Part shown: piece by piece, positions 1 to 64,000 of the stretch
Layout of the letters: each line of letters begins with the position of its first letter
Position numbering within the stretch: the first letter of the stretch is position 1
DNA from: Arthrobacter terrae
GTDB taxonomy: Bacteria > Actinomycetota > Actinomycetes > Actinomycetales > Micrococcaceae
Direction of reading: 5' to 3'
NCBI RefSeq assembly: GCF_015708085.1
Contig: NZ_JADNYM010000004.1
Coordinates: 124,001 to 188,000, forward strand
DNA length: 64,000 nt
Notes under the pieces: model-generated
Database searches by the model: none
Seen by the model: only the letters and a program-made list of their open reading frames with translations
What the model was told of the DNA's origin: nothing
Translations under genes and position numbers: made by a program

Positions 1-47
1 CTCCAGCGTCTAACGAACTATGGCGCACGAACTGCCCGAAGGCCCGG

Positions 48-1085
48 TCAGCAGATTTTAACCGGACCGACCAACGATGAGGCGCGGACGATGAGCTCCG
101 GCTCCAGCGATTCAGAGTCGACGCTCCGGCCGGCCATGCGGTCAGCCAGCAGCTCCAAAGCGCGTCGGCCCATTTGGTGCATGGGTGAGCGAACTGTGGA
201 TAGCGGCACCGGCAATTCCGCGGCCAGCGGGGTGTCGTTGTAGCCGACCAGGACGACGTCGTTTGGAACCGTGAGCCGATGGTCGCGGAGGGATCCCAGG
301 GCGCCGATGGCGGCGAAATCGTTGGTGGCGAAGATGGCGTCCGGGTAGGGTCCTGAGCGGAGTAATTCATCCGCCGCGGCCCGGCCGCCTGCGGCGTCGA
401 AGGCGCTGTGAACGATGCGCTGCACCGGAATTTCGATGTTCGCTTCCCGGAAAACGTCGATGACGCCACGGGTGCGGTCCCGTGAAGTGGAGGTAAACGC
501 CAGGCCGGCCAGGATGGCAACATTTCGACGGCCGATGGACAGTAGATGTTCGCCCACTAGCCGACCGCCGGCATAGTCATTTCCGGTCACCGATACGTGG
601 GTTCCGGTGTGCCGGCTCACCAGGACGAACGGGATGCCCTGCTCGGCGATTTCGTCGAGAAAAGGATCGTTGAGGTGCGCGTCTCCGAAAATCAGCCCGC
701 CCACCCTGCGCTCCAGCATCATCGCGGTCCTCGCCCGCCGGTTTTCATCCCTGTCCAGTGAGTTGGTCACGAACGTGGAGAGGCCGTTTTCAATCGCAGC
801 TTCCTCGATGCCTTCGTACACGGTGGCCAGGACGTAGTCCTGTAATCGCGGCACGATCACTCCGACCAGATTCGACCTGGCGGTCCGGAGGTTGGCTGCG
901 TAGACATTCGGGTGGTAACCGCGCTCCTTGGCCAGCTCGCGAATGCGCTGGGCGGTTTCGGCTGCCGCCCACTTTGAAGCGTCAGCGTCGACGGAGTTGA
1001 GCACGCGGGAAACTGTGGAGGCGTGGATGCCCAGTTCGTCGGCGATCATCCGCAGCGTGACAGAACGACCCCGGCGTTCGGTCAC
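48..1085 (-). CDS. LacI-family transcriptional regulator
   Basis: DNA-binding repressor of the LacI/GalR family, 345 aa, the usual family length. An N-terminal helix-turn-helix (about residues 8-35, with the typical STVSRVLN recognition helix) is followed by a periplasmic-binding-protein-like effector domain ending in the LSTVRSP region. Translation starts at a GTG preceded by AAGGAGG on the minus strand. It is divergent from an MFS transporter and an amidase, so I infer that it controls that pair in response to their substrate. A palindrome at 1237-1252 in the shared upstream region is a good operator candidate. The effector is unknown. Confidence 0.93.
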   Translation of the reverse strand: MTERRGRSVTLRMIADELGIHASTVSRVLNSVDADASKWAAAETAQRIRELAKERGYHPNVYAANLRTARSNLVGVIVPRLQDYVLATVYEGIEEAAIENGLSTFVTNSLDRDENRRARTAMMLERRVGGLIFGDAHLNDPFLDEIAEQGIPFVLVSRHTGTHVSVTGNDYAGGRLVGEHLLSIGRRNVAILAGLAFTSTSRDRTRGVIDVFREANIEIPVQRIVHSAFDAAGGRAAADELLRSGPYPDAIFATNDFAAIGALGSLRDHRLTVPNDVVLVGYNDTPLAAELPVPLSTVRSPMHQMGRRALELLADRMAGRSVDSESLEPELIVRASSLVGPVKIC

Positions 1086-1236
1086 TGTGGCCTCCTTCTA
1101 AATCCGCCAAAGATGTCGGCAGTCCTGAAAAGTCTAGCGTTGCGGAGCGGGTGTTTGGATCGCGACCAACAGGAACGGCCGCGAACCCCTGTGCGGAGGG
1201 CCGACGTCAGCCCAATCGTTTGGGTGAGCTACACAA

Positions 1237-1252
1237 ACGATTGCGTAATCGT
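1237..1252. promoter_or_regulatory. Candidate LacI-type operator and promoter
   Basis: ACGATTGCGTAATCGT is a near-perfect 16-bp palindrome with the central CG step common in LacI-family operators. A second half-site pair (AATCGTTTG at 1214-1222 facing CAAACGATT at 1234-1242) forms a further inverted repeat. TTGCGT (1241-1246) and TACTTT (1264-1269), 17 bp apart, could be the -35 and -10 of the MFS gene, which would put the operator on the -35. The site is inferred; binding is not shown. Confidence 0.55.
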
Positions 1253-1377
1253 GTGATTGGTGCTACTTTTTTGCGTAACGGGAGTCACATGTCATCCCAC
1301 CGGCCCGGCCAGATTGTCGATGGCGGCGCTCGTACGGACCCGGGTATTTTCTTACGTTTTTCGAGAAAGGCATTTCC

Positions 1378-2787
1378 ATGTCCCACGGACGCGCAGAGGT
1401 TCCGTTGCCGTCGTCAGGCTCCTCGCCCGCGGCCGCCCCCTCCAGGCCTCGGCCGAAGGGCGGGTTCCGGCCCAACTACCGGTACACGATCTTCGCCATG
1501 GTGGTGCTGATCACCGTGATCAACTACGTGGACCGCGGGGCCATTTCCTACGCGGCGAATCCCATGATTAAGGAATTCGGACTCGACAAGGCCCAGTGGG
1601 GTGAGGTCCTGGGGTACTTCGGCTACGGCTACATGGTCGGCGCCCTGTTCGGCGGCGCGCTGGCCGACCGCAAGGGTCCGCGCTGGGTGTGGACCTGGGC
1701 GGTGCTGCTGTGGTCCGTCTTCGAAATAGGCATGGCCTTTGCCGGGAACATCGGCGTCGCACTCTTCGGCGGCTCCGCACTGGTGGGCTTCGCCGTTTTC
1801 CGTATTCTTTTCGGTGTATCCGAGGGGCCCACGTTCTCCACGATCAACCGCACCATGGCCAACTGGGCCACGGTAAAGGAGCGGGGATTCGCCGCATCTC
1901 TGGGCCTGCTGGGCACCCCGCTTGGCGCCCTGCTCGCGGCCCCGATCGCTGTCTTCCTGCTCACGGTCACGGGGCAGTGGCGCTGGATGTTCATCATTCT
2001 GGGTCTGCTGGGCCTGGTCTGGCTTATTTTCTGGCGCCGGGTTTTCACCAACCTGCCCGAAGAGAACCCAAAGGTCTCGCCCGAGGAACTGAGCGTGATC
2101 CGCAGCACCGAGGGCATGCTCGCCGATGAGCGGAGCCTGTCCACCGAGGAAGAGCGCCTGCCGTGGTGGTCGTTCTTCCAGAGCCGCACCCTGGTGTTCA
2201 ACGCCATCGGCTACTTCGCCTTCCAGTACGTGAACTTCATGATCCTGACCTGGACACCGAAATATCTGCAGGACGAGTTCGGCTTTAACCTGGGCTCACT
2301 GTGGTACCTCGGCATGGTTCCCTGGATCGGTGCATGCTTCACGGTCCTGCTCGGCGGCAAGATCTCCGACTGGCTGCGCCGCCGCACCGGCAGCCTCTGG
2401 ATTGCGCGCAGCGGTTTCGCCGCCGGCTCGCTGCTGCTGACCACTGTGTGCTTCTGCCTCATTCCCACTGTCCACAGTGCCGGGGCGGTGCTGTTGCTGA
2501 TGGCGATCGGAAACGCACTGAACTCGCTGCCTAACGCGGTCTACTGGATCGTCGTCATCGACACGGCGCCCACCCGGGCCGGCACGTTTGGTGGCATCAG
2601 CCATTTCATCACCAATATCGCGACCATCGTTGCGCCGACCCTCACCGGCTTCCTCGTGGCTTTGCATGGCTACAACTCCATGTTTATCGCAACCGGCGTC
2701 GCAACGGCGGTCGGCATGCTGGCCATGGTCTTTGTCCGGCCGGGTGTGCGGCGGGGGAAGAAGTTGACGACGGGGGCCGCTGTATGA
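1378..2787 (+). CDS. MFS transporter, anion:cation symporter type
   Basis: Inner-membrane secondary transporter of 469 aa. After a Pro/Arg-rich cytoplasmic N-terminus of about 38 residues come about 12 hydrophobic segments. The first carries INYVDRG, and the loop after it GGALADRKGPR, both typical of the ACS (phthalate/glucarate-type) MFS family that imports organic anions. The ATG follows GAGAAAGG. The stop overlaps the start of the amidase by 4 nt, so the two are translationally coupled, and I infer that it imports the amidase substrate or a related acid. Regulation is probably by the divergent LacI protein. Confidence 0.9.
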   Translation: MSHGRAEVPLPSSGSSPAAAPSRPRPKGGFRPNYRYTIFAMVVLITVINYVDRGAISYAANPMIKEFGLDKAQWGEVLGYFGYGYMVGALFGGALADRKGPRWVWTWAVLLWSVFEIGMAFAGNIGVALFGGSALVGFAVFRILFGVSEGPTFSTINRTMANWATVKERGFAASLGLLGTPLGALLAAPIAVFLLTVTGQWRWMFIILGLLGLVWLIFWRRVFTNLPEENPKVSPEELSVIRSTEGMLADERSLSTEEERLPWWSFFQSRTLVFNAIGYFAFQYVNFMILTWTPKYLQDEFGFNLGSLWYLGMVPWIGACFTVLLGGKISDWLRRRTGSLWIARSGFAAGSLLLTTVCFCLIPTVHSAGAVLLLMAIGNALNSLPNAVYWIVVIDTAPTRAGTFGGISHFITNIATIVAPTLTGFLVALHGYNSMFIATGVATAVGMLAMVFVRPGVRRGKKLTTGAAV

Positions 2788-4205
2788 GTGCAGGCGCGCT
2801 GTCCGGTGCCGGCCCGTTCGGCGGGTTGGGCATTGCAGAGCTGGCCCGGCGGATCCGCAGCGGCGAGAGCACCGCCGTCGAAATCACCGAGCAGGCGCTG
2901 GCCGCAGCGCACAGCGTTGGGGCAGAGCTGAATTGCTTTGTGACGGTGGACGACGACGGCGCGCGGCGGGCGGCGCAGCTCGCCGATGCGGAACTTGTCA
3001 GCGGGTTGGACCGGGGGCCGCTGCATGGAATTCCGGTGGGTGTCAAGGACATGATCGCCACCTCGGGGCTGGCCACCACAATGGGATCCCGGCACTTCGC
3101 CGGGGACACTCCCGCACAGGATGCGTCCGTGGTCAGTTCGCTGCGGACCGCCGGCGCCGTGATTCTGGGTAAGACGCAAACCCATGAATTCGCGTATGGA
3201 CCTACCAGCGATCGGGCAGCCACCGGGGCCGCCCGTAATCCGCAGGACCTCTCCCGCATGACGGGCGGTTCCAGTGGAGGCTCCGCCGCGGCCGTGGCCG
3301 CCGGCCTCATTCCGCTGGCACTTGGCACCGATACCGGCGGCTCCGTGCGGATTCCCGCCGCGCTCTGCGGAGCAGTGGGGCTCCGGCCCACCCAAGGGTC
3401 CATCGACATGATCGGTGCCTTCCCGCTGTCGCCCACGATGGACGTGGTTGGACCGATCGCAGGCTCCGTTGCAGACACGGCCCTCGGCTGGTGGGCACTA
3501 TCGACCCGCCCCGAGAGCTCCGGAGCCCATTGGTCACTGTGGACCGCGCCCCGGATTCCTGAGCCCGGGCGGGTCCGGGGAGTGCGCATCGGGCAACCGG
3601 TCTGCGACCTGGTCGATCGGGTGGACCAGAGCGCCCGAGGCGGCCAACAGGCCGCGGCCGATGCGCTCGCCGCATCAGGGGCGGCACTGACCGAGCTGGC
3701 GCTGCCGGAACTGGATGAAACCTCCGGCCCCTATTACGACATCCAGTCCGCGGAGGCGTATGAGATCCACGAAGAAAGGGTCCGCCGCGCGCCCGAACTG
3801 TTCGATCCGGAAGTCCTGGAGAGGCTCGAGGCCGCAGCGCGCGTGCCGGGCTGGCGGTACGTCCGGGCCCTCGACGTCCGACGGCGTTTGCGCGCGGGGA
3901 TGCTGGACAAACTTGCCGCAGTGGACATAGTGCTGATGCCGACGGTCCCGCTGGAGGCTCCCGTCATCAACCAACGCGACCTGGACCCGAACACGGGGTG
4001 GAGCGGGGTCCGGGAAGCGTTGCTGGCATTGACCAGTCCGTGGAGCCTGCTCGGCTTTCCGGCCATCAGCGTCCCCGTTCCCATGGGCGGTGAAACCATG
4101 CTCGGTTCCGTCCAACTCGTGGCCAAACCCGGCCAGGAACACCTGCTGCTCGACACTGCCGCCCTGCTCGAGAACAGCCTTCCGGGGAGCCCGAAATGGG
4201 GATAG
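2784..4205 (+). CDS. Amidase, amidase-signature family
   Basis: Cytoplasmic amide hydrolase of 473 aa. The Ser-cisSer-Lys triad is complete: Lys88 in GVKD, Ser163 in GGSSGG and Ser187 in DTGGS, with the usual 24-residue spacing between the serines. The substrate is unknown; aryl or aliphatic amides are possible. It overlaps the MFS gene by 4 nt. The last residues (GSPKWG) and the stop codon lie inside a repeat shared with 12665 onward, which belongs there to a zinc-ribbon gene. The original C-terminus was therefore replaced by a rearrangement, although the catalytic core is untouched. Confidence 0.93.
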   Translation: MSAGALSGAGPFGGLGIAELARRIRSGESTAVEITEQALAAAHSVGAELNCFVTVDDDGARRAAQLADAELVSGLDRGPLHGIPVGVKDMIATSGLATTMGSRHFAGDTPAQDASVVSSLRTAGAVILGKTQTHEFAYGPTSDRAATGAARNPQDLSRMTGGSSGGSAAAVAAGLIPLALGTDTGGSVRIPAALCGAVGLRPTQGSIDMIGAFPLSPTMDVVGPIAGSVADTALGWWALSTRPESSGAHWSLWTAPRIPEPGRVRGVRIGQPVCDLVDRVDQSARGGQQAAADALAASGAALTELALPELDETSGPYYDIQSAEAYEIHEERVRRAPELFDPEVLERLEAAARVPGWRYVRALDVRRRLRAGMLDKLAAVDIVLMPTVPLEAPVINQRDLDPNTGWSGVREALLALTSPWSLLGFPAISVPVPMGGETMLGSVQLVAKPGQEHLLLDTAALLENSLPGSPKWG

Positions 4206-4633
4206 CCAAATGGGAGTGCCAGAACCGAGAGTGCCACCATCTGTGGTGGTAACCGGAACCCAACCTAGGAAAGGACCATCCATGGTCCGCAGGCTCGCCA
4301 TCCTGGACGACTACCAGTGCGTTGCCGCCGGATTCGCGCCCTGGCACGAGCTCGAGGACATCGGCATTGAGACCACGTTCCTCACCGCCCATCTCGGCGG
4401 CGAGGATGCCGTCGTCGAACGCCTCCGCGGTTTCGAGATTGAAGTCGCGATGCGGGAACGTACGCCGTTTCCGCGGGATGTGCTGGAGCGCCAGCCGGAC
4501 CTTCGGCTGCTGGTCACCACGGGGATGCGGAATGCGGCCATTGATCTGGGTGGCGGCGCACGAGTTGGGCATTGCCGTGAGCGGGACGGCCGGCTCACCG
4601 GTGCGTGTGCTAAGCCCTGGTAGGGAGGGCTAA
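4183..4633 (+). repeat. Partial direct copy of 12665-13719
   Basis: From GGGAGCCCGAAATGGGGATAG onward this segment matches the 3' end of the zinc-ribbon gene and the 5' part of the hydroxyacid dehydrogenase at 12665-13085, including the gap and ribosome binding site between them. The copy then jumps, at a GCCGG found at both joints (about 4589), to sequence matching the last codons of the full gene near 13690. About 620 bp of the catalytic region are missing. The left joint lies in the 3' end of the amidase gene. Confidence 0.85.
4282..4633 (+). pseudogene. Decayed D-2-hydroxyacid dehydrogenase copy
   Basis: The first 89 codons match the intact gene at 12763 with 12 amino-acid differences and the same start and ribosome binding site. 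After IDL a one-base insertion shifts the frame. Read in the corrected frame, the sequence continues as HELGIAVSGTAGS and jumps directly to the C-terminal tail (PVRVL), omitting the NAD-binding and catalytic domains. The product cannot be an active dehydrogenase. The uncorrected frame stops at 4623. Selection on the N-terminal half seems to have relaxed only recently. Confidence 0.85.
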
Positions 4634-4721
4634 TGGATATAGGCTGCTCCTTTGCGTGGCGCACCTACCCAGCCGTCTACCGAAAATTGTCGCATTGTGT
4701 GCATCTCTGATACCCAGCGCG

Positions 4722-4750
4722 TTGACAGACTACGACGGGGGGCGTATTCC
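4722..4750 (+). promoter_or_regulatory. Promoter of the VOC-family gene
   Basis: TTGACA (4722-4727) and TATTCC (4745-4750) are separated by 17 bp, a close match to the housekeeping sigma consensus, and lie 28 bp before the start codon. A strong AAGGAGG ribosome binding site follows. Confidence 0.55.
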
Positions 4751-4777
4751 TGAGTCCAGATCAAGGAGGTCGCCCCA

Positions 4778-5182
4778 ATGGCCACCGTCAGCGTGCGCTA
4801 CATCGTCGATGATGTCGATGCCGCAATCAACTTCTATTGCGACCGTCTGGCATTCACGCTCGTCATGCATCCCGCCCCGTCCTTTGCCATGCTCGAGCGC
4901 GGGGATCTGAGGCTTCTGCTCAGCGCTCCGAGCGGCCAGGGCGGCGGAGGCCAGAGCATGCCCGACGGCAGCAGTCCCGCGCCGGGCGGCTGGAACCGAT
5001 TCACGCTGGAGGTATCCAACATCGCGGCAACCGTGCAGACCCTCCGCGACGCAGGGGTGCAGTTCCGCAACGACATCGTGACGGGGGTGGGCGGCAATCA
5101 GGTACTGATCGACGACCCGTCGGGCAATCCGATCGAACTATTCGAGCCGAAGATTCCCGAGGCGCGCCTCGCGGCCTCCTGA
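4778..5182 (+). CDS. VOC-family protein (glyoxalase/dioxygenase fold)
   Basis: Small cytoplasmic protein of 134 aa with the two beta-alpha-beta-beta-beta modules of the vicinal-oxygen-chelate superfamily: VRYIVDDVDAAINFY opens the first, and NRFTLEVSNIAATVQTLRDAG the second, which ends in the typical DDPSGNPIELFEP. Family members include glyoxalases, extradiol dioxygenases and drug-resistance proteins, and the sequence does not say which applies here. It has its own promoter-like sequence and a strong AAGGAGG site 8 nt before the ATG, so it is probably monocistronic. Confidence 0.85.
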   Translation: MATVSVRYIVDDVDAAINFYCDRLAFTLVMHPAPSFAMLERGDLRLLLSAPSGQGGGGQSMPDGSSPAPGGWNRFTLEVSNIAATVQTLRDAGVQFRNDIVTGVGGNQVLIDDPSGNPIELFEPKIPEARLAAS

Positions 5183-5327
5183 TCGGGGATTTGCCAGAAA
5201 AAGTGCCGGACCGTCGATCGACTCGGCCCAACTCAGGACCGGATGAAGAGCCATCGACCACTCCCGTGCCAGTACACAACCGTCTCGACGAGCGGTAGCA
5301 AGCCTTTTCCTACTCAAGTAGCAGTAG

Positions 5328-5561
5328 ATGATGAAGCTCAGTATTAGCCTGCCGGATGACGACGTTTCGTTACTTGACGAATACGCCCGGACACAGGGAT
5401 TGCCGTCCCGCTCTGCGGCAGTGCGACAGGCCGTCCGTCTCCTGCGGCACGTCGGGTTGGATGCTGCGTACGCCGCAGCCTGGGAAGAATGGGAGACAAC
5501 TGGCGAGCAGGCTGTCTGGGACGAAGCGACAGGAGACGGGCTGACGGATGCGGCGAGGTGA
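5328..5561 (+). CDS. Ribbon-helix-helix antitoxin, MazE-like
   Basis: Acidic 77-aa protein. The N-terminal MKLSISLPDDDVSLLDEYARTQG with SRSAAVRQAVRLL is a ribbon-helix-helix DNA-binding fold, and the C-terminal part (from about residue 48) is rich in Trp, Glu and Asp, as in toxin-binding tails. Its stop lies 14 nt inside the downstream toxin gene. It should neutralise that toxin and autorepress the pair. Two start codons are adjacent (MM); either could be used. Confidence 0.85.
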   Translation: MMKLSISLPDDDVSLLDEYARTQGLPSRSAAVRQAVRLLRHVGLDAAYAAAWEEWETTGEQAVWDEATGDGLTDAAR

Positions 5562-5895
5562 GGTCCGGCTGGTCGACCTCAACCCTGTCCGGGGTGGCGA
5601 AGCGGACAAGCGGCGTCCGGCGGTCATCGTCAGCAATGATCGCGCCAATTCGACGGTGGAGCAGCTGGGTCGCGGGGTGGTGACGGTTGTCCCCATGACC
5701 AGCAACGTCAGCAGGGTATTTCCCTTCCAGATGTTGCTTCCAGTGGAAGTGACCGGGTTGCGGGTCGATTCCAAGGCGCAGGCGGAGCAGGTCCGGTCGG
5801 TGGCAGTAGAGCGGCTGGGACCTGTCCTCTGCCAACTCTCAGCGGCGACCATGCACGATGTAGATGAGGCGCTTCGGCTGCACTTGCAGCTGTAG
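5548..5895 (+). CDS. mazF: MazF/PemK-family mRNA-interferase toxin
   Basis: 115-aa toxin of the MazF/PemK endoribonuclease family. Hallmarks are the opening MRRGEVRLVDLNPVRGGEADKRRPAVIVSND, the central VVPMTSN and the C-terminal SKAQAEQVRSV. Family members cleave single-stranded mRNA at short motifs. It overlaps the antitoxin by 14 nt, the usual coupled arrangement. Length and all core motifs look intact, so the pair is probably functional. Confidence 0.92.
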   Translation: MRRGEVRLVDLNPVRGGEADKRRPAVIVSNDRANSTVEQLGRGVVTVVPMTSNVSRVFPFQMLLPVEVTGLRVDSKAQAEQVRSVAVERLGPVLCQLSAATMHDVDEALRLHLQL

Positions 5896-6047
5896 CTTTG
5901 GGAGCGTCGGAGCCCTTTAGCAAGCGGGGGTACCCGTCCGGGCGCTCATGGCGGCGCCTGCGCTGCCCACAATGATCCTGGAAGAACTCGTCCTGTCGGT
6001 ACTCGACACCGACCCGGTAGGCGGGTACCCGCGGGTGGGCTGACCGG

Positions 6048-6890
6048 TTAGCTCAGGAAGTCCTGGCGCTGCCGCCCCAGCCCCTCGACCTCGATCTCCA
6101 GCACGTCGCCGGCTTTCAGGTACGGGAAGCGTCCGGATAGCCCCACGCCCTCGGGTGTGCCGGTGCAGACCAGATCGCCCGGTTCCAGCACCAGGTACTG
6201 GCTGAGGTCATGGATGAGGGTGTCGACGTCGAACACCATGCCCGCCGTCGTCGAATCCTGCCGGGGTTCGCCGTTGATCCAGCTGCGCAGCCGCAGATTG
6301 CCGGCGTCCACTTCATCGGGGGTCACCAGGTAGGGGCCGGCGGGGCAGAAGCCGGCGAAGCTCTTGCCTTTGGACCACTGGCCGCCGGAGATGTTGAGCT
6401 GGAAGTCGCGTTCGGAAAGGTCGTTGACGGTGACATAGCCGGCAATGTATTCCCGGGCAGCTTCCTTGGAGTCCAGGTAGGACGCGGTCTTCCCGATGAC
6501 CACCCCGAGTTCCACTTCCCAGTCGGTCTTGGTGGATCCGTGCGGAATGGTGACGGGATCATTCGGTCCTGACACCGTGTTGGGGGTTTTCAGGAAGATG
6601 ATGGGCTGCTCTGGCGGCAGGGAGCCGGATTCGGCGGCATGGGCAGCGTAGTTCTGGCCGATGCCGATGACGGCGGACGGGCGGGCTATGGGGGCGCCGT
6701 AGCGGACGCCGTCGGCGGGAACTTCGGTCAGTTCGCCGGCGGCCAGAGCGGCGGCGGCCTTGGCAGGGCCACCGGTGGCGAGGAAGGCGCCGTCGATGTC
6801 CGCAGTCAGGGATTGGAGCGAAAACAGCCGCTGATCATGGACCAGGACGGGGATCTCGGCGCCACGGGGTCCGACTCGTGCGAATTTCAT
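6048..6890 (-). CDS. Fumarylacetoacetate-hydrolase-family protein
   Basis: 280-aa member of the FAH superfamily, which hydrolyses C-C bonds of acylpyruvates or isomerises or decarboxylates related oxo-acids. The metal-binding acids are present: Glu125 and Glu127 in DWEVELG and Asp157 in VNDLSERD; IGIGQNYAAHAAE and CTGTPEGVG are also typical. The ATG at 6890 has AGGAAG upstream on the minus strand. A longer frame reading in from 7130 crosses the promoter and is not used. It is divergent from the MFS/racemase/hydantoinase operon, and both promoters carry the same palindrome, so I infer one pathway. Confidence 0.92.
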   Translation of the reverse strand: MKFARVGPRGAEIPVLVHDQRLFSLQSLTADIDGAFLATGGPAKAAAALAAGELTEVPADGVRYGAPIARPSAVIGIGQNYAAHAAESGSLPPEQPIIFLKTPNTVSGPNDPVTIPHGSTKTDWEVELGVVIGKTASYLDSKEAAREYIAGYVTVNDLSERDFQLNISGGQWSKGKSFAGFCPAGPYLVTPDEVDAGNLRLRSWINGEPRQDSTTAGMVFDVDTLIHDLSQYLVLEPGDLVCTGTPEGVGLSGRFPYLKAGDVLEIEVEGLGRQRQDFLS

Positions 6891-6966
6891 CTGGCTTCCT
6901 TTGGTTGCTGTCCGGCAGTCGATGGCCCACGGGGGAGCGGTTTGTCTATCCCCGCCCCACTCTTTA

Positions 6967-7008
6967 TGGGATACCAAAGTGTAGGCCGTTGGGGTGTGCG
7001 TATTGCAA
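6967..7008 (-). promoter_or_regulatory. Promoter and operator of the FAH-family gene
   Basis: On the minus strand TTGCAA (7008-7003) and TACACT (6983-6978) are 19 bp apart and could be -35 and -10. Directly downstream lies TTTGGTATCCCA (6978-6967), an imperfect palindrome closely related to the one at 7146-7159. A repressor bound there would cover the transcription start. Confidence 0.5.
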
Positions 7009-7110
7009 GCCGTATGGCTATTGTGTCGCGCATTAAGTCGAATCCATGGGATCGGTCCTGGATGGTTGGAAGAAAAAACCCGCGATGCAAATTCTTTTTT
7101 CAATTTTTGA

Positions 7111-7159
7111 TTGACAGTGATCCACACCACACCGTAGGCTCACTTTTTGGGATCCCAAA
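7111..7159 (+). promoter_or_regulatory. Promoter and palindromic operator of the MFS operon
   Basis: TTGACA (7111-7116) and TAGGCT (7135-7140) are 18 bp apart. TTTGGGATCCCAAA (7146-7159) is a perfect 14-bp palindrome lying at the expected transcription start. With the matching site at 6967-6978 it makes a symmetric divergent promoter pair, probably read by the GntR regulator at 11606. This 338-bp intergenic region holds no gene. Confidence 0.55.
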
Positions 7160-7228
7160 TCTGTACCTCACCGTCGAGGCGACGGCACCCGTACTCCGAG
7201 CTGTCAGTCCATCTAAAGGATTTCTCCA

Positions 7229-8572
7229 ATGACTATTAATGAACCCACCGTTCAGGTTGAGGCCCAAAGGCCACCTGCCGATGAACCACTGATCAAACGC
7301 AGGCCCACGAAAATACGCTGGAAGCTCTTCGTCCTGCTCCTTGTCCTGGTCACACTGAACTATGTGGACCGCGGCTCCATTTCCGTGGCCATGCCGCTGA
7401 TTCAAAAGGAATTTAACCTTTCCCCTGAAGTAATCGGCCTGCTGCTGTCGGCCTTCTTCTTCGCCTATGCGCTCATGCAGGTCCCGGCCGGCTGGCTGAT
7501 CGACCGCTTCGGTGCCCGCAAGATGGTCACGGCGTCGTGTGTTGGCTGGGGCCTGGCCACCGCCGCCTGCGGGCTGGCCTGGAACTTTGCCAGCCTCTTC
7601 ACCGCCCGCGCCGCCATCGGCATCACCGAGGCCGGCATCATGCCTTCCGGCGGCAAGCTGAATGCAACCTGGATGCCGCAGAAGGAACGCGGCCGCGGCG
7701 CAACCATTCTGGACGCCGGAGCACCCCTGGGTGCCGGTCTGGGCGGTCTGATCATTGCCAGCCTCATCGCGCTGACCGGCGGCTGGCGCGGTGCCTTCAT
7801 CGCCGTCGGCATCGTCACCGCCGCCTTCGGTTTCGTCGCCTGGTGGTACATCCGCGACAATCCCCGGCTGCACAAGAGCGTTAACGAGGACGAACTCGCC
7901 TACATCGAGGCCAGCCATGCCGAAGAGGATGCGAAGGCGGAAGCTTCCAAGGGCGCCGGCCGGCGTGGCCTGCTGCCGTACATGAAATACCGCTCCTTCT
8001 GGTCCATGTGCTTTGGCTGGTTCGGCTTCAACGGTGTCTTTTACGGCCTGCTGACGTGGGGCCCGCTGTACCTCTCCCAGGCAAAGCACTTCAATCTCGC
8101 AGCCGTCGGCTGGGGAACCTTCGCGATCTTCGGCGCCGGCTTCGTTGGGGAACTTCTGGGCGGTTTCATCGCCGACTGGTGGCAGACCAAGGGCGCCTCC
8201 GCCAACATGGTGATGCGGACGCTGCTGGGCATTTCCAGCCTGATCGTTGTCCTCGGCCTGGTGGGTGTGACGCTCGTGTCTGATCCGCTGACCGCCGTCC
8301 TGCTCCTCTCCGCCGTCCTGTTCTTCCTGCGCTGGGTGGGCCTGTTCTGGAGCATCCCCGCACTCCTGGGCGGCCGGACCAATGCCGGCATCCTGGGCGG
8401 AGCGATGAACCTGAGCGGAAACATCAACGGATTCATCACCCCCATCGTCGTGGGACTGATCGTCGGAGCCACCGGTGGCTACACCTGGGCGCTGCTGTAC
8501 TTTGTCGGCTCCGCCGTCATTATGGCCGTCTCCGTTCTGACCATGGACTACAGCCGCCGCCTCCCGGTCTAA
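7229..8572 (+). CDS. MFS transporter, anion:cation symporter type
   Basis: 447-aa inner-membrane transporter with about 12 membrane segments. NYVDRGSISVAMP in the first helix and GWLIDRFGARK in the following loop are ACS-family signatures. It is the first gene of an operon encoding two Asp/Glu-racemase-superfamily enzymes and a hydantoinase, so it probably imports the starting compound, likely an organic anion or cyclic ureide. It is distinct in sequence from the other two ACS transporters of the window. Confidence 0.9.
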   Translation: MTINEPTVQVEAQRPPADEPLIKRRPTKIRWKLFVLLLVLVTLNYVDRGSISVAMPLIQKEFNLSPEVIGLLLSAFFFAYALMQVPAGWLIDRFGARKMVTASCVGWGLATAACGLAWNFASLFTARAAIGITEAGIMPSGGKLNATWMPQKERGRGATILDAGAPLGAGLGGLIIASLIALTGGWRGAFIAVGIVTAAFGFVAWWYIRDNPRLHKSVNEDELAYIEASHAEEDAKAEASKGAGRRGLLPYMKYRSFWSMCFGWFGFNGVFYGLLTWGPLYLSQAKHFNLAAVGWGTFAIFGAGFVGELLGGFIADWWQTKGASANMVMRTLLGISSLIVVLGLVGVTLVSDPLTAVLLLSAVLFFLRWVGLFWSIPALLGGRTNAGILGGAMNLSGNINGFITPIVVGLIVGATGGYTWALLYFVGSAVIMAVSVLTMDYSRRLPV

Positions 8573-8629
8573 ACCAGCCGAAGCGGCGACGCCCATATCA
8601 ACCCTCTTTAGTGCAGACAGGTACGTGCC

Positions 8630-9406
8630 ATGAAGATTCTGGTCATCAACCCCAATATCAGCGAGAGCGTATCCGCGCTGATCCGCGCCGAGGCGGAGCG
8701 TGCTGCATCCCCGGGCACCGAGATCATCGTCCGTACCGCCGCGTTCGGCGTGGAATACATTGAAACCCGGGTTGAGGCGCTGCTCGCCGGCAACGCCGTG
8801 GCCCAAATCATCGCCGAGGAGGACGGCTTCGTGGACGGCGTCGTTGTGGCGGCCTTCGGGGACCCGGGAATGCCCGCGCTGAAGGAACTCGTCGATATTC
8901 CCGTCGTCGGCATCACGGGGGCGGCCATTCATACGGCGGCCCTGCAGGGAAGCCGGTTCTCCATCGTTGCCATTTCCCAGCGGATCCAGGCCTGGTACCG
9001 GGAATGCGTGGAGCGCAACGGGATGGGCAGCAGCCTCGCCTCTATCCGTTCGCTGCAGGATTCACTCGGCAGCATCGGCTCCGTCCAGGAGGATTTCAGG
9101 GACAAGCTGCTGCAGCTGGCCCACGACGTCGTCGAAAAGGACGGGGCCGACGTCGTCATTCTGGCGGGTGCACCGCTCGCCGGCCTCGCGCGGGAGATCG
9201 GCGGCCAAATCCCCGTCCCTGTGGTGGACGGTATCTCCGCGGGAGTGAAGCAGTGCGAGCTGCTGATCAGCCTCAACGGCGGTACCCACCGGAAGGGCAG
9301 CTTTGCCCGGCCGCCGCACAAGACCAACGCAGGACTCTCTGCGGACATCACCCGCACCCTTGACCGGGGCGCCAAAACCAGCGAAGAAAGTTCGGTAGCA
9401 CCATGA
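8630..9406 (+). CDS. Asp/Glu racemase superfamily, hydantoin-racemase-like, no catalytic Cys
   Basis: 258-aa protein with the fold features of hydantoin/allantoin racemases: MKILVINPNISESVS at the start, FGDPGMPALKEL near residue 76 and the late VVDGISAGV. The family works with two cysteines, usually in ACFGDPG and in LGCAGM. Here the first position is Ala75 (AAFGDPG) and the second is Gly180 (LAGAPL). The only cysteines are Cys126 and Cys209, outside the motifs. Two-base racemisation by cysteine is therefore not possible. It might be a decarboxylase, isomerase or hydrolase, or a non-catalytic protein. Its stop overlaps the hydantoinase start by 4 nt. Confidence 0.8.
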   Translation: MKILVINPNISESVSALIRAEAERAASPGTEIIVRTAAFGVEYIETRVEALLAGNAVAQIIAEEDGFVDGVVVAAFGDPGMPALKELVDIPVVGITGAAIHTAALQGSRFSIVAISQRIQAWYRECVERNGMGSSLASIRSLQDSLGSIGSVQEDFRDKLLQLAHDVVEKDGADVVILAGAPLAGLAREIGGQIPVPVVDGISAGVKQCELLISLNGGTHRKGSFARPPHKTNAGLSADITRTLDRGAKTSEESSVAP

Positions 9407-10833
9407 CCGTGGATCTGCTCATTACCAACGCCATCATCGTCAACGCGGACAGCACCATTGAGGGCCATATTGCTGTCAGCGGCGGCCGGATTGCCGCTCT
9501 ATACGACTCCGCCACGTCCGCGGAGCTCCTGCCGGCGGCCGCCCGGACGCTGGACGCCGCCGGCCGCACCGTTATTCCCGGCGGAGTGGATTCCCACGCC
9601 CACGTGGAACAGGTGACCGGCGCCTATAAGTCCTTGGACACCTACGAAACCGCCAGTATCGCCGCACTCTGGGGAGGCACGACGACGATCATGGACTTCG
9701 GTATTCCGGCGGACTTGAGCGAAACCCCCCTCGCGGCCGCAGAGAACAAGATACGGCTCGCCGAAGTCTCGCGCTGTGACGTGGCCCTGCACGGAGCCGT
9801 GATCGACTGGGACGAGACCGTCCCAGCCCAGTTGGACCGGCTGGCGGAACTCGGCATCCGCTCCGTCAAGATGTACACCACCAACCGCGGCTCCACCATG
9901 GCCAACGGTGACACCATCGTGAAGGTGATGCGGGAAATGGTGCGCTTGGACGGTCTCACCTACATCCACGCCGAACACGATCCGATCATTGTCGACTGCC
10001 TGGCGCAGCATGGCATTAATGAACACGGTGTCGCGGGGCCGGTTCCCGCCGGACGCCTGCACCATACCCGCCCGGAACTGGCGGAAGCGGCCTCCGTAGC
10101 CGAGGTCCTTTCGATGGCCGAATACACCGGGGCGCCCGTCTACTTTGTCCATCAGACCATTCCGGAGGCCGTTGCCTTGGTCCAGGACGCCCGGTCCCGC
10201 GGGCTGGAGGCCTACTCCGAGACGTGCCCGCACTACCTCACCTTGGATGAAGAGGTCTACGCGTCCGAATTCCCGGAAAGTTTTTCCTGCTGCCCGCCTA
10301 TCCGCAGCCGTGAAACAGTCATGGCCCTGCTGGAGCGGGTGAGGGCGGGGGAAGTGCACACCATTTCCTCGGACCATTCCTGCTACGACCTGACGCAGAA
10401 GCAGTCCCGGAGCGAGGACGTGCGGTTCATGCCGCACGGTCTGCCGGGCATCGAAACACGGATGCCGGTGGCCTTCACCACGCTGGTGGTGGAGCAGGGC
10501 ATGGCCGTCCAGCAGTTCGTTGAGCTTTTCGCCGCCGCGCCGGCGCGGATCAATACGTTGCCCGGCAAGGGCATTATCGCGCCCGGTTACGACGCGGACC
10601 TGGTCATCTTCGATCCGGAAGAAGTGCGGACTGTGGATGGCACAGCGCTGCACATGGGGACCGATTTTTCCCCGTTTGACGGGATGGAACTGGCCGGCTG
10701 GCCCGCCACCGTGGTCATGGGTGGGCGGGTGGTGCTGGATGGCGGTGAATTCACCGATCCGGGACCCACCGGCCGCTTCCTGAATCGCTATGACACAGGC
10801 AAAACTGCCGCTTTGGCCGGAAAGGCTCTCTAA
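9403..10833 (+). CDS. Dihydropyrimidinase/D-hydantoinase-family amidohydrolase
   Basis: 476-aa cytoplasmic amidohydrolase that opens cyclic ureides or imides (hydantoins, dihydropyrimidines, allantoin). The binuclear metal site is complete: Asp63-x-His65-x-His67 in GVDSHAHVE, the carboxylated Lys156 in SVKMYTT, His189 in YIHAEH, His250 in YFVHQ and Asp324 in SSDHS. It overlaps the upstream racemase-like gene by 4 nt and the next gene by 1 nt. The exact substrate cannot be read from the sequence. No N-carbamoyl-amino-acid hydrolase is in this operon, so a hydantoin would stop at the carbamoyl stage unless the enzyme is elsewhere. Confidence 0.92.
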   Translation: MTVDLLITNAIIVNADSTIEGHIAVSGGRIAALYDSATSAELLPAAARTLDAAGRTVIPGGVDSHAHVEQVTGAYKSLDTYETASIAALWGGTTTIMDFGIPADLSETPLAAAENKIRLAEVSRCDVALHGAVIDWDETVPAQLDRLAELGIRSVKMYTTNRGSTMANGDTIVKVMREMVRLDGLTYIHAEHDPIIVDCLAQHGINEHGVAGPVPAGRLHHTRPELAEAASVAEVLSMAEYTGAPVYFVHQTIPEAVALVQDARSRGLEAYSETCPHYLTLDEEVYASEFPESFSCCPPIRSRETVMALLERVRAGEVHTISSDHSCYDLTQKQSRSEDVRFMPHGLPGIETRMPVAFTTLVVEQGMAVQQFVELFAAAPARINTLPGKGIIAPGYDADLVIFDPEEVRTVDGTALHMGTDFSPFDGMELAGWPATVVMGGRVVLDGGEFTDPGPTGRFLNRYDTGKTAALAGKAL

Positions 10834-11561
10834 TGTCCACACGCCCCATACGAATCGGCATGATCGTACCGTCCTCCAACACCTGCCTGGAACCGCAGAC
10901 CTACCGGATCCTTGGCGACCGAACTGACGTCACCGTCCATTCCACCCGGATCGGCGTCACGCGCATCGCCCTGGATTCCGGTTCCAACCAGCAGTTCGAC
11001 TTCCGGACCATGCTGGACGCGGCCGAGCTGCTCAAAACCGCCGAGGTGGATGTGCTGGCGTGGAACGGCACCGCCGGTTCCTGGCTGGGAGCGGACCACG
11101 ATAGGGAAATGGTCCGGCAGATTACTGCGGCCACTGGCATACCGGCAACGACGTCCACGCTGGCGTACCTGGATGCCTTTGCGGCCTTCGGGATCTCCCG
11201 GATAGGGCTGGTCACCCCCTACACCCAGGACGTCAACGATGCCGTGATCACCAGTTACCGCAGGGAAGGCATTTCCATCGTCGGCGAGAGGCACTTGGGC
11301 CTGAGCGTCAACGAATCCTTCGCCCGGGTTGATCCGGCCGAGCTGTTGGCACCGTCGAAGGAACTCCTCAGCGACGCCGGCGCCCAGCCGCAGGCGCTGA
11401 TCTACCTGTGCACGAATCTTTACGGCGCACCCGTCGTTGCCCAGATGGAAAGTGACCACGGTGTTCCGGTCCTGGATTCCGTTGCCGTGACCCTATGGAA
11501 GTGCCTTTCCATGGCGGGGGCAGCCGGCCTGGATCCGCAGTGGGGGCGCCTGCTGTCGTGA
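10833..11561 (+). CDS. Maleate isomerase/arylmalonate decarboxylase-like protein
   Basis: 242-aa member of the Asp/Glu racemase superfamily. IGMIVPSSNTCLEP at the N-terminus places it with maleate cis-trans isomerases and arylmalonate decarboxylases. Maleate isomerases use two cysteines; here the first motif reads AWNGTAGSWLG, with Gly79 at the cysteine position, while the second, YLCTNLYG, keeps Cys193. A Gly/Cys pair is the arrangement known from arylmalonate decarboxylase, which has a single catalytic cysteine. I therefore favour decarboxylation or another one-cysteine reaction over isomerisation, with moderate certainty. It starts inside the stop region of the hydantoinase gene (1-nt overlap). 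Confidence 0.82.
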   Translation: MSTRPIRIGMIVPSSNTCLEPQTYRILGDRTDVTVHSTRIGVTRIALDSGSNQQFDFRTMLDAAELLKTAEVDVLAWNGTAGSWLGADHDREMVRQITAATGIPATTSTLAYLDAFAAFGISRIGLVTPYTQDVNDAVITSYRREGISIVGERHLGLSVNESFARVDPAELLAPSKELLSDAGAQPQALIYLCTNLYGAPVVAQMESDHGVPVLDSVAVTLWKCLSMAGAAGLDPQWGRLLS

Positions 11562-11605
11562 TCACACCCTCCCGGCGTACTCATCCACACGCGGCAGCAC
11601 TGGAC

Positions 11606-12328
11606 ATGGCTAACATAAAGAGCAAAGGACACATCACTACATCGGTACGCCAGGACAGGACAGTTTTGCCATCTTTGAGCGAAGGCACCCTCCGCGAACA
11701 GCCGCTACGCGAAACCGTCCGGGACCAGATCCGGCAGCGGATCTACAATGGCCGGTACGCACCCGGCATCCGGCTGATCGAACGCGATCTTGCCGCGGAG
11801 TTCGATGTCTCCCGGCTGCCCGTCCGGGAAGCACTGCGGATGCTCCGCGAGGAAGGCCTGGTAACCGAACGGCCCACCCGTGGCCTCGTGGTGCGGGAAC
11901 TGACGCGCGCTGACGTGGAAGAGCTTTTCGACGTCCGTGAAGCACTGGAAGGCATGAGCTGCCGCCTTGCAGCCCAACGGGCCACCGACATGGACCTGTC
12001 GGCCCTGAAGCAGATCCTGGACCAAGCGAAGGAAGCCACCGCGCGCAAGGACGTCGGCGCCGCCCGGGAAGCCAACGGCAAATTCCACGACGAAATCCCA
12101 CGCCTGGCACACAACGAACTGCTCCGCAATATCCTGGAACCCCTCCACGGTCGCCTGCAATGGCTCTTCCGCCAGACGGACGATCTGGAACTGCTCTGCA
12201 GCGAGCACGAGCAGTTGCTGGACGCCATCGCCTCCGGGGATGCCGATTTGGCAGCCAGGGTAGCCGAGCAACACGTGCGCTCCAGCCGGCACCGGACCCT
12301 GCACGCGTTGTTTCAGCGGGCGCAGTAG
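11606..12328 (+). CDS. GntR-family regulator with FCD domain
   Basis: 240-aa regulator. The winged helix occupies about residues 30-95 (VRDQIRQRIYNGRYAPG, AAEFDVSRLPVREALRMLREEGLV), and an all-helical FCD effector domain follows. The ATG at 11606 is 44 nt after the previous stop; an upstream in-frame start at 11495 would overlap the preceding gene by 67 nt and is less likely. As last gene of the operon it probably represses it through the palindromes at 6967-6978 and 7146-7159. Confidence 0.9.
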   Translation: MANIKSKGHITTSVRQDRTVLPSLSEGTLREQPLRETVRDQIRQRIYNGRYAPGIRLIERDLAAEFDVSRLPVREALRMLREEGLVTERPTRGLVVRELTRADVEELFDVREALEGMSCRLAAQRATDMDLSALKQILDQAKEATARKDVGAAREANGKFHDEIPRLAHNELLRNILEPLHGRLQWLFRQTDDLELLCSEHEQLLDAIASGDADLAARVAEQHVRSSRHRTLHALFQRAQ

Positions 12329-12475
12329 CAGCGCCGTCGATAGGCGTCGGAGCGTTGTAGCCTGGCTGGGCGGTGGGCGCAAATGACTGGGACATGATGG
12401 TCTCCTTCGGGTGCCGTCTCCATGGAGAATTTTTGTAGATCCGTAATTGTCCCTGCCGGGCGGTACGTTGTCCCC

Positions 12476-12733
12476 ATGGATAACCAACAGCAGGCGCGGC
12501 CGACGGTCCGGGCGGCGCGGATCCGGAAGTGTCCGTTGTGTGGTCATGAAAGCTGGCGTCTGGCGTACGGAGAGATCATGCCCAACGAACAGGCCCTGAT
12601 GCCGCCCAACACCGTCTTTGCCGGCTGCTGCCTGGACATGGTGCAGCGGACCAATGCGGTTACGGGGGAGCCCGAAATGGGGATAGCCAGGTGGCAGTGC
12701 CAGAACCCTGAGTGCCGCCATCTGTGGTGGTAA
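12476..12733 (+). CDS. Small zinc-ribbon protein
   Basis: 85-aa protein of unknown function. KCPLCGHESW near the N-terminus and WQCQNPECRHLWW at the very end give four cysteines in CxxC and CxxxxC pairs, as in a zinc ribbon. The middle (GEIMPNEQALMPPNT) shows no known motif. It lies 29 nt before the hydroxyacid dehydrogenase, and the 3' end of a second copy lies before the decayed dehydrogenase at 4186-4242, so the two genes have travelled together. Confidence 0.75.
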   Translation: MDNQQQARPTVRAARIRKCPLCGHESWRLAYGEIMPNEQALMPPNTVFAGCCLDMVQRTNAVTGEPEMGIARWQCQNPECRHLWW

Positions 12734-12762
12734 TGGGAACCCAACCTAGGAAAGGACCATCC

Positions 12763-13719
12763 ATGGTCCGCAGGCTCGCCATCTTGGACGATTACCAGTG
12801 CGTTGCCGCCGGATTCGCGCCCTGGCGTGAGCTCGAGGACCTCGGCATAGAGCCCACTTTCTTTACCGAGTACCTCGGCGGAGAGGACGCCGTCGTCGAA
12901 CGCCTCCGCGGTTTCGAGATCGTTGTCGCGATGCGCGAACGGACGCGATTCCCGCGGACGGTGCTGGAGCGCCTGCCCGGCCTGCAGTTGCTGGTCACCA
13001 CGGGGATGCGGAATGCCGCCATTGACCTGGCGGCGGCGGACGAACTGGGCATCGCCGTTAGCGGGACCGCCGGTTCCGCCGGCGCCGCGGCCGAGCTGAG
13101 TTGGGCGCTGCTGATGGCCACGGTCCGTGGCATTCCGGCGCAGGACGCCTCGCTCCGGGCTGGTGGCTGGCAGCTGCTGCCGGGCATCGAGCTGGCCGGC
13201 CGCACGCTTGGCATTTTGGGTCTTGGCCGGATAGGCCGGGCGATGGCCGGCTACGCGCACGCCTTCGGGATGGATGTGCTGGCCTGGAGCCCGCACATGA
13301 CGGCCGAGCGGGCGGCCGGGGCCGGAGTGCAGGCGGTGGACCGGCAGGAACTCTTCGATCGCTCCGACATTGTCAGCGTTCACCTGCGCCTCTCCGGCGA
13401 ATACCGCGGCATTGTAAGCGCGGATGAATTGCGCCGGCTGGGCCCGCACGGCTACCTAATCAACACTGCCCGCGGCCCGCTGGTGGACGAAGCGGGGCTG
13501 GTTGCCGCCCTGGAGCAGGGGCTGATCGCCGGCGCCGGGTTGGATGTCTACGACCGGGAACCGCTGCCGCCCGGATCGGCGCTGCTCCAGGCGCCGCGCA
13601 CGGTGCTCACCCCGCACATCGGCTACGTCACCGAGGAGGCCTACCGGATCTTTTACGGCGAGGCGTACGACGACGTCCGGGCCTGGGCGGCCGGCACACC
13701 GCTGCGTGTGCTCACCTGA
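12763..13719 (+). CDS. D-2-hydroxyacid dehydrogenase (NAD-dependent)
   Basis: 318-aa oxidoreductase interconverting 2-hydroxy and 2-oxo acids. The NAD-binding Rossmann motif is GILGLGRIGRAM; the substrate/catalytic Arg is in NTARGPLVDE, the Glu in DVYDREPLPP and the His in LTPHIGYVTEEA. The ATG at 12763 has AGGAAAGGA upstream. It follows the zinc-ribbon gene. Two broken relatives, at 4282-4633 and 14848-14900, mark this as the surviving copy of a family that has duplicated and decayed locally. The natural substrate is unknown. Confidence 0.93.
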   Translation: MVRRLAILDDYQCVAAGFAPWRELEDLGIEPTFFTEYLGGEDAVVERLRGFEIVVAMRERTRFPRTVLERLPGLQLLVTTGMRNAAIDLAAADELGIAVSGTAGSAGAAAELSWALLMATVRGIPAQDASLRAGGWQLLPGIELAGRTLGILGLGRIGRAMAGYAHAFGMDVLAWSPHMTAERAAGAGVQAVDRQELFDRSDIVSVHLRLSGEYRGIVSADELRRLGPHGYLINTARGPLVDEAGLVAALEQGLIAGAGLDVYDREPLPPGSALLQAPRTVLTPHIGYVTEEAYRIFYGEAYDDVRAWAAGTPLRVLT

Positions 13720-13961
13720 CGCCGAATCTTCCCCGGTGATCCACCTAAGACCCGAGATAGTCGCGGGGTTCCCACTGACGACCATCGGCAGGGTGGTCTA
13801 CGGAGACGATGCGGGCATGCAGGTTTGTGCCGGGGAAGTATGTGGGAAGGCGGGCGGATATTGACTGTACAGGACGACTTCGGGGCTCGATGCCTAAGTC
13901 GACGCGTTGACTCCGGAACGGCCTTCCACGAGTCGCTCATTCCGTAGGATTTCACAAGGCA

Positions 13962-13993
13962 GGGGGGCGCCGCTCCGGAGGGCAGCGCCCCCC
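13962..13993. terminator. Hairpin, likely terminator
   Basis: GGGGGGCGC (13962-13970) pairs with GCGCCCCCC (13985-13993), a 9-bp perfect stem with a 14-nt loop. It ends 8 nt after the stop of the minus-strand gene at 14002. There is no T-run, as is common in high-GC actinobacteria. Confidence 0.55.
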
Positions 13994-14001
13994 ACTGTCA
14001 T

Positions 14002-14610
14002 CTACTTGGAACTCGTGGAGCTCCCCGAGCAGGAGGCCATCGCCGCATTGCCCGTGCCACTGTTCTTGGTAATGCTCTTGCCATCCACCAGGATCTCGCA
14101 GGTCACGGTGCTCGGAGTGCTGATGTTACCGGTGACGCTCAGGGTGCTGAAATCAAAACCCTTTGCGGTGAGGTCCTTCTTCCAATCCGCCGTGATGTCC
14201 TCCGAGGACATTCCACTGGCGGCCGTGTAGGAGACATGCGCCGGACCCGTCGTGGTTACAACGTACTCGATTTGATGTTCTTTATTCAGCGAGTCGCTAA
14301 CACTGGTGGCCGCCGTGGCCACTACCGCAGTGACGATGATGGCGATAATAACTGCCACCACGCCTAAGACGAGCCCAGCCACCGAGGTACCTTTTTTTGC
14401 GAACTTGCGGGTCAGGCCGACAATTGCGAAGATGACGGCCAGAGGCCCCAGCACGAATGCAAGGAAGCCAACAATGGGGATGATTGAGAAAACGACGGCC
14501 ACGATGCCCAAGATCAGGGCAGTGAGGCCGAATGCGTTCCCCTTGGCAGGTGCCGGCGGAATGTTGGCCGGTGGCGCGGACTGGTAAACCGGGGCAGTTG
14601 GTTCTGACAT
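14002..14610 (-). CDS. DUF4190/MmpS-like membrane protein
   Basis: 202-aa membrane protein. A short Pro-rich cytoplasmic N-terminus is followed by two hydrophobic hairpins (about residues 27-60 and 75-105) of the DUF4190 type. The C-terminal outer domain (IEYVVTTTGPAHVSYTA, then TVTCEILVDGKSI and a final MASCSG) resembles the beta domain of actinobacterial MmpS proteins and has a probable Cys-Cys pair. The role is unknown; MmpS domains accompany lipid or siderophore export elsewhere, but no MmpL is here. It stands alone and ends in a hairpin. Confidence 0.8.
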   Translation of the reverse strand: MSEPTAPVYQSAPPANIPPAPAKGNAFGLTALILGIVAVVFSIIPIVGFLAFVLGPLAVIFAIVGLTRKFAKKGTSVAGLVLGVVAVIIAIIVTAVVATAATSVSDSLNKEHQIEYVVTTTGPAHVSYTAASGMSSEDITADWKKDLTAKGFDFSTLSVTGNISTPSTVTCEILVDGKSITKNSGTGNAAMASCSGSSTSSK

Positions 14611-14847
14611 GCTGATGTTCCTATCGGTTGCGAGTAAATACAGTCACCAGCTCCCCGAACATTGCGCGCACAATACCTTTGTTACGCCAAGACGGGGATC
14701 TGCCGGTGGCTTTTAAGCCAAAGGGCGCCCCCGACAAAGTGTAGGAGAACGGGCCCGGGGTGATCACAGGATCGTCCCCCTATTACCATCGGCCGCTAAT
14801 ACGCATTTGTAATGACAAGCTAACCGTGCCGGTTCGTTATTTGCCGT

Positions 14848-14900
14848 TCGAAGACGTCCGGGCCTGGGCGACCGGCTCACCGGCGCGCCTGCTCACCCAC
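14848..14900 (+). pseudogene. C-terminal scrap of a D-2-hydroxyacid dehydrogenase
   Basis: The frame reads EDVRAWATGSPARLLT, matching the C-terminus DDVRAWAAGTPLRVLT of the intact enzyme at 12763. Nothing recognisable of that gene lies upstream, so this is the last piece of a third copy. Confidence 0.65.
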
Positions 14901-15420
14901 AGCGTGGAGCGGTAGTGGATACCCGCAAGCTCAAGTACGTTCTCGCCGCCATCGACCACGACGTCGTCAGCCACTCCAGGCGCCGATAGGCCAATGGCGA
15001 GACCTCGCAGATGATCTCCGGCAGGACGAAGATGGCGGCCGATGTGTCCGCCAATGACGGGGCGAGGAACCGCGCCAGAGCGGCGACGACGAAGCAAACG
15101 GTTCCGAGCATGAGCAGGAATGAGAGCCATCTGCGGAACAGGGTTGATCGGTAACCGAGCAGCCCAAGGGCGAACAGTCACGACCAAGTGAACTGGGCGA
15201 TCAGGTAGCCGTAGTGTTGCAGGTCCATCAGGAGCAGGACCAGCGCGTGGGAGCCGTCCGCTCCCAATGCGGTGACGTAGGAACTTTGCGTCGCTCAATT
15301 GAACTGGGGTCGCGAGGCTCTCGGCCCTGCTGCACCGTGATTCAGGTGAAGAGGGCATCGCGCCGGACGGCGGCTTCCAGAAGGTCCGCCTACTGCCGGG
15401 GGCCGCCTTCAAAAACGGGG
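14900..15420 (-). pseudogene. Decayed DUF4386-type membrane protein
   Basis: The minus strand reads SYVTALGADGSHALVLLLMDLQHYGYLIAQ, an in-frame TGA, then LFALGLLGYRSTLFRRW and LLMLGTVCFVVAALARFLAP, which follows the conserved course of DUF4386 integral-membrane proteins. The stop falls where intact members have a Gly-Leu-Trp. A second frame change occurs near 15015 (after ICEVS), and no start region is recognisable above 15420. The protein is not made in functional form. The stretch 14611-14847 holds nothing I can identify. Confidence 0.55.
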
Positions 15421-15531
15421 CGTTTGGAGGGTCCGTCGTCAGCCCCGGTCTGAGCTCACACGGACGTCAACTGGCAATCAAACCGCGTGTGGTTCGACCC
15501 CAAAATCGATTATCCAGAGAACCGCGGCTAG

Positions 15532-15948
15532 CTAGATCGAGATCGATAGCGGCTGGCCGCCGGCTTTATCACCTCGAATTGTGTAGGAGTCGAAGTCGAG
15601 CCTGGTGTAGGTCCTGAGCATGCTGATCGGGACGTCATCTTCCGATTCGACGAAGTGTTTGTCGACAATGATCCCCTTCTCGTCGTTCCATAGGTCGACG
15701 ATCTGGTCGGCGGCCTTGTTCGCGTCGGCCCACGCCGAAGGGTCGGCGGCCACGTCTTGGAGGATAGTGAACAGCAAGGTGACTGTATAGACCTCGTCGT
15801 CTTTGAGCTCCGCGTCTGCCACGTCGATGTACACTCCCGACAGGCTTGAGCCAAGCCGCTTTAGGATATTGTTGACGCGTTTGGATGACGGCTGGCGGCG
15901 GTTGTTGAACGCATCCGGGAAGAATGGCCGGGAGTACCGGCTGCCCAA
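15532..15948 (-). pseudogene. C-terminal fragment of a hypothetical protein
   Basis: An open frame of 138 codons without a convincing start: TTG at 15948 has no ribosome binding site, and the frame continues upstream (KKSARTFAQWLGSRYSR) to a TGA near 16005. The sequence is acidic and soluble (ADAELKDDEVYTVTLLFTILQDV) and looks like real protein, but I do not recognise the family. I interpret it as the surviving end of a longer gene; a short intact gene is the alternative. Confidence 0.45.
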
Positions 15949-16361
15949 CCACTGAGCGAACGTGCGGGCCGACTTCTTGTCCAGGCCCCCGGCAGGCGTA
16001 ACGTTTCACGTTGGCCCGGTGCCCGTCGCTCACTTATGGTCCCGCCATAGCGGAAACGATCGGCGGGAACTTCCACTACTAGCCAGGGCCAGCTGAGCGG
16101 CTATCGTTACAGGCGCTGTTATGGGAATGGTCGGGATGTTCAAAGGTTCCTGTAGACCCCTCGTCCAAGGCATCCTTGGCGGGAAAATAGCCCTCGTACT
16201 CGTCCAAATGCTGCGTTAGTACACCATGGTCAGTGTTGATCCAGGCGGATGTTCATCTGCAGCCTGTGGTTATTCCAGGAAGTTGCCCAAAGCGCATTTG
16301 GCCTCATCCTACGGTTTCTGCATCCCCCTTTCTTCACGCTGCTCAGGATCAGCCGCAACCC
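15949..16361. other. Non-coding or decayed stretch
   Basis: No supported gene. On the minus strand fragments such as ALWATSWNNHRLQMNIRLDQH (about 16310-16235) and an open frame beginning DHGVLTQHLDEYEGYF (about 16230 downward) suggest a further broken gene, but the family is uncertain. Together with 13720-15948 this is a zone of decayed genes. Confidence 0.35.
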
Positions 16362-16413
16362 TTGACAACGCACACCGAAGCAGGTTGACTGACGGCTACT
16401 AAATCGATTTAGT
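16362..16413 (+). promoter_or_regulatory. LacI-type operator and promoter
   Basis: ACTAAATCGATTTAGT (16398-16413) is a perfect 16-bp palindrome with central CG. TTGACT (16385-16390) and TTTAGT (16408-16413), 17 bp apart, could be -35 and -10, so the operator covers the -10. A further TTGACA is at 16362-16367. Autoregulation of the following LacI gene and its operon is the simple reading. Confidence 0.65.
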
Positions 16414-16456
16414 GAATTCAGTCACAACAGTAGCGCCCGAGGTAGGTGAGAAATTA

Positions 16457-17563
16457 GTGGCAGTCACGATCAGCGACGTCGCAAGTGCGGCGGGGGTGAG
16501 CAGAGGTGCGGTCTCCCTCGCCCTCAACGGCCATGCGGGCGTGGGGGACCAAACCCGGCAGCGGATTCTTGAAACCGCAAAGGCGTTGGGCTGGACGCCG
16601 AACCTGCGTGCCAAGAGCCTGAGGTCAGCGAAGGCGTACGCCGTGGGTCTAGTGATTGCCCGCGAGGCTAAGTTGTTGGGCTCGGATCCGTTCTTCCCGT
16701 CGTTCATCGCCGGAGTCGAGGTGACGTTGGAAAAGCATGACTACACACTGGTGCTGACGGTCGCCACCGAGCCGGGGGCTGAGGAGCGCAGTTACCGCAG
16801 GCTTGCCGACGGGGGCAGGGTGGACGGGGTGATCCTCAGCGACGTGCGCCATGACGATTCGCGCATCGCCTTACTCCGCGGGCTAGGGCTGCCGGCAGTG
16901 ACGCTGAACCGACCGGATACACCATCGCCATTTCCCGCGGTCTGCATGGACGACGCCGTCGGCATCACCGCCGCCGTCGAGCATCTCATTTCACTCGGTC
17001 ACACACGCATCGGACACGTTGGTGGGGAGCAGGTTTACCTGCACGGCCGCAGCCGACGCCGGGCCTGGCAAAGCGCGCTGACCGCAGCGGGGCTGGGGAC
17101 GGACCTGTTCGCGGAGGCGGACTTTACGGCACCCGGCGGCGTTGCTGCGACCGCAAGGCTGCTGGCGCGCAAGGACAGGCCCACAGCAATCGTCTACGCC
17201 AACGATCTGATGGCCACAGCTGGGCAGTCCTACGCTCAGGCGCACGGAATGAATGTGCCCGGAGACTTGTCCATCACAGGCTATGACAATGCGCAGTTCG
17301 CGCGGTATCTAAATCCGCCGCTGACCACAATCGCTGCGGATCCGCTGGCATGGGGGCGGCTGGCCGCCGCCATGCTGCTGGGTCAGGTGAGTGGAACGCA
17401 CGACGGCGGCGACTTGATTCTCGGCCCGCCGCGCCTTGTGGTGCGGAGCTCCACCGGGGAGGTACCGAAGCACGCGGTACCTGCCGTCGCCGTCGACCGC
17501 TACGAGGACCTTTCGACAGCAGAACTTAGCCAGGAATCAATCCATTGTCAGGAGAAGCAATGA
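16457..17563 (+). CDS. LacI-family regulator of the mannoside operon
   Basis: 368-aa LacI/GalR repressor: helix-turn-helix VTISDVASAAGVSRGAVSLALNG at the N-terminus, effector domain thereafter with the typical PTAIVYANDLMA and SITGYDNAQFARYLNPPLTTI. I start at GTG 16457, behind GAGGTAGGTGAG. An upstream in-frame GTG at 16412 lies inside the operator and predicted -10, so it would precede the transcript start. The stop overlaps the binding-protein start (ATGA), so the repressor is the first gene of the operon it probably controls. Confidence 0.9.
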   Translation: MAVTISDVASAAGVSRGAVSLALNGHAGVGDQTRQRILETAKALGWTPNLRAKSLRSAKAYAVGLVIAREAKLLGSDPFFPSFIAGVEVTLEKHDYTLVLTVATEPGAEERSYRRLADGGRVDGVILSDVRHDDSRIALLRGLGLPAVTLNRPDTPSPFPAVCMDDAVGITAAVEHLISLGHTRIGHVGGEQVYLHGRSRRRAWQSALTAAGLGTDLFAEADFTAPGGVAATARLLARKDRPTAIVYANDLMATAGQSYAQAHGMNVPGDLSITGYDNAQFARYLNPPLTTIAADPLAWGRLAAAMLLGQVSGTHDGGDLILGPPRLVVRSSTGEVPKHAVPAVAVDRYEDLSTAELSQESIHCQEKQ

Positions 17564-18861
17564 AGCGCACCACAAGTAGTGTCCGGATACTGTCCATGGC
17601 GGCAATCGCCGTCCTGGCTGCAGGGTTGGCAGCCTGCGGTAGCGGGGGCGGCGGCGGTAACGCCTCCGCGGCCCTTACGGCCAAGGGCCCGATCAAAATC
17701 TGGTACTCAAACAACGAGTATGAGGTCAAATGGGGCAAGGAGATGGTGGCTTCCTGGAACGAGGCCCATCCGGATCAAAAAATCGATGCGCAGGAGATCC
17801 CGGCCGGAAAGAGTTCCGAAGAAACAATCGGCGCTGCCATCACAGCGGGCAACGCGCCGTGCCTGGTCTTTAACACCGCACCGGTGGCCGTGCCGCAGTT
17901 TCAGAAGCAGGGCGGGCTTGTGGCCCTGGATTCTTTCCCGGACGGCGTTCAGTACGTCAAGGACCGCACCGGAGACTTGGCCGACCAATACAAATCGGCG
18001 GACGGGAAGCTCTACCAACTGCCGTGGAAGTCCAACCCGGTGGTGCTGTTCTACAACAAGGACCTGTTCACCAAGGCGGGCCTGGATCCGGAGAACCCCA
18101 AGCTGGGTACGGAGTCCGAGTTACTGGACACGGCCCGCACGCTGGTGAACTCCGGAGCCGCCCAAAAGGCCATCTGGCCATCGCCGGCAGGGGATTATTT
18201 TCAGTCCTGGTTCGATTTCTATCCGTTCTACGCTGCCAATAGCAAGGGAACTCAGCTGATCGAAGACGGCAAGGCGACCTTTGACGACAGCCAGGGCAAG
18301 CAGGTCGCAGCCATGTTCGCGACGCTGTACAAGGAGAACCTGGCCTCCAAGGAGGTCTATCAGGGCGATTCCTTCGCCGAGGGCAAATCCGCGATGGCGC
18401 TCGCCGGCCCTTGGGCCATAGCGTCCTACAAGGACAAGGTGAACTGGGGGACCGTGCCGATTCCGGGGACGCAAAAGCAGGATAAGTCCTATACCTTCTC
18501 TGACGCGAAGAACGTGGGGTTATACTCCGCCTGCAAGAACCAGGCCACGGCGTGGGAGGTGCTGAAATTCGCCACCAGCAAGGATGAGGACGGCAAGCTG
18601 CTCTCCGAAACCGGCCAGATGCCAATGCGCAAGGATCTACCCACCACATATGCGGACTATTTCGCCGCAAATCCGCTGTACAAGGACTTCGCAGACCAAG
18701 CTAGCCGGACCGTGGAAGTTCCCAATGTGACCAACTCGGTGCAGATTTGGCAGACGTTCCGCGATGCCTGGAACAAGTCAGTAATTTTCGCCAACCAAAG
18801 CATTGACGACGCGTTCAAGGCAGCGGCGGACAAGATCAATCAACTCGCGGCGCAGAAGTAA
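17560..18861 (+). CDS. Sugar ABC transporter substrate-binding lipoprotein
   Basis: 433-aa extracellular binding protein of the MalE-like family 1. A signal peptide (MKRTTSSVRILSMAAIAVLAAG) ends in the lipobox LAAC, so it is anchored by a lipid. The mature part has typical DGKLYQLPWKSNPVVLFYNKDLF and later AMALAGPWAIASYK segments. ATG at 17560 follows AGGAGA and overlaps the regulator stop. With the two permeases below it forms an importer; the GH130 enzyme suggests a manno-oligosaccharide or similar ligand. Confidence 0.93.
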   Translation: MKRTTSSVRILSMAAIAVLAAGLAACGSGGGGGNASAALTAKGPIKIWYSNNEYEVKWGKEMVASWNEAHPDQKIDAQEIPAGKSSEETIGAAITAGNAPCLVFNTAPVAVPQFQKQGGLVALDSFPDGVQYVKDRTGDLADQYKSADGKLYQLPWKSNPVVLFYNKDLFTKAGLDPENPKLGTESELLDTARTLVNSGAAQKAIWPSPAGDYFQSWFDFYPFYAANSKGTQLIEDGKATFDDSQGKQVAAMFATLYKENLASKEVYQGDSFAEGKSAMALAGPWAIASYKDKVNWGTVPIPGTQKQDKSYTFSDAKNVGLYSACKNQATAWEVLKFATSKDEDGKLLSETGQMPMRKDLPTTYADYFAANPLYKDFADQASRTVEVPNVTNSVQIWQTFRDAWNKSVIFANQSIDDAFKAAADKINQLAAQK

Positions 18862-18874
18862 AGGGTGATTGGCC

Positions 18875-19912
18875 ATGTCACTTCGTTCCGCCAGCGGCGC
18901 ATCCCGCCGGGACGGCGCCGTGCCCCCGCCCGGCCCGGAGTCGGGTGCGCCGTCCTCGGGTAATAAGCAGCCGGCAGGCAGGAAGCCACAGCGGCGCAGA
19001 CCCGGCCGCCCGGAGATCAAACAAAAATTCCGGCCACTGGGTAAGCAGCCGCTGGGCCTGCTGTTCAGTGCACCATATGTGATCTTTATTCTTGGCGTAC
19101 TGGCATACCCGCTGGGTTATGCCGTCTGGATCTCCTTCCATCGGTTCTACTTCACCGCACCCGGCGTGCAGGTGGAACGGCCGTTCGTCGGCATCGAAAA
19201 TTACATCACGGTGCTTTCCGATCCAGCGGTGCAGCGGTCCTTTTTGAACATTCTGGTGTTCCTGGTGATCAACGTCCCGCTGACCGTGGGCTTGTCCCTG
19301 ATCCTGGCAAATGCGCTGAACCGCATTACCCGGCTCAAGACGTTCTTCCGGGTCAGCTACTACGTTCCCTATGTCACGGCCAGCGTCGCCGTGATCGGCG
19401 TCTGGCTCTTCCTGTTTCAGCAAAACGGGTTGATCAACTCGCTGCTGGGCCCGCTGGCGCCGAACCCGTCCTGGCTGGTCAATTCCTGGCTGGCGATGCC
19501 GACGGTGGCGCTGTACGTGACGTGGAAGCAGCTCGGATTCTTCATTCTGCTGTATCTGGCGGCACTGCAGAACATTCCGGAGGAACTCTACGAATCCGCG
19601 TCAGTGGACGGCGGCAACAAATGGGTGCAGTTCTGGAACATCACGGTGCCCGGGGTCCGCTCCGCCAGCGTCCTGGTGACCCTGCTGGCGACCATTACCG
19701 GTGCCAATCTCTTTACCGAGCCCTATTTGCTCACCGGCGGCGGCGGGCCCGATGGTGCCTCAAGTTCCCCGGTGTTCCTGATGTACCAGAAGGGCATTCT
19801 GCAGGGGAATCCGGACGTGGCGGCGGCGCTGGGCGTGGTGCTGGTCATCGGCGTTTTGCTGATTGCCCTGATCCAGAACCGGCTCGTCGGCGGCAAAAGC
19901 GGGGAGGAATAA
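18875..19912 (+). CDS. Sugar ABC transporter permease, MalF-like
   Basis: 345-aa inner-membrane permease. A long charged N-terminus (about 60 residues, Pro/Arg-rich) precedes six membrane segments. The EAA-like loop that contacts the ATPase is PEELYESASVDGGNKWVQF. ATG at 18875 is preferred over TTG at 18869. It lies 13 nt after the binding protein gene. Confidence 0.93.
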   Translation: MSLRSASGASRRDGAVPPPGPESGAPSSGNKQPAGRKPQRRRPGRPEIKQKFRPLGKQPLGLLFSAPYVIFILGVLAYPLGYAVWISFHRFYFTAPGVQVERPFVGIENYITVLSDPAVQRSFLNILVFLVINVPLTVGLSLILANALNRITRLKTFFRVSYYVPYVTASVAVIGVWLFLFQQNGLINSLLGPLAPNPSWLVNSWLAMPTVALYVTWKQLGFFILLYLAALQNIPEELYESASVDGGNKWVQFWNITVPGVRSASVLVTLLATITGANLFTEPYLLTGGGGPDGASSSPVFLMYQKGILQGNPDVAAALGVVLVIGVLLIALIQNRLVGGKSGEE

Positions 19913-19913
19913 C

Positions 19914-20780
19914 ATGTCGATCACAGCGAAAAAAGCGTCGGTGGAAAAACGCCGGAATCTGAGCGTGGGCAGTTTCTTCCTGCTGGCCCTCGGTGCCTTC
20001 GTGTTCCTCTTCCCCTTCTATTACATGCTGATCGGCTCGCTGCAGACCTCCCCGGACACCTCCGTGGGCGGGGCGTTCCCGGAGCCGGGCAACATCACGG
20101 GCGAAAACTACGTCAACATCAACGGCTCCATTAATCTGTTCAAAGGGCTGCTGAATTCCGGCATCTTTACCGGTGGTGTCATCCTGGCCACGGTGGTTTT
20201 CGGCTTACTGGTGGGTTACGCGCTGGCGCAGATGCAGTTCCGCGGCCGCGGCGTGGTGTTTGGCATGATGCTGCTGGTGCAGATGATCCCATTCCAGCTG
20301 CTGCTCATCCCGCTGTATGTGATGATCGTCCGGGACTACGGCCTGGGCGATAACTATCTGGGCATGATCCTGCCGTTCGCGATCAATTCCACCGCCGTTT
20401 TTGTGTTCCGGCAGTATTTCATGCAGCTGCCGTCCACGCTTTTCGAGGCGGCACGGATCGACGGCGCCAGCGAACTTCGGATCCTGTGGCAGGTGGCCAT
20501 CCCATTGGTCCGCCCGGCCATTGTCACCGCGATTCTGCTGACCTTTATTGGTCCATGGAACGAGTTCCTGTGGCCGTTCCTGGTTACCAAGGACCAGGCA
20601 CTGCAGCCCCTGGCGGTGTCGCTTGCTAACTACATCTCCAACATTGCAGCCACGGCGTCCAACCCGTTTGGCGCCATTCTGGCCGGCGCCTGCGTCCTCG
20701 CGGCGCCCGCCGTCGTGCTCTTCATCTTCTTCCAGCGTCAATTCATCTCCACCAATCTCGGATCCAGCGTAAAGGGCTAA
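19914..20780 (+). CDS. Sugar ABC transporter permease, MalG-like
   Basis: 288-aa inner-membrane permease with six predicted membrane segments and the EAA loop STLFEAARIDGASELRILWQVAIPLVRP. It starts one base after the stop of the MalF-like gene and pairs with it. No ATPase gene is in the operon; in actinobacteria such importers share a general ATPase of the MsiK kind encoded elsewhere, which is my inference here. Confidence 0.94.
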   Translation: MSITAKKASVEKRRNLSVGSFFLLALGAFVFLFPFYYMLIGSLQTSPDTSVGGAFPEPGNITGENYVNINGSINLFKGLLNSGIFTGGVILATVVFGLLVGYALAQMQFRGRGVVFGMMLLVQMIPFQLLLIPLYVMIVRDYGLGDNYLGMILPFAINSTAVFVFRQYFMQLPSTLFEAARIDGASELRILWQVAIPLVRPAIVTAILLTFIGPWNEFLWPFLVTKDQALQPLAVSLANYISNIAATASNPFGAILAGACVLAAPAVVLFIFFQRQFISTNLGSSVKG

Positions 20781-20785
20781 TCAGC

Positions 20786-21868
20786 ATGAGTTCCTCACAA
20801 TCAGCGTTGCCGGCAGTCCCCTTCAAGCTGACCCGCGCCGGCGTAATTATGACTCCGCAGGACGGTAACGAATTCGAGACAGCCGGCGTGCTCAACCCTG
20901 CCAGCGGGCGCACCCGTGAGGGCGAGCTGTATTTGCTGCCCAGGCTGGTGGCGGCCGGCAACGTTTCCCGCGTCGGCCTGGCCAAGGTGATCATGGACGA
21001 CGACGGCGTTCCCGCTTCCGTGGAGCGCGAAGGTATTGTGCTGGCACCGGATGAGGGCTGGGAACGGGGCCTGCAGAACGCCGGCACCGAGGACCCGCGC
21101 GTCACATGGGTTCCTGCGCTGGACAGGCATCTGATGACCTACGTGGCATATGGGCCGTTGGGACCGCGGCTGGCGTTCGCCTGGTCAGAGGACCTACGTA
21201 CTTGGCACCGGCTGGGTCCGTGTTTTTTTGAGTATCAGGCAGATTTGTCCATGGATCTGAACCTGTTTCCGAACAAGGATGCCGTCTTCTTTCCGGAACC
21301 GGTCAACGACCCCGACGGTGTCCCGTCCTACGCGATGCTGCATCGGCCGATGTGGGACCTGGGCTGGGTCCGCGACGGCGAGGGGGAGCACCTGCCCGCC
21401 GGTCTGGCGGATAACCGGCCGGGCATCTGGATCTCCTACGTTCCGGTGGCTGAGGTGGAGCGGGATTTCCGCAATCTGGTGCATATGGCTAAGCACCGGC
21501 TGGTTGCGTTGAGCGAATTCCCGTTCGAGGAACTGAAGATCGGCGCCGGCCCGGCGCCTTTAAGGGTCGACGAGGGCTGGCTGCTGATCCACCACGGCGT
21601 TTCCGGGGAAATGGCGAAGTCGGACTTCGCCCTCCAGCAGAAGGTCAACTATGCAGCGGCCGCCATGATCCTGGACGCCCATGACCCGTCCACGGTGATC
21701 GCCCGCAGCGCTGAGCCGCTGCTGGCGCCGGAAACGGCGGATGAAAAGTCAGGGATTGTGCCGAATGTGGTCTTTCCCACCGCCATCGAAGAGGTGGATG
21801 GCCAGCTCTTCGTCTTCTACGGCATGGCCGACTCCAAGATCGGAGTCGCCAGGCTTGACCGCATCTGA
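20786..21868 (+). CDS. GH130-family glycoside phosphorylase
   Basis: 360-aa cytoplasmic enzyme of glycoside hydrolase family 130, whose members phosphorolyse or hydrolyse beta-mannosides. Five-bladed propeller features include NAGTEDPRVTW (residues 98-108, with the conserved EDPR), FFPNKDAVFFPE-type and MLHRPMWD segments. Located 5 nt after the permease gene, it would split imported beta-mannosides to mannose 1-phosphate plus a sugar. Which linkage is used cannot be read. The length is normal. Confidence 0.85.
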   Translation: MSSSQSALPAVPFKLTRAGVIMTPQDGNEFETAGVLNPASGRTREGELYLLPRLVAAGNVSRVGLAKVIMDDDGVPASVEREGIVLAPDEGWERGLQNAGTEDPRVTWVPALDRHLMTYVAYGPLGPRLAFAWSEDLRTWHRLGPCFFEYQADLSMDLNLFPNKDAVFFPEPVNDPDGVPSYAMLHRPMWDLGWVRDGEGEHLPAGLADNRPGIWISYVPVAEVERDFRNLVHMAKHRLVALSEFPFEELKIGAGPAPLRVDEGWLLIHHGVSGEMAKSDFALQQKVNYAAAAMILDAHDPSTVIARSAEPLLAPETADEKSGIVPNVVFPTAIEEVDGQLFVFYGMADSKIGVARLDRI

Positions 21869-21870
21869 CC

Positions 21871-21894
21871 CGCCGTCCGCCGTCCGCCGTCCGC
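21871..21894 (+). repeat. Short 7-bp tandem repeat
   Basis: CCGCCGT is repeated three times with a partial fourth between the GH130 gene and the secreted-protein gene. No function is evident. Confidence 0.6.
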
Positions 21895-21934
21895 AGGCAG
21901 ACTCACTACTTAGTATCCTTCTCAGGAGGCCGAC

Positions 21935-24028
21935 ATGGTCCGCATAGCCACTATTCCACGACGATTCATCAGACCGGTGGCTATCGTCGCCGCTTTGTCG
22001 ATGCTGCTGCTCGGGGCGGGAACGGCCGCCGCGACGCCCCCGGCACCCCAGTTGACGGCCGCGTCACCGGTAACTGCGCCGCCGTCGTCCGTCCCGTTGA
22101 CCAACCTGGCCCATCTGAATTTTCTGCTGGACACGGTCCCGCTGAAACCCGTGAGCGGGCACACCACGTACCAGTTGGAGCAGCAGCCATCCGCGCAGGC
22201 GCCGTGGACATATGCCAACAAGAACACCGACGACAGCTACACGCGGCTGGGAGGCGGTTCCCTTGACGATGCCACCAAGTACTGGAGCCAGGGGGCCTTC
22301 AATGCCGACGATATTGCCCGCACGGCCGTTGTCTACCTGCGGCACTGGCAGCAGACCGGCGATGCCGACAGCCGGGAGCACGCCTTCCAGACGCTGCGCT
22401 CACTGACGTATCTGCAGACCACAACCGGCCCGAACGCCGGCAATGTGGTGCTCTGGCAGCAGGCCGACGGCACGCTGAACCCGAGCGCCAAGCCGGTGGA
22501 ACTGCCCGATCCTTCCGATTCGGCCGAGTCCTACTGGCTGGCCCGGACGGTCTGGGCCCTCGGCGAAGGGTACGCGGCGTTCAAATCGGTGGATCCGCAG
22601 TTCGCCGCGTTCCTGGCCGACCGGCTGCACTTGGCTTTGGCTTCCCTAAATCGGCAGTCGCTGGCGGAGTACGGGCACTTCGATGTAGCCGATGGCGTGC
22701 AGGTACCGGCGTGGCTGATCACCGGGGGCGCGGACGCTTCCGGGGAAGCGGTACTGGGTCTCGCCGCGTACGTCACGGCCGCTCCCGGGGATGACGGCGC
22801 CAGCACGGCGTTGCGCGAACTGACTGAAGGCATCGCGGGGATGTCCTCAGGCTCCGTTAGGCAGTGGCCGTTTGGCGCCATCCTGCCCTCGGTCACTTCC
22901 CAAACGCTATGGCATGCGTGGGGCGGCATGGCCCCAGCCGCCATCGCGACGGCGGCCCCTGTGCTGCACCGGCCGGATCTGCTCACCGCGGCGGTCAGGG
23001 ACTCCGCGCAGTTCACACCGCAGCTGCTGGCTGCCGGTGGTCCGGACAATGCGTGGAGCCCGACGCCGGGAGAGGCGCAGATTGCCTACGGCGTGGATTC
23101 GCGCGTGGAGTCTCTGGTGGCGACGGCAAAGGCCGCTAATGCGCCCGGGCTGCTGGACGTGGCGGCGGTTACGGCGGCCTGGTTTTTCGGCGCCAACCCC
23201 AATGGTGCCCCGGCCTATAACCCGGCCACCGGTACCGCTATTGACGGCATCGAAACCGACGGCCGGATCAACCCGAACTCCGGCGCCGAATCCACCATTC
23301 ATACGCTCCTGAGCATGCTCACCCTCGACGCAAACCCGTCGCTGAAGGCAAAGACCCTTGCCATCACTAAGACCGTCAGTACCCGAGGTCTTAGTGTGGT
23401 GGAGGCAGAAGCGGGCAGTATTGCCGGCGGAACTGTGGTGAGACCGGTCTCCGTCTGGACCGGGGAGGCAAATATATCCGGTGGCGCATATGTCGCGTTG
23501 ACGGCCGGTGGCACTGTTTCCATTCCCGTTCCAGCTGACAACCAGGCCCGTAACGTCTACCCGATCGTCAACCGCAGCATCGCCCCGGCGGGAGATACGT
23601 CGTGGACTTCCGGCCGGACCGTGCTCGGCACAACCCCCAACGGCTGCGCCGGAGCCCAGGGAGTTACCGGCGCGGCGGGAATCCTCTACCCGTTCGCGCT
23701 GGCTTCGTCGCTGCCGGCTGGAAAACCCGCCGTCGTCGTTGGGGGTTCCAGCGGGGCCGCAGCCATTGATGCGCTGCTGCTTCAGCCGGAAATCTCTTCC
23801 GTATCCGTCAGCGGACCCGGTGGGGACTCGAGTCTGTATGTCAGTGCATCAGCGCGCACAGCTATCCAGCGTGTTGACCTGCCGAAGGGCTTTAAGCTTC
23901 AGCAGCAAGCGTTCGACTCCTCCGGCCGCCCTATCTCCGCCGGACCGAACGGCGACGGTGCCGACCACTCCGGACGGGTCGCGGTGGCGCCCGGTGGATT
24001 TACCTGGGTGACGCTGGTAAGAAAGTAG
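21935..24028 (+). CDS. Large secreted protein, probable glycoside hydrolase-like
   Basis: 697-aa exported protein. A Sec-type signal peptide (about residues 1-33, ending AGTAAA) has no lipobox. The body to about residue 450 is rich in aromatic and helical repeats (YWSQGAFNADDIARTAVVYLRHW, YWLARTVWALGEGYAAF) ending in WFFGANPNGAPAYNP and NSGAESTIHTLLSML, reminiscent of alpha/alpha-barrel polysaccharide hydrolases. The remaining C-terminus is beta-rich, like a carbohydrate-binding module. Its own AGGAGG site lies 66 nt after GH130. I do not recognise a characterised family; extracellular processing of the polymer feeding the importer is inferred. Confidence 0.75.
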   Translation: MVRIATIPRRFIRPVAIVAALSMLLLGAGTAAATPPAPQLTAASPVTAPPSSVPLTNLAHLNFLLDTVPLKPVSGHTTYQLEQQPSAQAPWTYANKNTDDSYTRLGGGSLDDATKYWSQGAFNADDIARTAVVYLRHWQQTGDADSREHAFQTLRSLTYLQTTTGPNAGNVVLWQQADGTLNPSAKPVELPDPSDSAESYWLARTVWALGEGYAAFKSVDPQFAAFLADRLHLALASLNRQSLAEYGHFDVADGVQVPAWLITGGADASGEAVLGLAAYVTAAPGDDGASTALRELTEGIAGMSSGSVRQWPFGAILPSVTSQTLWHAWGGMAPAAIATAAPVLHRPDLLTAAVRDSAQFTPQLLAAGGPDNAWSPTPGEAQIAYGVDSRVESLVATAKAANAPGLLDVAAVTAAWFFGANPNGAPAYNPATGTAIDGIETDGRINPNSGAESTIHTLLSMLTLDANPSLKAKTLAITKTVSTRGLSVVEAEAGSIAGGTVVRPVSVWTGEANISGGAYVALTAGGTVSIPVPADNQARNVYPIVNRSIAPAGDTSWTSGRTVLGTTPNGCAGAQGVTGAAGILYPFALASSLPAGKPAVVVGGSSGAAAIDALLLQPEISSVSVSGPGGDSSLYVSASARTAIQRVDLPKGFKLQQQAFDSSGRPISAGPNGDGADHSGRVAVAPGGFTWVTLVRK

Positions 24029-24032
24029 CGCC

Positions 24033-24905
24033 TCACCCTGCCGGAAAGGGCGCGGCAGGGTGACGTTCAGAGATCCCCGTCCCGAGGCGCTCCTCCCAGA
24101 GTTTTCCGAGCACGCAGTGCACAGGGATCCCGTGTTTGAACAAGCTGATAGCGTCCCTGATCCGGAGCTGGCTGCCCGCAGACGGTACCGTCGGTGTGAG
24201 TCGGTTCAGCGCTGCCAGTTCAGCCGCTGTGGCCTCCCAGCGCTGGGCGTGCAAGCGGACCTGCCCATCGGCGACGATGTTCTCGGTGGTGGCGGATAAT
24301 GCTCGGTACAGGTTGGGCATGATGCCGAGGTGTCGGTGCAGGGTTGGGAGAAGCTCCGGGTTGACGTTCAATTGCCGGCACGTCTGCTGCACCATTTGCA
24401 GAATATCGGGGGCCAGGGCGTCTGGGGGAGCGGGCGGATCCAGCTCCGCTTCGGCGTTGGCAGGCAAATCCACGGACGTTTTGTGCTCCGCCGGGGAGGA
24501 GGCGTCATTCGTCCACTGTTGGGCGTTGGGGTTCTCCAGGTGGTGCTGCATGACCTGGAGTACCACTAGGTTCCTCGGGTTCGACCAGTTGTAGACGTGC
24601 AGAATTTCCAGGGCCCGGTGCCGGTCCTTGTCGTCCACCCCGTGCTGGTCCCAGTACTGCGGCGCCAGCGGCGGGAGCAGTGGAACGGGTGTGGCTGCAA
24701 GGGACTGCGCCGCAGGGTCCAGAAAAGCCTGGGCCTTGAGTTCCTTAACGATTGAAACGGCCCACGGCAGAGCGTCCGGTATGGTCGCGAGGTGGCGGTA
24801 AATGAGGTTTATGGTGCGGACCGGCAGCGCAGCCTTCAAGGCTTGGTAACAGTCCAGCGTTTCTCCTTCGGCCTCGCCTTCCGGGATCTCCGGTAACAAG
24901 GTCAC
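24033..24905 (-). CDS. DehI-like (2-haloacid dehalogenase family) protein
   Basis: 290-aa soluble protein. VRTINLIYRHLATIPDALPW (residues 29-48) and a second, related half (LLPTLHRHLGIMPNLYRAL, near residue 190) match the pseudo-duplicated DehI group of 2-haloacid dehalogenases, which replace the halogen of 2-halo acids with hydroxyl. Many DehI-like genes have no tested activity, so the substrate is open. Its start overlaps the CitE-like gene by 4 nt, making it the last gene of a six-gene operon. Its 3' end forms the terminator stem. Confidence 0.6.
   Translation of the reverse strand: MTLLPEIPEGEAEGETLDCYQALKAALPVRTINLIYRHLATIPDALPWAVSIVKELKAQAFLDPAAQSLAATPVPLLPPLAPQYWDQHGVDDKDRHRALEILHVYNWSNPRNLVVLQVMQHHLENPNAQQWTNDASSPAEHKTSVDLPANAEAELDPPAPPDALAPDILQMVQQTCRQLNVNPELLPTLHRHLGIMPNLYRALSATTENIVADGQVRLHAQRWEATAAELAALNRLTPTVPSAGSQLRIRDAISLFKHGIPVHCVLGKLWEERLGTGISERHPAAPFPAG
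24034..24062. terminator. Bidirectional terminator hairpin
   Basis: CACCCTGCCG (24034-24043) pairs perfectly with CGGCAGGGTG (24053-24062) around a 9-nt loop. It sits between two convergent genes and also encodes the last nine residues of the minus-strand gene. Confidence 0.7.
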
Positions 24906-25798
24906 GAGGACCGCCGGGCTGCCGCATGGGAGCGCAGGATCGCCCGGGACCGTTCGACGATTGGTTCGTCCACCATTTGTCCGTCGAATTCAACGGCTCC
25001 AATTCCAGCTGCAACAGCTGCGTCGAATTCCGAGAGCATCCGCTGTGCCCGGTCAACCTCCTCGGCGGTTGGCGAGAATCCCTCGTTGACGATGGGCACC
25101 TGGCTGGGATGGATACAGCTTGCGCCAACAAATCCCTGCTGCCGGGACGCTGTGACCACGTTCCGAAAGGCGCCTTGGTCCCGATAATTGGCAATGGAGC
25201 CCACCAGCCCCAGCGGCAACACCCCGGCGGCACGGGCGGCCAGCACGGTCATCTGGTTTGCCACCAGTTGCAGCTGCGGGTCCGGCGGGATCCCGGTGGA
25301 GGCGGCGAAGTCCTCCGAGCCCAGAGTCAGGGCCACGATCCGGGGTGAGGCAGCTGCGATCTCCTGCAACCGCCAAAAACCGGCCGCCGTCTCCACCATG
25401 GCGATGAACCGCACCGAACCGGAGGCCATCCCGGCAGCGGCCTCGATCTCGGTGACCACCTCGTCGATCATCCGCACGTGGTCCGCACTGGCTATTTTCG
25501 GCAGGGCCAGGGCGCGCACACCGGGCCGGACGGCAAATTCGAGGTCGCGCACCGCCATCCGCCACGGCCGGTTGATCCGCACCACAACATCCATCCCGCG
25601 CCCGGCCAACAAATCGACGGCCGCGGGCAGGGCCTGCCGTGCCTGGTCCTTTTCGCCGGGCGGAATGCTGTCCTCGATATCCAGCTGGATGGCGTCAGCC
25701 CCGCGGGTATGGGCCTTGTCCACAAATCGCCGCGAGGTGACCGGCACGTAGAGCAGGGACCGCCAGTTGATGTTGTCCGCAATTGACGTGGTATTCAT
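24902..25798 (-). CDS. HpcH/HpaI aldolase family, CitE-like CoA lyase
   Basis: 298-aa enzyme of the CitE/malyl-CoA-lyase family, which cleaves or forms malyl-, citramalyl- or citryl-CoA. Typical parts: RSLLYVPVTSRRFVDKA at the N-terminus, the LDIEDSIPPGEKD metal and phosphate segment, RINRP, and the metal ligands in MVETAAGFW and LGSEDFAAS. Overlaps of 4 nt with both neighbours couple it to a CoA-transferase (upstream) and the DehI-like gene (downstream). The likely job is to cleave the CoA ester made by the transferase. Confidence 0.9.
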   Translation of the reverse strand: MNTTSIADNINWRSLLYVPVTSRRFVDKAHTRGADAIQLDIEDSIPPGEKDQARQALPAAVDLLAGRGMDVVVRINRPWRMAVRDLEFAVRPGVRALALPKIASADHVRMIDEVVTEIEAAAGMASGSVRFIAMVETAAGFWRLQEIAAASPRIVALTLGSEDFAASTGIPPDPQLQLVANQMTVLAARAAGVLPLGLVGSIANYRDQGAFRNVVTASRQQGFVGASCIHPSQVPIVNEGFSPTAEEVDRAQRMLSEFDAAVAAGIGAVEFDGQMVDEPIVERSRAILRSHAAARRSS

Positions 25799-26979
25799 CC
25801 GAACACTCCCTGTTTTTGCAGTTCTTCCCAGCGTTCGTGCGGCAGCAGTTCCTGCAGGATCTCCCTGCTGTGCTGCCCCAGCCCGGGGGCAGCAGCCGCA
25901 ACGCTGCCCGGGGTTCCGTTGAGCCGCGGTACCACGTCGTGCATCGGAACCGAACCCATACCCTCCGGGCCCGGTCCGTCGATTACTACGCCGCGGGTCT
26001 TGAAATACTCGCTTTCCATGAGGTCGCCGATGTCCATTACCGGGGCAGCGGTTACACCGGCGGTGCGCATCGCAGAGAGGGTTTCATCGAGATTGTGAGC
26101 GCCGAAGTAATCCCCGAGAATGGCGTCCAGCTCCAGGACATGAGCCAGCCGGGCTGTGTTGTCCCGGAAGCGGAGGTCATCCACCAGCTCGGGCCGGCCG
26201 ATCGTGCGAAAGATCCGTTCGGTCATCATCTGGGTAGAACCGGACAGAGCCAGCCACTGCCCGTCGGCGGTGGCATAAACATTGCGGGGGGCGGAGGAGG
26301 ATGACCGGCTTCCGCTGCGCTGTGGCGCATCACCGGTGAGCCGGTAGGTGCCGGCCTGTGGGCCGAGCACCGAAAACAGCGGTTCGAAAAGGGACAGGTC
26401 GATGACTTGGCCCGGCCCACCCGCCTCGGCGTGCCGCACGGCCGCCAGTACGGAGAAGGCACCGTAGGTTCCGGCCACCATGTCAGCCAGTGCCCCCGGT
26501 GGCAGCACCGGTTCCCGGTCAGGAAAACCATTCATCGCCGCCAGCCCGGACATCGCCTCGATCAAGGTGCCAAATCCAGGTTCCTGCGACATCGAGCCGG
26601 TCTGTCCCCAACCCGAGATCCGGACCACCACTAGTTTGGGATTGCGCTCGTGCAGGGTCTCCGGGGACAGTCCCAGACGCTCCAGGTTTCCCGGCCGGAA
26701 ACTTTCCACCAGAACGTCGGATTCCCCGGCCAGCCGAAGCAGCAGCTCTCTGGCCTGTTCGTTCTTCAGATCCAAAGCGATGCTGCGCTTGTTCCGGCCG
26801 TAGACCTTCCAGTACACCTCGCTGCCCTGCACCACCCAATTGCGCAGCGTGTCGCCGTGGCCAGGTTGCTCCACCTTAATCACGTCAGCGCCAAAATCCC
26901 CCAGCAGCATGGTCAGCTGATTTCCGGCGACCAACCTGGAGAGGTCCAGCACCCGGATGCCGGCCAGCGGGCCGCTCAC
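25795..26979 (-). CDS. CaiB/BaiF-family (class III) CoA-transferase
   Basis: 394-aa enzyme moving CoA between carboxylic acids. Family features: GIRVLDLSRLVAGNQLTMLLGDFGADVIKVE at the start, and the catalytic Asp in PPGALADMVAGTYG (near residue 170). With the CitE-like lyase next to it, an activate-then-cleave route is likely, such as succinyl-CoA:malate or citramalate CoA transfer followed by lyase. It overlaps the ATPase gene by 4 nt. Confidence 0.93.
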   Translation of the reverse strand: MSGPLAGIRVLDLSRLVAGNQLTMLLGDFGADVIKVEQPGHGDTLRNWVVQGSEVYWKVYGRNKRSIALDLKNEQARELLLRLAGESDVLVESFRPGNLERLGLSPETLHERNPKLVVVRISGWGQTGSMSQEPGFGTLIEAMSGLAAMNGFPDREPVLPPGALADMVAGTYGAFSVLAAVRHAEAGGPGQVIDLSLFEPLFSVLGPQAGTYRLTGDAPQRSGSRSSSSAPRNVYATADGQWLALSGSTQMMTERIFRTIGRPELVDDLRFRDNTARLAHVLELDAILGDYFGAHNLDETLSAMRTAGVTAAPVMDIGDLMESEYFKTRGVVIDGPGPEGMGSVPMHDVVPRLNGTPGSVAAAAPGLGQHSREILQELLPHERWEELQKQGVFG

Positions 26980-28106
26980 AGCCCGTCCTCGACGTCGCTG
27001 GCCAGCCGTGATGGCGGGATGTCTTCAGCAAAGACGAACAACCCATCCTCCGGAACAATCAGCCACACCTGCTGTTCGTCGAGTTTGTGCTCACCCTCGG
27101 CGAAGATGAGCTGACCTGCTGCCATCAGCTCGAACTCGTAGCGGGCGCCCACGTAGGACGCCTTCTTCAAGTCCGCGGGAATGGCGTTGACGGAGATCGC
27201 CGGGACATCATCGCGCGGTTGGCTCACCTTCACCAGCTCGGACCGGACGCCAATTGTCACGTGCGTCCCTGCGGCGAACGCCGTAGCCGACGTGACCCGC
27301 AGTGTGCCTTCACCGTCGACCAGATCCACCACCAGGGTTCCCGCACCGGTCTCCAGCACTTTCGCCCGGAAAAAGCTGCACCTGCCAATGAAATCCGCCA
27401 CAGCCAGACAATTCGGGTGATCGTAGATCTCGTTCGGCGTGCCCACCTGCAGCATCTTCCCCTCACCCATCACAGCCAGCCGGTCCGACAGTGACAGGGC
27501 CTCCAGCTGGTCGTGCGTGACATAGATCGTGGTGATACCAACGCTCTGCTGCAGTTCCTTCAGCCAGGCGCGGGCGCGGTCCCGAAGCTTCGCGTCCAGA
27601 TTGGACAACGGTTCATCCAGCAGCAGGACGCTCGGCGAATACACCAGCGCCCGGGCCAGCGCGACACGCTGCTGTTGCCCGCCGGAGAGCTCGTGCGGGT
27701 AGCGCTTGCGGTAGGGCAGCAGGCCTACCTGGTTCAGCGCATCGCCAATGCGCCGGTTCTGCTCGGCCTTGGACGCCTTGCGGATCTTCAGCGGCATAGC
27801 CAGATTGTCTTCCACCGTCATGTGCGGCCACAGGGCGTAAGACTGGAACACCATACCCAGGTTGCGTTCCTCCGGGGTGAGGAAGCGGTGTTTTGCCGCA
27901 TCGACAAAAATCTCCGGGCCTACCCGGATGATCCCTTTCGTGGGTGTCTCCAGCCCCGCGATGGTGGACAACGTCGTCGTCTTCCCGCAGCCGCTGGGGC
28001 CCAGCAGCGTAAAGAACTCCCCATCGTTGACGGTGAACGTGACGTCGTCAACAGCGGTTTGGCCGTTGAATTCGACGGATAATCCTTCAACGATCAGATC
28101 AGGCAT
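26976..28106 (-). CDS. ABC transporter ATPase, iron/phosphonate/polyamine type
   Basis: 376-aa ATPase with Walker A GPSGCGKTT, signature LSGGQQQRVALARAL, Walker B LLLDEPLSNLDAKLRDRAR and the H-loop in YVTHDQLEAL. A C-terminal TOBE region (from about residue 250) is typical of the Fe(III), 2-aminoethylphosphonate and spermidine importers. It overlaps its permease by 8 nt and the CoA-transferase by 4 nt. Confidence 0.94.
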   Translation of the reverse strand: MPDLIVEGLSVEFNGQTAVDDVTFTVNDGEFFTLLGPSGCGKTTTLSTIAGLETPTKGIIRVGPEIFVDAAKHRFLTPEERNLGMVFQSYALWPHMTVEDNLAMPLKIRKASKAEQNRRIGDALNQVGLLPYRKRYPHELSGGQQQRVALARALVYSPSVLLLDEPLSNLDAKLRDRARAWLKELQQSVGITTIYVTHDQLEALSLSDRLAVMGEGKMLQVGTPNEIYDHPNCLAVADFIGRCSFFRAKVLETGAGTLVVDLVDGEGTLRVTSATAFAAGTHVTIGVRSELVKVSQPRDDVPAISVNAIPADLKKASYVGARYEFELMAAGQLIFAEGEHKLDEQQVWLIVPEDGLFVFAEDIPPSRLASDVEDGL

Positions 28107-29901
28107 ATGAACTCACCTTGAGTACCTTTCCGGCAATGATGACGAAGACCGCGGTGATCGCAATCTGGATGCATGACAGTGCCGCCACCGCTCCGCTGTT
28201 GCCGTTGAGCCACAGCTGCAAGGTGGTGGTGCCGATGACCTGGGAATCGGCGTTGGCCAAGAACACCGCCGGGGTGTACTCCTTGAACATCTGCACGAAC
28301 AACAGCACCAGCGCGGAGAACATTGCCGGTACGATCAGCTTGAACAGGATCCGGCTGAAGGTCCGCCACCAGTCGGCTCCCAAGGTGCGGGCGGCGTCGT
28401 CGAGCTCCTCGCCGATCTGCATCACCAGCGGGGCGATGGCGCCGAACGCTGCCGGCATGGATCGGGTACCGAACGCGATAATCAGCGCCAGCAGCGTGCC
28501 GTTCACAGCGTTCAGGGGCCCGATTAGGGCAAAGGCCCAAAAGAAGCCGATGCCGATGATCAGCCCGGGAATGACCTGCGGCGTCAGGGTCCCGAACTCG
28601 AGCACCTTGTTGAACCGGAACGTCGAGCGCCGGGCCACCAGCACCACCACCGAGACGAACAAGGTGGTCACGACGGCGCCGACCAGGGCGATGAACAGTG
28701 AGTTCCGGATGGACGCGGTGTAGGCCGGGTAATCGAACACCAGGGTGAAGTTGTCCAGCGTCAGCAGCGTCATTGGGTTCACCAGCGGGGTCAGCAGCTG
28801 AGTGAAGGCCCGCAGCAGCAGCCCGAGGATTGGCAGCAGCGGGCCGAAAATGATGTAGAGCACGGCGATCACAAACCCCACCCAGCGCAGGGCGCCGAGT
28901 TCAAGCAGCCGAGGACGGGAGGCCTTGCCCCGGACAGCGACGAACCGGCGCGCGTTGCGCAGCGAGACGCCCTGGATGACGATCAGGATGGCCATGACCC
29001 CCAGCGTCACCACCGACGCTGCACCGACCAGGCCGTAATCGGGGTTGGCCTGCGCCAGCCCATTAATGTAGATGAAGCTGGAAAACAGATTGATGCCGGC
29101 CGGCCGGCCGAGCAGCAGCGGAATGCTGAGCTCCTCGATCGAGGTGCTAAAGATCAGTAGGGCCGAATACAGGATCGCGGGTCGCACCATCGGCAGCACC
29201 ACCGACCAGAGGATCCGAAGCGGCCGGGCACCGCAGGTCCGCGCTGCCGCCTCCAGCGAGGGGTCCGCGAGCTTGAGCGCACCGGAACAGTACAGGAACC
29301 CGATTGGCACCAGCGTGACGGCCTCGGCCAAAGCCATCCCGGGGATTGAATACAGGTTCCACGGCACCACGCCCAGCAGATTTTCGACGGCAATACTGAC
29401 GAATCCGGCCGGTCCGTACATCAGGATGAAGCCGAACGCCATCACAAGAGGGGAAATGTAGATCGGCCAGAGCAGCAATGATCCCAGCGCCCGGCCGCCG
29501 GGCATCCGCACCCGGACCACCAGCACCGCCAGCAGCAGCGAGAGCACGACCGCAAAGACGGTGGTCAGGGCGGCGAAGTACAGACTGTCCAGCACCACTT
29601 TGCCAAAGCCTGCCGTGGTGAACAGCTTGACGTAGTTCTCCGGCGTCAGCAGGCCGCCCTCTGCGTAGAGCGGCCGGTCGATCAGTGACTGGTAGAGGGT
29701 GGGCAGCAGCGGGGCCAGGACCAAGGCAATGGCCGCGATGAAGATGGCATACTGGATCCACGTCGCTTTGCCGTGTCCGAACAGCCGTCGGTATTTGGGC
29801 GGCGGCAGTTCCTCGGTGCGCCTTGGCTGTGCTTTTGTCTCGGTGGTCACGCCCGCCGCCCCTGTTTCCCGGGGACGGCGGCCCGCAGCATGGAAGGCCA
29901 C
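28099..29901 (-). CDS. ABC transporter permease, two-domain FbpB type
   Basis: 600-aa inner-membrane protein with two permease domains of about six segments each; each half has its EAA loop (SLEAAARTCGARPLRILWSVVLP and DDAARTLGADWWRTFSRILF). This fused layout is usual for iron- and phosphonate-type importers. The start is GTG at 29901, 3 nt after the binding-protein stop; GTG at 29850 is a possible alternative. Confidence 0.92.
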   Translation of the reverse strand: MAFHAAGRRPRETGAAGVTTETKAQPRRTEELPPPKYRRLFGHGKATWIQYAIFIAAIALVLAPLLPTLYQSLIDRPLYAEGGLLTPENYVKLFTTAGFGKVVLDSLYFAALTTVFAVVLSLLLAVLVVRVRMPGGRALGSLLLWPIYISPLVMAFGFILMYGPAGFVSIAVENLLGVVPWNLYSIPGMALAEAVTLVPIGFLYCSGALKLADPSLEAAARTCGARPLRILWSVVLPMVRPAILYSALLIFSTSIEELSIPLLLGRPAGINLFSSFIYINGLAQANPDYGLVGAASVVTLGVMAILIVIQGVSLRNARRFVAVRGKASRPRLLELGALRWVGFVIAVLYIIFGPLLPILGLLLRAFTQLLTPLVNPMTLLTLDNFTLVFDYPAYTASIRNSLFIALVGAVVTTLFVSVVVLVARRSTFRFNKVLEFGTLTPQVIPGLIIGIGFFWAFALIGPLNAVNGTLLALIIAFGTRSMPAAFGAIAPLVMQIGEELDDAARTLGADWWRTFSRILFKLIVPAMFSALVLLFVQMFKEYTPAVFLANADSQVIGTTTLQLWLNGNSGAVAALSCIQIAITAVFVIIAGKVLKVSSYA

Positions 29902-29904
29902 ATG

Positions 29905-31110
29905 CTATTTCCCCATGCCGGATTTCCACTTGGCTTTGAATTCCTTGGCCTGTGCATCGGTGATCGGATCGTAGCCAACCGTGACGATCTTGTCCTTGCC
30001 TCCCACCTTCTTCACGATGGAGTTGTAGTTGCGCGGCGCCTCCTCGTCCGTGATATCGCTGCGGTACGGTGTGAATCCACCGTTGTACACCGCGATCTGA
30101 CCACTGTGCGAGAGCAGGAAGTCCAGCATGAGCTTGGCGGCGTTCGGTGTGGGGGAGGTTTTCGGGATCGCCATCCCGCGAAGAAAGATCGGCATCCCGT
30201 CGTCAATGTAGCCCCAGCCAAGGATGGCGCCGGTCTTTTCGGCCTGCGGGATGACCACGGTGGAGGACAGGAAGAAGCCGGCCAGGTATTCGCCGGAGTT
30301 AATCTTCTCCACCATCGGCCCGGAGGACTGCTCCGCGCGGACAAAGGGCAGCAGCTTGTCCAGCGTGTCCCAGGAATCCGGGCGGGCATTGGCCCAGCTG
30401 TATTCGATGGCATAACCGAAGCTGTTCTCCACGTCGTAGGTGGTGATCTTGTTCTTGAACTTGCCCGGGTCGCTCTCCACCAGCTTGACCAGCGAGGCCA
30501 GCCCCGTGGGGTACTGCTCCTTCTTGAGCAGCGTTTTGTTGTAGCCCATCAGGATCGGGTCGGCGGAGAAGGTGTACAAACCCGGCAGCGGGTGGCCGAA
30601 ATCGGGAAGTTTGTCCGTTTCCGGGGACTTGTAGTCGGAGGCGGACTTCTTGTTGATGAAATCTATCCAGCTGGTGGGATCACCGGAGACCATCAGCGCA
30701 GCCGGCGAGGTGCCGCTGGCGGACTCGGCGTAATACTTCTGAAAGACCTCGGCACTGTCGAGGTTGTTCGTCGAAACCGTCATCCAGGGGTACAGCTTGG
30801 TGAAGGCGTCGGAGATCGGCTTCCAGTTGTACTCGGCCATATTCGAGTAGATGGTGAGTTTCTTTTCCGCCTTCGACCCCTCGACTATCGAGTCGTAGTC
30901 GGAGGGGTAGTAGGAGGGTCGGGACTCCACCGGAACGGTCCCCTTTGCGTCGGAGGACCCGGAGGACCCGGAGGAGCTCCCGCAGCCGCTCAACGCGCCT
31001 ATGCCAGCCAGCGAGGTCCCCGCCAGCAGGGCACCGCGCATGAAAATGCGCCGGTCAAATGCTGCCTGGATATCCGAGATGCTTCTCTTGCGTGCCGATT
31101 CCTCAATCAT
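29905..31110 (-). CDS. ABC transporter substrate-binding protein, probable Tat lipoprotein
   Basis: 401-aa extracellular binding protein of the iron/AEP-type family. The N-terminus carries a twin-arginine stretch (DRRIFMRGALLAGTSLAGIGALSGC) ending in the lipobox LSGC, then a Ser-rich linker. The mature part has ALMVSGDPTSWIDFINKK and TVVIPQAEKTGAILGWGYIDDG. It is the first gene of the six-gene operon. The typical tyrosines of iron binding are not evident to me; the co-encoded CoA enzymes suggest an organic acid ligand rather than iron. Confidence 0.9.
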   Translation of the reverse strand: MIEESARKRSISDIQAAFDRRIFMRGALLAGTSLAGIGALSGCGSSSGSSGSSDAKGTVPVESRPSYYPSDYDSIVEGSKAEKKLTIYSNMAEYNWKPISDAFTKLYPWMTVSTNNLDSAEVFQKYYAESASGTSPAALMVSGDPTSWIDFINKKSASDYKSPETDKLPDFGHPLPGLYTFSADPILMGYNKTLLKKEQYPTGLASLVKLVESDPGKFKNKITTYDVENSFGYAIEYSWANARPDSWDTLDKLLPFVRAEQSSGPMVEKINSGEYLAGFFLSSTVVIPQAEKTGAILGWGYIDDGMPIFLRGMAIPKTSPTPNAAKLMLDFLLSHSGQIAVYNGGFTPYRSDITDEEAPRNYNSIVKKVGGKDKIVTVGYDPITDAQAKEFKAKWKSGMGK

Positions 31111-31536
31111 CAGGTTGCCTTTCGCTGCGGTCGTTCTGGCTGTGGTTGTACCAACGGTGCTTGCGGTGGGGACTTGGGGTGGTGCCAGCTGGAATGTGGA
31201 GTTATTGCCGGAGGCCCGACGGCGTCTGATTAGCCGGGCGGTGCCGTCCCCCCTGCGGTCTGGCCGACGACGGCGCCCGCTGGCCGTCGTCGTCGGACTT
31301 GGCGTGGGCCAACTGCCGAAGTCCGGGCGTCATGACCGGGGAGAGGGAGGGACGCGGGCGATCCGCGCGGGCGTCCTGCCCGATTGCTCCGGCTGCATCT
31401 CATGCACTGCTTCTCCCGCCTCACCTGCCGTCATTGGAAGGTGATCTACAGGAGAGACTTGTCCCTATTTTATAAAAAGTCAACGATTTAGTATCAAAAA
31501 AATAGACAGCGCTCCATCCCGACCTAGGCTATTGCC
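31111..31536. promoter_or_regulatory. Divergent promoter region
   Basis: No gene is supported in these 426 bp. From 31460 to 31510 the DNA turns markedly AT-rich, with a perfect palindrome TTTTATAAAA at 31468-31477. This is the likely control region of the binding-protein operon (minus) and the GntR gene (plus). No clear -35/-10 pair can be chosen. Confidence 0.4.
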
Positions 31537-32241
31537 ATGGCACTTGAACCGATGGTCGTCCGCACGAAGAGCGAGGCTGCCTACGCTGCGCTGCGCGAGG
31601 CGATCCTTGACCAGCGGCTGGCTCCGGGACAACGGGTGACTTTGACCAGCCTCGCCTCGGAGCTGGGCATGAGCCTGACCCCGGTCCGGGAGGCGCTGCG
31701 GCTGCTGGCTACGCAGGGACTGGTGCGTCAGGACGCGAACCGCGGAACCTGGATCACCGAGTACTCACCGGCCCGCGCCGAGGAGGTCTATCAGCTCCGC
31801 CTGCTGCTGGAGCCCTACGCCATGCAGCTGGTCGCGGTGGAGAGCACTGATCAGGACCTGGCCGACATCGACGCAGCGCTCGCCGACTTTGATCGGGCCT
31901 GTGCCGAGGAACGCTACAGCGAGCTGCCGGAGCTCAACGCCGCGCTGCACCGGCGTATCTACAGCGCCGCCAGAGCCGGTGTGCTGCTGGGTTTTATTGA
32001 CCGGCTCTGGCAGAGCATTCCTTATCAATCCATGAACGTGATCAGCCATCACGACAGGTCCGCCGAGGATCATCACCAGATCGTTGCTGCCCTGCACCGG
32101 CGGGACGGTGCCGGAGCTGCGCGGGCGCTCCGGAATCATATTGAGCATGCGCACGCCGAGACCAGCCATCGCATGGAACGCTCTTCGGAAAACACCGGTT
32201 CCACCCCGCCAGCTGCCCGCGCGGGCAATCGACCGAAATGA
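31537..32241 (+). CDS. GntR-family regulator with FCD domain
   Basis: 234-aa regulator. Winged helix at about residues 12-75 (AYAALREAILDQRLAPGQRV, SELGMSLTPVREALRLLATQGLV), FCD effector domain in the remainder (YQLRLLLEPYAMQLVA, then HHDRSAEDHHQIVAAL). It is divergent from the ABC/CoA-enzyme operon and 9 nt upstream of the reductase gene, so I infer that it controls both. Confidence 0.92.
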   Translation: MALEPMVVRTKSEAAYAALREAILDQRLAPGQRVTLTSLASELGMSLTPVREALRLLATQGLVRQDANRGTWITEYSPARAEEVYQLRLLLEPYAMQLVAVESTDQDLADIDAALADFDRACAEERYSELPELNAALHRRIYSAARAGVLLGFIDRLWQSIPYQSMNVISHHDRSAEDHHQIVAALHRRDGAGAARALRNHIEHAHAETSHRMERSSENTGSTPPAARAGNRPK

Positions 32242-32250
32242 GGATATTCA

Positions 32251-33177
32251 ATGTCAAAGGTGACAATTGTCGGTGCAGGAGCCATGGGCTCTGTCTACGC
32301 CGGGCTCATGCAGGACGCAGGGCACGAGGTACATGGGGTTACGCACTGGCCCGACCATGCCGCCGCCGTCACCAAAAACGGTCTGCGGGTCCATGGCGCC
32401 AGCGGCGACCGCACCGTCCGGCTCGCATCTATGACGACGACGACGGACGGCATCGGACGCTCGGACCTGGTCGTCATTGCGACCAAAGCCTTCGACGTCG
32501 AAGCCGCAGCATTATCTGCCCGTTCCCTGATCGGTCCGCACACCGTGGTGCAGACCATCCAGAACGGACTTGGTTCCGCGGACCGGGTCGCGTCCGTGCT
32601 GGGCGCTGATCGGCTGGCCGTCGGCGTGGTCGGTGGCTTCGGGGCCTCCGTACCCACCCCCGGAACCGTGCACCACAATGGTATGGAAATGGTCCGGTTC
32701 GGCAGTTATTCGACCCTGCCCCGCGCGGAGCTGGCCGCGTCGGCCGAGGTCTGGACCTCGGCTGGATTCCAGGTCAGGCTCTTTGACGACATTGCGCAGA
32801 TGGTGTGGGAAAAGCTCATTATGAACGTGGCCTTTTCCGGCACGTGCGCCCTGACTGAACTGACTATTGGAGGTGTGATCGCGGACCGGAACGCCTGGCA
32901 GGTGGCATCGGAATGTTCGCGCGAAGCCGTGGCAGTGGCGCAGGCCGCGGGCATCACTCTCGACGTCGGCGACCCTATTGAGCACGTACGCACCTTGGGC
33001 GGCAGGATTCCGCACGCCCGACCCTCCATGCTTATCGACGCTTCACTGCGTCGACGCGGCGAAGTCGACGCCATCAATGGCGCCATCTGTGCGCGGGGGA
33101 AGGAACTCGGTGTTCCCACACCGGCGAACGATACGGTGGTGGCGCTCGTCAAGGCGCGCGAGGCGGCGTACCTCTAA
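32251..33177 (+). CDS. 2-dehydropantoate 2-reductase family oxidoreductase
   Basis: 308-aa NADP-dependent reductase of the ketopantoate reductase family. The nucleotide site is VTIVGAGAMGSVYAGLM; NGLGSADRV, KLIMNVAFSG (catalytic Lys) and the late SMLIDASLRRRGEVDAINGA are typical. It may make pantoate, but the position directly behind a GntR regulator and opposite an acid-degradation operon fits a 2-oxo acid reductase of that pathway just as well. Confidence 0.9.
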   Translation: MSKVTIVGAGAMGSVYAGLMQDAGHEVHGVTHWPDHAAAVTKNGLRVHGASGDRTVRLASMTTTTDGIGRSDLVVIATKAFDVEAAALSARSLIGPHTVVQTIQNGLGSADRVASVLGADRLAVGVVGGFGASVPTPGTVHHNGMEMVRFGSYSTLPRAELAASAEVWTSAGFQVRLFDDIAQMVWEKLIMNVAFSGTCALTELTIGGVIADRNAWQVASECSREAVAVAQAAGITLDVGDPIEHVRTLGGRIPHARPSMLIDASLRRRGEVDAINGAICARGKELGVPTPANDTVVALVKAREAAYL

Positions 33178-33224
33178 CGCCAGTGGGGAACCAGAATGTC
33201 CACGTTCCGGCCCGCGGCACCAAG

Positions 33225-34541
33225 TCAGCGCAGGAGCCGCTCCAGCGCCCAATCCCAGCGGATGAGTTCCTGTTCCAGCCGGACGGCCGGGCCGTATTCA
33301 TTGCTTCCCAGCGCCTTGTAGACGGCGGATTCGGCCTCGGTCAGCCGGGTCAGCGTGGCCCGCGAGGGGGAGGGCTCGTGTCCCCAGGCGTCGCGGTGGG
33401 CCAGCAGCGTCTCCTTGTCCATCAGGAGACTGACCACGTGTGGATGCACCGCCCGCAGCTGGTCCAAAATGCGGAAGCCGTGAGTGTCCAGGTCTCCCCA
33501 GTAGAGGATTCCGCAGTGCCTAAGCCATTGCGCTTCCCGCAGGGCCGAGAAGCCGTAGCCGCGGCCAAAGAGGGCAAGCGTCCCGGGGCGTTCGGGCAGG
33601 GCCAGGAAGTTCACCAGGTTTTCCGTGATTATGACGGTGTGCACGGGCAGGCGGAGGGAGGCGAAAGCGTCGGCCGTGACGGTAATGTCCCGCGCACTGC
33701 CCAGGGCGGGCATGCCGGGGTCCAGGACGCGGAAGCGGACCTGCTCGGGCGGATGCAGGAACCCGTGGCGGTCGGCGAAACGTGCTGCCGGGGTCCGCGC
33801 GGCTGAGTCTTCGAGGAGGGCATTTCCCGCGGGTTCGCAGGTCAGACCTGCACCGGTCAAATCTTCGTCGATAGCTTGCTCGCCGGTCACGTCTTCCCGC
33901 GCCCCGGTCACGTCTTCCCGCGTCCCGGCGTCCCCTTCCACCGCGTCAGCCCTCGCCAGCGCTGCGGCCATGTCATCGATGGTCCGGCGGTGCGTTTCGA
34001 TGAATTTGGTGTGCACGCCGGGGAGGCTGAGCTGGCGGACGTAGATGCCGGGCGCGGGGTTGTCCCGCAGCCAGCGGGCGGCGCGGGCGGCAGTCAGCGC
34101 CGCGCCGTCGAGCTCCAGCAGCTGCAGCGGGCGCTTGGCACCCCAGCTGGCCAGCCCAGGATCGAGTTCGGTGAGCTCCGCAGCCAGTTTCCGGAACCGT
34201 ACGGCGTCCTGGGTCCTGCCGGCGAAGGCGATTTCGTCCTCGACGGTGGCGAAGACAGCGGCGGAGGGGAGTGTGTTGGGCCCGATGGTGGTGCGCCCGG
34301 CCTCCGTGGTTTCCAGAGAAAATTTCCGGGCCGCGGCGAACAGCTCGGCGGCCCAAGTGCGGGCAGCGGGGTAGTCATTGCGCAGTTCGGTGGCCGTGGG
34401 CCGTTTCAGTGGGCGACGACGGGGATAGGCTCCGGTGGGCTCCACCAGTTCGCGCAGCAGTTGGCCTCGGTCCCAGGAACCCTCGGACAGGGCGCGCAGC
34501 CGGGCCACGGTGGTCCAGGAGTGCCGGGGTTCAGCCCGCAT
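33225..34541 (-). CDS. jetD: Wadjet nuclease subunit JetD
   Basis: 438-aa JetD, the nuclease of the Wadjet anti-plasmid system. The N-terminal DUF3322 region (WTTVARLRALSEGSWDRGQLLRELVEP) is followed by the DUF2220 Toprim-like domain: Glu307 in ITENLVNF and the acidic cluster GDLDTHGF (349-356) that binds metal. I start at ATG 34541, giving an 11-nt overlap with jetC (upstream ATGs at 34559 and 34595 are possible). In studied systems JetD cuts plasmid DNA after loop extrusion by JetABC. A linker before the Toprim part carries a 21-bp in-frame tandem duplication (33883-33924). Confidence 0.92.
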   Translation of the reverse strand: MRAEPRHSWTTVARLRALSEGSWDRGQLLRELVEPTGAYPRRRPLKRPTATELRNDYPAARTWAAELFAAARKFSLETTEAGRTTIGPNTLPSAAVFATVEDEIAFAGRTQDAVRFRKLAAELTELDPGLASWGAKRPLQLLELDGAALTAARAARWLRDNPAPGIYVRQLSLPGVHTKFIETHRRTIDDMAAALARADAVEGDAGTREDVTGAREDVTGEQAIDEDLTGAGLTCEPAGNALLEDSAARTPAARFADRHGFLHPPEQVRFRVLDPGMPALGSARDITVTADAFASLRLPVHTVIITENLVNFLALPERPGTLALFGRGYGFSALREAQWLRHCGILYWGDLDTHGFRILDQLRAVHPHVVSLLMDKETLLAHRDAWGHEPSPSRATLTRLTEAESAVYKALGSNEYGPAVRLEQELIRWDWALERLLR

Positions 34542-37500
34542 GTATGTCCTGCGCGGCATGTACGTCCCGGTCCGCCCGCTTGTCCCGCTCGGCACGGTAT
34601 TCCTGGATGGTCATATTCCGCAGCTGGGAATCATTGCCGTTGGGATTGGCCACGAAGCCGACATGGGAGACGAACGGCTCAATTACGTGGATTTTCTGCA
34701 GCGGCGTGACGATCAGCAGCTGCAGCTTCATCCGCTGGAAGAGCTCCAGACCGTATCTGGCGGATTCGTCGGATCCGCGGCCAAAGGCCTCGTCAATGAC
34801 CACGAAGCGGAAGCTGCGGCCGTTGTCCACAGCCCGTCCGGCGCCAGCCCGTCCGGCACTAGGCCGTCCGGCACCGGACCTCTTGCCCGCGCCGAGCCCG
34901 AATTGGAAGGCCAGAGCAGCGGCCAGGATGGTGTACGCCAGTTTCTCCTTCTGGCCCCCGGATTTGCCGCCGGAATCGGTGAAGTGCTCGTATTCCTCGC
35001 CGGTTTCCGTCCACTTCTCCGAGGCGGAGAAGGTGAACCAGTTGCGCACGTCCGTGACCTTGGCGGTCCACCTCTCGTCCAGGGTGGTGAAGCCGTCGCG
35101 CCCGCGGAACCGTTCGATCAGCCGTTCCACCTGCAGGTATTTCTGTTCCGAGTACTGGTCGTCGTCCCCGATGGTCCCTTCCGAACAGGCCCGCAGATCG
35201 ATGCCGAACTGGCGCACATCAAGGTCCGTGGTGTTCTGGTGCTCCAGCTGGATGTGCCGGCCCGGGTTGTACTCGATGCCGGCCAAGGAGACATTGATTT
35301 CGCCGATCCGGTTCACGATGTCCTGCCGCCGGCTGTCCAGGAAGGCGTTGAAGGCCACCACCTCGTGGATGGTGTTCTGGTTCAGTGACTCCTTGAAGTG
35401 CGCCTCGAAACGGGGCAGATCGTTGCTGACCAGCTCTGCCAGGAGTCTGTTGAAGTCGCCGGCGGATTCCAGCGACGCGTCGATTTCCGTCGTTTCGTTC
35501 GGGTATTTGTTCCGGAAATCGGCCATTTGCCGCACCGTGCTCTCCGCTGCCCGGGCGATGCGTTTGGTCAGCGCATCGATGGTTTCCGTCAGCCCGGTCC
35601 GCACAGTACTCTCCACCGTTGCGGTGTTCCGATACGTGAGCGGCTTGCCGGTGAGTTCAGCGGCAGCAAGCCTGGCGACGGCGGCCAGCACGCCGCCGTC
35701 CTCCGTCAGGGGACTCGAGGCGAGGACCGTACGGCATTCCTCGATTGCCTCGGCAATGTCTTTGCCGTCTTTTTCGTTGGCGCCCAGGCGCTGCTGGATT
35801 TTCCCGGTCTGCTCTTCCAGCCGTCCCAGCCGGAGCAGGGTATCCGCTTCCTTGGCCGTCAGCTGTGCCAGGATATCGCTGGCGGATTCAAGCTGACGTT
35901 TTTCCTCCTTGAGTTCCTCGATGCGGCGGGCCGTGAGCTGCCAGCCGATCTCGTCGAAGTCCGCGACGGAGCGCAGGCTGCCGAGCTGCTGATTCGCCCG
36001 GCCAAGCTTCCCCAGCGACGCGTCCACCGTGGCCAGCTGCGCATCCGTGCCGGCCAGCTGGCCGGTGACATCGTCGAGTTCCGCGTGGAAGCGGCTGACC
36101 TTGTCGTGATTGTCCCAGCCGAGCACGAAGTTTTTGCGGTCCGCCAGGTCCTTGCGGTCATCCTTCTCATGCCTGCCGCGGCCGCCCTTGAGCTGGCCGT
36201 TGGCCGTCAGCGCCTTGGGATGACGGCGGAAATCCTCCATACTGGCGGCGCAGAAGTGGTCAAAGCGGCCGGAGAGTTCGTCGAGCAGGAAGTCGCGGAA
36301 CGGCGTGCCTGCCTTAATGGCAATCTTGGCGGCGAGGGTTCCCGGCGCGGCGGCCTTGGGCGAGTAGGTGTCCTGGATCCGCAGATAGACCAGCCGGCCG
36401 CGCAGGTTGTTGCCGTCCACCCAGTTGCTGACGGCCGCGTAGTGCTCGTCCGGAACCAGCAGGGACAGGGCGAAGCCGCGCAGAGTTCGTTCCGCGGCGC
36501 CCTCCCACAGGGACTCGCCGTCGCGCACGCGCAGCAGCTCGCCGGCGTACGGTAGAGCGCTTTCGGTGATGCCGGTGCCCTCGGACAGCCGATGGCGGAG
36601 CTCCAGTTGGGCCCGGGGGAGCAGATTGGTTCGGGCCTGCAGGCTGGTCAGGTCCGCCGTAAGCTCCGCTGCCCGTCCGGCCAGTTCCGCCCGGGTGACG
36701 GTCAGAGCGGTGCGGCTGCCGTGCAGTTTTGCCGTTTGGCCGCCCAGGTCCGCCTCCACCGCCTCCAGCCGTGCGCGGTTGGCGTCGAAGACGACACGGT
36801 TTTCGGGTGCCTGCAGGCCCAGTTCCGCGGCCGCCGAGGCGTAGGTTTCGAAGCGCTGCCGCTGCGTCCGGGATTCACCGGCAAGCCGCGCCACCTCGGC
36901 GGAGATGGCCTCCAGCCGGCCACCGCCGTTGCTGCGGATGTCCTCCTGAATAGCGGAGAGTTCATGCCGCAGCGCGGTGATGTCCGTGGTCAGCTTATTG
37001 CTGTCCGCTTCCAGCCGGTGGCCGGTGCGTTCCAGCTCGCCCTGGTGTTCGCGGCTTAGCGCCAGCCTGCGGTCGGTAAACCAAGGATGCAGCTGGTCCC
37101 GCTGTGCACGGGCCAGCTCGTCCTCGGCGCTCAGCCGGGCGTGGGTTGCGGCGCCGTCTTGGATGGGCGTCAAAAGCGTGATCTGGTGCTTCGCGCGCAG
37201 CACCGCGTCGTGTGCCTTCTTCAGGTCATCGAAGTGGTGGATCAGGGTACGGATCCGGCTGCCGGCGTCGTCGTCCTGGAGCATATTGGTGCGCACAAAG
37301 GAGGTGATGTTCTCCACCTGCTTCATCGACACCGTGCGGTGGAACAGGTCCATGGCCTGGTTCCCGCTAATGCCAAACTGCCGTTTGAACGCGGCGGCAT
37401 AGGGGTCGAAGGAATCATGGACGGATACGCCCTGGGCCCGCAGCTTCTTCTTGAGCCTGGCCGGATCCTTGCCGAAGTGCGAAAAATCCGCCACGATGGA

Positions 37501-38007
37501 CTGATTTGTTTCGGCGAGGGAGTAGAAGCGGTTCGGCTGGCCCGCCTCCTGCGTTGCCCAAAGGGTGATGGCCAGCGTGACGGACTTGCCCAGGACAGCG
37601 TTATGGAAGACGCCCAGGACCACGCTCAGCGCGCCGGTTCCGCGCAGCGCGACCGGCTTGGAGTGCTCGCCGCCGGTGCCGCGGGTGCTCTTGTGGAAGC
37701 CGCGCACGTAGGACATCAGGCTGCGTTCCTTCTTCTGCGCGCCCGCGGCCTTGTTGTACTCGATACGGTTCGCCGGCAGCAGCAGTGTGGTGATGGCGTC
37801 CACCACTGTCGATTTCCCCGAACCGATGTCCCCGGTCAGCAGACTGTTGTCGCCCTCCAGCCGGAACACGCGCACTCCCTCGTGGAACGTACCCCAGTTC
37901 AGCAGTTCCAAACGGTGCAGTCGGAACCCCGGCTGTATGCCGCCGTCGTCCGGTAAATTCTCGGGCTCTTCAAGGGTGAAGAGGCTGTCCTGCAGCTCGG
38001 TGGTCAT
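34531..38007 (-). CDS. jetC: Wadjet SMC-like motor subunit JetC
   Basis: 1158-aa SMC/MukB-like ATPase. Walker A is GDIGSGKS (59-66), the ABC signature SGGQ is at 1016-1019 and Walker B ends in VVIDEAF (Asp1072-Glu1073). Long coiled coils lie between, around a hinge near the middle. JetC dimers extrude DNA loops with JetA and JetB. Between signature and Walker B a 15-bp unit is repeated three times (34831-34875), adding an Ala/Gly/Arg-rich insert. It overlaps jetB by 4 nt. Confidence 0.95.
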   Translation of the reverse strand: MTTELQDSLFTLEEPENLPDDGGIQPGFRLHRLELLNWGTFHEGVRVFRLEGDNSLLTGDIGSGKSTVVDAITTLLLPANRIEYNKAAGAQKKERSLMSYVRGFHKSTRGTGGEHSKPVALRGTGALSVVLGVFHNAVLGKSVTLAITLWATQEAGQPNRFYSLAETNQSIVADFSHFGKDPARLKKKLRAQGVSVHDSFDPYAAAFKRQFGISGNQAMDLFHRTVSMKQVENITSFVRTNMLQDDDAGSRIRTLIHHFDDLKKAHDAVLRAKHQITLLTPIQDGAATHARLSAEDELARAQRDQLHPWFTDRRLALSREHQGELERTGHRLEADSNKLTTDITALRHELSAIQEDIRSNGGGRLEAISAEVARLAGESRTQRQRFETYASAAAELGLQAPENRVVFDANRARLEAVEADLGGQTAKLHGSRTALTVTRAELAGRAAELTADLTSLQARTNLLPRAQLELRHRLSEGTGITESALPYAGELLRVRDGESLWEGAAERTLRGFALSLLVPDEHYAAVSNWVDGNNLRGRLVYLRIQDTYSPKAAAPGTLAAKIAIKAGTPFRDFLLDELSGRFDHFCAASMEDFRRHPKALTANGQLKGGRGRHEKDDRKDLADRKNFVLGWDNHDKVSRFHAELDDVTGQLAGTDAQLATVDASLGKLGRANQQLGSLRSVADFDEIGWQLTARRIEELKEEKRQLESASDILAQLTAKEADTLLRLGRLEEQTGKIQQRLGANEKDGKDIAEAIEECRTVLASSPLTEDGGVLAAVARLAAAELTGKPLTYRNTATVESTVRTGLTETIDALTKRIARAAESTVRQMADFRNKYPNETTEIDASLESAGDFNRLLAELVSNDLPRFEAHFKESLNQNTIHEVVAFNAFLDSRRQDIVNRIGEINVSLAGIEYNPGRHIQLEHQNTTDLDVRQFGIDLRACSEGTIGDDDQYSEQKYLQVERLIERFRGRDGFTTLDERWTAKVTDVRNWFTFSASEKWTETGEEYEHFTDSGGKSGGQKEKLAYTILAAALAFQFGLGAGKRSGAGRPSAGRAGAGRAVDNGRSFRFVVIDEAFGRGSDESARYGLELFQRMKLQLLIVTPLQKIHVIEPFVSHVGFVANPNGNDSQLRNMTIQEYRAERDKRADRDVHAAQDIHAG

Positions 38008-38744
38008 CGGCCGTGTACCTCCATGGTCCCGTTGGTGGCAGTGTCATTGGTGGCAGTGTCGTCGGGAGCGGTGTCAGTGTCGGCGGTCTGCGACGGGGTT
38101 TCGGGTGGACTTTCTCCCACGGCTGGACTTTCTCCCACGGCACCGCCGAGCGATGCCCGGTAGTCCGCCAGCCGGGCGTCAAACTCTTCGAGCCACTGCG
38201 CATCCACGTAGGCCTTGAGGATGCGCGCCACCTCGTATGTGCCAAGCTGTCCGCGCAGTTTCCGCAGGAAGCCCAGCTCCGCCACCTTTTTGATGTTGGT
38301 GCCGAGCTGGTCAAGAATGCGGGCCTCATTGCTCGCTTCCGGAAGGAAAACCGCGACCATATCCGCAATCTCCTGTTCGGTCATGATCAGCCGCAGTTCG
38401 CTGCTGTTCGTGTCGAATTCAAGCATCCGCCCGCGCAGCAGCGCCAGCAGCAGGCTGACGTTGAAGGTCAGCTGGCGGCGCGGAATCAGCCGGGGCAGCG
38501 TGCCGTCCGCATCCTCGCGGGACCGCAGGAACGCGTATCCCTCCGACTCATCCAGGATCAGGTCTAAACCCAGCACCGCAACGTAGTCCCGGACCTGGGA
38601 GAGAAGCCCCAGCAGCGACTGCCACAGCTTCTCGTCGGCCTCGGCGTAGACCACTCCCTTGAACAGCCGTGTGACGACGACGGGAAGTTCCTCGGGCGTG
38701 CGGGTACCCTGCTCGGTGTTTCCGTGTTGCCCGGTGCTGCTCAT
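38004..38744 (-). CDS. jetB: Wadjet subunit JetB (KITE-like)
   Basis: 246-aa DUF4194 protein, the MukE/KITE-like partner of JetA and JetC. VVTRLFKGVVYAEADEKLW opens the first winged-helix part, and RRQLTFNVSLLLALLRGRMLEF is characteristic. The C-terminal tail (from about residue 200) is low in complexity and contains two tandem duplications (15-bp unit at 38031-38060, 18-bp unit at 38103-38138). It overlaps jetA and jetC by 4 nt each. Confidence 0.94.
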   Translation of the reverse strand: MSSTGQHGNTEQGTRTPEELPVVVTRLFKGVVYAEADEKLWQSLLGLLSQVRDYVAVLGLDLILDESEGYAFLRSREDADGTLPRLIPRRQLTFNVSLLLALLRGRMLEFDTNSSELRLIMTEQEIADMVAVFLPEASNEARILDQLGTNIKKVAELGFLRKLRGQLGTYEVARILKAYVDAQWLEEFDARLADYRASLGGAVGESPAVGESPPETPSQTADTDTAPDDTATNDTATNGTMEVHGR

Positions 38745-40183
38745 GCGGGCCTTCCAAACACGATCTGGTCAACGGTGGCTTCCCGGATGCTGCCATCCGG
38801 CAGGGTCCAGGACAATTGCTGCACGGTTTCGGGGTCGATGCTGGCCCAGTCCGAATCCGTGGCCAGCTGGTAGTAGGCCACGATTTCGGCCAGGCCCTGG
38901 GACAGCGGATGTGCGGAGGTGATTTCCCCGAGGGTCGCCTGGCCCGCGTCGGCAAGGACATCGTTGATGTAGGCCTGGAGCCGTTCCGGGTCCACGTGGA
39001 ACTGGCTGAACAACGCGCCCGCGTCCACGTCGGCGTCGTCGGCGGTCACAACATCGTCGTCCACCACGGTGCGCCGGCTCGGCTCATACAGCGGGCGCTC
39101 AAACGGCAACGCGACTTCCACCGTTGGCGCCGGGAGTTCGGTGAACACGCCGGCCGGCGTCTGCATGCGCAAGGCAAGGGCGCCGGATTCGATGCTCCGT
39201 ACCAGCTGCATGATCCGCTTGTTTTCCAGGAACACCTTGTCATCCAACAGGCGGCGCATCTGTGCGGACAGCTGCCGGACGGTACCCTGGGTCTGTTCCA
39301 CGGCCGGCAGCCAATCCTGATGCAGCGTGGTTACCGCCTGCAGGTTCTCCACACCGGCGAGGGCCTCGATTTTAGTGGCGCGTTCCAACAGATCCCGCAG
39401 CTCTGTGCGAAGCTGCGGGGACATGAGGTAATCCCAGAAACCCTGAAACGTGCGGCCCTGCAGCGAACTGTTAATGTCCTGCTGATTGGCGAAGATGGAC
39501 GCCAGCAGCTCGCCCTGGCTGCCGTTCCAGGTGGCAATCTGTTCCCGGACCTGGCGGTCCAGCCTGCGGAAGTTCTGCTCCACCTCACGGAAGTCCGAGA
39601 GCAGGTCCTTGGCCAGTGTGGTCAACTGCTGGAAGTGGTCCAGGGCCTCCGGGGCGCTCATCACGCGAACGTTGCCGCTGCGGATCCGTTCCATCTCCGC
39701 GTCGATGCCGTCGCGCTGGCGTGCCAGCTCGGCAAGGCGCACCTCCGGGTCCGTCTCGGACTGCTGGACCAGGGTCTTGAGCACCGCAAAGATGCTGGTG
39801 AGGCGTGACTGGGTGGCCACGAAGTCACGGCCGCGCAGGCTCTCCACCCACCGGACCACGTCCTCGGACGCGGCGGTGAGGTCATAGCGCGGCTCATCCT
39901 GACCGGGCAGATAATATTTTCGCAGCCACGCCCGCTCCGGTGCCGCCCAGTCGTCCAGATACTCCGACGCCGGGCGGGGAAACCGGTCCTCGCCGAAGGA
40001 GTCACGGAGGCCAAACAGCAGGTCGTCGAGGACATCGATCAGCTGCTGGCGGCCGATGTTGCGCTGGTTCGGCCCGGTGAAGGCCGTCATAAAAAGACAC
40101 ACCGCCAGCGGCGCGTTTTGGGCGCGGAGCAGGGACCACCCGGCGTGGTTTTCACGCAGCGCATTTATCGCGTAGTAGTCCAT
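38741..40183 (-). CDS. jetA: Wadjet subunit JetA (kleisin-like)
   Basis: 480-aa DUF3375 protein, the MukF-like kleisin of type I Wadjet. MDYYAINALRENHAGWSLLRAQNAPLA begins with the family start, and long helices with coiled-coil character follow (residues 150-260). The ATG at 40183 has GCGGAGGAA upstream; a longer frame to 40270 would run through the promoter. First gene of jetABCD. A DUF3375 JetA together with DUF4194, a COG4913-type ATPase and DUF3322/DUF2220 defines type I. Confidence 0.94.
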   Translation of the reverse strand: MDYYAINALRENHAGWSLLRAQNAPLAVCLFMTAFTGPNQRNIGRQQLIDVLDDLLFGLRDSFGEDRFPRPASEYLDDWAAPERAWLRKYYLPGQDEPRYDLTAASEDVVRWVESLRGRDFVATQSRLTSIFAVLKTLVQQSETDPEVRLAELARQRDGIDAEMERIRSGNVRVMSAPEALDHFQQLTTLAKDLLSDFREVEQNFRRLDRQVREQIATWNGSQGELLASIFANQQDINSSLQGRTFQGFWDYLMSPQLRTELRDLLERATKIEALAGVENLQAVTTLHQDWLPAVEQTQGTVRQLSAQMRRLLDDKVFLENKRIMQLVRSIESGALALRMQTPAGVFTELPAPTVEVALPFERPLYEPSRRTVVDDDVVTADDADVDAGALFSQFHVDPERLQAYINDVLADAGQATLGEITSAHPLSQGLAEIVAYYQLATDSDWASIDPETVQQLSWTLPDGSIREATVDQIVFGRPA

Positions 40184-40317
40184 TTTGTTCCTCCGCTGCG
40201 GCCGCCCGGTTCCCGGCTCTGTGCCTGCTTCCATGCTAATGGACACCCGCTGCGGCACCGCGGTCACCATGGCCGCACCCGCAAAGACCGTCGCACCCGC
40301 TGTAGCAGCCCCGTCCG

Positions 40318-40560
40318 TCTGAAACGGGTGTGGCCATCAAGGACGACGCGTCGGACCTTGCCGAGATTCTGGCGATCCAGCAGGACATAGCCTCGTTGCA
40401 TGAAGGGTGAGGTCTACCGGCTGCCTGCGCCGGGCAAGGGCCACGAACAGAAGGGCCGGCGCTACGCCGTCGTGCTGCAGGCTTGGTTCCTTTCAGACGA
40501 TCGATGAACCCGCCAGCGGAACCGCCTACCGGAGCGTCAGGCAGAAACAGACGCCGCATT
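40318..40560 (+). pseudogene. Decayed MazF-type toxin-antitoxin locus
   Basis: An antitoxin tail (AIKDDASDLAEILAIQQD, stop at 40410) overlaps an ATG at 40400 that begins MKGEVYRLPAPGKGHEQKGRRYAVVLQA, the MazF/PemK N-terminus. The toxin frame stops after 35 codons (TGA at 40505-40507). Another frame then reads SFQTIDEPASGTAYRSV, resembling the central part of such toxins, so an internal deletion and frameshift destroyed it. It sits between the promoter end of jetA and the 3' end of the YoaK-family gene. Confidence 0.7.
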
Positions 40561-41298
40561 CGAGGGGCCGGCCCCGGCAGATTTACCGCTCCCGCCGTCG
40601 CCGGCGCCCGACGTGGCGTTTTCCTGCAGCCATCGCCGGTGGCCAATCAGCGTCACCGCGGAGGCGAGCACGGCGGAGATGGCCAGGCCCATCCACAGGT
40701 GCAGGTGCAGTGCGGCGGCTCCGGCCACTGCCCCGAGCATGATCAGGCCGATGGCCAGCGCCCGGCGGACCCAGTGCGGGCTTTTCCCGCCGGCAAGACG
40801 GGACTCGGAGGCCAGGCCGGTGATGGTGGAAGTGACCACAACGGTGGTGATTTCGGCAACCTTGAGCCGCTTGGCGGTAGCAGCCTGGATACCCATCGTC
40901 AGGGCAAGAACCGAGGTGGTGATGCTGCCGAGAATTTCATTGCCCTGCACCGGGGCAAAGCCGACGAAAAATGCCAGGGCCGTGATGCCTGCTGCCGTCA
41001 TCAGCAGGGCTACGGACGTGCGGTGCGACCAGCCTTCGGGAGCCTTGCGCAGGGCACGCCCGGCCAGCGCCGCTCCAAGCATGAAGAAGAGCAGTGCCAG
41101 CGCGGGGCGGAGGATGGGCAGGTTGGCGCCCCCGGCGAAGGCCATGCCGAGCAGGACGACGTTCCCGGTCATGTTTCCGGTGAAGACGCGGTCCAACCCA
41201 AGGTAGCCGACGGCGTCCACGACGCCGGTGGAAAAGGTCAGGGTGAGCATCAGGCACAAGTGCAGACGCTCTGTGGAGACGGAAAATTTCGGTGTCAC
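40537..41298 (-). CDS. YoaK family (DUF1275) membrane protein
   Basis: 253-aa integral membrane protein with about six hydrophobic segments. LMLTLTFSTGVVDAVGYLGLDRVFTGNMTGNVVLLGMA is the conserved opening of DUF1275. I choose GTG 41298, which has GAGGAT 7 nt upstream; TTG 41316 would add six residues. The function of the family is unknown. It shares no operon with jetABCD, and a decayed toxin locus overlaps its 3' end. Confidence 0.88.
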   Translation of the reverse strand: MTPKFSVSTERLHLCLMLTLTFSTGVVDAVGYLGLDRVFTGNMTGNVVLLGMAFAGGANLPILRPALALLFFMLGAALAGRALRKAPEGWSHRTSVALLMTAAGITALAFFVGFAPVQGNEILGSITTSVLALTMGIQAATAKRLKVAEITTVVVTSTITGLASESRLAGGKSPHWVRRALAIGLIMLGAVAGAAALHLHLWMGLAISAVLASAVTLIGHRRWLQENATSGAGDGGSGKSAGAGPSNAASVSA

Positions 41299-41320
41299 GG
41301 CAGGATCCTCACTCAAACTC

Positions 41321-41371
41321 TTGTAATTGCAGAATACAAAGTCTAGGTTCTAAGGAGCAATTGTATGCAAT
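41321..41371. promoter_or_regulatory. Candidate GntR operators before the peptide ABC operon
   Basis: TTGTA and TACAA face each other across 9 bp at 41321-41339, and ATTGTATGCAAT at 41360-41371 is a near-palindrome of TTGTATACAA type. Both lie just before the binding-protein start at 41402. The GntR regulator at 48477 is the probable reader. Confidence 0.45.
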
Positions 41372-41401
41372 GTCACACATCTCAGACCGATCGGGGCCCG
41401 T

Positions 41402-43087
41402 ATGCCGCTCGCAGAGCACCACGTTCGCCGCCGCCTTCCCGGTGCGCGCACCCTCCTTACCCTGGCCGCCGCCGTGACCCTGGCCCTGGGCACCAGCGCC
41501 TGCCAGCCGATTCAGCAGCCGGAGGCGGCGCCGGAGCGGGCCGATGTTACGTCCGTACCGCTGGCCGGCCAAAAGATCACCGAGGGCGGGAACCTGGTGA
41601 TGGCGCTTTCTGCGGAACCGGACCGGCTGGATCCGACCACGTCCTCGTCGCTGTACACCCGCTACGTCATGCAGACCATGTGCCAGAAGCTCTATGACAT
41701 TGACGCCCACGGCAGGATTGTCCCGCAGCTGGCCACCGCGCTGCCGGTGATTTCCCCGGACGGGCTAACCGTCACCATTGCGGTGCGCGGCGACGCAACC
41801 TTTGCCGACGGCACGAAGTTCAATGCCGAGGCGGTCCGCGTCACCCTGGACCGCGGGCTGAATCTGAAGGGCTCCGGCCGCAAGAGCGAATTGGGGCCCA
41901 TCGCGGGCATCACCACGGTGGACGACACGCACGTGCAGATCACCTACAAGAAGGCGTTTGCCCCGCTGACCGCCGCGCTCGCGGACCGCGCCGGCATGAT
42001 CCTCTCACCCAAGGCGCTCGCGGACAATGGTGCCGCGTTCGGGGATCATCCGGTCTGCGTCGGACCGTTCAAGTTCGTCAATCGCGTTCCGCAGACTTCC
42101 ATCACGGTCCAGCGTGATCCGCTGTACTACGACTCGAAGAATGTCCATCTGGACAGCATCACGTACCGGATCATGACCGATTCAAATATCCGTGCGGCAA
42201 ACCTGCGCTCCGGGGACGTGCAGGTGGCGGACTCCATCTCGCCGCAGGACGTGGACGCGCTGATGCAGCAAAAAGATGTGGGTGTGCTGCAGGTAGGTTC
42301 GCTCGGCTACCAGGGGCTTACGGTCAATATGGGGAACACCAACGGAGTCGGTAAGCCGTACGGCACCATCGACACTCCCCTGGCCAAGGACCCGCTGGTG
42401 CGTCAGGCGCTGTCGCTGGCCATTGACCGCAAGGCGTTGGTGAATACGGTCTTCAACAACTGGTACCAGGGCGCCTGTTCGCCTATTACGCCGTCGAGCC
42501 CTTTCACGTCAGAGGCGTCCGAGGCCTGCCCGGAATTTAACCCGGTGAAGTCCAAGGAATTGTTGAAGCAGGCAGGTGCGCAGACGCCGTATCCGCTGAA
42601 GATGTTGGTCAGCAACACCCCGGATACGCTGCGCTTTGCGCAGGCGCTGCAGGCGGCCGTCGCCGAGGGCGGCTTTGACCTGACCATCCAGCCGGTGGAG
42701 TATTCCACGCTGCTGGATGTGCAGAACCGCGGTGACTTTTCGCTGCTTCAGTTGGGCTGGTCCGGGCGCGTTGACCCGCACGGGAACATGTTCAACTTCC
42801 TCTCCACCGGAGGGGGCAACAATGTCTCCGGCTACAGCAGTCCAGAGATGGACAAGCTGCTCACGACGGCGTCGCAAACGAACGACGACGGCCAACGGGC
42901 CGCGCTGTACGGGCAGGCGGTGACGAAGGTCCAGCAGGACAACCCGATCATCTACCTGTACCGGGTGCGCAGCCTGACCGCTTACACGACGAATGTGGCC
43001 GGAATCCAAACCTATGCCGATGGCGTGGTGCACCTGAGCGGTGCCGCGTTTGTTGACCAGGCGCTGGCCAATAAGAAGAAGGGATAA
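41402..43087 (+). CDS. Oligopeptide-type ABC substrate-binding lipoprotein
   Basis: 561-aa family 5 extracellular binding protein (DppA/OppA type). The signal peptide (RRRLPGARTLLTLAAAVTLALG) ends in lipobox TSAC. Typical parts are DRLDPTTSSSLYTRYVMQTMCQKLYDID, VTIAVRGDATFADGTKFNAEAVRVTLDR and the ALSLAIDRKALVNTVF stretch. First gene of an operon with two permeases, a gamma-glutamyltransferase and a double ATPase, so gamma-glutamyl peptides are plausible ligands. Confidence 0.94.
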   Translation: MPLAEHHVRRRLPGARTLLTLAAAVTLALGTSACQPIQQPEAAPERADVTSVPLAGQKITEGGNLVMALSAEPDRLDPTTSSSLYTRYVMQTMCQKLYDIDAHGRIVPQLATALPVISPDGLTVTIAVRGDATFADGTKFNAEAVRVTLDRGLNLKGSGRKSELGPIAGITTVDDTHVQITYKKAFAPLTAALADRAGMILSPKALADNGAAFGDHPVCVGPFKFVNRVPQTSITVQRDPLYYDSKNVHLDSITYRIMTDSNIRAANLRSGDVQVADSISPQDVDALMQQKDVGVLQVGSLGYQGLTVNMGNTNGVGKPYGTIDTPLAKDPLVRQALSLAIDRKALVNTVFNNWYQGACSPITPSSPFTSEASEACPEFNPVKSKELLKQAGAQTPYPLKMLVSNTPDTLRFAQALQAAVAEGGFDLTIQPVEYSTLLDVQNRGDFSLLQLGWSGRVDPHGNMFNFLSTGGGNNVSGYSSPEMDKLLTTASQTNDDGQRAALYGQAVTKVQQDNPIIYLYRVRSLTAYTTNVAGIQTYADGVVHLSGAAFVDQALANKKKG

Positions 43088-43094
43088 AGCGGAC

Positions 43095-44048
43095 ATGATC
43101 CGATACGTAGCCACCCGGCTCTGGCAGTCGGCATTGACTCTGGTGCTGGCCTCCATAGTCGTTTTCGTCGGCGTCCGGGCCCTTCCCGGGGACCCCGCAC
43201 TGGCCATGGCGGGGGAAGAAGCGACTCCCGCACAGCTGGCCATTGTCCGCGCGCAGCTGGGCCTGGATCAGTCCGTTCCCCATCAGTACTTTGCCTTCCT
43301 GGGCAAGCTGCTGCACGGAGATTTCGGTAATTCCACCCGCACCGGCACCCCGGTGACGGACCTGATAGCCACCACGCTGCCGGTGACCCTTTGGCTGTCC
43401 GCCTACGCGATCGTGGTCGCCGTCATCGTCGGCATTGTCTTTGGCGTCATCGCCGAGCGGTTCCGGGGACGCTGGCCGGAATGGATTACCAACGGCTTCG
43501 CCCTGATCGGGCTGTCCGTGCCAAACTTTTGGCTGGGAATTTTAGCCATTCTCTACCTCGCCGTCACGCTTGGGTGGTTCCCGGCCTCGGGGTATGTCGA
43601 TGTGGTGGCCAATCCACTCAAGGGGCTGTACTACCTGACGCTGCCGGCCGTGATCCTGGGGACGTCGCTCGCGGCGGTGATTATGCGGCAGACCAGGGCC
43701 TCAATGATCGAGACCATGAAAACGGATTACGTCCGCACGGCCAATGCCAAGGGACTGGGCGCCGGGCGGGTGCTGTTCCGTTACGGGCTGCGCAACTCCC
43801 TGATCGTGGTGGTGACAATCGTGGGCCTGCAGTTGGGCGGCCTCATTTCCGGAGCCGTCGTCACCGAGCGGATCTTCGCGCTGCCGGGCTTCGGGAAATT
43901 GACACTGGATGCCGTCTTCACCCGCGACTACCCGGTCATTCAGGCCGTCGTGCTGGTTATCACCCTCAGCTACATTGTGATCAATCTGGCGGTGGACATC
44001 CTGTACTCCGTCGTCAATCCGAAAATCCGTGTCGGAGGAAGTAACTGA
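43095..44048 (+). CDS. Peptide ABC transporter permease, DppB-like
   Basis: 317-aa inner-membrane permease with six predicted segments. MIRYVATRLWQSALTLVLASIVVFVGVRALPGDPA is the typical start, and the EAA loop is MKTDYVRTANAKGLGAGRVLFRYGLRNSL. It starts 7 nt after the binding protein and overlaps the next gene by 1 nt. Confidence 0.95.
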   Translation: MIRYVATRLWQSALTLVLASIVVFVGVRALPGDPALAMAGEEATPAQLAIVRAQLGLDQSVPHQYFAFLGKLLHGDFGNSTRTGTPVTDLIATTLPVTLWLSAYAIVVAVIVGIVFGVIAERFRGRWPEWITNGFALIGLSVPNFWLGILAILYLAVTLGWFPASGYVDVVANPLKGLYYLTLPAVILGTSLAAVIMRQTRASMIETMKTDYVRTANAKGLGAGRVLFRYGLRNSLIVVVTIVGLQLGGLISGAVVTERIFALPGFGKLTLDAVFTRDYPVIQAVVLVITLSYIVINLAVDILYSVVNPKIRVGGSN

Positions 44049-44944
44049 TGGCTATTACCGTTGTTGACCCACGTACGGACGCCAGCGCGGCGGGTTTAGG
44101 TTCCGCACGCGGCCGGATCTGGCGATCACTGCGCGGTAACGCGCTCGGCATGGTGGGCGCAGTGCTGCTGGTTCTGGTGGTGCTGGTGGCCATCTTCGCG
44201 CCGTTGATTGCCCCGTATGGCCCCGCGGAAGTGCACTTTGCCACCCCGTTCCAGAAGCCCGGCACCGTCGGATTCCTGCTGGGCACCGATGATCTGGGCC
44301 GGGACATCTTCTCCCGGATGGTCTTTGGCGTCCGCGCGTCGCTGGAGGTCGGAGCGCTGTGCGTGGTGCTCTCCGTGGTGATCGGGACGCCGCTGGGCCT
44401 GCTGGCGGGCTATTGGAAATGGCTGGATGCGATCATCTCGCGGCTAACCGACGTCACGTTGGCTTTCCCGTTCCTGATCATTGCCGTCGGGCTGGCCGCC
44501 ATCAGCGGTCCGAGCCTGACCAATGCCGCCATCGCACTGGGCATTGCCCACATTCCGACCATGATCCGGGTGGTACGCGGTGAAACGCTGCGGATCAAGG
44601 AGAGCGATTTTGTGCTCGGAGCCATGTCCATGGATGCCTCGGGCCTGCGGATAATTTTCCAGCATGTGCTCCCGAATGCGGCATCGGCGATCATTGTCCA
44701 GGCCACCGTAATTATGCCCGTGGCCGTGATTGGTGAGGCCCTGCTGTCTTTTCTCGGGCTGGGCATCCAGCCGCCCACGCCAAGTTTGGGCATTATGCTC
44801 TCCGACGCGCAGCAGTACATTTTCCGCTCGCCGACGGCCGCGATCTTCCCCGGTATCGGCATCGCGGTGATCTGCCTGGCTTTCAATCTCTTCGGGGACG
44901 CCCTGCGCGACGCCCTGGACCCCACCAATACCAGCCGAAAGTAA
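44048..44944 (+). CDS. Peptide ABC transporter permease, DppC-like
   Basis: 298-aa inner-membrane permease. LGTDDLGRDIFSRMVFGVRASLEVG and the late LSFLGLGIQPPTPSLG are DppC hallmarks; the EAA loop is KESDFVLGAMSMDASGLRIIFQHVLPN. It pairs with the DppB-like protein and is followed after 5 nt by the gamma-glutamyltransferase gene. Confidence 0.95.
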   Translation: MAITVVDPRTDASAAGLGSARGRIWRSLRGNALGMVGAVLLVLVVLVAIFAPLIAPYGPAEVHFATPFQKPGTVGFLLGTDDLGRDIFSRMVFGVRASLEVGALCVVLSVVIGTPLGLLAGYWKWLDAIISRLTDVTLAFPFLIIAVGLAAISGPSLTNAAIALGIAHIPTMIRVVRGETLRIKESDFVLGAMSMDASGLRIIFQHVLPNAASAIIVQATVIMPVAVIGEALLSFLGLGIQPPTPSLGIMLSDAQQYIFRSPTAAIFPGIGIAVICLAFNLFGDALRDALDPTNTSRK

Positions 44945-44949
44945 CCTTA

Positions 44950-46788
44950 ATGACCTTCACAACACCTGATTCCTTCACCACACGTCCCACCCTGCAGGGC
45001 ACCTTCGGCATGAGCGCCTCAACACACTGGCTGGCGACGGCGACTGCGCAGGCTGTGCTGGAGCGCGGCGGGAACGCCTTCGATGCCGCCGCAGCGGGCG
45101 CCTTTGTGCTGCACGTGGTGGAGCCGCACCTGAACGGACCCGGCGGAGACATGACGGCGGTCTTCGCCACGGCGGAGAATCCCGCCGAGCCCACGGTCCT
45201 GATGGGGCAGGGGCCGGCTCCGGCGGCCGCCACGCCGGAGCACTATCTGGCCCAGGGCCTTGACCTGGTCCCCGGCGCCGGTGGTCTCGCTGCCGCGGTG
45301 CCGGGAGCGGTGGAGGGCTGGTTGATGCTGCTGCGGGACCACGGCACCTGGGAACTGGCTGACATCCTGGCCTTCGCCACTGGCTACGCGCGCAATGGAC
45401 ACCCGGCGCTTGCCCGGGTGGGCAGTACCATCGCGTCAGTGGCGGACCTCTTTACCGAGCACTGGCCCACCTCGGCCGCGCTCTGGATGCCGGACGGGCG
45501 CATCCCCGAGGAGGGCGAGATCCTGAAAAATGAGGCCTACGCGCGGGTGCTGGACCGCCTGGTCGCGGCAGGAACGGAAGTGACCACGGCATCGCGCGAG
45601 GCGCGCATCGACGCGGCCCGGACCCAATGGCGGGAGGGTTTCGTGGCCGCAGCAGCGGCCGCCTTCACGCAGATCCCGCACCGGCACTCCTCCGGCACGG
45701 ACCTGGCCGGTGTGATGACGGAAGCAGACTTCGCGGGTTTCACCGCCGGTTACGAGCCCGCCACCGTGCTCGAATTCCGCGGCTACACGATTGCCAAGAC
45801 CGGTCCTTGGGGCCAAGGCCCCGCGCTGCTGCAGACGCTCGCCATTTTGGATGGTTTTCCGGACGAATATCTGGACCCCTCTACGGCGTTGGGCGCCCAC
45901 ACCATCCTGGAGGCACAGAAACTCTCCATCGCGGACCGGGAATCCTATTACGGCGATTCCAACGTGAGCATGGACCGGCTGCTGAGCCCGGAATACGCGG
46001 CCATCCGCCGCTCCCTGATCGGCGAAAAAGCATCCCACGAGTTCCGCCCCGGGTCGCTGCCCGGACAGACCGTTTTCACCCCGCCGCTGCGCGTTGAATA
46101 CCTGCCGCCGGTGCCAGTTGGCACCGCAGGCGCGGCGAACGGCAGCGACACGACCTTTGCCGGCGTTGGCGAACCGACGGTGATGGATACCGGGGAGACC
46201 CGCGGCGACACCTGCCATATCGATGTGGTGGACCGCTGGGGGAATATGATCTCCGCGACCCCCTCCGGCGGCTGGCTGCAGTCTTCCCCGACCATCCCCG
46301 AGCTGGGCTTTGCCCTCGGATCGCGGCTGCAGATGACCTGGCTGGAGGAGGGCTCACCCTCCACGCTCACCCCGGGAAAGCGGCCGCGGACCACCCTGAC
46401 ACCTACCTTGGTGCTCAAGGACGGCCAGCCGGTCGCGGCGTTGGGATCACCGGGCGGCGATCAGCAGGACCAGTGGCAGCTGCTGTACCTGCTGCGGACC
46501 ATCGTCGGGGGTTACACCCCGCAGCAGGCTGTGGACGCCCCCGCCCTGCACACCACCAGCATCCCGGGTTCATTTTTTCCCCGCACCTGGACCCCCGGTG
46601 GAGCCGTGGTGGAGGACAGATTGGGCGAAGACGTCATCGGGGAGCTGGAGCGCCGCGGGCATCTTGTCACCCGGGCCGGCGACTGGGCCCTCGGGCGGCT
46701 CTCTTCCGTTGTCCGGGATCCGCACACGGGCGTACTGAAGGCGTCCGCTAATCCAAGAGGAGCGCAGGGATATGCAGCAGGACGCTGA
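44950..46788 (+). CDS. Gamma-glutamyltransferase family protein
   Basis: 612-aa N-terminal-nucleophile hydrolase of the gamma-glutamyltranspeptidase family. The nucleophile that would appear after self-cleavage is Thr421 in GDTCHIDVVDRWGNMISATPSGGW; ALGSPGGDQQDQWQ is the late substrate loop. No signal peptide is seen, so it acts in the cytoplasm, unlike classical secreted GGT. It lies inside a peptide-importer operon and overlaps the ATPase gene by 17 nt, which suggests breakdown of imported gamma-glutamyl compounds or related amides. Confidence 0.9.
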   Translation: MTFTTPDSFTTRPTLQGTFGMSASTHWLATATAQAVLERGGNAFDAAAAGAFVLHVVEPHLNGPGGDMTAVFATAENPAEPTVLMGQGPAPAAATPEHYLAQGLDLVPGAGGLAAAVPGAVEGWLMLLRDHGTWELADILAFATGYARNGHPALARVGSTIASVADLFTEHWPTSAALWMPDGRIPEEGEILKNEAYARVLDRLVAAGTEVTTASREARIDAARTQWREGFVAAAAAAFTQIPHRHSSGTDLAGVMTEADFAGFTAGYEPATVLEFRGYTIAKTGPWGQGPALLQTLAILDGFPDEYLDPSTALGAHTILEAQKLSIADRESYYGDSNVSMDRLLSPEYAAIRRSLIGEKASHEFRPGSLPGQTVFTPPLRVEYLPPVPVGTAGAANGSDTTFAGVGEPTVMDTGETRGDTCHIDVVDRWGNMISATPSGGWLQSSPTIPELGFALGSRLQMTWLEEGSPSTLTPGKRPRTTLTPTLVLKDGQPVAALGSPGGDQQDQWQLLYLLRTIVGGYTPQQAVDAPALHTTSIPGSFFPRTWTPGGAVVEDRLGEDVIGELERRGHLVTRAGDWALGRLSSVVRDPHTGVLKASANPRGAQGYAAGR

Positions 46789-48496
46789 AACACCACGGGA
46801 CGTCGAAGCCGGGAGCGGCGGAACTACACAGGGCACTGAAAGGACAAACCGGCGGTCAATTCTGCAGGTCAGGAATCTGGAGGTCAGCTTCGGCCCAGCG
46901 TCCTCCCCGGTGCTGCACAACGTCAGCTTTGACCTGCGGGCCGGTGAACGCGTGGCGATCGTGGGGCAGTCCGGCTCCGGCAAATCCACCACCATCGGGG
47001 CCATCCTGCGGTTGCTGCCCGGCAGCGGCCGCATTTCCAAGGGCCAGATCCTTCTCGACGGCGACGATCTGGCTGCGATGTCCGAATCCCGGATGCGGTC
47101 CATCCGGGGCCGGCGGATCGGCTTGGTGCCGCAGGATCCGATGTCCAACCTGAACCCCTCCATGAAGGTCGGTGCGCAGATTGCCGACGCTTTGGCAGCT
47201 AACGGGCTGCGGGGCGGGGCGGACATCAAGCGGCGGACCGTGGAACTGATGTCAGAAGCAGGAATTCCCGATGCGCAACGGCGTTACGGGCAGTATCCGC
47301 ATGAATTTTCCGGTGGGATGCGCCAGCGCGTCCTCATTGCCATCGCGCTCGCGGGCGAGCCGGAACTGTTGATTGCCGATGAGCCGACCTCGGCGCTGGA
47401 CGTCACGGTGCAGCGGCAGATCCTGAACCACCTGCAGACGCTGGTCGACGCACGTGGCACCTCCCTGCTGTTCGTCACGCACGATTTGGGGCTCGCCGCG
47501 GACCGCACCGACCGCATCATCGTGATGTCCGAGGGGCGGATTGTGGAGGTCGGCACGCCGGCGCAGATCCTGCTGGCACCCCAGGAGGAGTACACGCAGC
47601 GTCTGGTCGCCGCGGCACCGTCGGTTGCCGCGACTGCAGCGGCGACCGTGGCGCCCTCGTCGTCCGTTCCGGCCGCGGTACTGAACACCGGCGCGCCCAG
47701 ACAGGTCGCCGTCGAACCGATTCTCTGCGTACGGAACCTGCGCAAGGAGTTCCGGCTGCGGGGCCAGCGAGGCTCCCTGGTGACGGCGGTCGACGACGTC
47801 AGCTTCACCGTAGCGCGCGGCACGACGACGGCGATAGTCGGCGAGTCCGGATCCGGTAAGACCACGGTAGCCAGGATGATTTTGGGGCTGGAGAATCCGA
47901 CCGGCGGCGAGGCCCTGATTGAGGGCAAGAGCATCACCGGCAGCAATGCCAGCGACCGGAGGGGGCTGCGGCGGAGGGTACAGCCGGTTTTCCAGGATCC
48001 ATACGGGTCGCTGGACCCGACGTTCAGCATCGAGCGGCTGATCGACGAGCCGCTGCGCATCTTCAAGGTCGGCGGTAAGCAGAGCCGGCTGCAGCGGGTG
48101 GCGGAACTGCTGGACCAGGTGGCACTGCCGCGGACCGTGGCCCAGCGGCGTCCAAATGAACTCTCCGGCGGACAGCGCCAGCGCGTTGCGATTGCCCGGG
48201 CCTTGGCGCTGGAGCCGGAGCTGATCATCTGTGACGAGGCCGTCTCCGCCCTTGACGTTCTGGTGCAGGACCAGATCCTGTCACTGCTGGCAGATCTGCA
48301 GCAGCGGCTGGGGCTGACCTACCTCTTCATAACCCATGATCTGGCCGTCGTCCGGCAGATTGCCCACAACGTGGTGGTGATGAAATCCGGTAAAGTGATC
48401 GAAAACGGCGATGTGGATCAGGTGTTCCTCGCGCCACAGGACGATTACACGAAAGAGTTACTTGGAGCGATCCCCGGTGCCGCATTCGCCAGTTAG
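46772..48496 (+). CDS. Peptide ABC transporter double ATPase (DppD-DppF fusion)
   Basis: 574-aa protein with two complete ATPase domains. First half: GQSGSGKST, FSGGMRQRVLIAIAL, LIADEPTSALDVT. Second half: GESGSGKTT, LSGGQRQRVAIARAL, LIICDEAVSALDVLV. An Ala-rich linker near residues 285-310 joins them. It powers the importer encoded upstream. The 3' end overlaps the start of the GntR regulator gene by 20 nt. Confidence 0.95.
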   Translation: MQQDAETPRDVEAGSGGTTQGTERTNRRSILQVRNLEVSFGPASSPVLHNVSFDLRAGERVAIVGQSGSGKSTTIGAILRLLPGSGRISKGQILLDGDDLAAMSESRMRSIRGRRIGLVPQDPMSNLNPSMKVGAQIADALAANGLRGGADIKRRTVELMSEAGIPDAQRRYGQYPHEFSGGMRQRVLIAIALAGEPELLIADEPTSALDVTVQRQILNHLQTLVDARGTSLLFVTHDLGLAADRTDRIIVMSEGRIVEVGTPAQILLAPQEEYTQRLVAAAPSVAATAAATVAPSSSVPAAVLNTGAPRQVAVEPILCVRNLRKEFRLRGQRGSLVTAVDDVSFTVARGTTTAIVGESGSGKTTVARMILGLENPTGGEALIEGKSITGSNASDRRGLRRRVQPVFQDPYGSLDPTFSIERLIDEPLRIFKVGGKQSRLQRVAELLDQVALPRTVAQRRPNELSGGQRQRVAIARALALEPELIICDEAVSALDVLVQDQILSLLADLQQRLGLTYLFITHDLAVVRQIAHNVVVMKSGKVIENGDVDQVFLAPQDDYTKELLGAIPGAAFAS

Positions 48497-49166
48497 GGAC
48501 GCGCCCGCACCGAAGCAGCGCGTCCAGGACGAGATCCGCCGGGATATTATTTCCGGCGCGCTCTCGGCCGGAACACGCATCACCGAGGCCTCGCTTGGTG
48601 AAAAATACGGCATCTCCCGGGTGCCGGTCCGCGAGGCCCTGCACGCACTGGAGGCCGAGGGTTTCGTCGAGTCCAAACCATATGCCGGTTCCACCGTCGC
48701 GGCCATTCCGGTGGACGACGCCGACGACCTGTTTGCCGTGCGGGAGGCCCTCGAAGCGGCAACCGCGCGGCGGGCCGCCAAGCAGGCGGCGGCCCAGTTT
48801 TCTGTCGGTGTCCCCGACAGCCACTGGTGGAAAACGCGCAAGGACATCGCGGAGATCCTGGATTCCGGTGACGCCGCCATCGAGGCGGACTCCCTGAACC
48901 TCCTGCCTGAGCTCAACGTCCGTTTTCACCTCGGCGTCGCCGAGTTGAGCGCAAGCGCATCCCTGACCGCGCTGCTGCGCCAGATTGCCGGAAAAATTGA
49001 ATGGCTGTACGCCGCCGATGTCGGTTCCCGCGGCAGGCAGGCCTGGAACGAACACCGTTCCATCATGGCCGCTATCGACGCCGGTGACGTTTCCACCGCG
49101 GAACAGCGGATGGGTGGCCACGTGCACCAGTCCCGGACCGGATACATGGACCGTTTTGCCCCGTAG
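48477..49166 (+). CDS. GntR-family regulator with FCD domain
   Basis: 229-aa regulator: winged helix RVQDEIRRDIISGALSAG with EKYGISRVPVREALHALEAEGFV, then FCD domain (DDLFAVREALEAATARRAA, NEHRSIMAAIDAGD). I start at GTG 48477 with GGAG upstream; TTG 48462 is an alternative. Its start inside the ATPase gene makes it the last gene of the peptide operon, which it probably controls. The FCD part has an insertion-like QFSVGVPDSHWWK stretch. Confidence 0.9.
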   Translation: MPHSPVRDAPAPKQRVQDEIRRDIISGALSAGTRITEASLGEKYGISRVPVREALHALEAEGFVESKPYAGSTVAAIPVDDADDLFAVREALEAATARRAAKQAAAQFSVGVPDSHWWKTRKDIAEILDSGDAAIEADSLNLLPELNVRFHLGVAELSASASLTALLRQIAGKIEWLYAADVGSRGRQAWNEHRSIMAAIDAGDVSTAEQRMGGHVHQSRTGYMDRFAP

Positions 49167-49207
49167 GAAAGTAGCTGTCGCATGACTTTTCTGTCGGCAG
49201 CTATTCA

Positions 49208-49237
49208 TGTACATCTCAAGGTGTACGAATGTACACT
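49208..49237 (+). promoter_or_regulatory. TGTACA operator of the toxin-antitoxin pair
   Basis: TGTACA occurs at 49208-49213 and 49230-49235, with TGTACG at 49222-49227. TGTACA palindromes are the known YefM-YoeB autoregulation sites. TACACT at 49232-49237 could be the -10, which would put the transcript start at or next to ATG 49244. Confidence 0.55.
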
Positions 49238-49243
49238 ATGATT

Positions 49244-49492
49244 ATGTCCAGGGTCAGCGTCGCAGACGCACGTAACCACCTTTCAGACGTGATCGCCCGC
49301 TCGAAGATCGAACCGGTGTTCATCGAGCGCCGCGGTCAGCGCGCCGCGGTGGTTGTCAGTCCCGAGCACTACGAGCGGATGCTCGAAGCGCTCGAAGACG
49401 CCGAAGATGTCGCCGCGTTCGACGAGGCGATGGCAGAGGAGGGCCCCAATATCCCCTGGGCTCAGGTGAAGGCCGATCTGGGCTGGACATGA
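49244..49492 (+). CDS. Phd/YefM-family antitoxin
   Basis: 82-aa antitoxin. VSVADARNHLSDVIARSK followed by EPVFIERRGQRAAVVVSPEHYERMLE is the Phd/YefM DNA-binding fold, and the acidic end (EDVAAFDEAMAEEG) is the toxin-binding tail. ATG at 49244 is chosen because earlier in-frame starts lie in the operator. It overlaps the toxin gene by 4 nt. Confidence 0.92.
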   Translation: MSRVSVADARNHLSDVIARSKIEPVFIERRGQRAAVVVSPEHYERMLEALEDAEDVAAFDEAMAEEGPNIPWAQVKADLGWT

Positions 49493-49746
49493 GCTACCAG
49501 GTCGAGCTGCGTCCTGCCGCAGTTCGCGCGTTGAAACGAATTGACCATCAGGATCGCGACCGCATTCGTGGGGCAATCGCGCTCCTCGGTGAGGAACCGC
49601 GGCCGCCAGGTGCTAAAGCACTTCAGGGGCGTCCCGGTCTCCGGGTTCGCATCGGGGACTACCGCATCATCTACACGGTTGACGACAACATCCTCGTTGT
49701 CGCAGTGATCACACTCGGTCATCGCCGCAGCGTCTACGAACGCTGA
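49489..49746 (+). CDS. RelE/ParE-superfamily toxin
   Basis: 85-aa toxin: YQVELRPAAVRALKRIDHQDRDRIRGAI at the N-terminus, the core LQGRPGLRVRIGDYRIIYTVDD and the final VVAVITLGHRRSVY. The pattern RIGDYRIIY with a late HRRSVY fits RelE-type ribosome-dependent mRNA interferases. It is coupled to the YefM-type antitoxin by a 4-nt overlap and looks intact. Confidence 0.93.
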   Translation: MSYQVELRPAAVRALKRIDHQDRDRIRGAIALLGEEPRPPGAKALQGRPGLRVRIGDYRIIYTVDDNILVVAVITLGHRRSVYER

Positions 49747-49835
49747 CTGCTTCACGCCCACGTTCCATCTGGCCGCCTGATCCGAGCGCGGTTCCACAGG
49801 AGGCGCCCGCCACGTTTTAGGCTGGATGCAAGCGC

Positions 49836-51200
49836 CTAGCCCAGCCGGTCTGCCTTAACCATTTCGTCGTCGTCGGACTTCGGCGCGGCCTTAAGGATCA
49901 GCGCCACCACCCCGGCTGCCACCATCGCCAGCCCCACGACCCACATGCCCGCCTGCTGGGTGCCGGTGATATCCGCCAGCCATCCGGTGACGTATGGCCC
50001 GATGAAGCCGGCGGTATTGCCCACGGAGTTAATCAGGGCCACGCCCGCGGCGGCTGCGGCACCTGAGAGGAACATGGTGGGCAGCGGCCAGAACGTGGGA
50101 AGCGCCGCGCAGATGCCCATGGTGCAGACGGTGATGGCGATCATCGCTGCGACCGGGGAGCTCAGGTAGAGGGCGATCGGGATGGCGATGCCGCCAACAA
50201 TCGTCGGAAGGGCCACATGCCAGACGCGCTCGCCGGTCTTGTCGCCGTGTTTGGCCCAGAAGTACATGGAGAAGCAGCCGAATACGTACGGGATGGCCAC
50301 GATGAAGCCCTGCTGCAGCACGGAGAAGTCGGTGTGGAATTCCTTTTTGAACCCGGCGATGATGGTGGGCAGGAAGAATCCGATGGCGTAGAGGCCGTAG
50401 ACAATGCCGAAGTAGACAAAGGCAAGGGCCCAGATCCGACCCTGCGTCAGAGCTTGCTTCAGCGTCACGTGGTAGCGCTGAGCGGTCTGCGCCTCTTCGG
50501 CCTCCATCTCGCGGCTCAGCCAGACCCGTTCGTCCTCGTCAAGCCATTTTGCGTCGGCCGGCCGGTCGGTCAGGTAGAACCAGCAGATAATGCCCACGAT
50601 GATGGCCGGGAGACCCTCAACCAGGAACATGAAGCGCCAGCCGTCCAGGCCGCCGAACACCTGGTGGCCGGAAGTGATCAGCCAGGCCGACAGTGGGGAT
50701 CCGATGGCGGAGGAGAGCGGCACAGCCAGCATGAACAGTGCGACAGCGCGCGCGCGTTCGCGTTTGGGAAACCAGAATGTCAGGTACAAAATAATGCCGG
50801 GGAAGAAGCCGGCCTCCGCCACGCCGAGCAGGAAACGGAGCACGTACATGGTGCCGGCGTTGGGCACCCAGGTCATGATGGTGGCGATGATGCCCCAGCT
50901 GACCATGATCCTGGCTATCCACCGCCGGGCGCCGAATTTGTGCAGGGCCAGGTTGCTGGGCACCTCCAGCAGCAGGTAGCCGACGAAAAACAGTCCGGAT
51001 GCTAGCCCAAAGGTGCTGGCGGTGAACCCAAGGGCCGCGTTCATCCCGTGGGGAGCTGCGAAAGCGATATTGGTCCGGTCCAGATAGTTGATGAAGTAGA
51101 GCAAGCCGAGGAACGGCGAAAGCCGCCAGGCGACCTTGCGCATTACGCGTTTACGCATGGTTACGTCTGCGGCCGGTGCCGGATGAGAATTAATCGTCAT
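49836..51200 (-). CDS. MFS transporter, phthalate-permease (ACS) type
   Basis: 454-aa inner-membrane transporter with about 12 segments. YFINYLDRTNIAFAAPHGMNAALGF and LEVPSNLALHKFGARRWIARIMVSWG are characteristic of the ACS family (tartrate, phthalate and sugar-acid importers). It is followed after 170 bp by an SDR dehydrogenase on the same strand read in the same direction, so the two may serve one hydroxy-acid pathway. Confidence 0.92.
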   Translation of the reverse strand: MTINSHPAPAADVTMRKRVMRKVAWRLSPFLGLLYFINYLDRTNIAFAAPHGMNAALGFTASTFGLASGLFFVGYLLLEVPSNLALHKFGARRWIARIMVSWGIIATIMTWVPNAGTMYVLRFLLGVAEAGFFPGIILYLTFWFPKRERARAVALFMLAVPLSSAIGSPLSAWLITSGHQVFGGLDGWRFMFLVEGLPAIIVGIICWFYLTDRPADAKWLDEDERVWLSREMEAEEAQTAQRYHVTLKQALTQGRIWALAFVYFGIVYGLYAIGFFLPTIIAGFKKEFHTDFSVLQQGFIVAIPYVFGCFSMYFWAKHGDKTGERVWHVALPTIVGGIAIPIALYLSSPVAAMIAITVCTMGICAALPTFWPLPTMFLSGAAAAAGVALINSVGNTAGFIGPYVTGWLADITGTQQAGMWVVGLAMVAAGVVALILKAAPKSDDDEMVKADRLG

Positions 51201-51370
51201 GAAGGCTCCTCATTGAACTGATACATCGGCGTGCGATGCACTGGTGGTGTTCGGTGTTGCCTCTTGTCTACTCCCGGTACGCCGCCTGGTCCAGCTTCGG
51301 CACGCGGTTAGCCTGAAATTATGGCCAGAAACGATGCGGTCGGCTTTCGCTGGCCGTTTGTCGCTGGCCG

Positions 51371-52156
51371 TTAAACCTTGGGCTCGAAGCGGCCGTCATT
51401 GGCCATCCAACCGCCGTCGACCAGCATTGAGGAACCGGTTACGAACGAGCTCGCGTCACAGGCGAGGAAGACGATGGCGCCGGCGAGCTCGTGCGGCTGG
51501 CCCCAGCGTTTGAGCGGGCTTTTCTGTTCATAAGCGCTCCACCACTGCGGATCGTCCTTGATTTGCCGGGTTAGCGGGGTTTCGAAGGCACCGGGCAGCA
51601 GCGCATTCACCCGGACACCAGCGGTGCCCAGCTCGGTGGCCATAGTTTTGGTCAGCTGGACGACGCCGGCCTTGGCCGCAGCATAAATGCCTTGGCCAGG
51701 TTCCACCACCAGCGCACGGAAACTGGCGAAGGTGATGATGGAACCCTTGCCACGCCCGGCCATGGTAGCCCCGAAGGCCCGCATCAGCCGGTAGGTGCCC
51801 TTGAGATTGACGTCGATGACTTTGTCGAAGTCCTCATCGGTGGTGTTGAGCAGACGCTTGCGGGCATTATAACCGGGCGTAATCACCAGGACCTCGGCGT
51901 CGGAGTGTTCCGCGGCAGCTGCGGTGACGGCGTCGGTACTTGTCACATCCAGCTCGCAGGCCTGCCCTGTGCCGCCGGCCGCAGTAATCTGCCGGACCGT
52001 TTCCTCGGCCGCGGCCATATTGAAATCGCCTACCACCACATGTGCGCCGAATTCGGCAAGAGCCAGAGCTCCGGCCTGGCCCAAACCGCTCCCGCCACCC
52101 ACCACGACGGCCTTGCGCTCACTGAGGTCAAAAAGTGCCTTTACGGATTGTGCCAT
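51371..52156 (-). CDS. Short-chain dehydrogenase/reductase
   Basis: 261-aa NAD(P)-dependent SDR. The cofactor site is GGGSGLGQAG; the catalytic Ser is in TFASFRAL and Tyr-x-x-x-Lys in YAAAKAG. The ATG at 52156 has GAGGAGA upstream; a longer frame starting 52285 would overlap the divergent oxidase gene. It probably oxidises a secondary alcohol of the acid brought in by the neighbouring transporter. Confidence 0.92.
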   Translation of the reverse strand: MAQSVKALFDLSERKAVVVGGGSGLGQAGALALAEFGAHVVVGDFNMAAAEETVRQITAAGGTGQACELDVTSTDAVTAAAAEHSDAEVLVITPGYNARKRLLNTTDEDFDKVIDVNLKGTYRLMRAFGATMAGRGKGSIITFASFRALVVEPGQGIYAAAKAGVVQLTKTMATELGTAGVRVNALLPGAFETPLTRQIKDDPQWWSAYEQKSPLKRWGQPHELAGAIVFLACDASSFVTGSSMLVDGGWMANDGRFEPKV

Positions 52157-52253
52157 GACGGTCTCCTCGCGCTGTCCGGTGTTGGTCAGGCGAGTATAGC
52201 CCCGTCGTAGAACACGCGTCGCCGTGCGGGCGTTGCATGGTAGCGTGCGGAGA

Positions 52254-53636
52254 ATGAGCACTGAACTCCTGGCGCGACTGCGCAAAGTCGTCTCGGCGGA
52301 TCGTCTTCTAACCGATCCACAAGCGCTGGCTGCCTATAGCCATGACGACGCCGAATGGGCCGACTTTGTGCCGCCGCTGGCTGTAGTGCGTGCGGCCTCT
52401 ACGGAAGAGGTCGCCGCGGTAGTCCTGATCGCAGCTTCCACCGGCGTACGGATTGTTCCCCGCGGAGCCGGAACCGGGCTTTCCGGCGGGGCCAATGCGG
52501 TAGCGGACTCGGTAGTGCTCACCCTGGAGCTGATGACAGAGATCCTGGAAATCAACCCCGACGAGCGCTACGTCCGCGTGCAGGCCGGTATCCTCAACGA
52601 TTCGCTCCGCCGGGCCGTCGCCGTGCAGGGCCTCTGGTACCCGCCCGATCCTGCCAGCTACAAAATTTCCACCATCGGCGGCAATATCGCCACCAATGCC
52701 GGCGGGTTGTGCTGCGTAAAGTACGGGGTGACCCGGGATTACGTCCTGGGGCTGAAAGTGGTGCTGGCCGACGGTGCGGTGGTGGACCTTGGCCGGCGCA
52801 CAGCCAAGGGCGTCGCCGGCTACGATCTGACGGCCCTCCTGGTCGGTTCGGAGGGGACATTGGGCATCGTCACTGAGGCCACGCTGAAGCTGCTGCCGTT
52901 GGCAGGCCGGGAAAACCGGGCTGTCGCGGGCTACTTCGCTGACTTAGTCGACGCCGGAAATGCCGTGGCGGCGGTCAGCAGGGCAGGGATCATTCCCGCC
53001 GCGCTGGAACTGGTGGACCGAACGTGTCTGCAGGCCGTGGACGATTGGCAGCAGCTCGGCTTATCCCAGGAGGGCGGCGTACTGCTGCTGGCATCGGTGG
53101 ATGAACCGGGGACCAGGGGAGAGGAATTGACCGAGGAGCTGCATGCGATCTTCACCGCAGCGGGTGCAACCAAGGCAGAACGGTCGCTCAGCGCCGAGCA
53201 TGCCGAGGAATTGTTTCTGGCCCGACGGCTCGCCTACCCGGCGCTGGAGCGGCTGGGCCCTGTCCTGACCGAGGACGTCTGCGTGCCGCGGACCGCTGTG
53301 CCGGAAATGCTCCGGCGGATCGAGGACACTGCGCGGCGGTTCAATACCAAGATCGCCAACATTGCCCATGCCGGCGATGGCAACCTGCACCCGCTGATCA
53401 TTGCCCCCGTAGATGACGACGGCGCCAAGTCGCGCGCGAAGGACGCGTTCGATCAGATTGTGGCGGACGCACTGGAACTGGGCGGTACCACGACGGGCGA
53501 ACATGGTGTTGGACTGTTGAAGCTGCCGGGAATGCTGGCGGAGTTCTCTCCGCGGGTGATCGCTCTGCACCGCAGCGTTAAAGCTGCGCTGGATCCGCAG
53601 GGAGTCCTTAACCCGGGCAAGGCGTTCCCCGCCTGA
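52254..53636 (+). CDS. FAD-linked oxidase, GlcD/D-lactate dehydrogenase-like
   Basis: 460-aa flavoprotein of the FAD_binding_4 / GlcD family that oxidises D-2-hydroxy acids (glycolate, D-lactate, 2-hydroxyglutarate). VPRGAGTGLSGGANAV and GGNIATNAGGLCCVKYG bind the FAD pyrophosphate, and NIAHAGDGNLHPLI is the C-terminal metal/substrate motif. ATG 52254 follows GCGGAGA. The reading frame is complete for the catalytic subunit; no GlcE/GlcF partners are adjacent. Confidence 0.93.
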   Translation: MSTELLARLRKVVSADRLLTDPQALAAYSHDDAEWADFVPPLAVVRAASTEEVAAVVLIAASTGVRIVPRGAGTGLSGGANAVADSVVLTLELMTEILEINPDERYVRVQAGILNDSLRRAVAVQGLWYPPDPASYKISTIGGNIATNAGGLCCVKYGVTRDYVLGLKVVLADGAVVDLGRRTAKGVAGYDLTALLVGSEGTLGIVTEATLKLLPLAGRENRAVAGYFADLVDAGNAVAAVSRAGIIPAALELVDRTCLQAVDDWQQLGLSQEGGVLLLASVDEPGTRGEELTEELHAIFTAAGATKAERSLSAEHAEELFLARRLAYPALERLGPVLTEDVCVPRTAVPEMLRRIEDTARRFNTKIANIAHAGDGNLHPLIIAPVDDDGAKSRAKDAFDQIVADALELGGTTTGEHGVGLLKLPGMLAEFSPRVIALHRSVKAALDPQGVLNPGKAFPA

Positions 53637-53666
53637 TAGCCGCAGGGGACAATCCGATTGACGCGG

Positions 53667-54452
53667 TCAGTCGATGACTGCCCCAAGGGCCTGAAGGCCA
53701 TGGGCGCCGCACTCGTCCAGATATTCGCTGAAATACGTCGCGATGGCGTTTCGCGCACAGTTCCCGGCGCGCGTGCTGTCTCCGGCTACGATCGCGGCAA
53801 AGATCGCCTGATCGCGTTCCAGGGAGTCCGTCATGGCACGGCTTTTGTCCGTGGCCCGGCCCATCCTGTCGTCCATCAGTTTCAGGATTGACCCGGAGAC
53901 AGCCTGGCCGCAGATCTGCAGCAGATCGTTCTGGCTCGCGGCCCAAACGGTGGCGTGAAAGTCCAGATCGGCACGGTTGAAGCTCTCCGAGCCGTTCACC
54001 ACCTCGGCTTCCATCACTGCGATGGCTTCGCCCATCGTCGCCACCTGCTCGTCGGTCCGCAGCGCCGCGGCGAGCTGGCAGGCGGAGCTTTCCAGCACAA
54101 TGCGAAACTGCACCAGTTGGGACAGCGATAGCGATGCGACCCGTGCCATGGTGCTGAAAGACCGGCCCAGGACGTCCGGCGATGGTGCCAGGATTTCCGC
54201 GCCGCCGCGGCCGCCTGGCCGGGAAGCAATTAGACCTTGGGCCTGGAGCACCCGCAAAGCCTCGCGGATAGTGGACCGGCTTACGGAAAACTGCACCATG
54301 AGCTCGCGTTCGCTGGGCAGCCGCTGGCCGGGGTGGACCTCGCCGCCTACAATGGCTTGCTCAATTTGCTCAACTACGCGTTCGTAGGTCAGCACGGGAA
54401 CGACGGGCGAGAATGTAACAGCAGCAGGTCCGGGGGAGCTCAGCGGATTCAT
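53667..54452 (-). CDS. FadR-type GntR regulator
   Basis: 261-aa regulator. Winged helix at about residues 22-90 (YERVVEQIEQAIVGGEVHPGQRLPSERELM, FSVSRSTIREALRVLQAQGLI) and FCD domain (LVQFRIVLESSACQLAAAL, DFHATVWAASQNDLL). It is divergent from a peptide-type ABC operon. TGGTCAGACCA lies 44 bp upstream of its start and recurs before the aldehyde dehydrogenase, so I infer one regulon from 54593 to the right edge. Confidence 0.93.
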   Translation of the reverse strand: MNPLSSPGPAAVTFSPVVPVLTYERVVEQIEQAIVGGEVHPGQRLPSERELMVQFSVSRSTIREALRVLQAQGLIASRPGGRGGAEILAPSPDVLGRSFSTMARVASLSLSQLVQFRIVLESSACQLAAALRTDEQVATMGEAIAVMEAEVVNGSESFNRADLDFHATVWAASQNDLLQICGQAVSGSILKLMDDRMGRATDKSRAMTDSLERDQAIFAAIVAGDSTRAGNCARNAIATYFSEYLDECGAHGLQALGAVID

Positions 54453-54494
54453 GGAAATCTTTCGGTAGTTTGGGCAAACTCAGGAAAGAAATAG

Positions 54495-54507
54495 CTGGTC
54501 AGACCAG
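54495..54507. promoter_or_regulatory. Operator palindrome, left copy
   Basis: CTGGTCAGACCAG is a perfect 13-bp palindrome between the divergent regulator and binding-protein genes. TGG-n5-CCA is the general form of GntR/FadR operators. The same core occurs at 62750-62760. Confidence 0.65.
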
Positions 54508-54592
54508 TGAACTAGGTAGCATTAGTGCCTTGTAGTGATGTTATATGGATCACATCGCTTTAGAACCCCGGACCAGCCGATGGAGCCATCTC

Positions 54593-56110
54593 ATGCGCCG
54601 AACGAAGCATTACAGACTGGCAGCTGCGGTGCTGCTGGCCGCCGCAATGTCCCTGACCGCGTGTTCCGCCGGCTCCAGTGGCGGATCGGAGGCGAAGAGC
54701 GCAGGTAAAACCTCCTTAACCGTCGCCCTGACCGGGCCGCCCACCAATCTGGATTTCACCAGGACAGCTGGTGCCGCCATCCCGCAGGCGCTGATGTCCA
54801 ATGTGTATGAGGGCCTGGTAAAGATTGATCAGGACGGCAGGATTCAGCCCTCGCTGGCCGAGTCCTGGACGCTCAGTGACGACCGAAAGACGTACACATT
54901 CAAGCTGCATCCCGGGGTGACGTTCTCCAACGGAGAGGCCTTCACCGCCGACGACGTCAAGTTCAGTCTGGAACGCGTGAAGACGGGGTGGGTCTCGAGT
55001 CTGAAGACGAAAATGGACGTGGTGGATTCCATTGATGTTCTCAGCGACTCCGAGGTCGAGGTCAAACTGAGCCGTCCCAGCAACGCCTGGCTGTTCGACA
55101 TGGGTACCCCGGTCGGGGCCATGTTTGATCCGTCCGGAGTACAGGATCTGGCGAACAAGCCCGTCGGCACCGGTCCGTTCACCGTTGAATCCTGGAAACC
55201 CGGTGAAGCCATCGCGATGACGGCCCGCGATAAATACTGGGGTCAGGCGCCAAAGGTGAAGACCCTAACCCTGCGCTACTTCGCTGACGCGACAGCGACG
55301 ACAAATGCGCTCCGTTCAGGCGACGTAGACGTTGTGTACAACATGCAGGCCCCGGAGCTGCTGCCAACCTTCGAATCGGACAAGTCCTTCCAGATTCTGG
55401 ATGGCACATCCAATGGCAAGGTGGAACTGACCATGAATAACAAGGTGGCCCCGTTCAACGACGTGCGGGTGCGCCGGGCCGTTATGTACGCCATTGACCG
55501 CAAAGCCGTGCTGGATACCGCGTGGAGCGGCCACGGCACGTTGGTGGGAGCTCCCGTTCCACCCACCGATCCTTACTACGAGGATCTAAATGGGGTCTAC
55601 CCCCACGATCCGGGAAAGGCCAAGGCACTGCTGAAGGAAGCCGGCGCGGAGAACCTAAAGATCACCTTTACCGTTCCCACCCGCCCCTACGCCACGGCTG
55701 TTTCGCAGATCGTGGTTTCCGAGCTGGCCGACGTGGGCATTGACGCCACGATCGAAACCGCCGAATTCCCTGCGGTGTGGCTGGACAAGGTATTTACCAA
55801 GCATGATTATCAGATGTCAGTGATCCTGGCAGTGGAAAGCCGTGACCTGTTGACTGCCTTCAATAACCCGAATTACTACATCGGCTATGACAACTCCAAG
55901 ATCAAAGACCTGGCGCAGACGGCAGACGCCGCGGATGAGGCCGGTTACGTGGAAGGGATGAAGAAGGTTGTCCGCACCATCACCGATGATGCGGCAGTTG
56001 ACGTCCTGTTCCTCTTCCCGAATCTGATCGTGGCTAAGGCCGACGTAACGGGGCTGCCGAAGAACTCTGTCACCGAGGCGCTGGACCTAACGGCCGCAGG
56101 CTGGAAGTAG
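54593..56110 (+). CDS. Peptide-type ABC substrate-binding lipoprotein
   Basis: 505-aa family 5 binding protein. Signal peptide (HYRLAAAVLLAAAMS) with lipobox LTAC. NVYEGLVKIDQDGRIQPSLAESWTLSDDRKTYTFKLHPGVTFSNGE and the VRRAVMYAIDRKAVLD stretch are typical. ATG 54593 is chosen because the signal peptide begins there; an upstream in-frame start at 54545 would add 16 residues. It heads an operon with two permeases, a double ATPase and an amidase, so an amide or peptide-like compound is the likely cargo. Confidence 0.94.
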   Translation: MRRTKHYRLAAAVLLAAAMSLTACSAGSSGGSEAKSAGKTSLTVALTGPPTNLDFTRTAGAAIPQALMSNVYEGLVKIDQDGRIQPSLAESWTLSDDRKTYTFKLHPGVTFSNGEAFTADDVKFSLERVKTGWVSSLKTKMDVVDSIDVLSDSEVEVKLSRPSNAWLFDMGTPVGAMFDPSGVQDLANKPVGTGPFTVESWKPGEAIAMTARDKYWGQAPKVKTLTLRYFADATATTNALRSGDVDVVYNMQAPELLPTFESDKSFQILDGTSNGKVELTMNNKVAPFNDVRVRRAVMYAIDRKAVLDTAWSGHGTLVGAPVPPTDPYYEDLNGVYPHDPGKAKALLKEAGAENLKITFTVPTRPYATAVSQIVVSELADVGIDATIETAEFPAVWLDKVFTKHDYQMSVILAVESRDLLTAFNNPNYYIGYDNSKIKDLAQTADAADEAGYVEGMKKVVRTITDDAAVDVLFLFPNLIVAKADVTGLPKNSVTEALDLTAAGWK

Positions 56111-56114
56111 CTCA

Positions 56115-57062
56115 ATGGTCGTGCGGCTCGCGGTCAACGTGGTCAGGTTCATTGTGACCTTTTTCGTGGCCACGGTGGCCGTGTTCGCACTCATGCGGGC
56201 CATCCCCGGAGATCCGGCCCAAATATCCCTGGGAGTCAACGCTTCGCCGGAATTACTGGCCCAGACCCGGCGGGAGTTCGGGACGGACCGGCCCCTGATT
56301 GCACAGTACTTCGACTGGGTGAGCGGCCTTCCGCAGGGCCACTTCGGCGTCTCCTTCGTGACCCGGCGGGACATCAGCGACATGATTGCCGACCGGGTAC
56401 AGGTAAGCCTGATCCTGGTGATTCTTTCGATGATCGTGGCGCTGCTTATCGCCGTCCCCTTCGGCACCTTGGCTGCCGTCAGGCACCGCCGGACCAGCGG
56501 AATCCTGATCAGTGGAATCAGCCAGCTGGGGGTAGCCATTCCGGGCTTTCTCGCCGGGATCATGCTCGTTGTGGTATTTGCCGTCGGCTTGGGGTGGCTC
56601 CCGGCCAACGGCTGGACACCGCCGGGTCAGGACTTCGGCGATTTCGCCAGTCGGATTGTCCTGCCGGTGGTGGCCTTGGCTTCTGTGCAGGGTGCCATCC
56701 TGACGCGGTATGTGCGCTCGGCCGTACTCGAAGTGATGAGTGAGGACTATTTGCGGACGGCGCGGGCCAAGGGACTGGGCAAACTGGAAGCGCTGGTGAG
56801 GCACGGGCTGCGCAACGCCTCGATTCCCGTCCTGACCGTCACCAGCATTCAGCTGGCAGCGCTGATCATTGGAGCCGTAGTCGTAGAGCGCGTCTTCGTT
56901 ATCCCCGGTCTGGGATCCATGCTGCTGGACGCCGTGGGCAACCGCGATATGCTCTCTGTCCAGTCCGTGGTCATGGTGCTGGTAGCGATCACATTGATCA
57001 TTAACCTGATTGTTGACACGCTGTACACGGTTCTGGACCCGCGTATCCGGAAGCAGGCGTAA
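56115..57062 (+). CDS. Peptide-type ABC transporter permease, DppB-like
   Basis: 315-aa inner-membrane permease with six predicted segments; FVATVAVFALMRAIPGDPAQISLG near the start and the EAA loop SEDYLRTARAKGLGKLEALVRHGLRNAS. It begins 4 nt after the binding protein and overlaps the next permease by 1 nt. Confidence 0.95.
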   Translation: MVVRLAVNVVRFIVTFFVATVAVFALMRAIPGDPAQISLGVNASPELLAQTRREFGTDRPLIAQYFDWVSGLPQGHFGVSFVTRRDISDMIADRVQVSLILVILSMIVALLIAVPFGTLAAVRHRRTSGILISGISQLGVAIPGFLAGIMLVVVFAVGLGWLPANGWTPPGQDFGDFASRIVLPVVALASVQGAILTRYVRSAVLEVMSEDYLRTARAKGLGKLEALVRHGLRNASIPVLTVTSIQLAALIIGAVVVERVFVIPGLGSMLLDAVGNRDMLSVQSVVMVLVAITLIINLIVDTLYTVLDPRIRKQA

Positions 57063-57976
57063 TGTCCGAACCCACAGCGGCCGAATCCGTGCCGCAGTTC
57101 TCCCTTCCCGGACTGGAGCCGGGTCCGGAGCCGGCCGCAGTCGTTGCTCGGCGCGGCCGCCGGAAAGTCTCCGCCACCTTGATCGTTGGCGCCGCCGTCG
57201 TCGTGCTGGTGGTGCTTGCCGCTCTGGTCTCCTTCTTCTGGACCCCGTACGACCCGGTCAAGGCGTTCCCCGTCGACCGGCTCCAGGGCTCCAGCGCTGC
57301 GCATCTGATGGGCACGGACAGGTACGGCCGGGACGTGTTCTCGGGCATCCTGTACGGTGCGCGGATAACGCTGATGGTGGGACTGATCTCTGTCGGGATC
57401 GCGCTTGTGATCGGCACACCGCTGGGCATCCTGGCCGGAATGCGCGGCGGCTTTACTGAGGAAGCCACCATGCGCGGGGCGGACATTCTGCTGGCCTTTC
57501 CGGCGCTGCTGGTCGCTATTATGTTCGGCGCCGTTTTTGGTGCCAGCACGACGACGGCGATGGTCGCCATCGGGATAGGCTCCATTCCGGGCTTTGCGCG
57601 GGTTGCCCGGAGCGGCACCTTGCAGGTGATGAGCACCGAATATGTACTCGCCGCACGGGCGTCCAGCCAGAATTCGTTCCGCATCGCCCGCCGGCACGTG
57701 CTGCCCAACATCGCCGGCATGGTGGTGGTCCAGTGCTCCGTAACCTTCGCGCTCGCGGTGCTGGCCGAAGCCGCGCTGTCCTTCCTTGGCCTGGGCACCC
57801 CGCCCCCGGTTCCGTCATGGGGACGCATGCTGCAGGAATCTCAGCAGTTCCTGGGCACATTCCCGATGCTGGCGGTGTGGCCCGGAGCGGCCATCGCCGT
57901 CGCAGTGCTGGGATTCAATCTGCTCGGCGACGGGCTGCGGGACAAATTTGATCCAAAGCTTAATGGAGAGCGGTAG
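57062..57976 (+). CDS. Peptide-type ABC transporter permease, DppC-like
   Basis: 304-aa inner-membrane permease. A charged N-terminal stretch of about 38 residues precedes the first membrane segment. LMGTDRYGRDVFSGILYGARITLMVG and ALSFLGLGTPPPVPSWGRML are DppC signatures. It pairs with the DppB-like protein. Confidence 0.95.
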   Translation: MSEPTAAESVPQFSLPGLEPGPEPAAVVARRGRRKVSATLIVGAAVVVLVVLAALVSFFWTPYDPVKAFPVDRLQGSSAAHLMGTDRYGRDVFSGILYGARITLMVGLISVGIALVIGTPLGILAGMRGGFTEEATMRGADILLAFPALLVAIMFGAVFGASTTTAMVAIGIGSIPGFARVARSGTLQVMSTEYVLAARASSQNSFRIARRHVLPNIAGMVVVQCSVTFALAVLAEAALSFLGLGTPPPVPSWGRMLQESQQFLGTFPMLAVWPGAAIAVAVLGFNLLGDGLRDKFDPKLNGER

Positions 57977-57980
57977 CCTC

Positions 57981-59819
57981 GTGACGACGTCCATGAACCC
58001 TTCCTCGTCGATCAACACCGAAGCTGACGCAGCAGCGGATCCGCTGCTGCAGGTCACCGGTCTCAGTGTCGCCAGCAGGGACCGCCAACTGGTGCAGGGG
58101 TTCAATCTAACGATGAACCGGGGCGAGCGGGTGGGGCTGATCGGTGAATCCGGCTCGGGGAAGTCCATGACCAGCACCGCCCTGATGGGGCTGCTGCCGG
58201 AGGGCGTCAACGCCGTCGGCACCGTGCGGCTGGCCGGCCGGGAAGGCAACCTGCTGACCGCTTCGGACCGGCAAATGTGTCGGATCCGCGGGAATGACAT
58301 GACCATGGTGTTTCAAGAACCTCTGACGGCATTGAACCCGCTGATGAAAGTGGGGCCGCAGGTAGCTGAGGTGATGGTCAAGCACAAAAATGTTACCGGG
58401 CGGCGTGCGGCGAAGAATAAGGCGGTTGCGATGCTTGCGAGCGTCCGGTTGCCCGATCCGGCACAGGCCGCCCAAGCATATCCACATCAGCTTTCGGGCG
58501 GCCAGCGGCAGCGTGTCATGTTGGCCATGGCACTGGCCAACGATCCTGAACTACTGCTCTGCGATGAACCAACGACCGCCTTGGACGTTACCGTGCAGCG
58601 GCAGGTGCTGGATCTGATCCTGGAGTCGGTACGGCAGCGCGGTACGGGGCTGTTGTTTATCACCCACGATCTCTCCGTCGTAGCAAATGTCTGCGATCGG
58701 GTGCTGGTAATGAATAAGGGAGTGGTGGTGGAGGAGGGCTCCGCGGCGGAGGTTTTTACCCGACCCCGGCATGCCTACACCCGTGGCCTGTTGGCGGCCT
58801 CTGATCTGGATGCCTCCGATGAGGACGGCAGGCTTTTCACCGTAGCGTCTGCCGCGGCATACGTCCCGCCGAAGATAAAGGAAGTACTGGCTCCGATGCC
58901 AGCGGCCACTCTGCGGGCGCCCCGGTCCCAGGTCCCGGAAAGTCATGGCAGCCCGGGAGGGCCCGCTACTGGTGTGGAACCGGTGATCAGCGTAAAGAAC
59001 CTGGTACGCACTTATCAGCGCGGACGAACGTCGCTATTCGCAAAGCCGCTCGAAGTGCAAGCCTTGCGCGGGATTTCCTTCGACGTGCAGGCTGGCCAAC
59101 GTTTTGGCGTGGTGGGGGAATCCGGCTCCGGGAAGTCCACTCTGCTGCGGATCCTGGCTGGACTGGACCAGCCGACCTCCGGTAGCGTCCGGGTGGCCGG
59201 CAACGAGGTAGCGGGAGCCCGCGAAAGCGCACTGGTCGATCTTCGGCGCCAGCTCCAGATTGTCTTCCAGGACCCCATGGGTTCGCTCAACCCGCGGATG
59301 CGGGTGCAGGAGATCATCGCCGAACCGCTACTCGCCCCCGGCCAGAAGGTGGACAGTGCTCGGCAGCGCAGGCTCGTTGCCCAGATGCTGGCCGCGGTGG
59401 ATCTGCCCGCGGACTCGGCCGGGCGGTTTCCGCATCAGTTTTCCGGCGGCCAGCGGCAGCGGATTTCCATTGCGCGTGCGCTGATCTGCGAACCGCGGAT
59501 CCTGGTGGCGGACGAGCCGGTGAGTGCACTGGACGTTTCGGTCCGCGCCCAAGTGTTGAATCTGCTCTCCGATCTGGTGGACCAGTATCAGCTGACGCTG
59601 GTTTTTGTCTCGCACGATCTGGGCGTGGTCCGGCACATCTGCGACAACGTCGTCGTGATGAATCAGGGGGAAATCGTGGAAAGCGGTGCTACCGAGCAGA
59701 TCTACGAGCACCCCCAGCATGAGTACACCCGCACCCTGGTCGGCGCCTCGATGTCGCTGCGGTCGGAACTGGCGGCCCGTGCCGCGCAAAGTAAAGGAAG
59801 ATTCCATGCCAACCTTTAG
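57981..59819 (+). CDS. Peptide-type ABC double ATPase
   Basis: 612-aa protein with two ATPase domains: GESGSGKSM, LSGGQRQRVMLAMAL and LCDEPTTALDVT in the first; GESGSGKST, FSGGQRQRISIARAL and VADEPVSALDVS in the second, joined by a linker near residues 280-325. GTG 57981 is taken as start, behind GGAGAGCGG; ATG 57993 is possible. Powers the importer. Its end overlaps the amidase start by 14 nt. Confidence 0.94.
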   Translation: MTTSMNPSSSINTEADAAADPLLQVTGLSVASRDRQLVQGFNLTMNRGERVGLIGESGSGKSMTSTALMGLLPEGVNAVGTVRLAGREGNLLTASDRQMCRIRGNDMTMVFQEPLTALNPLMKVGPQVAEVMVKHKNVTGRRAAKNKAVAMLASVRLPDPAQAAQAYPHQLSGGQRQRVMLAMALANDPELLLCDEPTTALDVTVQRQVLDLILESVRQRGTGLLFITHDLSVVANVCDRVLVMNKGVVVEEGSAAEVFTRPRHAYTRGLLAASDLDASDEDGRLFTVASAAAYVPPKIKEVLAPMPAATLRAPRSQVPESHGSPGGPATGVEPVISVKNLVRTYQRGRTSLFAKPLEVQALRGISFDVQAGQRFGVVGESGSGKSTLLRILAGLDQPTSGSVRVAGNEVAGARESALVDLRRQLQIVFQDPMGSLNPRMRVQEIIAEPLLAPGQKVDSARQRRLVAQMLAAVDLPADSAGRFPHQFSGGQRQRISIARALICEPRILVADEPVSALDVSVRAQVLNLLSDLVDQYQLTLVFVSHDLGVVRHICDNVVVMNQGEIVESGATEQIYEHPQHEYTRTLVGASMSLRSELAARAAQSKGRFHANL

Positions 59820-61260
59820 CTCCACCGAACTCCACGGACTCAGCGCACGGGAGCTTAGCGCCGGTTTTGCCGCGGGGGAGCTGTCCCCGGTGGACGTATG
59901 CGTCGCCGTCATTGAGTGCATCGAGGATCGCGAGCCGGTGCTCAACGCTCTCTATGTGTTTGACCCTGATGCAGCCATCCAGGCCGCACGGGCAAGTGAA
60001 AACCGGTGGAAGAAGGGACAACAGCTCAGTGCCTTGGACGGTGTCCCCGTTACGGTCAAAGAGAATATCGCCAGGATCGGTGTGCCGATGCCCGGTGGAA
60101 CGGCGCTGCCGAACCCGAAGGTAGCCACCGCCAATGCTCCTGTCACTGACCGCATTTTAGAAGGTGGCGCAGTCATTATGGGCTCCACCACTATGCCGGA
60201 CTGGGGCATGTTGTCCTCCGGAGTCTCCAGTCTGCACGGCGTCACGCGCAGCGCTTGGAACCACGACTGGACCACGGGTGGTTCCAGCGCCGGTGCCGGG
60301 GCAGCAGCGGCCGCAGGGTACGGTCCCCTGCATGTCGGAACAGATATCGGTGGCTCCATCCGCCTGCCGGGCACGTGGCAGGGACTGGCCACGCTCAAAC
60401 CCAGTGCGGGGCTGATCCCCCTCGACGCGCCGTATCCCGGCAGGGTGGCCGGCCCGCTTGCCCGGTCAGTTGCCGACGCGGCGTTGTTCATGACGCTGCT
60501 GGCCAAACCCGATAACCGTGACTACACGGCCCGCCCCTACCCGCCCATGAACTGGCTGGACCGGTACCCGGACCACACTGGATTTCCTTTTGCAGATGGA
60601 CATGATTCCGGATTGAAGGTGCCGGGGCTAAAGGTCGCGCTGCAGACGGACGCCGGCGTCGGCGCAGCGGTGGACCCGGAGGTCCTGGCCGCGGTTGCAG
60701 CCGTGGCGGACGTGTTTGCGGCGGCAGGGGCGGAGGTCAAAATGCTTGGGGCGTTCATCCATCAGGGCATGCTGGACGGTCTGGATAACTTTTGGCGGAC
60801 CCGCTCGTGGGCCGACTACAGCGTCCTGCCGCCGGAGCAGCAGGAGATGGTGCTGCCCTACATTGCACGCTGGTGCTCACGCGGCGCCCGGTTCGATGGC
60901 GCGCAGACAATCCGGAACTTTAACCGGATAGCCCAAATGCAGAAGGTGACGCTTGGGGCCACGGCCGCGTTCGACGTCGTCCTTTCACCTGTCGCGCCGA
61001 TGGCGGCATTCCCTGCCGAACAGCCGATGCCGGTTGATGACCCGGATAGCACGATGGCCCATATCGGCTTTACGGTCCCGTACAACATGTCAGGGCAGCC
61101 AGCCGCGACGGTGAACTGCGGGTTTACGCAGGATGGGCGCCCGATCGGCGTACAAATGGCAGGACCCATAGGCGCGGACGCCGATGTTCTGCGCGCCGCG
61201 GCCTGGTACGAATCGGTCCGTCCGGCCGCCGCCGTACCCGACTGGTCATCTTTGGCCTAG
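59806..61260 (+). CDS. Amidase, amidase-signature family
   Basis: 484-aa amide hydrolase with complete triad Lys85 (VTVKEN), Ser160 (TTGGSSAG) and Ser184 (DIGGSIR). It is the last gene of the importer operon, so it most likely hydrolyses the imported amide to acid plus ammonia or amine. It is not close to the amidase at 2784. It ends 3 bp from the convergent aldehyde dehydrogenase, with no terminator between them. Confidence 0.94.
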   Translation: MPTFSSTELHGLSARELSAGFAAGELSPVDVCVAVIECIEDREPVLNALYVFDPDAAIQAARASENRWKKGQQLSALDGVPVTVKENIARIGVPMPGGTALPNPKVATANAPVTDRILEGGAVIMGSTTMPDWGMLSSGVSSLHGVTRSAWNHDWTTGGSSAGAGAAAAAGYGPLHVGTDIGGSIRLPGTWQGLATLKPSAGLIPLDAPYPGRVAGPLARSVADAALFMTLLAKPDNRDYTARPYPPMNWLDRYPDHTGFPFADGHDSGLKVPGLKVALQTDAGVGAAVDPEVLAAVAAVADVFAAAGAEVKMLGAFIHQGMLDGLDNFWRTRSWADYSVLPPEQQEMVLPYIARWCSRGARFDGAQTIRNFNRIAQMQKVTLGATAAFDVVLSPVAPMAAFPAEQPMPVDDPDSTMAHIGFTVPYNMSGQPAATVNCGFTQDGRPIGVQMAGPIGADADVLRAAAWYESVRPAAAVPDWSSLA

Positions 61261-61263
61261 CCA

Positions 61264-62712
61264 TCACGGCCTGATCATCGCCATCCGGGTGACTGTGAAT
61301 TCTTCGATGGCAAAGCGCGGACCTTCGCGTCCGCTCCCGGAATCCTTTACGCCGCCGTACGGCATAATATCGGAGCGGAATCCTGGTATTTCATTAACCA
61401 CCACGCCGCCGGCATCCAAAGTGTTGATGGCGTGGAATGCTGCTTCCAAAGACTTTGTATAAATGGCCGCCTGCAGGCCGTAGCGTGAGCTGTTTACCAG
61501 CTCTATGGCTGCCGCGACGTCGGGAACGCGCGCCAGGCAGACCACAGGTCCAAAGATCTCCTCGCACCAAAGCTGGGCCTCATACGGAACGTCGGCCACA
61601 ACGGTCGGCGCAATGCTTCGGCCGGTAAGGGTGCCGCCGGCCAGGACCCGCGCGCCGCCGGCAACCGCGTCCGCTAGCCAATCGGTGATCCGGCGGGTGG
61701 ACGCTGCATTGATCAGGGGCGCCACCCTGGTGGCTTCGTCGCGGGGATCCCCGACGCGGACTTCATCAAGTCGTGCCAGCAGGGCTTGCTCGAATTCATC
61801 CGCGATGGACTGCACCAGCACGATGCGCTGCACCGAGATGCAGGCCTGACCATTGGCGTAAAAACCGCCGCGGATTACGGCATCCACCGCATCCGCCAGC
61901 ACCGCGTCGGAGGCGACGATCAGCCCGGTGTTGGACCCAAGCTCCAGAACAGCCTTCCGCGGGGCTGCGTCCCGGGCAATCTGATGCCCGACGGCGGCGG
62001 AACCGGTAAAGGAGACGACCGCTGCCCGCGGGTCGGACACCAAGGCTTCGCCGACATCGATCCCGCCGGTGATCAGCTGGACGGCAGCGGCACTGATGTC
62101 ATGCTTGATTAGGACTTCGCGGATCAAGTGCACCGCCCAGAGCGTGGCCAGCGGAGTGTTTGGTGCGGGTTTAATGATGATGGGACAGCCGGCAGCTATT
62201 GCCGGGGCCAGTTTGTGACTGGCCAGCAGGAGCGGATAGTTGAACCCCGTGATGCCAACCACAACCCCGGCAGGACGGCGGGTCCAGTAGCCGATCATGC
62301 CCTCGCCGAGCGGCTGAAGATCCAGCGGCACGGTTTCGCCATGGGTATGAGCCACCTCTTCTGCGCTGGCCGCCCACGTCGTCAGGGAACGGGCCACCTC
62401 AGTTCGGCAGTCCACACGCGGCTTCCCTGTTTCGAGCACTAGCAGATTCTCGAGTCCGGTGCTCTGCGCGGCAAGCGAGTCATGGATGGCCAGCAGAAGT
62501 GCACGCTTTTTTCCCGTGCTCAAAGTAGCCATTTCTGCCCGCGCGGTGTGTGCGGCAGCCAACGCGCGGCGGGCATGACCGACGTTGCCTACTGGGGAGT
62601 CGGCCACGGCGGAACCATCGTAGGGGAACGAGATCTGCTGGTGGTCTTGGCAGGGGAGCCAGCCGTCGCCAACCGGAAGGCCGTCCGGATACGGAATCGT
62701 GAAGGAGGACAT
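61264..62712 (-). CDS. NAD(P)-dependent aldehyde dehydrogenase
   Basis: 482-aa enzyme of the ALDH superfamily oxidising an aldehyde to the acid. Catalytic Cys291 is in NGQACIS, the general base Glu257 in LELGS, and Asn158 and Lys181 are in GFNYP and IIIKPAP. The usual LELGG reads LELGS here. The ATG at 62712 is 38 bp from the TGGTCTGACCA palindrome, so it probably shares the regulon of the amidase operon. The substrate is unknown; benzaldehyde- or semialdehyde-type compounds are possible. Confidence 0.94.
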   Translation of the reverse strand: MSSFTIPYPDGLPVGDGWLPCQDHQQISFPYDGSAVADSPVGNVGHARRALAAAHTARAEMATLSTGKKRALLLAIHDSLAAQSTGLENLLVLETGKPRVDCRTEVARSLTTWAASAEEVAHTHGETVPLDLQPLGEGMIGYWTRRPAGVVVGITGFNYPLLLASHKLAPAIAAGCPIIIKPAPNTPLATLWAVHLIREVLIKHDISAAAVQLITGGIDVGEALVSDPRAAVVSFTGSAAVGHQIARDAAPRKAVLELGSNTGLIVASDAVLADAVDAVIRGGFYANGQACISVQRIVLVQSIADEFEQALLARLDEVRVGDPRDEATRVAPLINAASTRRITDWLADAVAGGARVLAGGTLTGRSIAPTVVADVPYEAQLWCEEIFGPVVCLARVPDVAAAIELVNSSRYGLQAAIYTKSLEAAFHAINTLDAGGVVVNEIPGFRSDIMPYGGVKDSGSGREGPRFAIEEFTVTRMAMIRP

Positions 62713-62749
62713 TTTGCGCGCTTCCTATCGCCACCACACTAATCCGTAA

Positions 62750-62760
62750 TGGTCTGACCA
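62750..62760. promoter_or_regulatory. Operator palindrome, right copy
   Basis: TGGTCTGACCA, the reverse complement of the core at 54496-54506. It is 38 bp upstream of the aldehyde dehydrogenase and in the region shared with the divergent LeuB-like gene. The remaining 62761-62985 shows no further gene. Confidence 0.6.
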
Positions 62761-62985
62761 GTAATTCTCACAGGCTACCGAAGCAGCAAGTCCACGGTCA
62801 ACGACCGGGAAACACGCTGCCGACACGCCGCACGTTTTCGGACAGACATTGACAGTTTTACCCCCCGCGGGGCAAAGTCCGTAGTGAGCGGACAACCTGG
62901 GGTTCAACAGCCACCCATCCGGAATTCTATGCTGACCGATAATGCTTGTGCAGCCGCACTCATCTGACGTGCAAGGAGGCATTCC

Positions 62986-64000
62986 ATGGCAGATCATAAA
63001 ATTGCCGTCATTAGCGGGGACGGTATTGGCCCGGAAGTGATCGGGGCTTCACTCAAAGTGCTTAATGCCGCAGAAGCGGCTTTCGGCTTCAGCACTGAAC
63101 GGACCGAAATCACAGCCGGTGCCCGGCACTATCTGAGTACTGGTGAACTTTGGACACCGGGACTGCAGGAGCAGCTCCGGGAACAGGACGCGATCCTCTT
63201 TGGTGCCATGGGCGACCCGGCCGTCAAACCCAGAATTCTTGAACGCGGTTTCATCCTGGAAATGCGCCGGACCTTCCAGCAGGCGGTGAATCTGCGGCCG
63301 GTAAAGCTGTATCCCGGTGTCAAGACTCCCATTATGGGGCTGACAGCGGAGCGCTGCGACCTGCTGATTGTCCGGGAAAACACCGAGGGCGCCTACGTAG
63401 GACGCGGCTCAACGGTGCACGCCGGAACAGCGTATGCCGTGGCGGTGCAGGAATCGGTGAACACCCGGGTAGGCGTGGAACGCGTGGTGGATTACTCCTT
63501 CCAGCTGGCCCGGCGCCGCCGGGGCAAGCTGACGCTTTGCCACAAAAAGAACATCCTGATTGAAGCCGGAAACCTGTGGCAGGACACCGTGAACGACCTG
63601 AGCGCGCTCTACCCGGAGGTGGAGCTGGATTACGTGCATGTGGATGCCATGTGCTTCCATCTTCCTGTTTCCCCGGAGCGCTTTGATGTAGTGGTTACGG
63701 ACAATTTATTCGGGGACATCATCACCGACCTGGGTGCCGTTATCCAAGGTGGTCTTGGCGTTGCCGCCAGCGCCAATCTGAATCTGGATGGCGCCGCGCC
63801 CAGCATGTTTGAGGCCATTCACGGCTCGGCGCCGGACATTGCCGGGAAGGGCTGGGCTAACCCGGTTGGCGCGGTGCTGTCCACCGCGATGCTGCTGGCG
63901 CACTTGGGGGAACGCGATGCGGCCATTGCAGTCGAGGCTGCTGCGGTACACGTTCTGGCTCAACTGCCGGAGCCCTCGGGGCCCGGTATGGGGCGTTCCA
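62986..64000 (+). CDS. Isopropylmalate/isocitrate dehydrogenase family protein (partial)
   Basis: At least 338 residues; runs off the right edge without a stop. A strong AAGGAGG precedes ATG 62986. IAVISGDGIGPEVIGASLKVL starts the decarboxylating beta-hydroxyacid dehydrogenase fold; RENTEGAYVGRGS, DNLFGDIITDLGA and HGSAPDIAGKGWANP are the substrate, metal and NAD regions. It is closest in appearance to actinobacterial LeuB, but has RENTEGAY where I expect REGTEGPY. Because it lies in a catabolic regulon, a malate-, tartrate- or 3-isopropylmalate-like substrate of that pathway is likely, and it may be a second copy of leuB. Confidence 0.85.
   Translation, partial: MADHKIAVISGDGIGPEVIGASLKVLNAAEAAFGFSTERTEITAGARHYLSTGELWTPGLQEQLREQDAILFGAMGDPAVKPRILERGFILEMRRTFQQAVNLRPVKLYPGVKTPIMGLTAERCDLLIVRENTEGAYVGRGSTVHAGTAYAVAVQESVNTRVGVERVVDYSFQLARRRRGKLTLCHKKNILIEAGNLWQDTVNDLSALYPEVELDYVHVDAMCFHLPVSPERFDVVVTDNLFGDIITDLGAVIQGGLGVAASANLNLDGAAPSMFEAIHGSAPDIAGKGWANPVGAVLSTAMLLAHLGERDAAIAVEAAAVHVLAQLPEPSGPGMGRS

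Follow-up and report, generated by a model that had tools for sequence, protein, structure and literature searches.

The six genes at 24033-31110 of the window (by which we mean the whole 64,000-nucleotide stretch of DNA analysed) are a variant of a cassette that is also present in rhizobia, and they probably form an operon for the catabolism of a hydroxylated di- or tricarboxylate. The product of the last gene, which had been read as the DehI-like entry enzyme of the pathway, appears from its sequence to be a fast-evolving but selected accessory protein devoid of a dehalogenase site. The analysis corrects a tempting yet unsupported dehalogenation pathway, and it yields both a compact, cloneable gene set for finding the acid degraded by such cassettes in two phyla and a natural dehalogenase relative that lacks the catalytic aspartate.

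Organization of the locus

The six genes are genuine and co-directional, all lying on the minus strand; the module extends past them to a divergent pair at 31537-33177. The features are as follows.

29905..31110, minus: extracellular solute-binding lipoprotein-like protein of MctA/SBP_bac type, 401 aa (Pfam SBP_bac_8/1; phmmer 6e-34 to PDB 7f6p, titled MctA; 91% identity in Z7-10)
29851..29904, minus: two-stem-loop spacer that separates binding protein and permease, provided that GTG 29850 is the permease start (start codon conservation; folding z-scores)
28099..29901, minus: fused double permease with two BPD_transp_1 stretches (PF00528), likely start GTG 29850 (97% identity in Z7-10)
26976..28106, minus: ABC ATPase, PotA/PhnT2/FbpC-like (PF00005; best NCBIfam TIGR03265, 329 bits, under the cut-off of 457.7)
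25795..26979, minus: family III (CaiB/Frc) CoA-transferase (PF02515, 4.7e-116; Asp166)
24902..25798, minus: CitE/HpcH-type CoA-ester lyase (PF03328, 4.7e-38; Arg74, Glu136, Asp163)
24033..24905, minus: distant DehI-fold protein without the DehI catalytic Asp189 (phmmer 3bjx, 2e-4; no PF10778 match; residue mapping)
31111..31536, no strand: divergent intergenic region (AT-rich block adjoining gntR kept in Z7-10 by DNA alignment; short inverted repeats)
31537..32241, plus: GntR/FCD-family regulator (PF00392 and PF07729; present in Z7-10)
32251..33177, plus: ApbA/PanE-family 2-oxo acid reductase (PF02558 and PF08546; TIGR00745 over cut-off; adjoins the operon in Z7-10)

The permease and ATPase genes overlap by 8 nt, and overlaps of 4 nt join ATPase to CoA-transferase, CoA-transferase to lyase and lyase to the DehI-like gene; because a genome of the same genus, taken to be that of Paenarthrobacter sp. 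Z7-10, has identical lengths at all four junctions, the overlaps are not a product of chance. The 3-nt gap that had been placed between binding protein and permease fared less well: it is doubtful because GTG 29901, the start codon that it presupposes, reads GCG in Z7-10 while GTG 29850 is conserved, and the real gap would rather be of about 54 nt. This spacer folds as two hairpins (z -1.5 in the window, -2.9 in Z7-10). The gene order of the operon is the same in Z7-10, with the GntR and ApbA pair adjoining as in the window, and between the two genomes dN/dS is 0.06-0.16 for the five core genes, GntR and ApbA. No ApbA match at E<=1e-30 was found in the three genomes of the genus that do not carry the DehI-like gene. 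The AT-rich block beside gntR is a possible promoter or operator.

The CoA-transferase and the lyase

The assignments of an ABC importer, a PF02515 CoA-transferase and a PF03328 (HpcH/HpaI) lyase all hold, and the catalytic residues of both enzymes are present. Asp166 of the transferase, which we take to be the catalytic nucleophile, is kept in 16 of 16 aligned rows, the window's included, as are Arg74, Glu136 and Asp163 of the lyase, presumably active- or metal-site residues, in 17 of 17. These residues and the dN/dS values favour the organic-acid reading. The lyase scores below the equivalog cut-offs both for the citrate lyase beta subunit citE (TIGR01588; 178.6 vs 443.4) and for the itaconate lyase RipC/Ccl (NF038242; 137.1 vs 375).

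Related cassettes and their origin

The core of binding protein, permease, ATPase, CoA-transferase and lyase occurs in unchanged order in five alphaproteobacterial plasmid records (Pararhizobium qamdonense, Aureimonas sp. AU20, Shinella sumterensis, Ensifer canadensis and Ensifer sp. PDNC004), and in each of them a 2-hydroxyacid dehydrogenase and RraA come next (a family assignment checked for the Pararhizobium pair alone). The order kept in these records and in Z7-10 supports the proposal of one operon for import, CoA activation and C-C cleavage; calling that combination unexpected overstated the case, since a second phylum has the five-gene core as well. The DehI-like gene accompanies the core in Z7-10 and is missing from the five plasmid records. 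Among the matches listed, no description of the cassette was found in open-licence papers.

The CoA-transferase has a match in 221 plasmid records, of which 20 were listed; ten of these were read, the last two being picked for also having binding-protein and lyase matches. All ten carry a CitE-like match (34-50% identity) no more than 1.3 kb from the transferase. The nearest transporter is of the operon's ABC type in four, TRAP in two, and tripartite tricarboxylate, 2-hydroxycarboxylate, putative sulfate exporter and unannotated in one each; this mostly favours an organic acid as substrate, although the pair that adjoins the putative sulfate exporter rather than a carboxylate importer speaks against it.

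A single origin of the gene set in both phyla is rejected for the permease, which is firmly actinobacterial (joint clade with the rhizobial cassettes, p=0.00015; rows g25_181 and g25_076 were kept despite a stop, which probably stems from a tblastn match that starts upstream of the start codon). For the binding protein a joint origin is not rejected (p=0.17), and in the lyase tree the window groups with TRAP-linked lyases and a Sphingomonas one, not with the rhizobial ABC-linked set. Given the permease split and the lyase grouping, the cassette may be the product of two separate assemblies that serve different substrates, and both results weigh against the organic-acid reading. So does the binding pocket, whose resemblance to the rhizobial cassettes lacks significance (Fisher p=0.23): the window agrees with the rhizobial set in 6 of the columns near the pocket, with the actinobacterial set in 2 and with neither in 5, and away from it the counts are 10, 12 and 11. 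One locus of a related genus (L031), with a TGA in its binding protein, was excluded from the MctA-position, origin and pocket comparisons, while g31_284 (L033) was counted in the actinobacterial set, its contig stopping after the ATPase so that kinase linkage is not visible. A bolder scenario, which we regard as rather unlikely in its entirety, is that actinobacteria and alphaproteobacteria arrived separately, through two or more assemblies, at an importer-coupled pathway for one metal-free hydroxycarboxylate, drawing on the same families of transporter, transferase and lyase, the DehI fold being recruited on the actinobacterial side for a non-dehalogenase job.

Proposed pathway

The gene families, their order and conservation, the transferase and lyase catalytic residues that are present and the DehI-like ones that are absent form the observed basis from which we infer ligand, induction, direction and every reaction. 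The acid, probably metal-free, would be taken up by the MctA-type ABC importer, after which the family III CoA-transferase would activate it with CoA, for example with succinyl-CoA or acetyl-CoA as the donor. The CitE-like lyase would then split the beta-hydroxyacyl-CoA by a retro-Claisen reaction into an acyl-CoA and a 2-oxo acid, malate, citramalate or citrate thereby giving acetyl-CoA with glyoxylate, pyruvate or oxaloacetate. The divergently encoded ApbA-family enzyme would interconvert the 2-oxo acid and its 2-hydroxy acid, taking the slot of the 2-hydroxyacid dehydrogenase in the rhizobial cassettes; the GntR/FCD regulator would control both transcripts, and the DehI-fold protein would be an accessory and not a hydrolytic dehalogenase. 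As ligand we lean towards an acid of malate or citramalate type, with slightly less than even confidence; one of citrate type is a tentative second choice, and some other acid ranks just below it. The sequence from malate through malyl-CoA to acetyl-CoA and glyoxylate, which the first-pass annotation had put forward, is one of several possible substrate routes.

Conservation of the DehI-like gene

The DehI-like protein is 66% identical between the window and Z7-10, as compared with 82-97% for seven neighbours, and its dS is 0.78 against 0.30-0.65 in the same neighbours. The dN/dS of the gene is 0.31, a sign of selection. One alternative is that its product works with the lyase or transferase or catalyses another reaction altogether; it could, for instance, be a hydratase or isomerase for the CoA ester or the 2-oxo acid, or a scaffold acting on them. 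The frame and the 4-nt overlap kept in both genomes, the selection on the gene, and the dehydrogenase and RraA found at the equivalent 3' position of the rhizobial operons favour this alternative, while the lower identity and higher dS indicate weak constraint and the sequence names no activity; we regard it as possible but unlikely. It is compatible with the organic-acid operon proposed above, which assigns the DehI-fold protein no particular task.

Homologues are scarce. At E<=0.001 they occur in 3 of 295 genomes of the family, namely the window's own, Z7-10 and G115, and the last match (35% over 76 residues) was judged to be chance. The phylum sample gave 3 of 396, the window's own and two with DehI-family-like matches (G466, and G620, whose two proteins were run against the PF10778 profile). 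None was found in the plasmid records, and a scan of genome contigs, which needs exact short patterns and may miss the window's own genome, found the gene in one locus.

Cargo of the importer

MctA, the binding protein's nearest relative of known structure, has Mg-citrate in that structure, which supports an organic acid as cargo. Of its six mutated positions (S26, D28, S79, S164, T199 and Y221), none is identical in the window, where they read N, A, G, N, S and I, and one is similar (T199 to Ser); the Y221 equivalent is Ile in one alignment and Thr in that of phmmer. These changes in the citrate contacts count against the organic-acid reading, and the ligand therefore need not be citrate. In one related genus, each of eight loci with a sibling importer has a two-component pair (sensor kinase plus response regulator) beside it, and at the one locus scanned the pair scores best as DcuS/MalK and DcuR. 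Such dicarboxylate/citrate-like sensors favour the organic-acid reading, although their scores fall under those models' cut-offs, just as the iron and phosphonate labels do.

The first-pass annotation had called the importer iron/phosphonate-type, and it is conceivable that it carries such a cargo and adjoins the enzymes by chance. The best NCBIfam labels are indeed PhnT2 and PhnU2, with a ferric-transporter label as well, and the PDB molecule name of MctA is 'periplasmic iron-binding protein'. However, these automatic names fall under the family cut-offs (TIGR03265, 329 vs 457.7; TIGR03262, 130.6 vs 593.25; NF008513, 284 vs 496), the nearest solved protein held Mg-citrate, the sibling importers lie by dicarboxylate/citrate-like sensors, and a chance neighbourhood fits poorly with overlapping genes and a set that recurs in two phyla. 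We consider this explanation highly unlikely and the iron/phosphonate type unsupported; what carries the 'iron transporter' label is, the evidence suggests, an importer of organic acids.

Apparent absence of a dehalogenase site

Homology of the last product to DehI is distant: the phmmer match to 3bjx (E=2e-4) lies in the N-terminal half, over residues 4-124. A poor predicted model (mean pLDDT 47) has DehI-family proteins as its best four Foldseek matches (E 0.08-0.9), and a second model is poorer (29). The PF10778 profile gave no match at a limit of E=10, with HMMER filters dropping most matches above about 0.1, an outcome named beforehand as refuting the DehI label; two true relatives (L011 and L013) match at 3.3e-11 and 1e-10. 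DehI Asn114 is kept as Asn109 in all three alignments, yet the catalytic Asp189 corresponds to Asn198 in two, to a gap in the third and to Leu189 in an alternative register, with no Asp or Glu at 185-207; Trp34, Phe37 and Tyr117 are changed, and Ser188 is changed or unaligned. In HadD AJ1, changing Asp to Asn at this position is reported to abolish activity (PMC5780510). In a shuffling test an internal repeat was not significant for the window protein, whose score was equalled in 103 of 500 shuffles, or for that of Z7-10 (142 of 500); with a true relative of DehI the count was 2 of 500. A HAD-type hydrolase adjoins the DehI relatives or matches in two of the three loci read (L011 and L012; not L013), and no such gene lies in the operon.

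A route that begins with hydrolysis of a 2-halo acid (2-halosuccinate, for example) to malate and runs on through malyl-CoA to acetyl-CoA and glyoxylate is consistent with the remote homology, the Foldseek matches and the kept Asn, but with no profile match, no catalytic Asp, an altered pocket and no HAD-type neighbour, we reject dehalogenation as the entry step and find the 2-halosuccinate route exceedingly improbable.

Comparison with known systems

Group I 2-haloacid dehalogenases such as DehI have weak similarity in sequence, and perhaps in fold, to the last product, which does not keep their catalytic Asp and most of their pocket residues. The MctA-type importer of Thermus thermophilus (PDB 7f6e series) has a homologous binding protein, permease and ATPase, but its binding protein is only about 31% identical, citrate-contact residues are changed here (D28 to Ala), and the Thermus stretch read has no transferase or lyase annotated. 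No MctA paper was found among the open-licence literature searched.

The clusters of Mesorhizobium amorphae and Sinorhizobium meliloti LMB1, which we take to serve the methylaspartate/mesaconate-citramalate pathway, also pair a CoA-transferase with a lyase. Their lyase is 43-45% identical to ours and adjoins methylaspartate ammonia-lyase and fumarate hydratase, company that supports the organic-acid reading; the CoA-transferase is merely 28-29% identical, and there is no importer of the operon's kind in the stretches read.

Itaconate degradation by RipABC/Ict-Ich-Ccl is reported to proceed through a CoA-transferase and then a C-C lyase (PMC12290011), a logic common to the operon here; unlike that system, the six genes include no itaconyl-CoA hydratase, and the lyase stays under the RipC cut-off. 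The rhizobial or alphaproteobacterial plasmid cassette (e.g. Pararhizobium qamdonense NZ_CP119567.1) has a regulator of IclR or HTH type in the three annotated records, a hydroxyacid dehydrogenase and RraA where the operon here has GntR, ApbA and the DehI-fold protein; for permease and lyase the two fall into separate clades, and the five-gene core and its order are common to both.

Results

The features under study are:

31110 to 24033, minus strand: six-gene operon encoding a binding protein, double permease, ATPase, family III CoA-transferase, CitE-type lyase and, from the last gene, a 290-aa product
31537-33177, divergent from the operon: GntR/FCD gene and ApbA/PanE reductase gene

The divergent pair seems to be part of the operon module, because it also adjoins the operon in the same-genus Paenarthrobacter sp. 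Z7-10 (G028), and because no ApbA match at E<=1e-30 was found in three of five genus genomes, the three without a DehI-like gene. Adjoining the module on the minus strand (33225-40270) is a Wadjet-like set with PADLOC matches to JetD (E 1.6e-132) and JetC (E 0); ahead of these lie genes of 246 and 509 aa, by position candidates for JetB and JetA. At the other end, Z7-10 has a luciferase-like monooxygenase gene (L009 5746-6849) that continues in the same direction 70 nt past the DehI-like gene, where the window has a convergent gene.

Four operon junctions are overlaps (8, 4, 4 and 4 nt), of identical lengths in Z7-10. The six co-directional genes and four overlaps of the first-pass annotation stand; its 3-nt gap at the fifth junction is doubtful, as the GTG at 29901 is replaced by GCG in Z7-10. 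Since GTG 29850 is conserved there, the spacer between binding protein and permease is probably about 54 nt. Its predicted fold comprises two stem-loops in the window (z -1.5) and likewise in Z7-10 (z -2.9), and the equivalent spacer measures 59, 67 and 59 nt in three annotated alphaproteobacterial operons, 64 in a Nitratireductor importer and 9 in a Thermus importer.

Residues 4-124 of the last-gene product are related to DehI, the group I 2-haloacid dehalogenase (phmmer against 3bjx, E=2e-4); a profile built from two sequences points the same way (E=6e-4; hhalign probability 93%). PF10778 was not listed for this product at a limit of E=10, and the profile search thus denies it the DehI identity first proposed; two DehI relatives of one distant actinobacterial genome match PF10778 at 3.3e-11 and 1e-10. 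With Asp189 and Asn114 of DehI located through one of these relatives, aligned end to end with 3bjx, Asn114 corresponds to Asn109 in all three alignments, and Asp189 to Asn198, Asn198 and a gap; an alternative register from the internal repeat, not significant for this product, would place Leu189 there, and residues 185-207 contain no Asp or Glu. Among the pocket residues listed in PMC3546658, Trp34, Ala36, Phe37 and Tyr117 are altered in three alignments of three, and Ala187 and Ser188 are altered or unaligned. PMC5780510 describes an Asp to Asn change at the equivalent site of HadD as abolishing activity. The last gene very probably does not encode a dehalogenase, and the previously suggested 2-halosuccinate route is unsupported. 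The gene's dN/dS is 0.31 versus 0.06-0.16 in its seven neighbours (synonymous divergence 0.78 versus 0.30-0.65); on these estimates it is under selection, less strongly than those neighbours.

Elsewhere, two distant actinobacterial genomes, G620 (L011 5725-7359) and G466 (L012), carry a DehI-family gene near a HAD-type hydrolase gene, a pairing of candidates from two unrelated families of haloacid dehalogenase (profile-tested in L011 only; the L012 HAD call is from first residues only).

Phosphonate and ferric labels for the importer score below family cut-offs, and the iron/phosphonate type once assigned to it is unsupported. The nearest solved relative of the binding protein is a structure series (phmmer 6e-34) that matches a pTT27 protein of Thermus thermophilus (E=3e-224). 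The series was deposited under the molecule name 'periplasmic iron-binding protein', but its entries are titled as metal-citrate-binding protein MctA with endogenous Mg-citrate or citrate. These titles, alone used, came from a Foldseek run on a low-confidence model; homology is from phmmer. The mutated MctA positions S26, D28, S79, S164, T199 and Y221 correspond to N, A, G, N, S and I in the window (Thr for the last in the phmmer alignment). As the D28A mutant structure is titled as citrate-bound, loss of Asp28 would be compatible with metal-free carboxylate binding. Sibling importers in a related genus adjoin an MFS gene, sensor kinase and response regulator in 8/8 loci; in the one locus scanned, DcuS/MalK and DcuR scored best, with DpiB and DpiA also near the top, all under model cut-offs.

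Asp166 of the CoA-transferase is kept in 16/16 aligned rows, and Arg74, Glu136 and Asp163 of the lyase in 17/17, the window's included; we take these residues to be catalytic. Neither protein reaches an equivalog cut-off.

Counting the window's own genome, 10 of 245 genomes of its family carry a close CoA-transferase (E<=1e-90). Of four others examined, two (G016, G198) have the transferase at 56% and, no more than 3.5 kb away, a CitE-like gene at 29%; the stretches read gave no match to the window-type importer. Among plasmids, 221 records had a transferase match; ten of the best 20 were opened, two of them picked for other matches, and all ten have a CitE-like match within 1.3 kb of the transferase. 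The nearest transporter was this ABC type in four, TRAP in two, and TTT, 2-hydroxycarboxylate, putative sulfate exporter and unannotated in one each. In the Bradyrhizobium guangxiense locus (L042 7721-16255) the pair follows the putative sulfate exporter family gene, near a TcuA tricarballylate dehydrogenase. Two other loci (L037 3440-11093, L040 3443-11078) hold aldehyde dehydrogenase, TRAP transporter, zinc dehydrogenase, CoA-transferase and lyase in a single run, possibly a route from alcohol through acid to CoA ester that supplies the transferase and lyase steps.

Discussion

We consider it somewhat probable that the operon is catabolic, for a hydroxylated di- or tricarboxylate. The importer would bring in this acid, CoA would be transferred onto it and retro-Claisen cleavage would follow, with a 2-oxo/2-hydroxy acid oxidoreductase acting alongside and the DehI-like product as a putative accessory. 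A hydroxycarboxylate substrate is favoured chiefly by the recurrence of the transferase/lyase pair, mostly beside carboxylate transporters; our confidence is slightly lowered because the sensor-kinase labels score under their thresholds and one of the ten pairs neighbours a putative sulfate exporter. That importer, CoA transfer and lyase form one operon, as first proposed, is supported by the gene order kept in Z7-10 and five alphaproteobacterial plasmid records; entry through 2-halosuccinate is not.

The five-gene core recurs in identical order in five alphaproteobacterial plasmid records, the rhizobial cassettes. A single origin is disfavoured, because a joint permease clade with these cassettes is rejected (p=0.00015), the window permease clustering with actinobacterial siblings (100/100), and because the lyase clusters with TRAP-linked lyases and a Sphingomonas one. 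For the binding protein a joint clade is not rejected (p=0.17), and pocket residues lean towards the cassettes, not significantly (p=0.23). The chemistry of the operon would be ordinary and its arrangement uncommon. Behind the core, each cassette encodes a 2-hydroxyacid dehydrogenase plus a member of the RraA family (family membership checked for one pair only), whereas the window operon ends in a DehI-like gene.
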